Origin: an uncultured Bacteroidota bacterium
Lineage (GTDB): Bacteria; Bacteroidota; Bacteroidia; Bacteroidales; F082
Direction of reading: 5' to 3'
DNA length: 39,441 bases
NCBI GenBank assembly: GCA_937901015.1
Contig: CALCGQ010000198.1
Coordinates: 1-39,441, forward strand
Shown here piece after piece: positions 1 through 39,441 of this stretch. A model generated the notes under the pieces. The model was not told the origin of the DNA, did no database searches, and worked only from the letters and a program-made list of their open reading frames with translations. The translations under genes were made by a program, and so were the position numbers. Each line of letters opens with the position of its first letter. The stretch's first letter is position 1.

Positions 1-268
1 ATTCTATCCAATAATTGGATAGGTGATAGTGCACTATGGGTTGAATCAAAATATTGGTTTTTCTAGCATCGCTCATGTAGTATTATTAAGAAATCTATTT
101 CAATGAAAAATTACAGCATGAAATTTACAGGATCGAGATTTACACAATTTTATGCATTAATATTTTTACTCGGCAGATATTATTTTAGAAAGAATCATAT
201 AGCTGAGATACCGTATAATACATCTCCTAATTATTTATTCAATATAATCTTCTAATCATTAAAATATT
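1..268. other. Left-edge region without a confident gene
   Basis: No confident gene. Plus-strand frame 1 is open from the window edge to a TAG at 64-66 (last residues WVESKYWFF), so the tail of an upstream protein is possible but too short to identify. A 50-codon ORF (ATG 103, TAA 253-255) ends 13 bases before the first cytochrome gene; it is hydrophobic and basic with no recognisable family and may be chance. A perfect palindrome lies at 4-22. I see no exact TAnnTTTG promoter box on the plus strand here. Confidence 0.4.
4..22. repeat. Perfect palindrome, 9-bp arms around one base
   Basis: CTATCCAAT and ATTGGATAG face each other around a single A. There is no T-run on either side, so it does not look like a terminator. 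It could be an operator, or chance within the tail of an upstream gene, since the plus-strand frame stays open across it. Confidence 0.5.
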
Positions 269-709
269 ATGCCAATTCAAGTAAAACGATTATTAGTAGT
301 TTTTGCCGTTTTTATAGGGGTAATGTTAGGGTTAAAATATTTTCTAACTCCTGAATCTTGGCGAGAATTTGGTCCCTATCGGGGAAAGGCTCTTACCGAA
401 ATTGCAGATCAGGAAGCCAAATATGTCCAAATGGAAACCTGTGCAATGTGCCACGACTCCATTGCTGATTTGAAAGATCAGGGATTACACATCTCAATTC
501 AATGCGAGATCTGTCATGGGCCTGGATATAGGCATGTTGAAGATGAAAATATTGATATGGTTATTCCTGAAAACAGTGATTTTTGTATGACATGTCATGC
601 AATCAATGCTGCCCGATCCACAAGTATTATTAAACAAATTGACGCTATTGAACACAGTGAAGGTGAAGACTGTATAAGTTGTCATAATCCACATGAACCA
701 TGGCTATAA
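269..709 (+). CDS. Membrane-anchored tetrahaem c-type cytochrome
   Basis: A 146-residue protein with one uncleaved N-terminal membrane helix (about residues 6-25) and a periplasmic part carrying four CXXCH haem motifs: CAMCH, CEICH, CMTCH and CISCH. It ends four residues after the last NPHEP segment. Its last 10 bases overlap the start of the ferredoxin gene, and an NrfD-type gene follows, so it is the cytochrome partner of a quinone-interacting module. Size, anchor and gene order resemble DsrJ of DsrMKJOP or NrfB of NrfBCD, although DsrJ has three haems and NrfB five. Expected role (inference): passing electrons between the ferredoxin/NrfD unit and other periplasmic cytochromes. Confidence 0.85.
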   Translation: MPIQVKRLLVVFAVFIGVMLGLKYFLTPESWREFGPYRGKALTEIADQEAKYVQMETCAMCHDSIADLKDQGLHISIQCEICHGPGYRHVEDENIDMVIPENSDFCMTCHAINAARSTSIIKQIDAIEHSEGEDCISCHNPHEPWL

Positions 710-1464
710 AAAAAGAAAATTTCTCAAGACGCGATTTCATTAAGAACTCAAGTATGTTTGCGGGAGGCGTTGTCCTAGTTTCCTTGCTAAACCCATTAAA
801 AGTAGTTTATGCTACTAAGAAACCAAAAGGAAAAGGCAAATGGTATGGTATTGCAATCGACATAGAAAAGTGTATTGGTTGCGCAAACTGTGCCAGATCT
901 TGCAAAGCTGAAAATGGAGTTCCGAACGAACCTTTTTTCTTCCGAAACTGGGTTGAACAATATACCATTACAAATGATGATGAAGTAAAAGTATCATCAC
1001 CTAATGGTGGTATTGACGGATTTACCCAACCTGTTTCTGATGATGAGATATATAAAACATTTTTTGTACCAAAAATGTGTAACCATTGTGCAATATCACC
1101 ATGTACTCAGGTTTGTCCTGTTGGAGCCTCATTTGAATCACCGGAAGGTATTGCATTGGTCGATAAGAGCTATTGCATTGGTTGTGGATATTGTGTTCAA
1201 GCCTGCCCTTATGGATGCAGATATATTGATCCTGCTCAGGGAGTTGCCGATAAATGCACACTCTGCTATCATCGTTTAGAAAAAGACTTGGATCCGGCAT
1301 GTATGATGGCGTGCCCAACCGGAGCACGAATATATGGTGATTTAAACGATAAGACTAGTGAATTGTATCTATTTATCAAAGAGAATAATTGTGCAGTATT
1401 AAAACCGCAATTAAATACAAAATCTAAATTATATTATAAAGATTTAAGTCAGGAGGTACACTAA
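700..1464 (+). CDS. Tat-exported 4x[4Fe-4S] ferredoxin subunit (NrfC/DsrO/PsrB-like)
   Basis: A 254-residue protein with a twin-arginine signal (SRRDFIK, about residues 9-15, then a hydrophobic stretch), so it is exported folded. Four cysteine clusters typical of the DmsB/PsrB/NrfC family are visible: CIGCANCARSC, CNHCAISPCTQVCP, CIGCGYCVQACP, and CTLC with a distant CMMACPTGA. These sixteen cysteines should bind four [4Fe-4S] clusters. The start overlaps the upstream cytochrome gene and the stop overlaps the downstream NrfD-type gene as TAATG, so the three are translationally coupled. Family knowledge says such subunits relay electrons between an NrfD-type quinone protein and a periplasmic partner. 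No molybdopterin catalytic subunit is adjacent. Confidence 0.93.
   Translation: MAIKKENFSRRDFIKNSSMFAGGVVLVSLLNPLKVVYATKKPKGKGKWYGIAIDIEKCIGCANCARSCKAENGVPNEPFFFRNWVEQYTITNDDEVKVSSPNGGIDGFTQPVSDDEIYKTFFVPKMCNHCAISPCTQVCPVGASFESPEGIALVDKSYCIGCGYCVQACPYGCRYIDPAQGVADKCTLCYHRLEKDLDPACMMACPTGARIYGDLNDKTSELYLFIKENNCAVLKPQLNTKSKLYYKDLSQEVH
1451..1456 (+). promoter_or_regulatory. Strong Shine-Dalgarno AGGAGG for the NrfD-type gene
   Basis: A perfect AGGAGG lies seven bases before the ATG at 1464, inside the end of the ferredoxin gene. Most genes in this window lack a recognisable Shine-Dalgarno sequence, as is usual in Bacteroidota, so this one stands out. With the TAATG overlap it supports coupled translation and fixes the start. 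Confidence 0.7.
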
Positions 1465-2657
1465 TGAATAAATATGAAAGTTTGTATGAAGCATTAGCCA
1501 ACCTGGATGGCTATATCTATCCCAACGAAATTGCTTTAAATTGGGATTTGTTAATTGTAATGTATCCTTATATCACAGGACTTGTAGCCGGTGCATTTAT
1601 ACTTGCATCCTTAAACAGGGTTTTTGCCATTAAAGCTTTAAGACCAACATATGAAATATCTTTACTTACGGCTTTATCTTTTATGTTGGTGGCGACAATG
1701 CCATTGATTACTCACCTAGGTCAACCATGGAGGTTTTATGAAATGCTGGTGACTCCTCACTTAACATCAGCCATGGCTATTTTTGGATTTGTTTATTTAT
1801 GGTATTTGATGGTAGTTCTATTGCTCGAAATTTGGTTTGATTATAGATACGATATGGTAATATGGTCAAAGCAAAAGAAAGGCTTTATGAGTTTTGTCTA
1901 TAAAGTACTTACTTTATGGGTTTTGGATACATCACCGCAGTCAAGAAGAACGGATGAGAAAATCGGTTATTTTATTACGGTTGTTGGTATTCCTTCAGCG
2001 TTTTTACTCCATGGTTATGTTGGGTTTATTTTTGGCTCAATAAAGGCAAATCCCTGGTGGTCAACAGTAATGATGCCGGTAATATTTTTATTTTCTGCTA
2101 TGGTTTCGGGCATTGCTTTGGTAATGTTTATTTATATGGTAGTAACTTATTTACGAAAACAAAAAATTGATATGAATACAGTTGATACCATATCAAAATA
2201 TTTGTTTTACATATTAATAATTGATTTTTCCCTTGAAAGTTTGGATCAAATTCATAGAATATATGAAGCGGATGAATCCTTTGATATATTGAAAATACTG
2301 GTACATGGTAAATTATTCTTCACTTTCTTCATAATGCAAATTGGGGTTGGGGTAATTATACCATTACTTACAATGGGTACCATGATGATTAAAAAACCAC
2401 GAGAGAAAATAAGAAAGATACTATATCTAATCATTAGTATTTGCGTATTGGTTGGAATATTCTACATGAGGTGGAATGTGGTTATTGGTGGTCAGCTATT
2501 TTCAAAAAGCTTTTATGGATTTACCAGTTACAAAGTTGATATGATTAGTGGGTCAGGTTTTTGGCTTTCCTTGTTGTGGTTTATAATTCCATTCTTTATT
2601 CTGGCATTCCTATTATGGCTCTTGCCTCCGTGGAAAAAAAAGGAAAGCATTCATTAG
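1464..2657 (+). CDS. NrfD/PsrC/DsrP-type quinone-interacting membrane protein
   Basis: A 397-residue polytopic protein with about nine or ten hydrophobic helices and almost no soluble domain. The N-terminal half carries NrfD-family features: an acidic/aromatic start, a first helix at about residues 30-48, and the conserved THLGQPWR segment near residue 85. NrfD/PsrC proteins oxidise or reduce menaquinone and exchange electrons with a periplasmic ferredoxin subunit. It overlaps the ferredoxin gene by one base (TAATG) and has its own strong ribosome-binding site. It completes a cytochrome-ferredoxin-NrfD unit resembling DsrJOP or NrfBCD. Electron direction cannot be deduced from sequence. Confidence 0.92.
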   Translation: MNKYESLYEALANLDGYIYPNEIALNWDLLIVMYPYITGLVAGAFILASLNRVFAIKALRPTYEISLLTALSFMLVATMPLITHLGQPWRFYEMLVTPHLTSAMAIFGFVYLWYLMVVLLLEIWFDYRYDMVIWSKQKKGFMSFVYKVLTLWVLDTSPQSRRTDEKIGYFITVVGIPSAFLLHGYVGFIFGSIKANPWWSTVMMPVIFLFSAMVSGIALVMFIYMVVTYLRKQKIDMNTVDTISKYLFYILIIDFSLESLDQIHRIYEADESFDILKILVHGKLFFTFFIMQIGVGVIIPLLTMGTMMIKKPREKIRKILYLIISICVLVGIFYMRWNVVIGGQLFSKSFYGFTSYKVDMISGSGFWLSLLWFIIPFFILAFLLWLLPPWKKKESIH

Positions 2658-2723
2658 TATAGAGATAAGCCAAAGATATATTATGCCTCTATTGACTTTA
2701 TTAATTAACTTAATATTAATGGT

Positions 2724-4355
2724 ATGGCTGATAAGTATAGTGAATTGAACAATAGTGAGTTAATTGAAAGATTGAATGATCTCGAGATAAGAGTCTCACA
2801 GCTTGAATCTGGGGTAAATAGCTACCAGCATGAACAAGGAAGTATTTCGGAATTAGAAGTTCCAGAATCTTTTAAGCAAATATCTACGGGTTCTTTTTTA
2901 GAAACTAAAGTCGGAGAATATGGATTATCCTGGTTGGGTAATATTGTCCTCTTTTTTGGTATTACATTTCTTATCCAGTATATCTCAAGATCTGGATACC
3001 CATCAATATCAACAGTTTTTGGCTATTTTTCAGTAGCAACTATTTTTGGTATTGCCTATTTTCTCAAGGAAAATTTTCCAAGGATATCATCAATAATTAG
3101 TTTAAATGGTTATTTAACAGCTTTTTATGTTACACTAAGGATATACTTTTTTACTGAACCACCATTGATTAACAATATTTGGATAGTTCTAACTTTACTG
3201 CTAGTAATTGTTGCGATTCAGCTTTTTGTTGCCTTTCGAAATAATTCCGGATTATTAATTGGAATGTCAATTCTGTTTTTAGCTTCAATTGCGATATTAT
3301 CCACTAACTTTCATATATCCCTCTTTATCACTGTAATTATTGCAGTGTTATCTGTAATTATTCTTAGGCGTTTTAATAGGACAGGTATGGTTTATTTGTC
3401 AATTATAGTAGTATATATTGTCTTTCTCCTGGAGTTTTTTAGTAATCCAGTAATGGGTAATAAATTACAGCCAATAGAGTACCATAATTACGGCTATATT
3501 TATCTAATTATTGTTGCCTCAATTTTCTCCATAATATCATTATTTGAGGAAACAGAAAACTTATTAAAAGGAAGGATTGTTGGATTTATTATTACCAATG
3601 GTTTCGGATTCTCTTTATTACTAACGCTTTATATTATTACTTTCTTTAAAGAGGATTATTCTATTTATGTTGGTGTTATTGCAGCTTTAGCCCTTATATT
3701 TTCGATATTTCTTCAAATTAGATCGAACTGGAAAATATCAGCATCATTATATGCATTATATGCATTTGTATTGTTTAGTATTATGATACATGGTATTAAT
3801 AGTTTTCCTCGGGCCTATTTCCTGCTAGCTTTTCAAAGTTTACTTGTTGTATCTGTTGCAATTTGGTTTCGAAGCAAGTTCATTGTAATTATGAATACCT
3901 TGTTGTTTGCCATATTGCTGGTTTTTTATCTTAGTAATGCAATAATCCTTGATGGTGTAAACATATCATTTTCAATAGTAGCATTGATAACAGCAAGAAT
4001 ATTAAACTGGAAAAGAGATAGGTTGACAATAAAAACCAGTTTGTTACGAAATGTTTATTTGGTAATCGGATTTATTATGGTGCTGATTACACTTTACAAC
4101 TTAATACCCGACAGATATATTACTTTGTCTTGGACAGTGGCAGCAGTATTGTATTTTGTTTTCAGTTTTATATTAAAAAATGTGAAGTACAGGTATCTGG
4201 CATTGGGAACAATGGTTGCATCAATTTTTTATTTTTTCATTATTGACTTAGCTCGTATTGAACTTATTTACAGAATAGTGGCGCTTATGTTTTTGGCAAT
4301 AATTTCCATTGGGATTTCCATTTATTATTCTAAAAGGAAGAAGAATATGACATAA
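2724..4355 (+). CDS. DUF2339-family polytopic membrane protein
   Basis: A 543-residue protein. Residues about 5-40 form a short coiled coil rich in Leu and Glu (ELIERLNDLEIRVSQLES), followed by the DUF2339 hallmark near residues 58-85 (LETKVGEYGLSWLGNIVLFF, then a Gly-Ile-Thr-Phe-Leu-Ile-Gln-Tyr run) and then an almost unbroken series of roughly 15 membrane helices. The function of DUF2339 proteins is unknown. It lies 66 bases after the NrfD gene, with no promoter box I can see, so it may be co-transcribed. It is somewhat shorter than many family members. A link to the respiratory genes is only positional. Confidence 0.8.
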   Translation: MADKYSELNNSELIERLNDLEIRVSQLESGVNSYQHEQGSISELEVPESFKQISTGSFLETKVGEYGLSWLGNIVLFFGITFLIQYISRSGYPSISTVFGYFSVATIFGIAYFLKENFPRISSIISLNGYLTAFYVTLRIYFFTEPPLINNIWIVLTLLLVIVAIQLFVAFRNNSGLLIGMSILFLASIAILSTNFHISLFITVIIAVLSVIILRRFNRTGMVYLSIIVVYIVFLLEFFSNPVMGNKLQPIEYHNYGYIYLIIVASIFSIISLFEETENLLKGRIVGFIITNGFGFSLLLTLYIITFFKEDYSIYVGVIAALALIFSIFLQIRSNWKISASLYALYAFVLFSIMIHGINSFPRAYFLLAFQSLLVVSVAIWFRSKFIVIMNTLLFAILLVFYLSNAIILDGVNISFSIVALITARILNWKRDRLTIKTSLLRNVYLVIGFIMVLITLYNLIPDRYITLSWTVAAVLYFVFSFILKNVKYRYLALGTMVASIFYFFIIDLARIELIYRIVALMFLAIISIGISIYYSKRKKNMT

Positions 4356-4451
4356 CCACATATCGTTTCATCTAAAATTTAAAACATTAGCTAAAACAGT
4401 TTAATAATACCTTATTCGAAAAAGTGTAAAACTAAATTCCAAGTGTAATAA

Positions 4452-4485
4452 AAAAGGCTCCACTATGATAATAATGGAGCCTTTT
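4452..4485. terminator. Bidirectional rho-independent terminator
   Basis: AAAAGGCTCCA (4452-4462) pairs with TGGAGCCTTTT (4475-4485) around a 12-base loop. The A-run on one side and T-run on the other let it end transcripts from both the plus-strand DUF2339 gene and the convergent minus-strand cytochrome gene. Confidence 0.88.
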
Positions 4486-4501
4486 AATTATTGGTCAATG
4501 A

Positions 4502-4993
4502 TTATTCTTTTTCCGGAACCGGATGAATTACTTTTGCAAGATACTCCTCATAATTAAAGCCTTTGAAATGAGGGCTTTCTTCATTATGACATGCAGTACA
4601 AGTACTTTCATCTGGAATAATTAATCCTTTAGCGATTGATTTTTCACGACTAATCATTACAGATTTAGCTTTGTAACCACTACCAGGACCATGACATGAT
4701 TCACATGAAACACCTTCTTCTACTTTTAGTGATGCAATTAAATCTTCATCAACATGACCAACAGTGGAGTGACATTTTAAACATTTAGGATCATTTTTCT
4801 CATCACCTTTCAATGATTCCATTGCTTTAGCATGTTTACTGTCTGCCCATTGTTTGTATTGTGCACCAGTAGCAGGTTTGTTATGACACATTTTACACTT
4901 GGCAGCTCCAATGTATTCATAATCTTGTGCTGTTACGTAGTTCCCACCTAAAAATAGTAGGAAACATGCGAATAAAAGACTTTTAATGTACAT
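4502..4993 (-). CDS. Periplasmic tetrahaem cytochrome, c554-like
   Basis: A 163-residue protein with a signal peptide ending near the VTAQ segment and four haem motifs: CKMCH, CLKCH, CESCH, CTACH. The opening segment YIGAAKCKMCH with a following QYKQWADSKHAKA stretch matches the cytochrome c554 family, a soluble periplasmic electron carrier. I chose the ATG at 4993. An in-frame TTG at 5047 would add 18 residues before the signal peptide and falls on a promoter-like box at 5045-5052. It lies 93 bases after the 19-haem gene on the same strand and ends just before the bidirectional terminator. Likely role (inference): shuttle between the inner-membrane cytochrome complexes and an acceptor or donor not encoded here. 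Confidence 0.9.
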   Translation of the reverse strand: MYIKSLLFACFLLFLGGNYVTAQDYEYIGAAKCKMCHNKPATGAQYKQWADSKHAKAMESLKGDEKNDPKCLKCHSTVGHVDEDLIASLKVEEGVSCESCHGPGSGYKAKSVMISREKSIAKGLIIPDESTCTACHNEESPHFKGFNYEEYLAKVIHPVPEKE

Positions 4994-5044
4994 GATATTT
5001 AGTTTTATGTTAAAAATTAGTTTTAATCGATTTCCTTTCAATGT

Positions 5045-5052
5045 CAAATTTA
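5045..5052 (-). promoter_or_regulatory. Putative -7 box (TAAATTTG) for the c554-like gene
   Basis: On the minus strand this reads TAAATTTG and fits the Bacteroidota -7 consensus TAnnTTTG. It would give a leader of about 45 bases to the ATG at 4993. I do not see a clear -33 TTTG. The gene could therefore be transcribed alone as well as from the upstream operon. Confidence 0.45.
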
Positions 5053-5086
5053 AACAATTATTTATAATTTCATATACTCTTTTAAT

Positions 5087-7882
5087 TTAGTATGATCCAA
5101 ATAGTAAAGAGTATATAATTAGTAATACCATTATTATGCCAAGACTTAAGAATATATATCCGAAAAACTTAACTACTTTGATCCATGTAGGTGATATTTC
5201 TGTTTCAACAGTAACATCATCAAGTCTTCCATCATCAATCAATTCCTGATATTCTCTTGCTCTGTCTTTCTTGTATTCTTCCATTGGAACTAATCCTGTG
5301 AATATTACAGTATCCATTGGAAATGATTCTGGACGTAAATGCGTATTAAAGAAATGGATAGTAAAAATGAAACCTGTAGCAAGTAATGCCTCATCACTAT
5401 GTATTATCTGAGCAACATTGATAGCCCAACCTGGTATAAATCTGGTAAAAAACTCAGGGAACCAAAGTATTAATCCTGATAATCCAATTACTGCAACACC
5501 CCAGAAAACAGCCATATAATCAAATTTCTCCCAATATGTCCATCTACCATATTCTGGTCTTGGACCTTTTCCAAGAAACCATTTTATTGATCCTACTAGA
5601 TCTTTAATATCTTGCTTATTAAACATGAGTGAGTTTTTACCAAAGATGAATTCCTTGGCACTTAAACCCACCTTTGCTCTTAATTGGAATAATGTTGAAA
5701 GGTGGAATGCAAAATATGCAAATGTTATGATAGCGGCGAACCTATGAATTGCTCCAGTTGATTTAACACCGCCTAGCATATTTGCTATCCATGAAGCCCA
5801 TTCCATATGAGCAAATTTAAGAGTCATACCTGTAAGCGCCAATAGGATAAAACTAAGAATTACCATGATATGCGTAAATCTCTGTCGCTTGTTAAACCTT
5901 CTATAATATTTGGTTTTACCAACAGGTGTATGATGCTTGTTAATTTTTCTTTGTTTAAGTGATCTCGGTAACCAAATTGCTGTATGGAATCCAAAGAATC
6001 CGAAGACTAGCAATAATAGTGTTGTCATTCCCCAGAATGACCAGAAGAGTACCGGGTTATCGTTGTGAGTGGCATGTGATAGATATCCTGTAAACGCAAG
6101 ATTTGCATTTTTATGACATTGCTTACATGTGTTCACAATATTATTATGGCCAACCATTGAGTTAGGGTTGGCTACATTAAGAATCTTGTGTGCACCATGA
6201 CAATCGGAACATCTTGCTGCATTCATATCTCCTAGCATATAAGCTTTACCATGGTAAGTTTCCTTATAAGTTTTGGATAGTTTCTCATGACAGGTTCCAC
6301 ATTGAACTGTGATCTCTTTCATAAATTTATCTTTACCAATATCACTTATGATATGGGCAGAGTGACACGTAGAACATGTAGGGTACTTACCATCCTCTTT
6401 CTGAATATTTGAATGGTCACTATCAACATAATCATCATATATACTCTTATGGCAATTGGCACAAGTTTTGGCTACATTTCTGGGGTGTACGGATGATAAC
6501 GTATCACTTTCTTTTAATTCAAGGTGAGTAGTATGGCAGTCGGTACAAACAGCACTTACAAGTAATCCCTTTTCGGTTAGGCCTTTACCATGGATGCTCT
6601 GTGAGTAATCGGAATAAGCACTAACTTCTTTTAAGTCGCCCATGATGTTCGCATCTCCATTTGTTTTATGGCATTCACCACATAAAGAAGGAATTGCACC
6701 TCTATAAGTAGGCGAGGTATCATCAAATCTGGATTTAGTTTCATGGGTTCCATGACACTCGGTACAATAAGGGGCTTCAGCCACATTGTTTAAAAATCCT
6801 TTACCATGACCGCTGGTGTAGTACTCATTGGAAACTTCAATATGACAGTTCGAACAGTCAACTCTTCCTGATGTTTCACAAGGTCTATCAAGGTCATGGG
6901 ATACATCTGTATGGCATTTTGCACATTCAATATTTGCGTGAACAGAATTTGTTAAATGAGTTAGATCAAACGAAACGGTATCTCCATTTTCAGCAATTAA
7001 GAATTCACCTTTCTGTGGATCTTTATTATGGCAAACAAGACAAGCTTTATTTGGTATAACATCCTCTATTTTTTGACTCTCTACTTTATGAGGAGGGTGA
7101 CAATCCGAACATGAAGGAACATCCCCAGGAGACTTCTCCCATAATTCACTCTTAATAACCTTTTTGTGAGTTTGCTCAATCTTGATATGACATTTCATAC
7201 AAGTACGGGCAATTCTCTCGGGGTTTATTGATGAATTTGGACTTTCATGAGGTAGAACTAAGTGACTATTGTGACAATCATTACAGGTAGCTGTAACAAG
7301 TAATCCGCTTTGATACAAGCCTTTACCATGGATACCTTGACTGTAATTCTCAACAATATTATGTTCATCAATATCATAAATCCTTGCTACAGGAGCTCCT
7401 TCTTTGTGACAATTTCCACAAAGGATTGGTATGTTCATCTTGTAAGTTGGAGAGTTTGAATTCCATTGAGATAGCACATCATGGGTTCCATGGCACTCTT
7501 TACAATCTGGTGCATAAGGTTCATTTAAGCTAAGAGCTTGTCCGTGAATACCCTGAAAAAACTGCATGTCCTTCTCTTTATGGCAGCTTCCACAATTCAC
7601 TGGTTTAAGCCTTTTTAACTGATCGGCATGAGCAAGTTCGTCTATGTTTACATCGTCATGACATTCAATACAGCCAACATCCTTATGAACGGAATTACCA
7701 ATCACATTTATTGGTACAAACCAATTTGATTCTTTGCCGTCTCTCTCTGAAACTAACTCAGGATCCTCATGACACATCATACAATCTTCGTCGGATTGAG
7801 CATATGTTATACTCACCGACATAAGAAACGCGATTGTGCATATTGCCAACAATCTTCCTGATAATTTCCTAACCAACTTCAT
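5087..7882 (-). CDS. 19-haem c-type cytochrome fused to membrane cytochrome b (CbcL-like architecture)
   Basis: A 931-residue protein: signal peptide (cleavage near residue 29), then nineteen CXXCH motifs between Cys34 and His590, then a membrane domain from about residue 605. The haem region looks like two tandem eight-haem modules (from Cys34 and from Cys281) plus a three-haem tail; matching landmarks include [20 protein letters not shown] and [16 protein letters not shown]. The membrane part has about five helices with histidine pairs expected of FdnI/HydC-type cytochrome b, for example [16 protein letters not shown]. The layout resembles Geobacter CbcL, a menaquinol oxidase with fewer c haems. 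Expected role (inference): moving electrons between menaquinone and a long periplasmic haem wire. It lies 44 bases after a separate cytochrome b gene. Confidence 0.92.
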
Positions 7883-7926
7883 TTTTCTTAGTTTTAGTTA
7901 CTTTATTCTAATAATTTAATATCTAT

Positions 7927-8535
7927 TTAGTGCCACCCATTTACCATGCTTTTGAAGTTCGATAAAGGTGTTTTGCCTATTGTGCAGAAATATATATGTA
8001 CTACCATAAATATGGAGAGTATGAATCCGGAAATAATATGAATAAGATCGATGAAGTGAATTCCTCCTATTCCAAAGATCTTGTCAGGTAACAAATCTGG
8101 AAAAAATAATGCAATCCCAGATATTAAAATGAAAGGCATAAATATGTACATTACAAACACATAACTTATTTTTTGTAAAGGATTAAATTTCCTTCCAACC
8201 TTTACTGGAAATGGAGGTTGTTCATGTTTAAATATTCCAAACGAATAATATCTGGCTTGTTTTAAAACTCTACTTAACATTCCTTTAAGATGAAATTGGT
8301 AATAATGACCATTTGAAGTAAACCTGTTCGCAAACAAGAAAAATACATATCCTACACACAGAATGATACCACTAATATTATGAACCGAAATAGCATAATT
8401 AAATGGAATCATTGTATATTCTATACTGGAATATTGTAAACTTAAACCAGTAATAATTAGAGCAAGACACATCAATGCATTTGCAAGATGCCATAACCTG
8501 ACCCATAGAGGGTATAAATACATTGGCTTTGTCAT
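7927..8535 (-). CDS. Small membrane cytochrome b (FdnI/PhsC/HydC type)
   Basis: A 202-residue protein with four predicted membrane helices. Candidate haem b ligands are His16 in the RLWH motif, His52 at the start of helix two, and an HX13H pair in the last helix (HIISGFILSIFMVVH). This is the pattern of the cytochrome b subunits of formate dehydrogenase, hydrogenase and thiosulfate reductase, which link quinones to periplasmic partners. Its start overlaps the stop of the upstream heptahaem gene by four bases (ATGA), so the pair is probably one complex: cytochrome b as quinone module, heptahaem protein as periplasmic exit or entry. Confidence 0.85.
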   Translation of the reverse strand: MTKPMYLYPLWVRLWHLANALMCLALIITGLSLQYSSIEYTMIPFNYAISVHNISGIILCVGYVFFLFANRFTSNGHYYQFHLKGMLSRVLKQARYYSFGIFKHEQPPFPVKVGRKFNPLQKISYVFVMYIFMPFILISGIALFFPDLLPDKIFGIGGIHFIDLIHIISGFILSIFMVVHIYFCTIGKTPLSNFKSMVNGWH

Positions 8536-9476
8536 TTCAGTAGAATTCTTAGAAGTGTATGAATAAGTATTACGAAAAACACAGAGCCAAATATTATGGC
8601 ACTAAGGATATTTAAGTATAGGTTACGGTTTGCACCTATCATATAAGAATCTTCCAATATTGCAGCATTAAAAAAGCCGTATTTTCTTCTATTCTCCTGA
8701 GCTTGAAATCTATATAAGGATGTCATTAAAGTTGCATTTGAAGAATGACATTCAACACATTTTTTTACTGCCTTATCCTTTGTTTGGATATGGTGTGCAA
8801 CTAATGCTTCATCAGAAACATGTGTATGGCACTCAATACATCTTACACTTGCAAAGTGTGATATTTGATTTGGCAACCAGTCGTGTTTATCTATAACATT
8901 TGGTTTAGTATTACCTGAGATTAGTTGATACTTATTTATATCAGCATGACAACTTAAACAGATATTATTATCATAAATAATGGTTTCACGGATATTTGAA
9001 TTGTTGGATGCATTTATCTTATAGGAATGTGGATTGTGACACATCCAACATGTAAACTCATCACTGTGCTTTGTGGAATGCACACTTTCGTGGAATTCAT
9101 CATTTATAACTTCGAAATTATACATGGCTGTGGCATCATCACCTTCATGACAATCAAGACATGAGGGCATTGGTTCCATTCTAAGAGTATTATCATGAGG
9201 AAAAGTTTTAAACTCATACGCATGACAATCAATACATTCAAAAGATTTATGGTTTTGATCATAATATAACACCGAGTCAATTAAAAAATACGGATTCATT
9301 CTCTTTGTTATATCTCGTTCAACTACATCGTTGTAGTAGGTATAAGTTGGACTTCCATGACAGGAGAAACAATTACTGTTTTCCTTCGAGTGCACAACTT
9401 CCTCCTTTGAAGTCTCTTGTGCAAAAGCTATGAAGCTTAATGCACATAATAAATTGATTATTAATAGCTTTTTCAT
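8532..9476 (-). CDS. Heptahaem c-type cytochrome with C-terminal membrane anchor
   Basis: A 314-residue protein with a signal peptide (cleavage near residue 19, AFAQ), seven CXXCH motifs (CFSCH, CIDCH, CLDCH, CWMCH, CLSCH, CIECH, CVECH) and one membrane helix near residues 285-310 that tethers it to the inner membrane. Many other histidines between motifs can act as distal ligands. It overlaps the cytochrome b gene by four bases, which suggests a two-subunit quinone:cytochrome oxidoreductase. It is the third gene after the terminator at 11065-11088 only in layout terms; the NapC-like gene lies 63 bases upstream. I cannot assign it to a named enzyme, and no catalytic motif such as NrfA CXXCK is present. 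Confidence 0.9.
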   Translation of the reverse strand: MKKLLIINLLCALSFIAFAQETSKEEVVHSKENSNCFSCHGSPTYTYYNDVVERDITKRMNPYFLIDSVLYYDQNHKSFECIDCHAYEFKTFPHDNTLRMEPMPSCLDCHEGDDATAMYNFEVINDEFHESVHSTKHSDEFTCWMCHNPHSYKINASNNSNIRETIIYDNNICLSCHADINKYQLISGNTKPNVIDKHDWLPNQISHFASVRCIECHTHVSDEALVAHHIQTKDKAVKKCVECHSSNATLMTSLYRFQAQENRRKYGFFNAAILEDSYMIGANRNLYLNILSAIIFGSVFFVILIHTLLRILLK

Positions 9477-9539
9477 TTTATTAATTTGGTAAGTTAATTT
9501 AATGTGGTCAGTACATATAATAATTTGGTTTTGCTTTTT

Positions 9540-11030
9540 TTAATATAATGCAACATGACATTCATAACAACTCATTTCTTTCCAGTCGTCCATATCATGA
9601 GGATGATTAAATACCAGAGAGCTATCTGCTACTGCATACTCCATTTCACCTCTTGGCCCTTGAGCCTTAATGGAATGACATAATGTACACTCCCTTGAGA
9701 TTACATGGCCATCGGTACTTACAAAGTTATCGTTATGACATCGATAACATCCCATTGATTCAACATGACCCATGAAATTTGGGTACGCACTCCATTTAGC
9801 TTTCATAAATGGAAAGATGTTCTTTTTGAAGCCATCCTGGATTGCTACAATTGCTTTTTCAAGTAGCACACTATTAGTGTCCATGAATTCTTCATAATTA
9901 CTATTGTAATAATTGTTGAGCTTAACAGAAATATATGTCATTGCGCTGTCAGTAGTTGGGAAGTCACGAGCAAGTATTCCCATTGAAACACTTTTTATTT
10001 CAGGGATATCTTGTGATATCTCTCCGGCTGCCATTGCTAAATCAACAAAATGTGCTGGAGCTAGATAATCATGTGAAGGCCTATTGTGACAATCTAGGCA
10101 ATCCATTGTTCTGGAGGGTTCCTTTTTTGAATGATTATCTACTTCATTATTGGTAAAAGATCTTTTATCTCCTGTTTTTAAATTAGTGTAGATAACTTCA
10201 AGGATTGTATCTCGTTTTCGTGAAGATGAGAAGTATTCAATCTTAACATCAGGATTAATATGCCAATGTATTCCTTCACTTTGACCAAGAGCCTTGTTTT
10301 CAGGACCCGTTTTCATAAGAAGCTGAATATTCCATTCTGTATTTTCTTCATCTGAAAGATAATGCTTCTTTGTGACGAACTTTGGATCATAGAATTTCTC
10401 AGGCCAGTGACACTTTTCACAAGTTTCCTGAGCAGGACGTAAATTATGAATAGGTGTTTCAATTGGTGTTGGATATGCACCTGCGATAACTGAATAAACC
10501 TGATAAAGTCCAGATAGCTTAGATTTTACATACCAGTTTACTCCCGATCCAACGTGACATTCGACGCATCTTACTCTTGCATGTGCAGAACCATGGTAAG
10601 TAACATATTCTGGTTCCATTACATTATGACAAAGTGTGCCACAAAATTCATTTGATTCTGTATAATGAAATACTTCATAACTACCCAGTCCTGTTAGCAT
10701 TAAAAATGCAGCAGTTGCAATAATAAAAATGAAAACTACTCTTCTTTGGCCAGGGTCATTAAGGTTTACAATTGGGAACTTAACTTCTCTTTGTACCTCT
10801 CTGGACTTATCTCTCTTCATCTTTCTAACGGTTCCTATTGGGATCATAATAAGTCCGATAATTAGGAAAACAGGTAGAATAATAAAAGTAAAAAGACCTA
10901 GGTAGTCACTGCTGTCATTTGGGAATATGAATGTTATAGCAAGCGTAAATATTATAAGCATAAAGCTTATTGAAGCTAGAACTGCCCCTGAAATGGTTGT
11001 CCAACTGTAAAAGGATTTTGGTAGTTTCAT
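9540..11030 (-). CDS. NapC/NirT-like membrane multihaem cytochrome with a CX3CH first site
   Basis: A 496-residue protein with three N-terminal membrane helices (about residues 12-35, 42-65, 88-112) and a periplasmic part with six canonical haem motifs (CVECH, CEKCH, CLDCH, CYRCH, CTLCH, CYECH). The segment from residue 128 to 160 aligns by eye with the NapC/NirT/NrfH core, but its first site is C130-G-T-L-C134-H135, one residue longer than CXXCH. NapC/NirT proteins oxidise menaquinol and pass electrons to periplasmic partners. The second half (residues 300-496) has the extra haems seen in long NirT-like cytochromes of metal reducers. It heads the gene run downstream of the 11065-11088 hairpin. 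Confidence 0.88.
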   Translation of the reverse strand: MKLPKSFYSWTTISGAVLASISFMLIIFTLAITFIFPNDSSDYLGLFTFIILPVFLIIGLIMIPIGTVRKMKRDKSREVQREVKFPIVNLNDPGQRRVVFIFIIATAAFLMLTGLGSYEVFHYTESNEFCGTLCHNVMEPEYVTYHGSAHARVRCVECHVGSGVNWYVKSKLSGLYQVYSVIAGAYPTPIETPIHNLRPAQETCEKCHWPEKFYDPKFVTKKHYLSDEENTEWNIQLLMKTGPENKALGQSEGIHWHINPDVKIEYFSSSRKRDTILEVIYTNLKTGDKRSFTNNEVDNHSKKEPSRTMDCLDCHNRPSHDYLAPAHFVDLAMAAGEISQDIPEIKSVSMGILARDFPTTDSAMTYISVKLNNYYNSNYEEFMDTNSVLLEKAIVAIQDGFKKNIFPFMKAKWSAYPNFMGHVESMGCYRCHNDNFVSTDGHVISRECTLCHSIKAQGPRGEMEYAVADSSLVFNHPHDMDDWKEMSCYECHVALY

Positions 11031-11064
11031 TTTTGTAAAGTCTTAGTTTTGGCAGAAATAAAAA

Positions 11065-11088
11065 GGGTGTTACATAATTGTAACACCC
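11065..11088 (-). terminator. Hairpin terminator or attenuator between DUF5777 and NapC-like genes
   Basis: GGGTGTTAC (11065-11073) and GTAACACCC (11080-11088) form a nine-pair stem with a six-base loop. Read on the minus strand the stem is followed by TTTTTATTT. It should end transcripts of the barrel gene, or partly let them through to the cytochrome genes, for which I found no -7 box in the remaining 34 bases. Confidence 0.85.
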
Positions 11089-11107
11089 TATGCTTTTTTA
11101 GGAATGA

Positions 11108-12028
11108 TTAAAATCCCCAAAGTCTTGTAATATTGAATCCAATGCGGAATTCACCATCAGTCCAATCACTTGTATTATGCATGTAGTTATCCTGAGCGAT
11201 AATACCGTTTGATGCTGTTATAAAAACTTCGAATGAGTGAGTTGCAGTTGCTACTCTGTATCCTATTCCAAAATTTGATTTAGGTATATTGGTTACAACA
11301 GTGTTTTCACTCATGTTCTTAAGTTCCAATGGTATTGAATAATGGAATACAATAGATGATTGAGGTGAGAATTTAAACCTTCCCATAAATCCAATTCCAA
11401 TTACATCATGATTCATACCTTTAATATTAGCAGTATCAGCTTTTACAGAATTGTAATGTGTAAAACTACCATTGATTCCAAATGAGAACCAGTCATTAAA
11501 CTTACGACTTACAAGAACTTGTGCGAAATAAGAAAGTCTATTGGAGAATTTGTAAGCAGAATCGGCAGTTGAAGTGGTAAATACACTTTCGTTTCTGCCA
11601 TCAATAGCCATATTACCATATAGAGTAACGCTCAATGGTATAGTGTTCTTTCTTGTTTGATTGAGAACATTGTACTTAACTTGAAAGTCGCTGTACATGT
11701 TTTTACGAGTAATACCGTAACCAACCATTAAGTTATTTGTTATTGAGTAGTTTAATCCCATTCTAGTGTTTGCAGATGGTGCATAAACACCCCATAAGTC
11801 TTTGGCACCGTTATCTTTAATCAAGCCAAATCTATGTTGAATCATCATCTCAAGAGTCTTCTTTTCTGCAATTACACTTGTTTGTTCATCGATAAGAATA
11901 CCGCTGCCAAACATTTCTGTTACTGGTCGGTCTTTTTTCTTTTTCGGTTTTGGAGTCTCTTCATCTTGGGCAACAACAATACCAAAACTGAAAATCATCA
12001 CTAGGAAAAATAATATATGTTTTTTCAT
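11108..12028 (-). CDS. DUF5777-family outer-membrane beta-barrel protein
   Basis: A 306-residue protein with a signal peptide (cleavage near VVAQ, residue 21), a lysine-rich linker (KPKKKKD) and then alternating polar/hydrophobic strands typical of an outer-membrane barrel, ending in a C-terminal Phe (TRLWGF). The segment MIQHRFGLI near residue 65 is a hallmark of DUF5777 proteins of Bacteroidota, which are often found near c-type cytochrome genes. The function of this family is not established. It lies 22 bases after the monohaem lipoprotein gene and is followed by a terminator, so these two form a unit. It could be a porin or scaffold in the outer membrane. Confidence 0.82.
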   Translation of the reverse strand: MKKHILFFLVMIFSFGIVVAQDEETPKPKKKKDRPVTEMFGSGILIDEQTSVIAEKKTLEMMIQHRFGLIKDNGAKDLWGVYAPSANTRMGLNYSITNNLMVGYGITRKNMYSDFQVKYNVLNQTRKNTIPLSVTLYGNMAIDGRNESVFTTSTADSAYKFSNRLSYFAQVLVSRKFNDWFSFGINGSFTHYNSVKADTANIKGMNHDVIGIGFMGRFKFSPQSSIVFHYSIPLELKNMSENTVVTNIPKSNFGIGYRVATATHSFEVFITASNGIIAQDNYMHNTSDWTDGEFRIGFNITRLWGF

Positions 12029-12048
12029 TTTTTTACAGTTTTAAGTTA

Positions 12049-12426
12049 TTAATTGTTTTTTGCACCTTCTTCAATCCAATATTTTATCAGTGCAGCTTGT
12101 GAAGATGTATATTTAGCAAAATGATTCCCATCAGGTAAAGGGTAGAAATAAATTTTACTTGCATCCGGGTCTTCTGCAACCACAAGTCCTAATTGAGTAA
12201 TGCTATTATAAGCGTTATCTGCTGTTAGGTCAGGTTGGCTTACTCCAGGATGGCATCCTGTACAATTTTGTTCTTCCCAAATTGGTACAATTTCCAAAGA
12301 GAAACTGGTAGTGTCACCAGGCGGAGGTGGAGGAGTGACGGGTTCCACGATGAATTTATACTGGCATGAGGCTATTGCCATCATAATCAGTGCCATTATA
12401 ATTCCGTTTAATAGTAGTTTATTCAT
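12049..12426 (-). CDS. Monohaem c-type cytochrome lipoprotein
   Basis: A 125-residue protein. The signal peptide ends in a lipobox (IASC, lipidated Cys21), followed by a Pro-rich linker (PPPPPGD) and one CTGCH haem motif (Cys55-His59). The C-terminal part ends in WIEEGAKNN, the typical close of short planctomycete/Bacteroidota-type cytochrome c domains. There is no methionine in the usual distal-ligand region; a GNHF segment sits there instead, so the distal ligand is uncertain. Co-transcribed with the DUF5777 barrel. Probable location (inference): periplasmic leaflet of the outer membrane, or the cell surface. Confidence 0.85.
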   Translation of the reverse strand: MNKLLLNGIIMALIMMAIASCQYKFIVEPVTPPPPPGDTTSFSLEIVPIWEEQNCTGCHPGVSQPDLTADNAYNSITQLGLVVAEDPDASKIYFYPLPDGNHFAKYTSSQAALIKYWIEEGAKNN

Positions 12427-12581
12427 ATTTATAGAGTTTATTTGTTATTACTAGTTCACAATGCAACTATACTTATTTATTCGATGTTTTTATACCTATG
12501 GTTATTGATTTAAAATTACACTTATTTGCGATTTTCACTTCAAAATGTTGATACATATCAATGCTCACATAATAGATGTTC

Positions 12582-12589
12582 CAAATATA
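12582..12589 (-). promoter_or_regulatory. Putative -7 box (TATATTTG) for the lipoprotein/DUF5777 unit
   Basis: On the minus strand this reads TATATTTG, an exact TAnnTTTG match, with a TTGG 19 bases upstream as a possible -33 element. It predicts an unusually long leader of about 150 bases to the ATG at 12426. Confidence 0.5.
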
Positions 12590-12616
12590 CTATTTTGTTT
12601 GCCCATAACCAACAAT

Positions 12617-12680
12617 ATCAGCGTTTAACTAGGATATAATAATTGGTAAATTATGGTCTAATAAATATGTAAGCGCTGAT
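12617..12680. repeat. Imperfect inverted repeat followed by a T-rich tract
   Basis: ATCAGCGTTTA at 12617-12627 faces the complement TAAGCGCTGAT at 12670-12680 with one mismatch in 11, separated by 42 bases. On the plus strand it is followed by TTTTTATTATTTTTATT. It could be a long-loop terminator of a small RNA, an attenuator ahead of the AAA+ gene, or paired binding sites for a regulator. Confidence 0.4.
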
Positions 12681-12790
12681 TTTTTATTATTTTTATTGTT
12701 CTTAAAATCATTCATTCTGGAATGTAAAGAATAATCACAGAAAGTTAGTGAAATAACATTGTAATAACTCAGGAAATTAATTTAGGAAAT

Positions 12791-15526
12791 ATGATTTTTG
12801 GCAAGAATAAATCAGAAAAAAACTACAAATTTAATAGTCTTCAGGTATTTGCATGGGACAGGTCAGTAGGTGGTAAAAAGAAGTTTAGAAGGTTATTTGA
12901 CAGAAACGAACTAAACTACCTTAGTGCTGAGCTTTCTCTTTATAATAAGCTCTTTGATGAGGAGGATTGGACAGTTGAGATTGAGTTGATTGCCAATAAA
13001 ATTCTTGATGACGATAGTACTGAAAAACTTTGCGAAAAGAAAGAGACCGTAACTGTAAGTAAAGACGAAAACCTATTCACATACTCCTTTGGATGGGGAA
13101 GTGATGATCGAGGAGATTTCTGGAAAAAAGGTAAGTATGAGTGGGAGGCATATATAGATGGCGAGTTAATTTCAAGTAGTAAGTTTTATGTTGAAGATAT
13201 GGGAGTGGTCAGCAGTTTGGAAAACCCATATTTAACAGTTCAAACGTTGAATACCTATGAGGCACCGGATGGAGACTTGGATATTTCAGACCGTGTTTAT
13301 CTTAAATCCTTTGATGTTGGTACAACCCGATACATTATGGGTGAAGTTAAGTTTGCTAATCAAGTCCCACATGAGTGGCTGTGCGAATTCTTCTTTAATA
13401 TCTATGATGATACAGGAATGCACATAGGCACAAGCGATTCGTTTTTCTATGTAACTCCTGGTGAGGATATTGGTGAAGAATTTACAATTACCGCTGGCTG
13501 GGGAGGTAAGAATACAGGAACATGGGTTGAAGATAATTATACAATGGAGCTGGTGTTTATGGATACAGTAATTGCCGTAATTCCTTTTACCATTGGTAAA
13601 AAAGATATTGAAAGAATTAGTGAGTATGAGGCTTTATTAAATGAAGATGTAGGTAGTATTTATGATGATACCATTGAAGTAAAGAAATCAAATGTTGAAA
13701 AAAATGGTGTTATTGATGAATCAACTGATACTAGCAAGGATGACAGCGATGAAGATTCTGTTGAGGTTTTTGTGGACGACAAATCTGTAGAAGAAATACT
13801 TTCGGATCTAAACAACCTTATAGGCCTTGAGAACATTAAAGAAAAAGTAAAAGAGTATATCGATTATGTCAGTTTCTTGCAATTTCGTGAAGAATCAGGG
13901 ATTAAGGATGATGATGATATTGTGATGCATAGTGTATTTACCGGAAATCCTGGTACAGGCAAGACCACTGTTGTGAAAATGCTGGGAGAGATATACAAAT
14001 CAATGGGATTATTGTCGAAAGGACATGTTCATACCGTTGAGGCCAATGATATTATTGCGGGTTTTATACGCCAGACAGGAAAGGACACAAAAAAAGCAAT
14101 TGAAAAGGCTAGAGGAGGCATTCTTTTTATAGATGAAGCTTATATGCTATTTAAAGAGGGAAACACTGGAAATGATTTTGGTAGTGAAGCCGTTGCAGCT
14201 CTTATTACTGAAATGAGTGATGGAAAGGGTGATATTGCGATTATGGTTGCAGGTTACCCAAAAGAGATGGAAAGCTTTCTTAATTCCAACCCTGGTTTGA
14301 AATCAAGGTTCAGAAATTATTTTCATTTTGAAGATTATACACCTGACGAGTTATCTCGTATTGCAGAATTTGCAGCTGAAAAAAAAGGCGTTGTAATATC
14401 TGATGGTGCAGCAATTGAGTTGAAAAAGGTGTTAACAGATGCCTTTAGAAAAAGAGACAAAACTTTTGGAAATGCACGGTTTGCTTTTGCATTAATTGAT
14501 GAAGCAAAAATAAATCTGGGTACCAGAGTAATGAAGGATCCCAATCTTGAAAAACTAACAAAAACTCAATTGTCTACATTGATGGATGTTGATATTGAGG
14601 ATATTAGCAATCCGAATATCGATAAGAAACTGAATATTGGTATTGATGAAGAATTGCTCAAGGTAGCTTTGAACGAGTTGGATGAACTCACCGGTCTAAC
14701 AACCATAAAGCAAGAGGTTCAAGAGCTCATAAAACTTACACGTTATTATAAAGAAAATAATCGGGATATCCTTAAAGCGTTTTCAATGCATAGTGTGTTT
14801 ATAGGAAATCCAGGAACTGGTAAAACAACTGTTGCCAGAATTATTGCTAAGGTTTATAAAGCTCTTGGTATGTTGGAGCGTGGTCATCTTATTGATGCCG
14901 ATGGTGGTGATCTAGTTGCAGGATGGGTTGGGCAAACATCAGGAAAAACTAAGGACCTTATTACCAAAGCCATGGGAGGTATACTTTTCATCGATGAAGC
15001 TTATGCAATAACTGGTGGAACAACAGGTCCAAAAGGTGATTTTGGTGGCGAGGCTATTGCGGCCATGATAAAAGAAATGGAAGATCATCGTAGCGAATTT
15101 GGAATCATTGTGGCAGGGTATACGAAAAATATGCAAGATTTTCTTGAGGCAAACCCTGGGCTTAAATCCAGATTCGATCAGACCTTTAAGTTTGAAGACT
15201 TTACTGTAGAAGAATTATGGGAAATAGCCGTTAATATGTACAATAGCAAAGGTTTAGTTGCAGATCGAAAAGCTGAAGAACATCTGAAAATTTATATTAA
15301 CCATCTTTATGAAAACCGTGATAGGTTCTTTGGAAATGCCAGATCTGTAAGAAAGATAATTGAAAAATCCACAAGAAATCAAGAGTTGAGAATGGCTGAT
15401 ATGACCAAAAAACAAAGAACAAAAAAGATTATGTCAACATTAACAATCGATGATGTAAAAGAATTTATTCCAAGTAAAGATAGTTTATCAAAATCTCGTA
15501 CTCTGGGTTTTAAATTTAACGGATAG
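12791..15526 (+). CDS. Tandem CbbX/SpoVK-type AAA+ ATPase with duplicated N-terminal beta-sandwich
   Basis: A 911-residue, probably cytoplasmic protein. Residues about 30-270 hold two similar beta-rich units (landmarks FGWGSDDRG and AGWGGKNTG, each followed by a short strand pair). An acidic Asp/Glu/Ser linker covers about 290-340. Two AAA+ domains follow: Walker A GNPGTGKTT at 385-393 and 672-680, Walker B LFIDEAY with Asp448 and Asp735, and arginine segments LKSRFRNYF and LKSRFDQTF. Both sites look intact. These features match the CbbX/SpoVK/EccA clade, whose members remodel partner proteins; the substrate here is unknown. It is divergent from the cytochrome genes and convergent with the SUKH/SAM-TPR operon. 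Confidence 0.88.
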   Translation: MIFGKNKSEKNYKFNSLQVFAWDRSVGGKKKFRRLFDRNELNYLSAELSLYNKLFDEEDWTVEIELIANKILDDDSTEKLCEKKETVTVSKDENLFTYSFGWGSDDRGDFWKKGKYEWEAYIDGELISSSKFYVEDMGVVSSLENPYLTVQTLNTYEAPDGDLDISDRVYLKSFDVGTTRYIMGEVKFANQVPHEWLCEFFFNIYDDTGMHIGTSDSFFYVTPGEDIGEEFTITAGWGGKNTGTWVEDNYTMELVFMDTVIAVIPFTIGKKDIERISEYEALLNEDVGSIYDDTIEVKKSNVEKNGVIDESTDTSKDDSDEDSVEVFVDDKSVEEILSDLNNLIGLENIKEKVKEYIDYVSFLQFREESGIKDDDDIVMHSVFTGNPGTGKTTVVKMLGEIYKSMGLLSKGHVHTVEANDIIAGFIRQTGKDTKKAIEKARGGILFIDEAYMLFKEGNTGNDFGSEAVAALITEMSDGKGDIAIMVAGYPKEMESFLNSNPGLKSRFRNYFHFEDYTPDELSRIAEFAAEKKGVVISDGAAIELKKVLTDAFRKRDKTFGNARFAFALIDEAKINLGTRVMKDPNLEKLTKTQLSTLMDVDIEDISNPNIDKKLNIGIDEELLKVALNELDELTGLTTIKQEVQELIKLTRYYKENNRDILKAFSMHSVFIGNPGTGKTTVARIIAKVYKALGMLERGHLIDADGGDLVAGWVGQTSGKTKDLITKAMGGILFIDEAYAITGGTTGPKGDFGGEAIAAMIKEMEDHRSEFGIIVAGYTKNMQDFLEANPGLKSRFDQTFKFEDFTVEELWEIAVNMYNSKGLVADRKAEEHLKIYINHLYENRDRFFGNARSVRKIIEKSTRNQELRMADMTKKQRTKKIMSTLTIDDVKEFIPSKDSLSKSRTLGFKFNG

Positions 15527-15554
15527 AGCTATTGTTTTTGAAGGTGAGTTAAGG

Positions 15555-15593
15555 ATATTACATTTATAATTATTGCCGATTTACATGTAATAT
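15555..15593. terminator. Weak AT-rich hairpin between convergent genes
   Basis: ATATTACAT (15555-15563) pairs with ATGTAATAT (15585-15593) around a 21-base loop. It sits between the convergent AAA+ and SUKH-TPR genes, but it is AT-rich and lacks a clean T-run, so its function as terminator is doubtful. Confidence 0.35.
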
Positions 15594-15607
15594 AATACCT
15601 GTAATTG

Positions 15608-16675
15608 CTAATGTAACTCATCAATAAAATCCGAATCTGCCTGAGCCAATTCATTTTCGCCCATTGATTTGTAAACCCTATATCTTACATATAGGGCTAG
15701 TTTATATGTGTAGTCTTTTTCTAGAACTGTATTGCAATCGGATAGTGCCTTTTCATATTTACCTAGCTTTTGAAAAGCATCAGCTCTACCTGTTAGAAAT
15801 AGTAGATTATCCGGATCTAGTTTTACCGCAATGTCAAGATCAATTAATGCTTTTCGTTTGCTACCATAATCCAGAAGTAGAATTCCCCTACAATAATAAA
15901 AAAACGATTCTTTATTATTCATTTCAATTGATGCATTGAAATCTGATAAAGCTAGTTTTCGCTGACCAAGATCTAGATATGCATTTCCTCTATCACAATA
16001 CGACCAACTGCTTTTTGGGTTAAGTTTAATATAAGCTGAAGTTCGCTCAATAATTTCATCGTTGGTTTCTTCTTTTTCAACTATTTTTAATATTCCACTA
16101 TCAACAATAAACATGCTCATAAACGGACTGCCAGGTTTTGCCTTAATATCAGGAAATCCATCATTATCTACTATTTTATTTAAAAAACCATCGAAATTAT
16201 CAGCAACTTGAACATATGTGCTCATATCGCTAACATTATCTGAAATAAACACGGGTGATTCTTTTGATAGTCCCTTTTGGGAAATCACCATTATGGTTTC
16301 TTGCTTTGGAGTGTTACAGATGGGTATTATGGGAAATATTCCCTCGTAATCGTTTCCGTACATTCCACTTTCGTCTTTTAAATCGGTATACTGACTTCCT
16401 AATTCATCGAGTGTGTAGAAATAGAAACTACTCCATTTTGGACCATCTGGCTCCCAATCGGTCATGTCGATATAGTAACTTTGATCATACTCTAGTAACA
16501 TTCCTCCATTGAAGGTAGCCAAAAATTGTTTGTATGAAGCTGAAAATTCTAATCCATAAGCTTTCTCAAAAGTTTCAATTTTTTCAATATCCAATTGAGT
16601 GTTAAATTGAAATTTGGAAGTGCCTTGACGGCGCTTTTCTTCTAATTTTTTGATGCTTGAGAAACTACTTATCAC
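15608..16675 (-). CDS. SUKH (SMI1/KNR4) domain protein with C-terminal TPR repeats
   Basis: A 355-residue protein, no signal peptide, so cytoplasmic. Residues about 18-165 match the SMI1/KNR4 (SUKH) fold: IEKIETFEKAYGLEFSASYK, QFLATFNGG, and an acidic/aromatic middle. Residues about 205-350 are four TPR repeats of about 34 residues (SYCDRGNAYLDLGQRKLALS is one). The start is a GTG at 16675: a stop lies four codons upstream, and the next Met falls inside the SUKH domain. SUKH proteins are known as immunity proteins in polymorphic toxin systems and as regulatory scaffolds; no toxin gene is adjacent. It is the last gene of the seven-gene leftward operon, 36 bases after the SAM-TPR gene. Confidence 0.82.
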   Translation of the reverse strand: MISSFSSIKKLEEKRRQGTSKFQFNTQLDIEKIETFEKAYGLEFSASYKQFLATFNGGMLLEYDQSYYIDMTDWEPDGPKWSSFYFYTLDELGSQYTDLKDESGMYGNDYEGIFPIIPICNTPKQETIMVISQKGLSKESPVFISDNVSDMSTYVQVADNFDGFLNKIVDNDGFPDIKAKPGSPFMSMFIVDSGILKIVEKEETNDEIIERTSAYIKLNPKSSWSYCDRGNAYLDLGQRKLALSDFNASIEMNNKESFFYYCRGILLLDYGSKRKALIDLDIAVKLDPDNLLFLTGRADAFQKLGKYEKALSDCNTVLEKDYTYKLALYVRYRVYKSMGENELAQADSDFIDELH

Positions 16676-16711
16676 CTTGTTGAGTTATAATAAAGATTTC
16701 AGTATTAAACA

Positions 16712-18526
16712 TTATCTAATTTTATCAAGCCACTCTTTAGCTTTTTTATATTCGTTGCTTTTTAAACCAAATTTCCTTTTTCTATAGCTAAGCGATTCTG
16801 AAAAATGCTCTTTTGCAAGACTCATCTGACCATCATAATAATATGATTGAGCTATGGAGTATCTTGAATCATCAAATTCTTCGGAACCCTGACCGAATAG
16901 CTTTTCTCTAATTTCCATGGCTATTTTATGGTTTTTTATGGCAAGATCTAGTTTATTGTCCCAATAATATGATAGTCCAAGTCTATTATAACAGTTTGCT
17001 ACTGATGCATTTTCCAAGCCATATAATTCTAGTCTGATATCTAGGGCTTGGGAAAAATGATCAACAGATTGATCGTATTCTTCTAACCAGTAATAGTCTA
17101 AACCAAGATCATAATGTGACCATGCTGAAAGCTCTTTTTCATCTATGTTTGAATAGGAAATCAGAGCCTTCTGGTGATATCTTATGGCATCTTCATAGTT
17201 ATCCTGATGATACATAACATCACCCAGTTGTGAGTATGATCTTGCAGTGTCAAAATAATCTTGACCATGTATACTAACAAAACCATCTATTGACTCTTCT
17301 AGATATTTTTCAGCTTCAGTATATTCTTCTAGAGTCTTGGAAGTTGTTCCAAGTTTAAAATTAATTGTAGCTATGGTTTCTGTCTTTTCATCACTATCGA
17401 ACATCTGTTCACATAGTTTAAGTGCATAACTATATGTGCGAAGTGCTTCAGCAAAATCTTTAATTTCAATGCATGTATCGCCAGAAGCGATAACTTCATC
17501 AACTTCGGTTTTTATTTCGTCATAGTTATCCTGAGAATCGTCTGGTTTAGATGTTGGATTTATCACTTCAGAATTGGTCAAACTATCAATTTCTGCTTGA
17601 GTGTCAATAGCAAGATTTTCCATTTTAAGGGCATCCTCACTATATTCTCCCTCTACTTCAGTATAAATATCAAGGGCAGTTTTAAAATTTGGCAGAGCCT
17701 TTTTGTACTGTGATTTTTGTTGATAAACTAACCCTAAGTTATGATAAACTTCAGCCACACTTGTATGAATATCTCCATGTATATACTTTCGTATATCAAG
17801 AGAGTTTTCGTAATGGATTATAGCTTTATCATATTGACAATCATAATAATAGTCTTTTGCTAAATCAAAGCTAATTGCAGCCACTCCTTCATTATGATCA
17901 TCATCTTCATTCAATTCTTGTTGTAATTTCAGGGCCTTAGAATGATGAGTTATTGCAAGTTCATATTCTGAATCCATATAATAATCCTGCCCAAGTTGAT
18001 AGTAGGATATTACCACATCCACATCATCTTCCCCATAATTTTTAATTCTTATGGCTAGAGATTTTTTATGATTAGAAATTGCTTTTTTATACTCATTATT
18101 CATGTAGTAATTTGTCCCAATCTCATAATATAAATCCCCTACATCCGGATGTTCTTCTCCAAGCTCTTTAATTTTTGTTTTGAGCTCTTTTTTATCTTTG
18201 ATTATAGCCTCTTCATACTCGTTAAGTACTTTTTTTTGAGAAGGATAGATACGTTTAATTTCCTCAACAGAGCCTAATTTGGTAGATTTACTTCTTTTGG
18301 GTTTTTCAGTTGGAGGAGATGGAGCTTTGCCCATTACTTTTCTAGAACTAAGGTTAGTGATTTCAAAAAGTAGTTTATCCCTTATTATAGATGATGCTAT
18401 GCCGAGTTCCTTCAGCTCATTGGTTGTGGTAACTTTTGTTAACTCACTCCATGTAACATTTTTATTTTCAAATAGTTTTGAATATTCCTGAAGTCCTATT
18501 TCTTTTAACCAGTTATTAATATTCAT
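16712..18526 (-). CDS. SAM-domain protein with kinesin-light-chain-type TPR repeats
   Basis: A 604-residue cytoplasmic protein. Residues about 3-58 form a sterile alpha motif domain: WLKEIGLQEYSKLFENKNV, then a Leu-rich part ending in LKELGIASSIIRDKLL. SAM domains self-associate or bind other SAM domains. A basic linker follows (KPKRSKSTK). From about residue 105 there are two TPR arrays with a period near 42 residues, split by a linker around 310-345, with repeated A-YY-G-Y--A---H--SL-IR signatures such as YYQLGQDYYMDSEYELAITH. This is the kinesin light chain/NB-ARC-partner class of TPR. No catalytic domain is visible, so it is likely a scaffold. Gaps of 36 bases to both neighbours indicate one operon. 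Confidence 0.82.
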   Translation of the reverse strand: MNINNWLKEIGLQEYSKLFENKNVTWSELTKVTTTNELKELGIASSIIRDKLLFEITNLSSRKVMGKAPSPPTEKPKRSKSTKLGSVEEIKRIYPSQKKVLNEYEEAIIKDKKELKTKIKELGEEHPDVGDLYYEIGTNYYMNNEYKKAISNHKKSLAIRIKNYGEDDVDVVISYYQLGQDYYMDSEYELAITHHSKALKLQQELNEDDDHNEGVAAISFDLAKDYYYDCQYDKAIIHYENSLDIRKYIHGDIHTSVAEVYHNLGLVYQQKSQYKKALPNFKTALDIYTEVEGEYSEDALKMENLAIDTQAEIDSLTNSEVINPTSKPDDSQDNYDEIKTEVDEVIASGDTCIEIKDFAEALRTYSYALKLCEQMFDSDEKTETIATINFKLGTTSKTLEEYTEAEKYLEESIDGFVSIHGQDYFDTARSYSQLGDVMYHQDNYEDAIRYHQKALISYSNIDEKELSAWSHYDLGLDYYWLEEYDQSVDHFSQALDIRLELYGLENASVANCYNRLGLSYYWDNKLDLAIKNHKIAMEIREKLFGQGSEEFDDSRYSIAQSYYYDGQMSLAKEHFSESLSYRKRKFGLKSNEYKKAKEWLDKIR

Positions 18527-18562
18527 CTTTGTAACAACTCTTTATTCTATCTAATATTTATT

Positions 18563-19411
18563 TTAATTAGGGTGTAGTCTTGGGATTTCATCATCGGCAC
18601 TTTTTGTGCGTTTCCTTCGCCTTCTTGTAATTTTTGGCTTTCTTTTTACAGTGCTGGGTTTATCATCTGATGAAAAATTAAAGCTGGGAGAGTTATCGTT
18701 GTTATCCTCCCAATCGATCAAATCTGCTTTAAAATCTCTAAACCCACCTGATAGAATTGTACCGGCTGTTTCTTCGTCTTCATCATCATCATTTCTTCGT
18801 CTTCTTCTTTTAGAAGAAAAGAATAGCCACCAGACTACTTTAATGATAATGTAGACAACAGCAACAAATACGATTATGGATAAAGTAATAACTGTTAGGT
18901 TTGCCATCACTATGCATAACATGCTATAAACGAATATTCTTATTGGGGCATACTTTCCATGCATCTTAAAACTTTCGATACATATCATCACGAATAATGC
19001 TATGTATAGCAGAGTTATTATATTCATGAAATTTACAAATGTTCCCGAAGTGAATAATCCCAATATACCTTTCTCACTTAAAAACTCAAGTGAGTAGTAT
19101 GAGTATACAGCTGATCGATTTGCTAGTGAAGCTATAAATATCAATATTGATATAAACGATGAAGTTTTAAGTGCCCACCAGTTTCTTTTGAAATAACCAT
19201 CATGACCTAGAATAATTGCATAGAAGTATTCAGGTATCATCCCAATGGTAAAGGGTATCCGATAATACAATTGAAGTCCATCGTATGATGAATTGCTTTT
19301 ATTAGAAAAGTAATTGTCCATTCTGGTTGCACCAATTAATCCATATCTAGCACTTACTGCCAATAAGAATACTGAAACTGCAAACACAATAATTGAAATT
19401 AAAAAACTCAT
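18563..19411 (-). CDS. Polytopic membrane protein with charged C-terminal tail (unknown family)
   Basis: A 282-residue protein that I do not recognise. About five or six hydrophobic helices occupy residues 1-200, and the C-terminal 80 residues are soluble, very polar and low in complexity: a polybasic patch (KRRRRR) just after the last helix, an acidic patch (DDDEDEE), then two more basic patches (KRKPKITRRRRKR). The positive patch after the helix predicts that the tail is cytoplasmic, where it could contact the SAM-TPR or SUKH-TPR proteins encoded next (inference). Its start overlaps the stop of the upstream membrane protein gene by one base (TAATG), implying coupled translation. Confidence 0.7.
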   Translation of the reverse strand: MSFLISIIVFAVSVFLLAVSARYGLIGATRMDNYFSNKSNSSYDGLQLYYRIPFTIGMIPEYFYAIILGHDGYFKRNWWALKTSSFISILIFIASLANRSAVYSYYSLEFLSEKGILGLFTSGTFVNFMNIITLLYIALFVMICIESFKMHGKYAPIRIFVYSMLCIVMANLTVITLSIIVFVAVVYIIIKVVWWLFFSSKRRRRRNDDDEDEETAGTILSGGFRDFKADLIDWEDNNDNSPSFNFSSDDKPSTVKRKPKITRRRRKRTKSADDEIPRLHPN

Positions 19412-19914
19412 TATCTAATTGTTAAGATTTTTTTAAAATTCTTGAAAACATATATAACAAATATCAATAATACAATTGATTGTATTAGTAATCCTGAGAA
19501 CATACCGGTGTAGAAATACAGTATCATTACTGGGGTAAGAATTAATATCCGTATAACACCACTGTTTGGTTTATAATTTGAGAATGAGATATATGCATTT
19601 ATCAAAAGGAGAACTACAAAAACAACGTAAAAAGTATATTCTGCTATTTGCCAATAAGATTCAGAATCGGGGCTCAATTGAGCTGGCTTAAAAAACCACG
19701 CAGTCACCATTATAGTACCAAGAAGAAAGGAAATAAGCAACATCCAACTTCCCCAGGCATTTCCTTTTTCAAAACCCGTTTTAGGCTTAAAGATGGTCTC
19801 AACTTTCTCATAATACTTGATGCCAAGAAACAGTATTATAATCCACACAAACAATATTAAGTAGTGGTACCATTCAGTCATACTCATGAGATTGGAAAAA
19901 AACAGTGTCTCCAT
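19411..19914 (-). CDS. Small polytopic membrane protein (unknown family)
   Basis: A 167-residue protein that I do not recognise. It has about five hydrophobic helices (near residues 15-35, 55-75, 88-108, 120-138, 140-158) joined by short loops, and no soluble domain or obvious catalytic residue. The last bases overlap the start of the next membrane protein gene as TAATG, so the two probably form a complex. It lies 27 bases after the channel-like gene in the seven-gene operon. Confidence 0.7.
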   Translation of the reverse strand: METLFFSNLMSMTEWYHYLILFVWIIILFLGIKYYEKVETIFKPKTGFEKGNAWGSWMLLISFLLGTIMVTAWFFKPAQLSPDSESYWQIAEYTFYVVFVVLLLINAYISFSNYKPNSGVIRILILTPVMILYFYTGMFSGLLIQSIVLLIFVIYVFKNFKKILTIR

Positions 19915-19941
19915 AATTATTGGTTATTTATTTATAACAAA

Positions 19942-21798
19942 CTATGCGCTTTGCAATACCTGACTCAGTAATGTAATTGTAAATATCGTTAGTAAGAACC
20001 AACCAACTATTCCTTCTATTATAGAAAGATACATTGCAAACCATTCATCTTCTTCTGGCATTGCTCCAAATCCAATCACAACAAAACTATTTAAGCTAAG
20101 GACTAGTGAGTTTAAGAACTTAACAATAATAACATATATTAAAAACAGAGAAGATATCAGCAGTATTAGAAAACCCGACCATAGTTTTCCTGATTTAGTT
20201 TTAATTCCCGCCCAACTTCCTGAATGAAAGTTGAATAGTTTTAATAAGCTTGGAATTATATCATATCTAAACTTACCAAGAAAATGCAACGGACCACCAA
20301 ATAGTTTTAGGATTCTTGGCATTTCCTTGCCTTCAGATTGGTACTTCTTTCGCAATTCCTGAATATCATTATTGTCGAGAGTGATCTCTTTTGTAAAAAC
20401 GGCATCAATGGGCTGGTCAGTTGTGATGTATTCGGAAAATCGACTAAATTGATGCAGGTAATATCTGTAATTCATTCCATCCCACCTTGAAAATGAAAAC
20501 ATGTACAAAACTGTGAAAATCATCAATATCCATAAGGATTGGATTAGTGATTTTCCCGGGTTTGTGGCATAATCTGAGAAAAACTTAAGAAAGACATTTA
20601 GCTTGTAATTTATTAAATTGTTAAATGAAGGGTTTATTTTCTGTGTGTGTGCCTGTTTCCGCGTTTCAATATCCTTTATCTCAACATAGGAACCATTAGC
20701 AGAAGTTATGTCACCACGTCCATGATACAACCCGTTAAATTTACTGTAAGCACTTATAAGATCGTTGTAACTAAGATTATTTGATAGCTCAAGGTCGCTA
20801 ACCGCCTGGTACGGGATAATTAGTTCAGAATCCTCTTTATGGAAAATGGCAAACTTTTCACCCCCAAGATTATACCAAGGTACATTCGTATTAGATTCGG
20901 GGAAATCAAAATTTAGAATCCCGATATAATTCTCAACATAAAGCGAATCTATCAACAATGACTTGCTTACTTCGGCATAACTAAGGTTCAAAGTTTGTAG
21001 ATGATTTCTGAACATTGTTAATTCATTAATCTCAGAACCTTCAAGATTTATTGAGAAAATATTTTTTATACCATTGTTTTTGAAGGTATTTTGATCAAGC
21101 ACTAAGCTCTCAATGGATAAAGCATTGAGGTTAAGCATATAATATGTTTGCTCATAATCACGTTCAGAGAATTCAATTGAATCTGCCATAAACTCACAAT
21201 TCACAATTGATAATTCTCCAATTGGGTTGTCAATGGTGAAAGTGGTGTGGAATTGGTTTTTATTGACTTTTAGACTTTTAATCTGAAAAGATTCACCTCT
21301 AAAGGAGACATCATTAAAAAACTTACAATTTTCAATAATTGTAGGATAACTACTTATCTGAAAGCAATTGTTGAATTCAATTGGTGATAAGAATTCACAT
21401 CCAACAATATTGAGTTTTGAAAAATCCCACCAGCTGAACACCAATGGAGAATTTTCGGAGAGATTTATCTTACAATTATAAAAATAGACTTTCTTAGGTG
21501 ATCTGTTTTTTTGTGATAAACTGTAAAGACTAAAAAAGACTTTATCAATAAGAAATCCATCATCTGATTCATCATTAATGATTTCATAATCGCTAATAAT
21601 AATCTCAACTTCTTCTGATTGCATTAATTTGTTAAGAGTGGTGAGGTTGATTGTTTCTCTTTCATTATTTTCAACAAACTCTTCTTCCTCAACAACTTCC
21701 TCTTCCTGTAGTATCGGAATGTTTGCTTGCAAATTTAACCAGCAAATAGTTGATAGAAAGATGATTACAAATCCTAAAAAGTAAGTGCTTTTTCTCAT
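19942..21798 (-). CDS. Beta-helix protein fused to a K+-channel-like pore with degenerate filter
   Basis: A 618-residue protein with an N-terminal hydrophobic signal or anchor (about residues 7-24), an acidic stretch (EEEVVEEEEF), then about 300 residues of short irregular repeats (IVGCEF, IIENCKFF, SIVNCEF, VLDQNTF) suggesting a right-handed beta-helix related to pentapeptide-repeat proteins. A helical segment with YHGRGDITSANGSYVE precedes a membrane helix near 410-430, and the C-terminal 90 residues hold two helices flanking VIGFGAMPE (574-582). This layout is that of pentapeptide-repeat/Ion_trans_2 channels, whose filter is TVGYGD or TLGYGD; here it is VIGFGA. The start overlaps the upstream stop by one base. 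Channel activity is uncertain. Confidence 0.68.
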   Translation of the reverse strand: MRKSTYFLGFVIIFLSTICWLNLQANIPILQEEEVVEEEEFVENNERETINLTTLNKLMQSEEVEIIISDYEIINDESDDGFLIDKVFFSLYSLSQKNRSPKKVYFYNCKINLSENSPLVFSWWDFSKLNIVGCEFLSPIEFNNCFQISSYPTIIENCKFFNDVSFRGESFQIKSLKVNKNQFHTTFTIDNPIGELSIVNCEFMADSIEFSERDYEQTYYMLNLNALSIESLVLDQNTFKNNGIKNIFSINLEGSEINELTMFRNHLQTLNLSYAEVSKSLLIDSLYVENYIGILNFDFPESNTNVPWYNLGGEKFAIFHKEDSELIIPYQAVSDLELSNNLSYNDLISAYSKFNGLYHGRGDITSANGSYVEIKDIETRKQAHTQKINPSFNNLINYKLNVFLKFFSDYATNPGKSLIQSLWILMIFTVLYMFSFSRWDGMNYRYYLHQFSRFSEYITTDQPIDAVFTKEITLDNNDIQELRKKYQSEGKEMPRILKLFGGPLHFLGKFRYDIIPSLLKLFNFHSGSWAGIKTKSGKLWSGFLILLISSLFLIYVIIVKFLNSLVLSLNSFVVIGFGAMPEEDEWFAMYLSIIEGIVGWFLLTIFTITLLSQVLQSA

Positions 21799-24407
21799 TA
21801 TGATTTCTTTAGCAATTCTGTTTTAAGGTTTATTTTTTTTACCGAATTATCGATGTCGAAGTTAAACAATAAATCACCAGAGTCTTTAAAAAGCTTAATG
21901 GAATTCATATCGAGCCAGTGTTTACCACCGCCAACATATATTCCTGAAAGTACTTCAACAAGGATATTCCCGCTTTTGTACCTAACAATTCTGATTCTTG
22001 CATCATTACCAATTTTTATCTTATCAAGAATAATTGGTTTTTCCTGAGATGTTTTAATGGTAATAATTCCTTTATCATTTTTAACAAACTTCATGCTGGT
22101 AAGATTTTCATATATTCCCGAAGCATAGTCGCTAAAATTACTGTTATAGGTGTCGAATGTAGATTTAATCTCCGATCCTTGGATCTCAATGGTGTTAGCC
22201 TTGAGTAAGTTCAATGCAGAAAATAAACCTGCTATGGTTGCTTCATATTCATTTTGCTTGAGTTTAATATCGGTTTCATGAAGTGTTACCGGAATGTTTA
22301 ATTCTGAACCAAAATCATAATTTGTAAAATCATTATTATTCATTCCTGAAGTAGCAAAAAATGAGCCCTTAATAACTGCATTTCTAGCTTGATCTATTTC
22401 CAGTCCGTAGTGATTAAAGTCTTCGCTTTGGCTATATAATTTGGCCATAATTTTTTCACCAGATGGATTAAAAATAGCCACAAACATAAAGTCAAGGTCA
22501 TGATCAAGTTTATCTATTCCGGCTTTTTTCACCCAATTTAAATTTCCGTCTAATGAATAGCTAGCTATAAAAACATCCGGGGCACCAGTGGCAGTTATTT
22601 CAGTATCCAAGAAATGCAGATCATTTTCGAAACTGCCATACAAATAGATAGTATTATTTCCATCAAAGCAAAGACTTAAGCCAATGTCGTTACCTTCTCC
22701 GGTTGCTGATTTAATCCAAACGATACGAAGATCTTTATCATATTTAGCAATAAAAACATCTCTACCATCATATTCTGAACTTATCTTATTGCCACCAAAG
22801 TCTGCTTTATCAATAAAATATCCACACACATAGTAGTTGCCTTGATTATCGGTTATTACATCCGATAATCTATCTGATTTAAAACCACCATAGTTGTTTG
22901 TAATACTCCATATTTGTTCTGAAGCTTTGTTTAATGAAGTGTTATTATCAACATCATAAATTGTAGCTCTTTCATCTTTAACAGTTGGCATAACAATACC
23001 AACAGGAGCTCCAAAAAATGTTGGGTCGGAAATGGTGAAATTTCGGTTTTTATAGTTGAAATAGTCACCGGTTGGATTATCACTAAAATCTATTGCTGTG
23101 GCCATATGGCCAGGAAACCCAACAGCAACAACCTCCTTATTAATAAGTGTTTTTACTAAATAAGAGAATAATACTGATCTATCTTCACAATCAGAAAACT
23201 GATAATGAAGCACCTCATCTGCAAAAAAGTATCTTTCAGTACCATAAGCATATTGATCGGTTTTATAACCAAATGCTTGTTGTGTAAAGCTTAATAATAA
23301 ATTGGCCGATTCGATGTCGCCTTTACCATCTAATAATGGCTCAAAAGCTTTCTTTACTGATGTTTTAGTCCTTTCACAAACCACAGAATTGAAATAAACA
23401 ATAATTTCAGAAAGAGGTATAGTCTTATAGAATCTTATCATTTCTTCATCGTAATCCAGTTTAAGAGTATGCTTAACACCTTCATATGTGAAATGGTAAT
23501 CACGACTTTTCTTTATTGGATTTGTATTAAATGGTCTGTTTATGCTAACATCCATAATGATATCAGCTTCAGGAAAATCATCTTGATATGTCTGAATTTC
23601 ATTACCATCTCCATCTATAATATAATACTTAGTCGAATTAAGTATGACAAAGTCAATATTATACATATTATATATGGAAGGCAGCAGGAGAAAAAGTTCC
23701 TTATCATTAAAACCAACTTTTGCTTTGTAACGACTTCTGTTTAACATAGTCCATTGAAATGCAATCTGTAAGTTTGGAGAGGAAGGGTAGATTTGTTGAC
23801 TACATTCCTTAATAAGCTGATAGTAAGCCCAATTATTTAAGTTAAGAGTATTGGCAACCTCACTAACCTGATAGAGAAAATGATTGTAATTAAGCTCAGC
23901 GAATTCCGTCCAAAGTTTACTAGCATTTTCCGGTGATGGCTGAGTTTCTTTAACAGCTGAGAATCTACTATCAAGGTTGAAATATAGGGGCCATCCCAGA
24001 AAGTCCACATCTATTTTTTGAATTTCAAAGTCAATATCTTCGGTTTTTTTAATCCCAGGATATGCTGGCCCTTGATAGGTAATGGCATAATTTCCAACTT
24101 CGTAATCCAGTGAATTTCCTGTTATTACAACTTCTTCAAATTCAGGAATGTTATCTGGCTTTGGAGATAGAGTTTGAACTTCACCTTTTTCTATAGTTTG
24201 CGAAGAGAAACCATCAGTGAGATAGTTTGAAAAATCAATATCTATTTGAACTACAAAATCATCAAACTTTTGTTGGGTTTCTTTTTCAAACGTTGAATAT
24301 TCTTCACGAATCTGCTTTTTAAAGTCCTCAAAGGTTTGAGACAAAAGAGGACTGTTAAAAAACAAAATAGAGGTGACCCAAACAACAATTATTGCTGGCC
24401 TTTTCAT
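21798..24407 (-). CDS. Secreted transglutaminase-like protein with SBBP-type beta-propeller repeats
   Basis: An 869-residue exported protein (signal peptide ending near residue 23, LLSQ). Residues about 370-470 resemble a transglutaminase-like cysteine peptidase core: Cys407 in FSDCEDRS, His434 in GHMATA and Asp461 in TISDPT, the expected Cys-His-Asp order. Residues about 500-660 contain SBBP-type beta-propeller repeats (DNQGNYYVCGYF, DVFIAKYD, FDGNNTIYLYGSF, DVFIASYSLDGNLNW). The N-terminal 350 residues are mixed and I recognise no family; the C-terminal 180 are beta-rich. It lies 17 bases after the LPP20-like gene and overlaps the channel-like gene by one base (TAATG). Probably periplasmic or surface-bound; enzymatic activity is inferred from the triad only. 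Confidence 0.65.
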   Translation of the reverse strand: MKRPAIIVVWVTSILFFNSPLLSQTFEDFKKQIREEYSTFEKETQQKFDDFVVQIDIDFSNYLTDGFSSQTIEKGEVQTLSPKPDNIPEFEEVVITGNSLDYEVGNYAITYQGPAYPGIKKTEDIDFEIQKIDVDFLGWPLYFNLDSRFSAVKETQPSPENASKLWTEFAELNYNHFLYQVSEVANTLNLNNWAYYQLIKECSQQIYPSSPNLQIAFQWTMLNRSRYKAKVGFNDKELFLLLPSIYNMYNIDFVILNSTKYYIIDGDGNEIQTYQDDFPEADIIMDVSINRPFNTNPIKKSRDYHFTYEGVKHTLKLDYDEEMIRFYKTIPLSEIIVYFNSVVCERTKTSVKKAFEPLLDGKGDIESANLLLSFTQQAFGYKTDQYAYGTERYFFADEVLHYQFSDCEDRSVLFSYLVKTLINKEVVAVGFPGHMATAIDFSDNPTGDYFNYKNRNFTISDPTFFGAPVGIVMPTVKDERATIYDVDNNTSLNKASEQIWSITNNYGGFKSDRLSDVITDNQGNYYVCGYFIDKADFGGNKISSEYDGRDVFIAKYDKDLRIVWIKSATGEGNDIGLSLCFDGNNTIYLYGSFENDLHFLDTEITATGAPDVFIASYSLDGNLNWVKKAGIDKLDHDLDFMFVAIFNPSGEKIMAKLYSQSEDFNHYGLEIDQARNAVIKGSFFATSGMNNNDFTNYDFGSELNIPVTLHETDIKLKQNEYEATIAGLFSALNLLKANTIEIQGSEIKSTFDTYNSNFSDYASGIYENLTSMKFVKNDKGIITIKTSQEKPIILDKIKIGNDARIRIVRYKSGNILVEVLSGIYVGGGKHWLDMNSIKLFKDSGDLLFNFDIDNSVKKINLKTELLKKS

Positions 24408-24424
24408 ATTATATGTGTTTGGTC

Positions 24425-25069
24425 CTAAAAGTCAAGAATAGTGTTAAGTTGCTCAGATTGAATCTTTGCCTTATCCTTCAATTCCTTTTTGATAATATCT
24501 TTCGCCATATTTATAGCTTCATCATAAGAATAGGACATGGTTACAAACACCTCAGTGTTTTTGCCAATTGTTTTATCGGCTTCAAATAGTGTTGATGTGC
24601 GACCCATCTTTGATCCTACTATGGATTTAAAGGTAGCTACGGTTTCTGTTACGGATGCAGCTTCCTCAGCATTTAATTGCGCATTAGCGATTGTAGTTTC
24701 AATTAAACCCGCCACTTCTGTTCCTATTTGTCCGGCCAAGTTCACTTTTGCCACCTCATATGCTTGAAGTTTAGCAGCAGAATGAGTTTCTCCAACAGCA
24801 CGGGCATCAGCTACAAACCACATTTTATTTCCCTTATCGTCGGTTTCATAGCGTTTAATCCATGTTGCTTCAATTTGCTTATCCATTGGCATTTGTCCGG
24901 GAGCAACTTTAAAGCCATCCTTTTTAAGTTTTTTAGCTTCCTTTCTAGCTTGTTTGATTGCTTTGTCTTTGATTTCTTTTTTAATCTCTTTTTCACTTTG
25001 GGCAATACCTGGCATAGCAATTAATAGTGCCAAGGTAATTACAACTAGATTAATGGTCTTTTTCATCAT
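24425..25069 (-). CDS. Secreted LPP20-like protein
   Basis: A 214-residue protein with a signal peptide (cleavage near residue 23, GIAQ), a highly charged Lys/Glu helix (residues 25-52), then a segment with the look of LPP20-type domains: conserved W-F-ADARAVGE and a helix rich in Ala (AKLQAYEVAKVNLAGQIGTE). LPP20-like proteins are often encoded with CsgG-like proteins in Bacteroidota, and a CsgG-like gene lies on the divergent side. There is no lipobox. Two adjacent ATGs (25069 and 25066) could start it. It is the first gene of the seven-gene leftward operon, with a -7 box at 25116-25123. Confidence 0.62.
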   Translation of the reverse strand: MMKKTINLVVITLALLIAMPGIAQSEKEIKKEIKDKAIKQARKEAKKLKKDGFKVAPGQMPMDKQIEATWIKRYETDDKGNKMWFVADARAVGETHSAAKLQAYEVAKVNLAGQIGTEVAGLIETTIANAQLNAEEAASVTETVATFKSIVGSKMGRTSTLFEADKTIGKNTEVFVTMSYSYDEAINMAKDIIKKELKDKAKIQSEQLNTILDF

Positions 25070-25115
25070 ATTGGTTTAATTTGAGTTTTAATTTAGAATT
25101 GTTAAAAATTCACAT

Positions 25116-25123
25116 CAAATATA
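25116..25123 (-). promoter_or_regulatory. Putative -7 box (TATATTTG) for the seven-gene leftward operon
   Basis: On the minus strand this is an exact TAnnTTTG match, giving a leader of about 40 bases to the ATG at 25069. No clear -33 TTTG is visible. On the plus strand the only candidate for the divergent gene is TAGTTTTA (25166-25173), one mismatch away. Confidence 0.5.
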
Positions 25124-25189
25124 GAAAAAAATATTGTATTGTTATAAAATTAACAATAAATAATGTAGTTTTACAATTAATTACTGCTA

Positions 25190-25915
25190 ATGACAACATT
25201 TTCGACTCAAATATTTTCTTGTCCCCATTGTAATAAAAGGATGTATACATATGAGCTATCTTCTTATCATGTATATAGTTCCGAGGTTTATTCAGATGGG
25301 TATGTTGATAATAATCCACCTGTTTCCTTAAATAAGCAGATTGTTATATGCCATTATTGTCATAGAGAGATTTGGAGAGAAGATATCTCATTTGAAGAAT
25401 CATATTCAACAAATGATCTACCTAAATGTAAAGATGTTTACGATTTGCCAATTGGTAAAGATTTGAATTCTAACCATAGCATTTCCACATATTATTTAAA
25501 GTTGATTGAAAATGGATTTGCCAATACTAAGGATAGAGAGATACATCTACGAACAGAAATATGGCACCTATTAAATAATACCTATAGGTATGGGGGCCAT
25601 TCCGTTTTACATCAATTATTATTAGGAAGATACAAATATGCATTGCATAGATTTAAACAAAGGAAGCAGTTTAGAAAAGAGAGCATAGAAGCGCGTATTC
25701 TTTTAAAGGAAAATCTAAAAAATCTAATAAAAATATACATCCCTGAAAATGATGATGATTGGTTGTGGGTTGCTGAAATGCAAAGGGAAATTGGTAATTT
25801 TAGACAGGCTAGTTCATCTTTGAGGAAAATCGCTACATCACCGAAGTCAGACGCATATAAACTAATAAAGAAAAAGATATTTCTAAGACAATCAAAGGTC
25901 TTCAAACTGAATTAA
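25190..25915 (+). CDS. Zinc-ribbon protein with helical C-terminal part (unknown family)
   Basis: A 241-residue cytoplasmic protein that I cannot place in a family. CPHC (residues 11-14) and a second CHYC about 48 residues later form a probable four-cysteine zinc ribbon. The remainder is helical and basic; a segment near residues 185-215 (WLWVAEMQREIGNFRQASSS) resembles a TPR hairpin. The layout, zinc ribbon then TPR-like helices, recalls DUF2225-type proteins, but the similarity is only general. It starts 120 bases from the divergent operon and ends 11 bases before the CsgG-like gene, so it heads the rightward operon. Confidence 0.65.
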   Translation: MTTFSTQIFSCPHCNKRMYTYELSSYHVYSSEVYSDGYVDNNPPVSLNKQIVICHYCHREIWREDISFEESYSTNDLPKCKDVYDLPIGKDLNSNHSISTYYLKLIENGFANTKDREIHLRTEIWHLLNNTYRYGGHSVLHQLLLGRYKYALHRFKQRKQFRKESIEARILLKENLKNLIKIYIPENDDDWLWVAEMQREIGNFRQASSSLRKIATSPKSDAYKLIKKKIFLRQSKVFKLN

Positions 25916-25926
25916 CAAATATTAAA

Positions 25927-27207
25927 ATGGCTAAATTAAAACTCTTCTTTGGAATTATTTTATTATTCAATTTTACACAGCTCTATTCGCAGGGTGTAGA
26001 GAGTTTCATACTAAAGGCACCTGAAAAACCTTTTTATTCCATTAAAAAAATAGGAATATTGGAGTTTGATTGTAGTAATAACAGGCATATGAATGAGGTT
26101 GTTACCAATTTTATTGTAACGGACCTACTTGATCAGTATCGTGGGATTTACGATAAAAAGAGTAAATACTGGGGTTTAAAAAAAGGAAAGGAAGGACAAA
26201 CTTTCGTAAAAGGTGTTAAAACAGATTTTTATACAATAATAGAGCGCGATCAATTACAAAAAGTTTTAAGGGAACAAAGGCTTTCATTAAGTGGAGCCAT
26301 TGATGAAAGTTCAGCGGCAGAGGTTGGTAGAATATTAGGACTGGATGTAATAATTATGGGTACAGTTAGCTATAGCAGTGTTGATGAAAAAGGATCTAGT
26401 TTATTGGGTCTTGCAAGTTCTTCAGGGTCAAATTGTTTAACAAGAAAGGTTAATGCCAAGGGAACCATGAAAATGGTAAATGTACAAACTGCGCAGATTG
26501 TTGGTACCAAATCTGTCGAAACAAGATTGGAAATTTATAAATGTGATGATCAACGATCTGGAATTCCAAGACCTGAGGTTATGGCTGAAACATGTATGAA
26601 AGAGATAGCAAGGCAGTTTACAGATTATTTTGCTCCGGGCTATCAGTTCATTGAATATGAATTCGAAAAAATTAAAAATAAAGAGTTTCGTACAAAGGGT
26701 AAAGAAGCGATGGGCTTCATTGAAAATGGTGATCTTGATAGGGCTTTCCCAATCGTATATGCCATGTTTGAAGCCGATTCATATAATCCTAAAGCTGCTT
26801 ATAATCTAGGAATTCTATATGAAATGGTAGGTTCATATCCTGATGCATCAGAGTATTATGGCATTGCTTATGAATTGGATTATACAAATGATGTATACGC
26901 AAAGGCATCGAAGCGAGCAAAAGCAGGTATTGGGTTAAACGAGTATCTTGATGATATTGGACGACCAGTGGAACCATATACTTTTACCGGTGGTGGTGCC
27001 GCAGGAGCCCTTGCAGATAGGGTTGAAGTAAAAGGAAGTAGCGCTGATCGCGTTGATGTTTATGAATTGCCTGATAAGAGTTCTAAAATTGCTGCAAAGG
27101 TTCCTGGTGGGCTTGAGTTTAAAGTTATTGAGAAAAGCGGACAATTCTACAAAATTCAACTCCGTGGAACTAAAACCGGGTTTGTCCATAAATCGGATGT
27201 AAAATAG
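25927..27207 (+). CDS. CsgG/HfaB-like protein with TPR and SH3 modules
   Basis: A 426-residue exported protein. The signal peptide ends near residue 21 (LYSQ) with no lipobox cysteine. Residues about 35-240 match the CsgG/HfaB fold: IGILEFDC, IIERDQLQKVLREQRLSLSG, then GRILGLDVIIMGTVS. Residues about 260-330 hold a TPR pair (AAYNLGILYEMVGSYPDASE), and residues about 365-426 a bacterial SH3-type domain (VDVYELPDKSSKIAAKV ... GFVHKSDVK). E. coli CsgG forms a lipidated outer-membrane secretion pore; the missing lipid cysteine and added modules suggest a periplasmic scaffold instead (inference). It lies 11 bases after the zinc-ribbon gene and 29 before a multidomain LPP20/FlgO-like gene. Confidence 0.8.
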   Translation: MAKLKLFFGIILLFNFTQLYSQGVESFILKAPEKPFYSIKKIGILEFDCSNNRHMNEVVTNFIVTDLLDQYRGIYDKKSKYWGLKKGKEGQTFVKGVKTDFYTIIERDQLQKVLREQRLSLSGAIDESSAAEVGRILGLDVIIMGTVSYSSVDEKGSSLLGLASSSGSNCLTRKVNAKGTMKMVNVQTAQIVGTKSVETRLEIYKCDDQRSGIPRPEVMAETCMKEIARQFTDYFAPGYQFIEYEFEKIKNKEFRTKGKEAMGFIENGDLDRAFPIVYAMFEADSYNPKAAYNLGILYEMVGSYPDASEYYGIAYELDYTNDVYAKASKRAKAGIGLNEYLDDIGRPVEPYTFTGGGAAGALADRVEVKGSSADRVDVYELPDKSSKIAAKVPGGLEFKVIEKSGQFYKIQLRGTKTGFVHKSDVK

Positions 27208-27236
27208 ATTTTTTATTCTTACCTAAAACAATAATA

Positions 27237-29033
27237 ATGCTAATGAAAAAGCTATCCATAGTATTTCTATTATTGGGAATTACCATAACTGCGGTTGCCC
27301 AAAAGCCTGCATGGACTGATTATTATAAACGAGCGGAGATGTATCCAGAAAATGAGTTTTTGGTAGGTTATATTTCCGGCAATAATGTGGAGGATAAGGA
27401 GTCTGGTGAACTAAAATTGGTTTATGAAAGTATGGCTAAAGATAAAGTAGTTCAAAGTATTCAGGTTGAGATAGAAACTAATAATAGTCTGGAAATATCA
27501 AATATTAACGGTAGTTCAGGAGAGGAGTTTTTATCCAAGAGTGTTTCGTTTTCAAATGCGGATGTTGCAGGATTAACAACTCAGAGTTATTATGATAGAA
27601 GAAAAAAAGAAGTATTTGCAATTGCCTTTGTGAATAAAAAGGAACTTGCATTTTACTATCGGAATAAGATAAAATCAGGACAGGAGGATATTGAACAGAA
27701 ACTCAATCAGGGAAAATCATATGCGAAAAAAGGTAAGAAGGAACTGGCGTTAAAAAGTTTCTATGAAGCAATGCCAATATTGATGACCATCGATAAGGCT
27801 AGAACTTTGCTAATCGCCATGAATAGGAAGATGTATGCTGATATAAATATGGATGAAATTAATAAACTTAGGTTTGATATAAACAGTGAAATAGTAAAAC
27901 TGATTAACCCAAGCGAGCTTAACCTGAGTGAAACATCATACTTCATGGCCTATGGACTATTTCTTCAACTCGGCAAAGTTGACGGTGATATTTATATGCA
28001 TGACTTCACTTATGAAAATACAGGTTTAGTAAGTAAGTTTAGTCAGAAAATCAATCAAGAGTTTGTTTCAGCATTAATAGAAGCAGGTGATTATAATGTT
28101 AAATCTGCAAATTTTATCCGTAGCCAAATTAATATCACTGGCAATTATTGGAAAGAGGGTGATTATATTAAAATAATAGTTTCAGCTACTAGAAATGAAA
28201 AACTTATTGCCGTATCAAAAGGAAGTTTGCCGCTTTCTTGGCTACAGAATGAGAACATAGATTTTTTACCCGAGCAAATACATAGTATGATTGCACTTGA
28301 TGGTTGCACTATTATAATTAAGGAAGCTCCTAGTAAGTTGAAACTAGGAATGCCGTCTACTACTCCGATTGCTATTGAGCTAATTAAAAATAGTCATGGT
28401 ATTAATCAGCCAGTGCAAGGAGTTCCCATTGAGATAATCAATTCAGAAACAGGTGAGTCTTTATGTAATGGAGTAACAAGTATTGATGGAATTTCATTAT
28501 GCTACCTGCCAGTTATTAATAATGCAGGTGCGGTTCTTAAGCTAATTGCAAATATAAAGCTTGATAATTATTTATCAATCAACGAAGGGTCACTCTACCA
28601 TACAATTGCAACTATTCAAAATCCTGTGCTAGGTATGGAAATAGCTTTAAATACAGAGAAGCCTACTGTTTATATTGTTAGTAAAGAGTTACTTCAGGGA
28701 AGATCAATGGATATAAAAACCTTGGAACCAGTTGTTAAAGAAACTTTAGCTGACTATGGGTATAATTTCGTGGATTCAGATATCGATGCAGATTATATGA
28801 TTAATTTGGAAGCAAATACTACTACTGGTAGTAGTTATGAGGGTATATATTTTGCATTTCTGGATGCTAATTTGTCGGTAGTAAATAATATCCTAAAAGA
28901 GGAAATATTTAAAACACATCTTGATCAGGTGAAGGGCGGTGGAAGTAATTATGCAAAAGCAGGGAAGAAAGCATACATAATTGCAGCCTCTAAATTAAAA
29001 GAAACACTTAAAAATTCAATACTTGTGAAGTAG
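27237..29033 (+). CDS. Secreted multidomain LPP20/FlgO-like protein
   Basis: A 598-residue exported protein (signal peptide ending near AVAQ, residue 22; a second ATG two codons in is an equally good start). Visible parts: an LPP20-like domain at about 25-135 (KPAWTDYYKRAEMYP ... YYDRRKKEVFAIAFVNKKEL), a TPR-like helical part at 145-215, a FlgO/CsgG-like part at 225-345 (FVSALIEAGDYNV, then ITGNYWKEGDYIKI), a beta-sandwich of Big/carboxypeptidase-regulatory type at 365-455 (VPIEIINSETGESLCNGVTS), and a C-terminal domain with DSDIDADYMINL and QVKGGGSNYAKAGKKA. The parts fit envelope assemblies built around CsgG-like proteins. It lies 29 bases after the CsgG-like gene. No lipobox. Confidence 0.65.
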   Translation: MLMKKLSIVFLLLGITITAVAQKPAWTDYYKRAEMYPENEFLVGYISGNNVEDKESGELKLVYESMAKDKVVQSIQVEIETNNSLEISNINGSSGEEFLSKSVSFSNADVAGLTTQSYYDRRKKEVFAIAFVNKKELAFYYRNKIKSGQEDIEQKLNQGKSYAKKGKKELALKSFYEAMPILMTIDKARTLLIAMNRKMYADINMDEINKLRFDINSEIVKLINPSELNLSETSYFMAYGLFLQLGKVDGDIYMHDFTYENTGLVSKFSQKINQEFVSALIEAGDYNVKSANFIRSQINITGNYWKEGDYIKIIVSATRNEKLIAVSKGSLPLSWLQNENIDFLPEQIHSMIALDGCTIIIKEAPSKLKLGMPSTTPIAIELIKNSHGINQPVQGVPIEIINSETGESLCNGVTSIDGISLCYLPVINNAGAVLKLIANIKLDNYLSINEGSLYHTIATIQNPVLGMEIALNTEKPTVYIVSKELLQGRSMDIKTLEPVVKETLADYGYNFVDSDIDADYMINLEANTTTGSSYEGIYFAFLDANLSVVNNILKEEIFKTHLDQVKGGGSNYAKAGKKAYIIAASKLKETLKNSILVK

Positions 29034-29104
29034 TAATACAATCAGGTATAAATCGAACTTATCTTTTTTTCTTATCTTTATCCCACAATAAAATTCCAGG
29101 TAAG

Positions 29105-30502
29105 ATGAGTTCCGCAACCAACAGATTTTTACCATTGTTTTTGTGTTTGATATTTTTTCATTCATATTCTCAGAATGATATTAGGAATTACACAAAATCA
29201 GATGGGCTTACATCAAACACAATCCTCACATCTATAATCGACTCAAAGGGAATTATTTGGGTTGGAACTGCTCAGGGTGTTTCTGCATTCACTGGCAATA
29301 AGTGGATTGGTATTAGGAGTATTTCAGAAAAGGATGGTAGCAAAAAGGCAATGGGAAAAGTTACCCATATCTATGAAACCAGAAGCGGTGATATATGGGC
29401 CGCAGCAGAAAAAGGAATCTTTATTTTTAATGGTGAATACTGGACTCATTTCCATGATCAAGAGAATGAAGGTTTTTCAGTAAAGGAAATTTTCGAAGAT
29501 CGTCGTGGATGGATGTTTGTGCTACTTGAGAAGTATCCCAATGTTAAGGATATGGCCGATCTTGGTTTTTCCATAGTTGAAGGAGCTTTACAAATGTATA
29601 ATGGGTATCAATGGCATAAATTCCCTCGACAAATTGGAGGTTCGGCAGCTGTTCCAGTTGGTTATCCAAATGAATATTTCACATCTCACATTCAAGACTT
29701 TGAGGGAAATGTTTGGGTTACAAGCTTGGATGGTATATACCAGTTTGATGGCTTGGACTGGGAAGCTATTGATGAAGAGGACATACCGAGTGATATTTGT
29801 TTTCAGGTGCTACAATCTAACGATAAAAAGATTTGGGTGGCTACCAAGCATGGAGTTGCCATGCGAGACGGCGATGATTGGGTTAAATTTGAAAAGGAGA
29901 AAGGTATAAAAGGTAATCCTGTGACTTCAATGTTTTTGGATAAGAAAAAGAGAATATGGGTGGTTACAAGTAACGATAGCAGGTTTAAATATCTATGTTA
30001 CTACGAAAATAACAAATGGCATGCTTTCTCAAAGGATAATATGAAAGTTAAGGGGGAGTTAATTGATTTATTGGAATTCAATGATCAGATTCTTGCATTT
30101 TCCAGGAAAGGTGTTCATTTGTACAGTGATAAAAATTGGGAAAACCTAATTGTCGTTAATAAAATTAATGATGATGATTTTTCAAATGTTGTAAAAAGAA
30201 AAGATAAATCCATTTTGTTTACTGGCGATAAAGGATTGTATGAGATTAACAAAAGTGGTGTTGTTAGGTTATATGAGTTCGATGATGGATGGAAACCTAA
30301 TTTGGTGATAGAGGATAATAATAAGAATGTTTGGGTTGCTACTCAGAAAGATGGCCTTTTTATGATTAGTGATATTAAAGTTACTAGGTTCAATGAAGAT
30401 AATGGCCTATCAGATAATCAGGTAGCAAATTTGATTGAAGGCAAAGAGGGAGCAATATGGATAGTTACTAAATCTGGAATTAGTCGGATAATAATTGACT
30501 AG
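29105..30502 (+). CDS. Secreted beta-propeller of two-component-regulator (Reg_prop) type
   Basis: A 465-residue exported protein (signal peptide ending near residue 22, SYSQ). It is made of seven or eight propeller blades of the Reg_prop type, each with D-x-x-G-x-I/V-W-V-x-T-x-x-G: GIIWVGTAQGVSAF, GDIWAAAEKGIFIF, GNVWVTSLDGIYQF, KIWVATKHGVAM, NVWVATQKDGLFMI and AIWIVTKSGISRI. In hybrid two-component systems this propeller is followed by a Y_Y_Y domain, a membrane helix and a kinase; all three are missing, so it is a free-standing periplasmic or surface propeller, probably a binding domain. Last gene of the rightward operon, 71 bases after its neighbour. Its TAG overlaps the opposing stop codon in a shared CTAG. 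Confidence 0.82.
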   Translation: MSSATNRFLPLFLCLIFFHSYSQNDIRNYTKSDGLTSNTILTSIIDSKGIIWVGTAQGVSAFTGNKWIGIRSISEKDGSKKAMGKVTHIYETRSGDIWAAAEKGIFIFNGEYWTHFHDQENEGFSVKEIFEDRRGWMFVLLEKYPNVKDMADLGFSIVEGALQMYNGYQWHKFPRQIGGSAAVPVGYPNEYFTSHIQDFEGNVWVTSLDGIYQFDGLDWEAIDEEDIPSDICFQVLQSNDKKIWVATKHGVAMRDGDDWVKFEKEKGIKGNPVTSMFLDKKKRIWVVTSNDSRFKYLCYYENNKWHAFSKDNMKVKGELIDLLEFNDQILAFSRKGVHLYSDKNWENLIVVNKINDDDFSNVVKRKDKSILFTGDKGLYEINKSGVVRLYEFDDGWKPNLVIEDNNKNVWVATQKDGLFMISDIKVTRFNEDNGLSDNQVANLIEGKEGAIWIVTKSGISRIIID

Positions 30503-31431
30503 TCTTTTTTCTTGGTAAACCAGGTGCTGTTTTCAGGAGGTACGATTTTAATGGATGTAGCCTTAATAACATCATCTTTAATCACTAATCTAGCTACATA
30601 GAGTGAATCTCCTGGCATTCTATTGCCAACAGCAATTACTTTGTACCTACCTCCACTTATTGGTTTTGGCCAAAAACCTTCGTATAGTTTTCCACCCCAG
30701 TCACCATGGATTAGATAATCAAAATCTTCTAGGTGTGGAAGAATTTCATCTCGCGTAAATGCTTTATTCATCCAAGTGTGATTATCTTCAATTATCTGAT
30801 GTTTATTATGCCACATTGATTGACTAGCAAAAAAGAGCATTAATTTATTATCGTCCCAATGTGGTTTCATTAAGTCAATATAATTTAGAAACCTATCAAT
30901 TGAATCATTGGGATTTAGAAACATATAGTTTGCGAATTCATCTTTCATCAACTTATATCGATATCCTATTCTGTTGATATAAGTCATTTCAGCTTCATAC
31001 TGATGTTCTCGACTTCCTACCCATCTTTCATAATGATAGTTAAGGTCATGGTTTCCCGGTGCGTAATAAATTTTTGCTCCGGTATTACTAAATTTTGTAA
31101 AAACACTGTCCCACTCACTTTCAGTATTGTCCTTTACCAAATCCCCAAGTAAAAATATGTAATCTGGATTTTGATTTATAATGCTATCTACCATTGCATT
31201 ATATGTGTGGGGATAGGCCAGTAAAGGATAGAGGTGTCCTGTTGTAACTATAACAACACTATCCTTGTTAAGTTTGTTTAATTCTGGAGTAAGTTCTTCA
31301 TCATAGTATCCATCATGAAGCTCTTTTAGAGTTGTGGGGTTATATTCTTTCTTATCAATTGTATTTTGAGAACATGAGGATAGAATAAAAACGATACTCA
31401 CTAGAATGGATAATAACCTTAGGGATTTCAT
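30499..31431 (-). CDS. Metallophosphoesterase-like lipoprotein with atypical metal site
   Basis: A 310-residue lipoprotein: signal peptide with lipobox LSSC (lipidated Cys20). The calcineurin-like phosphoesterase motifs GDLVKDN (about residue 95) and GNHDLNYH (about 126) are intact. The first motif, normally DxH, reads TGHLYPL, and the last, normally GHxH, reads HGDWGG. Two metal-ligand positions are therefore altered, so activity may need fewer metals or be lost. It starts 12 bases after the glycosyltransferase gene on the same strand, so the two are probably co-transcribed. Substrate unknown. Its stop codon shares the palindrome CTAG with the stop of the convergent propeller gene, leaving no room for a terminator between them. 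Confidence 0.78.
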   Translation of the reverse strand: MKSLRLLSILVSIVFILSSCSQNTIDKKEYNPTTLKELHDGYYDEELTPELNKLNKDSVVIVTTGHLYPLLAYPHTYNAMVDSIINQNPDYIFLLGDLVKDNTESEWDSVFTKFSNTGAKIYYAPGNHDLNYHYERWVGSREHQYEAEMTYINRIGYRYKLMKDEFANYMFLNPNDSIDRFLNYIDLMKPHWDDNKLMLFFASQSMWHNKHQIIEDNHTWMNKAFTRDEILPHLEDFDYLIHGDWGGKLYEGFWPKPISGGRYKVIAVGNRMPGDSLYVARLVIKDDVIKATSIKIVPPENSTWFTKKKD

Positions 31432-31443
31432 TTGTTTAATATT

Positions 31444-32163
31444 TTACTTAGAAAACAGATTGTATTTAAAGATGCTGAAGATAGCTCTGAATCCATCTTT
31501 CCAACCAATCTTCTTTCCATCTTCATAGGTCCTTCCATAATAGGAAATACCAACTTCATAAATTCGAATTCCTGGGATATTTGCAACTTTGGCTGTAACC
31601 TCAGGTTCAAATCCAAATTTCTTCTCTTTAAGATTGATTGATTTTAATATGTCTGCTCTAAAAAGTTTGTAACATGTTTCCATGTCAGTTAAGTTTAAGT
31701 TGCTAAACATATTCGAAAGCATTGTAAGAAATTTATTACCAATGGAATGCCAGAAAAACAAGATCCTATGTGGGTTACCACCAATAAAACGTGATCCATA
31801 TACAATATCAGCAACCTCATCTATTATTGGCTTAAGAAGTTTATTATAATCTTGTGGATCATATTCAAGATCCGCATCTTGAATAATGATATAATCACCA
31901 CTTGCCTCTGCAAAACCTTTGTGAAGTGCTCCTCCTTTACCCAGATTTTGGGTTTGAGAAAGCAGTTTAATACTATAATTTTTATGACCAGCAATGTACT
32001 CTTCAACGATATTTATAGTATCGTCTGTTGAGTTGTCATTTACAATAATAATCTCTTTGGAAATATTATTAATTAGTTCAACAGCGAGAATCTTATCCAG
32101 AATAAGATGAATTGTATTTGCCTCATTATAAGCTGGGATAACTATTGATAAAGTAGATGACAT
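31444..32163 (-). CDS. Family 2 glycosyltransferase (dolichol-phosphate-mannose synthase-like)
   Basis: A 239-residue GT-A fold enzyme: [14 protein letters not shown] at the N terminus, [12 protein letters not shown] for nucleotide binding, [12 protein letters not shown], and the DAD metal motif in [11 protein letters not shown]. Together these are typical of the DPM1/DPG synthase subgroup, which moves a sugar from a nucleotide donor to polyprenyl phosphate. There are no C-terminal membrane helices, so it should act at the inner face of the membrane. I chose the ATG at 32163: an in-frame TTG at 32187 lies within the promoter box at 32185-32192. It precedes the metallophosphoesterase gene by 12 bases. 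Confidence 0.88.
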
Positions 32164-32184
32164 TGATACCTTGTTTAAGTTCTG

Positions 32185-32192
32185 CAAAGATA
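32185..32192 (-). promoter_or_regulatory. Putative promoter (-7 box TATCTTTG) for the glycosyltransferase gene
   Basis: On the minus strand this is an exact TAnnTTTG with TTTC 17 bases upstream as a near match to the -33 TTTG. The leader to the ATG at 32163 would be about 15 bases. It lies between the mfd stop and the glycosyltransferase, so the latter has its own promoter. Confidence 0.55.
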
Positions 32193-32226
32193 GAAAAACT
32201 AGAGTCTTTGAAAGGTTAGAATATAG

Positions 32227-35200
32227 TTATATCATTCGTATTAATGATAAAGCCGAATTAACAGTTTTTACGGGCTCAAATCGCAATGTTAAGCTGCCCT
32301 TTATTTCTTTCATGACTGCTGCTGTTGGGTTTGTTTGAATGAAATTTAATACTTTTCCAAACTGGTCAGATTGGAAGTAAGGTGATTCTTGTGATGCTGG
32401 AAAATAACCCGTCATTCGATTATGCTTAAGGTTTAGTTTCACGAATCCTATCGACTTGGCAACCCATCTTAACCTCACTATGTTTATTAATGAATTTGTC
32501 TCGGTTGGGATTGGGCCGAATCTATCAATAAGAGTATTACAGAATAATTGAATTTGCTCTTCATTTTCAAGGTTATCAAGCTCTTTGTAAAGGCTAAGAC
32601 GTTCAGTAATATTACCAATATAGTCATCGGGAATTCTAATTTCCAAATCTGTTTCAATCTGGCAATCTGCAATAAAATTCTCAGCTGTTTTTTCCTTATT
32701 ATAGAGTTCTGCAAATTCACTTTCTTTTAATTCAATTATAGCTTCATTAAGAATCTTCTGATACATCTCATAGCCAATATCGGAAATGAATCCGCTTTGT
32801 TCGGCACCGAGTATATTACCTGCTCCTCTAATATCCAAATCCCTCATTGCAATATTAAATCCACTACCCAAATCACCATGCTCTTCAATGGCTTTCAATC
32901 TTTTTCTTGCCTCATTTGTTAGGGTTGAGAGGGGAGGAGATAATAAATAACAAAAAGCCTGCTTATTTGATCTTCCAACTCTACCACGAAGCTGATGGAG
33001 GTCACTAAGTCCATGGTTCTGAGCATCGTTAATTATTATGGTATTGGCATTTGGAATGTCTAATCCTGATTCAATAATCGTTGTTGCCAGAAGTACATCA
33101 TAATCTCCATCAATGAAATCTAGCATTACTTTTTCAAGGGTCTGGCCATCCATCTGACCATGACCAATACCAATTCGTATACCAGGCACAAATTTTACAA
33201 GCATATCATAAACATCCATGATATTTTGTACCCTGTTATGGACAAAAAACACCTGTCCACCTCTGGAAATCTCATAGTTAATGGCATCACTAATTACATC
33301 AGCACCAAAAGATCTTATCTGTGTTTGTATTGGATGTCGGTTTGGAGGTGCGGTATTTATAATACTTAAATCGCGGGCACCCATTAATGAGAATTGCAAT
33401 GTACGTGGAATAGGTGTTGCAGTTAGCGTTAGGGTATCAATATTAGCCCTGAATTGTTTTAACTTTTCCTTGGCGGAAACTCCAAATTTCTGTTCTTCAT
33501 CAACAATGAAAAGACCAAGATCCTTGAACTCTATATCTTTGGACAGCAATCGATGGGTTCCGATCAGAATATCAACTTTTCCTTCTTTAAGTCTTTGGAG
33601 TGTGTCTTTTTGTTGTTTCGTGCTTTTAAACCTATTAATATAATCTACTGTTGCCGGAAATTCAGCCAATCTTTGTGCAAAAGTTTTAAAGTGTTGCAAA
33701 GCTAGTATTGTAGTAGGAACAAGAACGGCAACTTGCTTGCTGTCAGTTACAGCTTTAAAAGCAGCGCGAATGGCAATTTCAGTTTTCCCAAAACCCACAT
33801 CTCCACATATTAATCTGTCCATGGGTGACTCTGCCTCCATGTCCCGCTTTGTATCTATGGTAGCTTTTAGTTGGTCAGGTGTGTCTTCATAGATAAATGA
33901 TGCCTCCAATTCATTTTGTAAGTATGTATCAGGAGCATATTGAAAGCCCTTTGAATCTTTTCTTTCCGCATAAAGTTTGATCAAGTCTCGGGCAATATCT
34001 TTAACCCTGTTCTTAGTTTTATTCTTTAAGTTGCTCCATGCTTTTGATCCTAACTTGTTCAAAATAGGAGGTGTACCATCCTTACCTACATATTTAGAAA
34101 TCCGATGCAATGAATGAATGCTAACATATAAGATGTCATCGTTTTTGTATATCAGGCGTATGGCTTCTTGTTTCTTGCCGTTATTATCTACAATTTGCAG
34201 CCCATCAAATTTTCCAACTCCATGGTCAATATGCGTAATATAATCACCAGGGTTTAAGTCATAAAGATCCTTTATGGAAATCACTTCCTTATTGGCAAAA
34301 CCTTCCCTAAGTCTGAATCTGTGATATCTGTTAAAAATTTGATGGTCAGTATAGCATAGTACTTTTATATCGTCATCGATAAAGCCATTGCTCAAACTCT
34401 GATAAACAGGAGTAAACTTTACCCTTTCCGATTCTGGTCTATCATCCTGAAGGTCTTCAAAGATTGCATAAAGACGCTCAATTTGTTTCTTGTTATTTGA
34501 AAAGATTAAGCACTTATAACCCTCATATGTTCTTTTTGCAATATCACCAATTAGTAATTCAAAGTTTTTATTGAATGAAGGTTGTGGAGACTGATTGAAT
34601 TCAATTTTTGCAGCATCTGAAAAATAATTGCTATTAGAAAACTCAATGGTTGAGAATCCAGCTAAAATAGAATCAACATAATTGCTTTTTGTAAAAAGAA
34701 TTTCTGGTGAAACTGCTTCATTCTGGTCTTCAAGTTTTTCAAAACTCAGAATAGCTTTGTTATACTCTTTATCTATACAATCAAGTGTGAGCTTAATATT
34801 TTCAATCCAAAGAGTCGTTGCGTTGGGTATATAGCTTAAAAAATCAACACGTTGCTCAACTATTTTTCTGCTTTGAACATTGGGGAGAAGAGTAATACGG
34901 TTAAGTTTTTGTATGGATAACTGTGATGTGGGGTCAAAAGCTCTTATGGATTCCACTTCATCGCCAAAAAATTCAATTCGGTATGGGTGCTCATTTGAGA
35001 ATGAGTAAACATCAACAATACCACCTCTTATGGCAAACTGTCCTGGTTCCGAAACAAAATCAGCATGTTCAAATTCAAGTTCATATAATAAGTCGGTGAT
35101 AAAATCCAAAGAAACTTCTTCACCTACCCTTAATTTCATCAGGTTTTTTGAAAGATATTTTTTTGTCACAACTTTTTCAGCCAAAGCTTCTGGGTATGTA

Positions 35201-35589
35201 ACGATAATGGTCTTTTTGTCACCCGACATTGTTCGCTTTAGAACTTCGGTTCTTGAAAGTTGATAAGCTCTGTCAACCTTTTCTGGTTCATAAGGACGAG
35301 AGTAAGATGTTGGGTAAAAAAGTACTTTTTTCTGATTCAACTCCAAATCCGACTCATCCAGCAACGATTCAATATCGTTATAGTAATAGGCAGCCTGTTC
35401 CTTATCCGGTAATACAACCACATGTTGTTGCTTCCCTTTTTTTTCCAATATGGAAGCGATTGTTAATGCAACAGATGATCCAATTACTCCAACTAGTTGA
35501 ATATGTTTTGTGCCGGAATCAATTGATTGCTGCAGTTTAATTGAAGAAAGGCCATCGGCAAACTTCTTTATAAGTTGGTCAGGATTCAA
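32227..35589 (-). CDS. mfd: Transcription-repair coupling factor Mfd
   Basis: A 1120-residue protein, full length for Mfd. In order: UvrB-like N-terminal region (residues 1-350), the RNA-polymerase-interacting domain at about 440-510 (DLNPGDYITHIDHGVGKFDG), the RecG-like translocase (Walker A GDVGFGKTEIA with Lys602, DEEQ box with Asp697, TATPIPRTL, then QLRGRVGRS and RDLDIRGAGNILG) and the C-terminal TRCF domain (from about 1000). Mfd displaces stalled RNA polymerase and recruits UvrA for strand-specific repair. The start is a TTG at 35589: the upstream frame has a stop and no ATG, and no Met occurs for over 100 residues. A -7 box at 35615-35622 lies just upstream. Divergent from fbp. Confidence 0.97.
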   Translation of the reverse strand: MNPDQLIKKFADGLSSIKLQQSIDSGTKHIQLVGVIGSSVALTIASILEKKGKQQHVVVLPDKEQAAYYYNDIESLLDESDLELNQKKVLFYPTSYSRPYEPEKVDRAYQLSRTEVLKRTMSGDKKTIIVTYPEALAEKVVTKKYLSKNLMKLRVGEEVSLDFITDLLYELEFEHADFVSEPGQFAIRGGIVDVYSFSNEHPYRIEFFGDEVESIRAFDPTSQLSIQKLNRITLLPNVQSRKIVEQRVDFLSYIPNATTLWIENIKLTLDCIDKEYNKAILSFEKLEDQNEAVSPEILFTKSNYVDSILAGFSTIEFSNSNYFSDAAKIEFNQSPQPSFNKNFELLIGDIAKRTYEGYKCLIFSNNKKQIERLYAIFEDLQDDRPESERVKFTPVYQSLSNGFIDDDIKVLCYTDHQIFNRYHRFRLREGFANKEVISIKDLYDLNPGDYITHIDHGVGKFDGLQIVDNNGKKQEAIRLIYKNDDILYVSIHSLHRISKYVGKDGTPPILNKLGSKAWSNLKNKTKNRVKDIARDLIKLYAERKDSKGFQYAPDTYLQNELEASFIYEDTPDQLKATIDTKRDMEAESPMDRLICGDVGFGKTEIAIRAAFKAVTDSKQVAVLVPTTILALQHFKTFAQRLAEFPATVDYINRFKSTKQQKDTLQRLKEGKVDILIGTHRLLSKDIEFKDLGLFIVDEEQKFGVSAKEKLKQFRANIDTLTLTATPIPRTLQFSLMGARDLSIINTAPPNRHPIQTQIRSFGADVISDAINYEISRGGQVFFVHNRVQNIMDVYDMLVKFVPGIRIGIGHGQMDGQTLEKVMLDFIDGDYDVLLATTIIESGLDIPNANTIIINDAQNHGLSDLHQLRGRVGRSNKQAFCYLLSPPLSTLTNEARKRLKAIEEHGDLGSGFNIAMRDLDIRGAGNILGAEQSGFISDIGYEMYQKILNEAIIELKESEFAELYNKEKTAENFIADCQIETDLEIRIPDDYIGNITERLSLYKELDNLENEEQIQLFCNTLIDRFGPIPTETNSLINIVRLRWVAKSIGFVKLNLKHNRMTGYFPASQESPYFQSDQFGKVLNFIQTNPTAAVMKEIKGSLTLRFEPVKTVNSALSLIRMI

Positions 35590-35614
35590 ATTTGAAATTT
35601 TATTACAAAGAACG

Positions 35615-35622
35615 CAAAACTA
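35615..35622 (-). promoter_or_regulatory. Putative -7 box (TAGTTTTG) for mfd
   Basis: An exact TAnnTTTG match on the minus strand, 26 bases before the TTG start of mfd, giving a leader of about 20 bases and supporting that start. No good -33 TTTG is visible. Confidence 0.5.
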
Positions 35623-35727
35623 AGAAAAATGGAGATTTCATTTTACTAATTTCAGATTCAATAATTATCAAATTAATAAATAATACAATCCTTATTTAGA
35701 ATAATTTTTAATTACAAATGGATTTTC

Positions 35728-35735
35728 TATTTTTG
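35728..35735 (+). promoter_or_regulatory. Putative -7 box (TATTTTTG) for fbp
   Basis: An exact TAnnTTTG match, 35 bases before the ATG at 35771, giving a leader of about 30 bases. The -33 region is AT-rich with no clear TTTG. Together with 35615-35622 it defines divergent promoters for mfd and fbp. Confidence 0.55.
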
Positions 35736-35770
35736 CAGCGAATTCAAACTTCAATAACTCAATATCCCAG

Positions 35771-37753
35771 ATGGTTAAATTTGATGCTAAGAAATACGCA
35801 ACGAAGGATTTAGAAAAGCACATTAAATATCTAAACCTATTGTCCGACCGATTCCCAAATGTGCAATCAGCAAGTACGGAAATTATAAACCTTGAGGCAA
35901 TTTTAAACTTACCAAAGGGAACGGAACACTTCCTTTCTGATATTCATGGTGAGTATGAAACATTTAGCCACGTACTGGCCAATGCTTCAGGTGTTGTGGT
36001 TAGGAAGATTGATGAGGTATTTGGTAAAACTCTTCGAAAAAAAGAGAAATCACTGCTAGCAACTTTAATTTATTACCCGAAGGAAAAACTGGAATTGGTA
36101 TTAAAGAGCGAAGATGATATTAATGAATGGTATGGGATAACACTGCAAAGATTATCTAAAGTAGCTCGTGCAGCTGCCTCCAAATACACCAGATCAAAAG
36201 TTCGAAAGGCAATGCCCAACGACTTTGCCTATATAATTGATGAATTATTAAATGAGAGTGGAGAGGATAAGGAAGAATACTTTGAGGGTATTATTAATTC
36301 CATTATTAATATAGATCGTGCTGAAGCATTTATTATTGCCATATGTGAGTTTATTCAGCAACTATTGGTTGATCGTCTGCATATTATTGGTGATATTTTT
36401 GATAGAGGACCTCATCCTGAAAAGGTAATGGACCGATTAATGAGTTACCATGCTGTTGATGTCCAATGGGGTAATCATGATATTGTTTGGATGGGTGCTG
36501 CAGCCGGAAACCTTGCCTTAATTGCAAATGTTATAAGAATATCTTTGAGATACAATAATCTTGATACTCTGGAAGATGCATATGGTATAAATATGCTTCC
36601 CTTGGCCAGATTTGCCATGGAAAAATATGCAAAGGATCCTTGTGATTTATATGCCATTAAAGGTGATGCTAGGCATTCTGATATTAAGTTGCTGAAGCAA
36701 ATGCAAAAGGCAATTTCAATAATACAATTTAAACTGGAAGGGCAAACCTCCAAACGGAATCCTCAATTCAAAATGGTTGACCGTCAGGTTTTTGATAATG
36801 TTGACTTTAAAACAGGAACTATTGTTTTAAATGGAAAGAAACATAAGCTGAAAGAGAATAACTTCCCAACCATAGACCCTGCAAACCCTTACGAACTAAG
36901 TCAGGATGAATTGGAAGTTATGGATAAGCTAAGATCTAGTTTTATTAATAGTCAGCGTCTAAAAACACATGTCGACTTCTTGTTTACCAGAGGAAGTATG
37001 TATCTTACTCATAACTCAAATCTTCTATATCATGGTTGCATACCAATGGATGAGAATGGGGATTTCGAAGAGCTGGAGATTGAAGGTGCTAATTATTCAG
37101 GAAAACAATTATGTGATCATCTAGATCGTGTGGCCAGAAAGGGATATTTTCAACGTAAATTGAAACCAGAAGATAACCCTGGTTTAGATTATATGTGGTA
37201 TTTATGGTGTGGACCGCTTTCTCCATTATTTGGGAAAAAGAAAATGGCAACTTTTGAGAGATATTATATCGAAGATAAAGCTACCCACAAAGAAGGGCGC
37301 AACGCATATTATACTCTTGCATTTAATGAGGAGAAATATTGTGATAAGATATTAACGGAATTTGAATTGGATCCTGCAATTTCACATATTGTAAATGGTC
37401 ATGTACCTGTAAAAGTGAAAAAAGGTGAAAGCCCAATTAAAGCAAATGGGAAATTATTTGTAATCGATGGTGGTATGTCAATTCCATATCAGCAAGTAAC
37501 TGGAGTATCAGGATATACATTGATTTTTAATTCATATGGTTTGGTATTAGTTGAACATAAAGAGTTTTCATCAATGGCAAATGCCATCAAGGAAGAAAAA
37601 GATATAATATCCGACCGTGTATTTATTGAAGGCACTGCAGCCAGAAAAAGAGTTGCCGATACTGATGTTGGTAAGGATCTTAATATTCAGATTGATGATC
37701 TGAAATTGTTGCTGGCAGCATTTAGGAAAGGTCTGATAAAAGAAAAGAGGTAA
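35771..37753 (+). CDS. fbp: Fructose-1,6-bisphosphatase, class III
   Basis: A 660-residue protein of the large calcineurin-like class III FBPase family found in Firmicutes and Bacteroidota; the length is normal for the family. The phosphoesterase metal motifs are intact: FLSDIHGEYETF (Asp57, His59), IIGDIFDRGPHPEK and VQWGNHDIVWMGA, with a late NGHVPVKVKKGESP and VIDGGMS. It hydrolyses fructose-1,6-bisphosphate to fructose-6-phosphate in gluconeogenesis, in the cytoplasm. It has its own promoter box and lies 78 bases before the aspartate kinase gene. Confidence 0.97.
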   Translation: MVKFDAKKYATKDLEKHIKYLNLLSDRFPNVQSASTEIINLEAILNLPKGTEHFLSDIHGEYETFSHVLANASGVVVRKIDEVFGKTLRKKEKSLLATLIYYPKEKLELVLKSEDDINEWYGITLQRLSKVARAAASKYTRSKVRKAMPNDFAYIIDELLNESGEDKEEYFEGIINSIINIDRAEAFIIAICEFIQQLLVDRLHIIGDIFDRGPHPEKVMDRLMSYHAVDVQWGNHDIVWMGAAAGNLALIANVIRISLRYNNLDTLEDAYGINMLPLARFAMEKYAKDPCDLYAIKGDARHSDIKLLKQMQKAISIIQFKLEGQTSKRNPQFKMVDRQVFDNVDFKTGTIVLNGKKHKLKENNFPTIDPANPYELSQDELEVMDKLRSSFINSQRLKTHVDFLFTRGSMYLTHNSNLLYHGCIPMDENGDFEELEIEGANYSGKQLCDHLDRVARKGYFQRKLKPEDNPGLDYMWYLWCGPLSPLFGKKKMATFERYYIEDKATHKEGRNAYYTLAFNEEKYCDKILTEFELDPAISHIVNGHVPVKVKKGESPIKANGKLFVIDGGMSIPYQQVTGVSGYTLIFNSYGLVLVEHKEFSSMANAIKEEKDIISDRVFIEGTAARKRVADTDVGKDLNIQIDDLKLLLAAFRKGLIKEKR

Positions 37754-37822
37754 CAGAGTGATTAACTAACAAAATCGTTATATTTACTTTTTTTGAAGAA
37801 CATTTAAGGTACAATTGGATTG

Positions 37823-37827
37823 AGGAG
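37823..37827 (+). promoter_or_regulatory. Shine-Dalgarno AGGAG deciding the aspartate kinase start
   Basis: AGGAG ends four bases before the ATG at 37832 and favours that start over the in-frame TTG at 37820. Confidence 0.55.
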
Positions 37828-37831
37828 AGTA

Positions 37832-39082
37832 ATGAAGTTTGGTGGAGCATTAATGAAAGATGCTCAAGGCATTACAAGAGTTGGCGGACTTATTGAAGAG
37901 TTTAGCTGTGAACCTTTGGTAGTTGTTGTTTCGGCAATTGGTAAGACCACTAACGCTTTGGAAATACTTTGTGAAAAATCACAATTAGGAGAACCTGTTG
38001 ATAAAGATTTCTACAAAGTAAAAAAACTTCATTTGGAGATTTATAATGAACTATTTCCACAGGGAAATAGCCAAATGTCCATTGCTTTAAGTGATCTTTT
38101 TGATGATCTCTGGACTGCACTTAATGAAGAATACCAAAATAGATATGAAGCCTACGATAACATTGTTTCTATTGGCGAAGAATTATCATCTTGCATAGTT
38201 TATCATTATCTGGTTTCCAAGGGTATTAAAACACGATTATTGAGTTCAAAATGTCTGATTAGCACAGATAGTAACTATACTGATGCTGAGGTAAATTGGA
38301 ATTATACAACTAAAACAATTAATTCACGTGTTATCCCCACTTTAGAAAATAGAGAAGTTGTAATAACACAAGGGTTTATTGGAGCAGACAGCTTAGGTAA
38401 AACAACAACTCTTGGTAGGGAAGGATCAGACTTTACTGCAGCAATTTTTGGAAATATTATTGATGCTGATGAGGTCACAATTTGGAAGGATGTTCCTGGT
38501 TTAATGAATGCTGATCCGGCGCGTTTTGAAAATGCGGTAAAGCTTGATAGTTTATCATATCATGAAGCTATTGAGCTTGCATATTATGGTGCATCAGTAA
38601 TCCATCCTAAAACAATACAACCTCTTAAAGTAAAGAATATTCCACTTATTGTTAGACCATATTATGATTCTTCACTTGAGCCAACAAGAATCACAAATAA
38701 TACTGATAGTGACGGTGCTGAATCAAGTATTATAGTTAAAGACAACCAGATACTACTTTCAATAAGTACTCAGAACTTATCATTTATTGCTGAGAATAAT
38801 CTTAAGCAAATATTTGATGCCTTTAGTAGAAATAAGGCTCATATAAATTTAATGCAAAATTCTGCAGTAAGTTTTTCTGTTTGTTTTAATGAGGATCTTA
38901 TTAAATTGGAGTCGATTATTGATGAGCTTAAAGACAATTTTAAACTTAGGTACAACACAGGTTTACAGTTGATTACTGTTCGTCATTATAATGATGAACT
39001 TGTGAATAAGCTAATAGGAGAAAGTAAGGTATATCTTGTTCAAAAAAGTCGTGTTACCGTTCAGGTATTATTAAAACGGTAG
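37832..39082 (+). CDS. Aspartate kinase (monofunctional, ACT-domain)
   Basis: A 416-residue cytoplasmic enzyme. The N-terminal amino-acid kinase domain starts at once with KFGGALMKD (residues 2-10; the family signature is KFGGTSV), followed by VVVSAIGKTTNALE, then ITQGFIGAD, TTTLGREGSDFTAA and VTIWKDVPGLMNADPA. Residues about 310-416 form the regulatory ACT region, which in this family senses lysine or threonine. It phosphorylates aspartate in the first step towards lysine, methionine, threonine and diaminopimelate. There is no homoserine dehydrogenase domain. The ATG at 37832 is preferred to the TTG at 37820. It ends before a strong terminator and may be co-transcribed with fbp. Confidence 0.94.
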   Translation: MKFGGALMKDAQGITRVGGLIEEFSCEPLVVVVSAIGKTTNALEILCEKSQLGEPVDKDFYKVKKLHLEIYNELFPQGNSQMSIALSDLFDDLWTALNEEYQNRYEAYDNIVSIGEELSSCIVYHYLVSKGIKTRLLSSKCLISTDSNYTDAEVNWNYTTKTINSRVIPTLENREVVITQGFIGADSLGKTTTLGREGSDFTAAIFGNIIDADEVTIWKDVPGLMNADPARFENAVKLDSLSYHEAIELAYYGASVIHPKTIQPLKVKNIPLIVRPYYDSSLEPTRITNNTDSDGAESSIIVKDNQILLSISTQNLSFIAENNLKQIFDAFSRNKAHINLMQNSAVSFSVCFNEDLIKLESIIDELKDNFKLRYNTGLQLITVRHYNDELVNKLIGESKVYLVQKSRVTVQVLLKR

Positions 39083-39097
39083 TTCGGTAATAGGCAT

Positions 39098-39134
39098 AAA
39101 AAAACCCTGATAGAATTTCTATCAGGGTTTTTTT
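39098..39134. terminator. Strong bidirectional rho-independent terminator
   Basis: CCCTGATAGAA (39105-39115) pairs with TTCTATCAGGG (39117-39127), flanked by seven A and seven T. Placed between the aspartate kinase gene and the convergent T9SS-cargo gene, it can end both transcripts. Confidence 0.93.
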
Positions 39135-39147
39135 ATGTAATCTTAAA

Positions 39148-39441
39148 CTATTTAATTAATAGCTTGTTTGTAACGATATTTCCATCTTTCATTACGCTTA
39201 CCATATAAAGTCCCAGTTTGTTACCAATAGGGATTTGCATAGAAGTGTTATTAATAGAACTGCTATAAACCTTTTGTCCCATTAAATTTGTAATGATCAC
39301 ATCTGCACCATTCCAGGCATCTGATGAATTAATAGTTACAAACCCTGGTTTACTGGAAATAATAATATTGTTGTCTTCAGTATCACCTATACCAACAGTA
39401 CCCCAGTCACTTAGTTCAATATCATCAATAAATCCGCCATA
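39148..39441 (-). CDS. C-terminal end of a T9SS-secreted protein (partial, runs off the window)
   Basis: The minus-strand frame is open from the right edge to a TAG at 39148-39150, giving 97 C-terminal residues. They start YGGFIDDIELSDWG, the usual close of a jelly-roll or lectin-like domain, followed by a type IX secretion (type A) sorting domain: SSKPGFVTINSS, ADVIITNLMGQKVYS, IPIGNKLGLYMVSV and a final VTNKLLIK. This domain directs cargo through the Por/T9SS pathway to the surface, where it is usually removed. The nature of the rest of the protein cannot be seen. Confidence 0.85.
   Translation of the reverse strand, partial: YGGFIDDIELSDWGTVGIGDTEDNNIIISSKPGFVTINSSDAWNGADVIITNLMGQKVYSSSINNTSMQIPIGNKLGLYMVSVMKDGNIVTNKLLIK

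Follow-up and report, generated by a model that had tools for sequence, protein, structure and literature searches.

Five genes for envelope proteins (a 214-aa protein, a transglutaminase-like protein, a channel-like protein, a CsgG-like protein and a 598-aa protein) form one co-inherited unit of conserved order in a family of Bacteroidales, where they are accompanied by one of two ATPase modules. We studied the unit in a 39,441-nt stretch of DNA (contig CALCGQ010000198.1 of assembly GCA_937901015.1, an uncultured Bacteroidota bacterium; Bacteroidales; F082), hereafter called the window. The best reading of its gene content, which we put forward tentatively and somewhat short of calling it probable, is a cell-wall-anchored, gated trans-envelope complex. 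The block consists of divergent operons of seven leftward and four rightward genes (15608-30502) together with an adjoining ATPase gene of module A:

12791-15526, + strand: double AAA+ ATPase of the SpoVK/EccA/CbbX type with its own N-terminal domain, putative engine of module A (Pfam, TIGR02881)
15608-16675, - strand: SUKH-1 domain and TPR protein, predicted cytoplasmic, module A (Pfam; adjoins the 282-aa membrane protein gene, TM282, in other loci)
16712-18526, - strand: SAM-TPR protein, lineage-specific and non-core (Pfam SAM_2/SAM_1/TPR_12; orthologues in L017-L019 only)
18563-19411, - strand: 282-aa membrane protein with about four TM segments and a charged C-terminal tail, module A (hydropathy; alignment of 15 sequences)
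19411-19914, - strand: 167-aa membrane protein with four to five TM segments, fast-evolving, module A (hydropathy; synteny and identities)
19942-21798, - strand: core channel-like protein with signal peptide, beta-helix, TM segment, loop and predicted two-TM pore
21798-24407, - strand: core transglutaminase-like protein with signal peptide and CylK-type propeller (C407, H434 and D461 in 16 of 16 sequences)
24425-25069, - strand: core 214-aa protein, one of the best conserved here, with signal peptide (alignment of 15 sequences; 28 genomes above 300 bits)
25116-25123, - strand: possible -7 box (TATATTTG) of the leftward operon
25138-25157, no strand: Rex-box-like palindrome ATTGTTA-N6-TAACAAT between the operons
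25190-25915, + strand: core zinc-ribbon-like protein, predicted cytoplasmic, with two CxxC pairs (alignment of 14 sequences)
25927-27207, + strand: core CsgG-domain protein with C-terminal SH3 domain and signal-peptide-like start (Pfam; synteny; start judged by eye)
27237-29033, + strand: core 598-aa multidomain protein with signal peptide (AlphaFold2, Foldseek, VIA)
29105-30502, + strand: Reg_prop propeller protein, lineage-specific and non-core (Pfam Reg_prop)

The eleven genes and their nine gaps (17, -1, 27, -1, 36 and 36 bases leftward from the 214-aa gene; 11, 29 and 71 rightward) were recomputed and agree in every number with the original prediction, and the double AAA+ gene does converge on position 15608. 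The domain labels given there (CsgG, SAM, SUKH, TPR and double AAA) were likewise confirmed, all lying above the Pfam cut-offs: CsgG with 46.0 bits (cut-off 20.8), SAM_2 with 35.8 (20.5), SUKH-1 (SMI1_KNR4) with 46.4 (25.4), and TPR and, twice, AAA. SH3_3 (34.6 bits; cut-off 27) and Reg_prop (77.4; 20.4) also passed.

Among 149 family genomes, 27 carry the full channel gene (a count that excludes a partial copy in G023), 28 a strong match to the 214-aa protein (>300 bits) and 29 a strong match to the 598-aa protein (>500 bits), and the carriers are one and the same set of 29 genomes. In the two of these that are incomplete, the core is interrupted by contig ends. At E 1e-5 the 214-aa profile found 47 of 149 genomes and the 598-aa profile 46 of 149, so the counts of 28 and 29 exclude 19 and 17 genomes, respectively, whose relatives are weaker. 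The order 214-aa gene, transglutaminase-like gene, channel gene holds in all 27 loci counted (the contig of L023, outside these 27, stops short of the channel), and the CsgG/598-aa pair lies on the divergent side in 25, being cut off by a contig end in L030 and truly separate in L091. Hence homologues are not scattered across related genomes, and adjacency extends far beyond the CsgG/LPP20 pair, in line with the linkage that had been predicted.

Whole-chromosome synteny was rejected as a cause of the kept order. All 16 ORFs of at least 100 aa outside 12791-30502 failed to match any of the 31 stretches from outside the genus, a comparison that, with stretches of at most 20 kb, truly covers the nearest flanks. 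Within the genus, a gene at 32227-35589 is kept in four of four loci. Trees built from six core genes are congruent (r of pairwise distances 0.85-0.95, which common descent alone would also give) and core gene identities drop with genus; together these suggest descent with loss rather than transfer.

The unit is smaller than the eleven genes first proposed. The envelope core stands, and two genes fall away as lineage-specific and thus outside the conserved system: the Reg_prop gene, present in three of four genus loci and two of 31 others, and the SAM-TPR gene, present in three of the four other genus loci and matched once in 31 loci elsewhere, presumably by the TPR histidine kinase of L027. 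The SAM-TPR protein had been counted as part of the conserved system; given its lineage-specific gene, its candidacy as a system scaffold was rejected. All 32 loci from the named genome collection that we searched come from metagenome-assembled genomes, which would explain why the system has been overlooked. Consistent with the earlier statement that no described system has this set, searches of the open-licence PMC literature on parts of the gene set gave no description of it.

The converging AAA+ gene belongs with the system. It occurs in 20 of the 29 core-bearing family genomes, mostly with the SUKH-TPR gene and the two membrane protein genes (module A), and nine genomes instead carry a HerA-like ATPase with an MltC-type lytic enzyme (module B). 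Each of the 29 has exactly one of the two ATPases; across 31 core genomes the tally is 20 AAA+, nine HerA, none with both and two with neither (both f84). Core-lacking genomes, represented by 40 selected from those listed (the family sample has about 120), had no HerA (0/40) and a near-full-length AAA+ gene in four. We therefore rejected the AAA+ gene as an unrelated neighbor, since its presence tracks the core and is complementary to that of HerA. All HerA genomes form one clade in the tree, so the complementary pattern may reflect a single event. The AAA+ protein has two stretches each of Pfam AAA and AAA_lid_6 and scores above the cut-off for SpoVK (TIGR02881, 462.5 bits; cut-off 422.95) but under that for EccA of type VII secretion (NCBIfam, 389.1; 466.65); neither type VII secretion nor sporulation genes were among the block's matches. 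The HerA-like protein exceeds the HerA_C and DUF87 cut-offs, as known HerA-like ATPases do. The MltC-type enzyme passes SLT (81.6 bits) and Mltc_N (40.1), as expected of an MltC lytic transglycosylase; it is present in the nine HerA loci and absent from the window block. A second locus in G080 also has it, joined with relatives of the transglutaminase-like and 598-aa proteins.

Three genomes (G018, G031 with a contig of 5.3 kb, and G035) carry the membrane/cytoplasmic half but not the envelope half, so a single assembly of the parts is something we infer. These separable halves, and the CsgG/598-aa part lying apart from the remainder of the locus in G079, would also fit envelope-maintenance genes whose products act singly on the wall or outer membrane, kept together as a regulon by selection and making no single complex; shared regulation would likewise favor two tight divergent operons. 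The near-perfect co-occurrence of the core and the one-of-two ATPase pattern are tighter than such a regulon needs, and we regard this explanation as rather unlikely, if a serious competitor. Far less convincing is an anti-phage or other conflict system in which an envelope sensor opens the channel and depolarizes the cell. HerA, AAA+, SUKH and two-TM channels are common in conflict systems, presence is patchy (29/149 genomes), and the HerA-like protein finds its best PADLOC match in mad8 (MADS system; 67 bits). Yet in a comparison by score of ten proteins with the PADLOC 2.0 models (a set that did not include the Reg_prop, 598-aa or zinc-ribbon-like protein), no models but those for ATPase, TPR and HerA exceeded 13.1 bits, and the congruent core trees with identity falling by genus suggest descent with loss rather than transfer. 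We consider a conflict role improbable.

The trans-envelope complex that we favor draws on proteins predicted to act at the wall and outer membrane. The window transglutaminase-like protein has no Pfam match; its three invariant residues correspond, by analogy, to the Cys-His-Asp triad that is a feature of transglutaminase-like cysteine enzymes, and a profile search recovered the CylK-type propeller at E ~1e-19, which together support its description as a transglutaminase-like propeller protein. Its N-terminus resembles that of the MltC-type protein (probability 74.6), but the 51 columns compared take in the signal peptide and the likeness is only suggestive. In the zinc-ribbon-like protein C54 and C57 are invariant and C11 and C14 conserved at 90% or more; its core gene was not found in four of 27 loci. 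This gene, the HerA/MltC module and the Rex-like site all fall outside the earlier account.

Neither the 214-aa nor the 598-aa protein matched Pfam, so the label LPP20-like has no support there; what holds is that the predicted fold of the 598-aa protein resembles LpoB, CsgG and FlgT. Its AlphaFold2 model (pLDDT 85) suggests an N-terminal domain with an insert followed by LpoB-like, macroglobulin-like and CsgG/TraT/PelC-like domains. VIA aligned the model with LpoB (Z 10.9; 99 residues, 2.5 A), CsgG (Z 10.0; 119, 3.7 A), PelC (Z 10.0; 112, 3.3 A) and TraT (Z 9.9; 117, 3.4 A). Foldseek matched the LPHT ring (E 2.8e-4) and FlgT (E 3.5e-4) with TM-scores of 0.17-0.28; the absence of FlgT from VIA's 50 best rows excludes nothing. 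The model lacks residues 83-108, a segment that follows the first helix and precedes the second strand. The insert is conserved and appears to sit where PMC12222027 places the ring-linked insertions of FlgP and FlgT, likewise between first helix and second strand. The likeness to the FlgT/FlgP/LPP20 flagellar rings (H ring, basal disk) thus consists of fold matches with low TM-scores; in contrast to those rings, the 598-aa protein has additional predicted macroglobulin-like and CsgG-type domains, occurs alongside a channel and a transglutaminase-like enzyme, and stands in a block without a flagellar gene among its Pfam matches. Profile searches with the 598-aa and 214-aa proteins returned no useful match, nor did a single-sequence PDB search with the latter, and the two profiles are dissimilar (hhalign probability 6.6).

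The CsgG-like protein shares the CsgG domain (PF03783) with the curli exporter, and the 598-aa model has a CsgG-type fold as well. It differs by its added SH3 domain and by lacking the lipoprotein feature, no lipobox Cys being visible by eye in the N-terminus from the translated start. Curlin and the CsgA/B/E/F partners were absent from the 15 window proteins scanned, with other loci sampled. The CsgG-, PelC- and TraT-type domains would also suit an export machine, with the CsgG-type ring as outer-membrane exit, the lytic enzyme opening the wall, the ATPase feeding a protein or other polymer and the channel serving as platform or energy coupler. The HerA-like protein matches TrwB_AAD_bind of the conjugation coupling proteins (22.5 bits; cut-off 20.5), the AAA+ protein has its EccA-like score, though under the cut-off, and the SLT-type enzyme has E259, which we take to be the catalytic Glu, in five of five sequences. 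Against export, the mapped loci show no recurrent substrate gene next to the block, the CsgG-like protein shows no lipobox by eye, and hydropathy predicts no membrane segment in either ATPase. We judge export unlikely.

The channel-like protein would be a further component of the favored trans-envelope complex. Its pore is predicted to be of the K+-channel type, with two TM segments around a loop (hydropathy; alignment to paralogues), an assignment made from sequence as the membrane part of the model lies mostly below pLDDT 50. The window protein itself matched no Pfam channel model; support for calling it channel-like comes from the five paralogues scanned, one of which passes PF07885 (25.3 vs 22.5 bits) while another falls just under (22.2), and one approaches the Pentapeptide_3 cut-off (26.0 vs 27). 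A profile search gave a weak pentapeptide-repeat match (E 0.0019), a single-sequence PDB search none, and Foldseek none at E 0.001 or better; VIA aligned the model with parallel beta-helices (Z 15-18, a statement about fold only), and this beta-helix is periplasmic by inference. The protein resembles pentapeptide-repeat ion-channel proteins in its beta-helix and putative C-terminal two-TM pore, but departs from them in the selectivity filter: the TxG[YF]G feature of Ion_trans_2 is lacking, the window copy reading VIGFG in place of TxGFG. None of 30 locus copies has the filter Thr, which all seven paralogues keep, in a count that leaves out L046-L081 and L110-L141 (mostly repeats of already-seen contigs) and the truncated channel of L095, which had no filter.

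Between the operons, the Rex-box-like site at 25138-25157 has no mismatch, where chance would give a mean of 1.04 sites in the window at up to two mismatches. Allowing one mismatch gave 18 sites, compared with 16 in the reversed control. Only the two perfect matches are therefore informative, and a large Rex-like regulon was rejected. In the intergenic comparison (34 rows, three repeating genomes already included), the site has at least three mismatches in all 24 rows outside genera g1, g10 and g16. The -7 box was called with the Bacteroidota promoter consensus; a promoter with both boxes was found toward the 214-aa gene in six of 26 rows and not in the window intergenic region.

In the gated trans-envelope complex, the CsgG-like, 598-aa and perhaps 214-aa proteins would form one or more rings on the outer-membrane/peptidoglycan side, the CsgG-like one gripping peptidoglycan through its SH3 domain. 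The transglutaminase-like enzyme would trim or cross-link wall peptides, allowing the assembly to pass through or sense the wall, assisted in the HerA lineage by the MltC-type lytic transglycosylase. The beta-helix of the inner-membrane channel may dock onto the periplasmic part and couple the state of that part to a pore that descends from potassium channels but has an altered filter, while the cytoplasmic ATPase (either HerA or AAA+, the latter with two membrane proteins and a SUKH-TPR adaptor) may assemble, reset or drive the complex. In the genera nearest the window, expression might respond to NADH/NAD+ through Rex. A more specific version, which we find doubtful, is a redox-controlled wall-remodelling conduit, in which a CsgG/FlgT-type outer ring is mechanically coupled through the periplasm to the inner-membrane channel of potassium-channel ancestry and the engine has been exchanged wholesale, AAA+, SUKH and two membrane proteins for HerA and a lytic transglycosylase.

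If the trans-envelope reading is true, some Bacteroidales would possess an envelope-spanning system in which outer-membrane proteins of ring type are combined with wall enzymes and a relative of ion channels, a combination we did not meet in the literature searched. The natural swap of engines would then offer a ready-made test of the role of the ATPase, and the changed filter a test of what the pore passes.

Gene coordinates re-derived from the window place eleven genes in two runs that diverge from each other; every gap agrees with the original prediction, and the double AAA+ ATPase gene (AAA) converges on the block. The contig, C198 (39,441 bases), is the entire window, and its source genome is 85% complete in 411 contigs. 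The features are:

12791-15526, rightward: AAA; Pfam AAA twice, over cut-off
15608-16675, leftward: SUKH; Pfam SUKH-1 and TPR, over cut-offs
16712-18526, leftward: SAMTPR; Pfam SAM and TPR, over cut-offs
18563-19411, leftward: TM282, membrane protein; no Pfam match over cut-off
19411-19914, leftward: TM167, membrane protein; no Pfam match over cut-off
19942-21798, leftward: CHAN618, channel-like; no Pfam match over cut-off
21798-24407, leftward: TGPROP, transglutaminase-like propeller; no Pfam match over cut-off
24425-25069, leftward: S214; no Pfam match over cut-off
25190-25915, rightward: ZN241; no Pfam match over cut-off
25927-27207, rightward: CSGG; Pfam CsgG and SH3_3, over cut-offs
27237-29033, rightward: LPP598, LPP20-like; no Pfam match over cut-off
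29105-30502, rightward: REGPROP; Pfam Reg_prop, over cut-off

A search of open-licence papers, a limited test, found no description of a system made up of these genes. We observed that a beta-barrel DUF5777 protein and an adjoining small gene (11108-12426) are both kept in one genus relative.

The predicted co-occurrence and conserved order were borne out within the family for the core genes. Full-length CHAN618 is encoded by 27 of 149 family genomes (28 counting a partial copy), S214 above 300 bits by 28 and LPP598 above 500 bits by 29, and these genome sets are nested; in the two extra genomes, G029 and G094, contigs stop within the locus. A further 19 family genomes have a weaker relative of S214, and a further 17 one of LPP598. 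Outside the family, a CHAN618 relative was present in 6/294 other genomes of the order and a weak S214 match in 1/394 other genomes of the phylum. The named genome collection yielded 32 loci, all from metagenome-assembled genomes and labeled as Bacteroidota of some rank (29), Chlorobiota (two) or Gracilibacteria (one fragment). S214, TGPROP and CHAN618 keep their order and direction in all 27 family loci with a full channel gene, with one additional ORF in L082. In 25 of these loci CSGG and LPP598 sit as a pair on the divergent side; the exceptions are L030, at a contig end, and L091, where the pair is truly separate. ZN241 was not found in four loci (L024, L028, L093, L094). The six core-gene trees agree (distance r 0.85-0.95). 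G023 seems to carry a decayed locus, with a channel cut by the contig end (L095) and a short LPP598 remnant containing three stop codons (G023:C17:5709-5873).

Outside 12791-30502, none of the 16 window ORFs of at least 100 aa matched any of 31 stretches from outside the genus, a comparison that covers the nearest flanks only because the stretches are at most 20 kb long. All four other loci of the genus retain the gene at 32227-35589, and three each retain SAMTPR and REGPROP; outside the genus, SAMTPR matches one of the 31 stretches, presumably a TPR kinase, and REGPROP two.

CHAN618 begins with a signal peptide followed by a beta-helix (AlphaFold2 block means 72-98, residues 51-390) that resembles parallel beta-helices (Z 15-18, VIA); a McbG-like pentapeptide protein matches it at E 0.0019. 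Hydropathy indicates three more hydrophobic segments, and the membrane half is poorly modeled (mostly pLDDT <50). Among five scanned paralogues, L099 exceeds the Ion_trans_2 cut-off (25.3 vs 22.5), L105 falls just under it (22.2 vs 22.5) and L097 comes close to that of Pentapeptide_3 (26.0 vs 27). The paralogues can be aligned to CHAN618 across the pore, and all seven examined outside the locus carry a TLGFG filter. None of the 30 locus-borne channels whose filter can be read (27 from the family, window included, and three from family f84) has the threonine of this TxGFG filter; they show VIGFG, LIGFG, SLGFG, AMGFG, IIGFG and similar, although these copies are related and do not represent 30 independent events. 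No filter was visible in the truncated copy L095. We infer that the selectivity of the locus channels may have changed.

The LPP598 model (AlphaFold2, pLDDT 85) contains three recognizable folds by VIA: residues 229-333 resemble LpoB (Z 10.9, 99 aligned, 2.5 A), 352-474 C3/C5 macroglobulin domains (Z up to 10.9, 97 aligned, 2.5 A) and roughly 475-598 HpaA, CsgG, PelC and TraT (Z 9.6-10.3, 112-124 aligned, 3.0-3.7 A). CsgG forms a ring, and structure entry titles describe PelC as a dodecamer and TraT as decameric. Foldseek also lists the LPHT flagellar ring (E 2.8e-4) and FlgT (E 3.5e-4), at TM-scores of 0.17-0.28. The segment at residues 83-108 falls between helix 1 and strand 2; it is conserved despite pLDDT <50. 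PMC12222027 links ring formation among FlgP-family proteins to an insertion at this very place, as in FlgT. Given the ring-type fold matches and this conserved stretch, a ring of LPP598 is plausible. In TGPROP, C407, H434 and D461 are invariant in 16/16 aligned relatives, and the propeller resembles that of CylK (E about 1e-19).

The locus stretches of genera g4 and g8 lack TM167, TM282 and the SUKH-TPR gene. Here, a HerA-like ATPase (HerA_C 56.4 bits, DUF87 54.5) and an MltC-type lytic transglycosylase (SLT 81.6, Mltc_N 40.1) lie between the ZN241 side and CSGG; two or more genes intervene before the CSGG-LPP598 pair. Genome-wide searches of 31 core-bearing genomes found AAA in 20 (one, G079, counted on a contig-edge fragment), HerA in nine, both in none and neither in two, the f84 genomes. 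Among 40 core-lacking family genomes, HerA was found in none and near-full-length AAA in four, with weaker AAA matches in five more. AAA lies at most one ORF from the block end in 10 of the 20 genomes (window, L020, L021, L022, L024, L083, L084, L085, L093, L094). In G004 it is some 7 kb away, still on the block's contig, and in the other nine it is on a different contig. Because the HerA-bearing genomes group as a single clade (support 1.0 in each of the six core-gene trees), the ATPase exchange may have been a single event. In G010, a SUKH-only protein (L027:15414-15932) and a duplicated ZN241 gene precede HerA, placing the SUKH domain with both ATPase types. Reading the block as an export machine appears unlikely to us, and as a conflict system improbable.

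The original prediction of one assembly stood in part: most core-bearing genomes that have AAA carry the envelope genes and the cytoplasmic/membrane half joined, but G018, G031 and G035 carry TM282 and SUKH on one contig with AAA (plus ZN241 in G018 and TM167 in G035, where two ORFs separate SUKH from AAA) and none of the full core genes. G035 has two weaker S214 relatives at other sites. The cytoplasmic/membrane half can thus stand alone, and the two halves are separable modules. Related neighborhoods also occur elsewhere. A second locus in G080 (L155:5048-12867) encodes, in one run, a TGPROP relative, a 263-aa protein, a FISUMP protein with a caspase match below threshold, an LPP598 relative and an MltC-type enzyme that scores under the NCBIfam cut-off for MltC. 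The TGPROP relative of L036 precedes a PEGA protein and one whose LPP20 match falls just under cut-off (24.6 vs 25.9), and in G252 a TGPROP relative adjoins an S214 relative. These neighborhoods link TGPROP with LPP20/CsgG-type proteins and with wall lysis outside the present locus as well. In genus g14 (L149, L150, L152), S214 relatives adjoin a gene with a VxVSGEYRY motif, LPP20-like by eye; no channel was found there. Tentatively, a gated trans-envelope complex anchored in the wall has the most support as the mechanism.

A co-regulated gene set without a physical complex is a less probable reading. The divergent spacer contains a Rex-box-like palindrome between the operons, ATTGTTATAAAATTAACAAT (25138-25157), which recurs with 0-2 mismatches in 11/11 loci of genera g1, g10 and g16 (window, L017-L023, L084, L089, L092) and has at least three mismatches in the 24 other rows compared. 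In the window's genome the pattern has only one further exact copy (G000:C222:5829-5848; L177:1501-1520), 5 bases upstream of the first ATG of the redox repressor gene rex (NF003995, 204.6 bits, cut-off 126). With one mismatch allowed, the pattern was no commoner in the genome than a reversed control (18 vs 16 sites). One-mismatch palindromes also precede a large gene beside S214 paralogues (L145:7150, L146:6623, L147:12531), an aconitase in L145 (TIGR01340, over cut-off); the L147 protein starts alike. A Clostridiaceae Rex motif, as given in PMC9600882, is TTGTTAANNNNTTAACAA; the window site differs from it at one specified base. The conserved site, the exact copy at rex and this one-base difference make Rex control of the block well suggested in part of the family.
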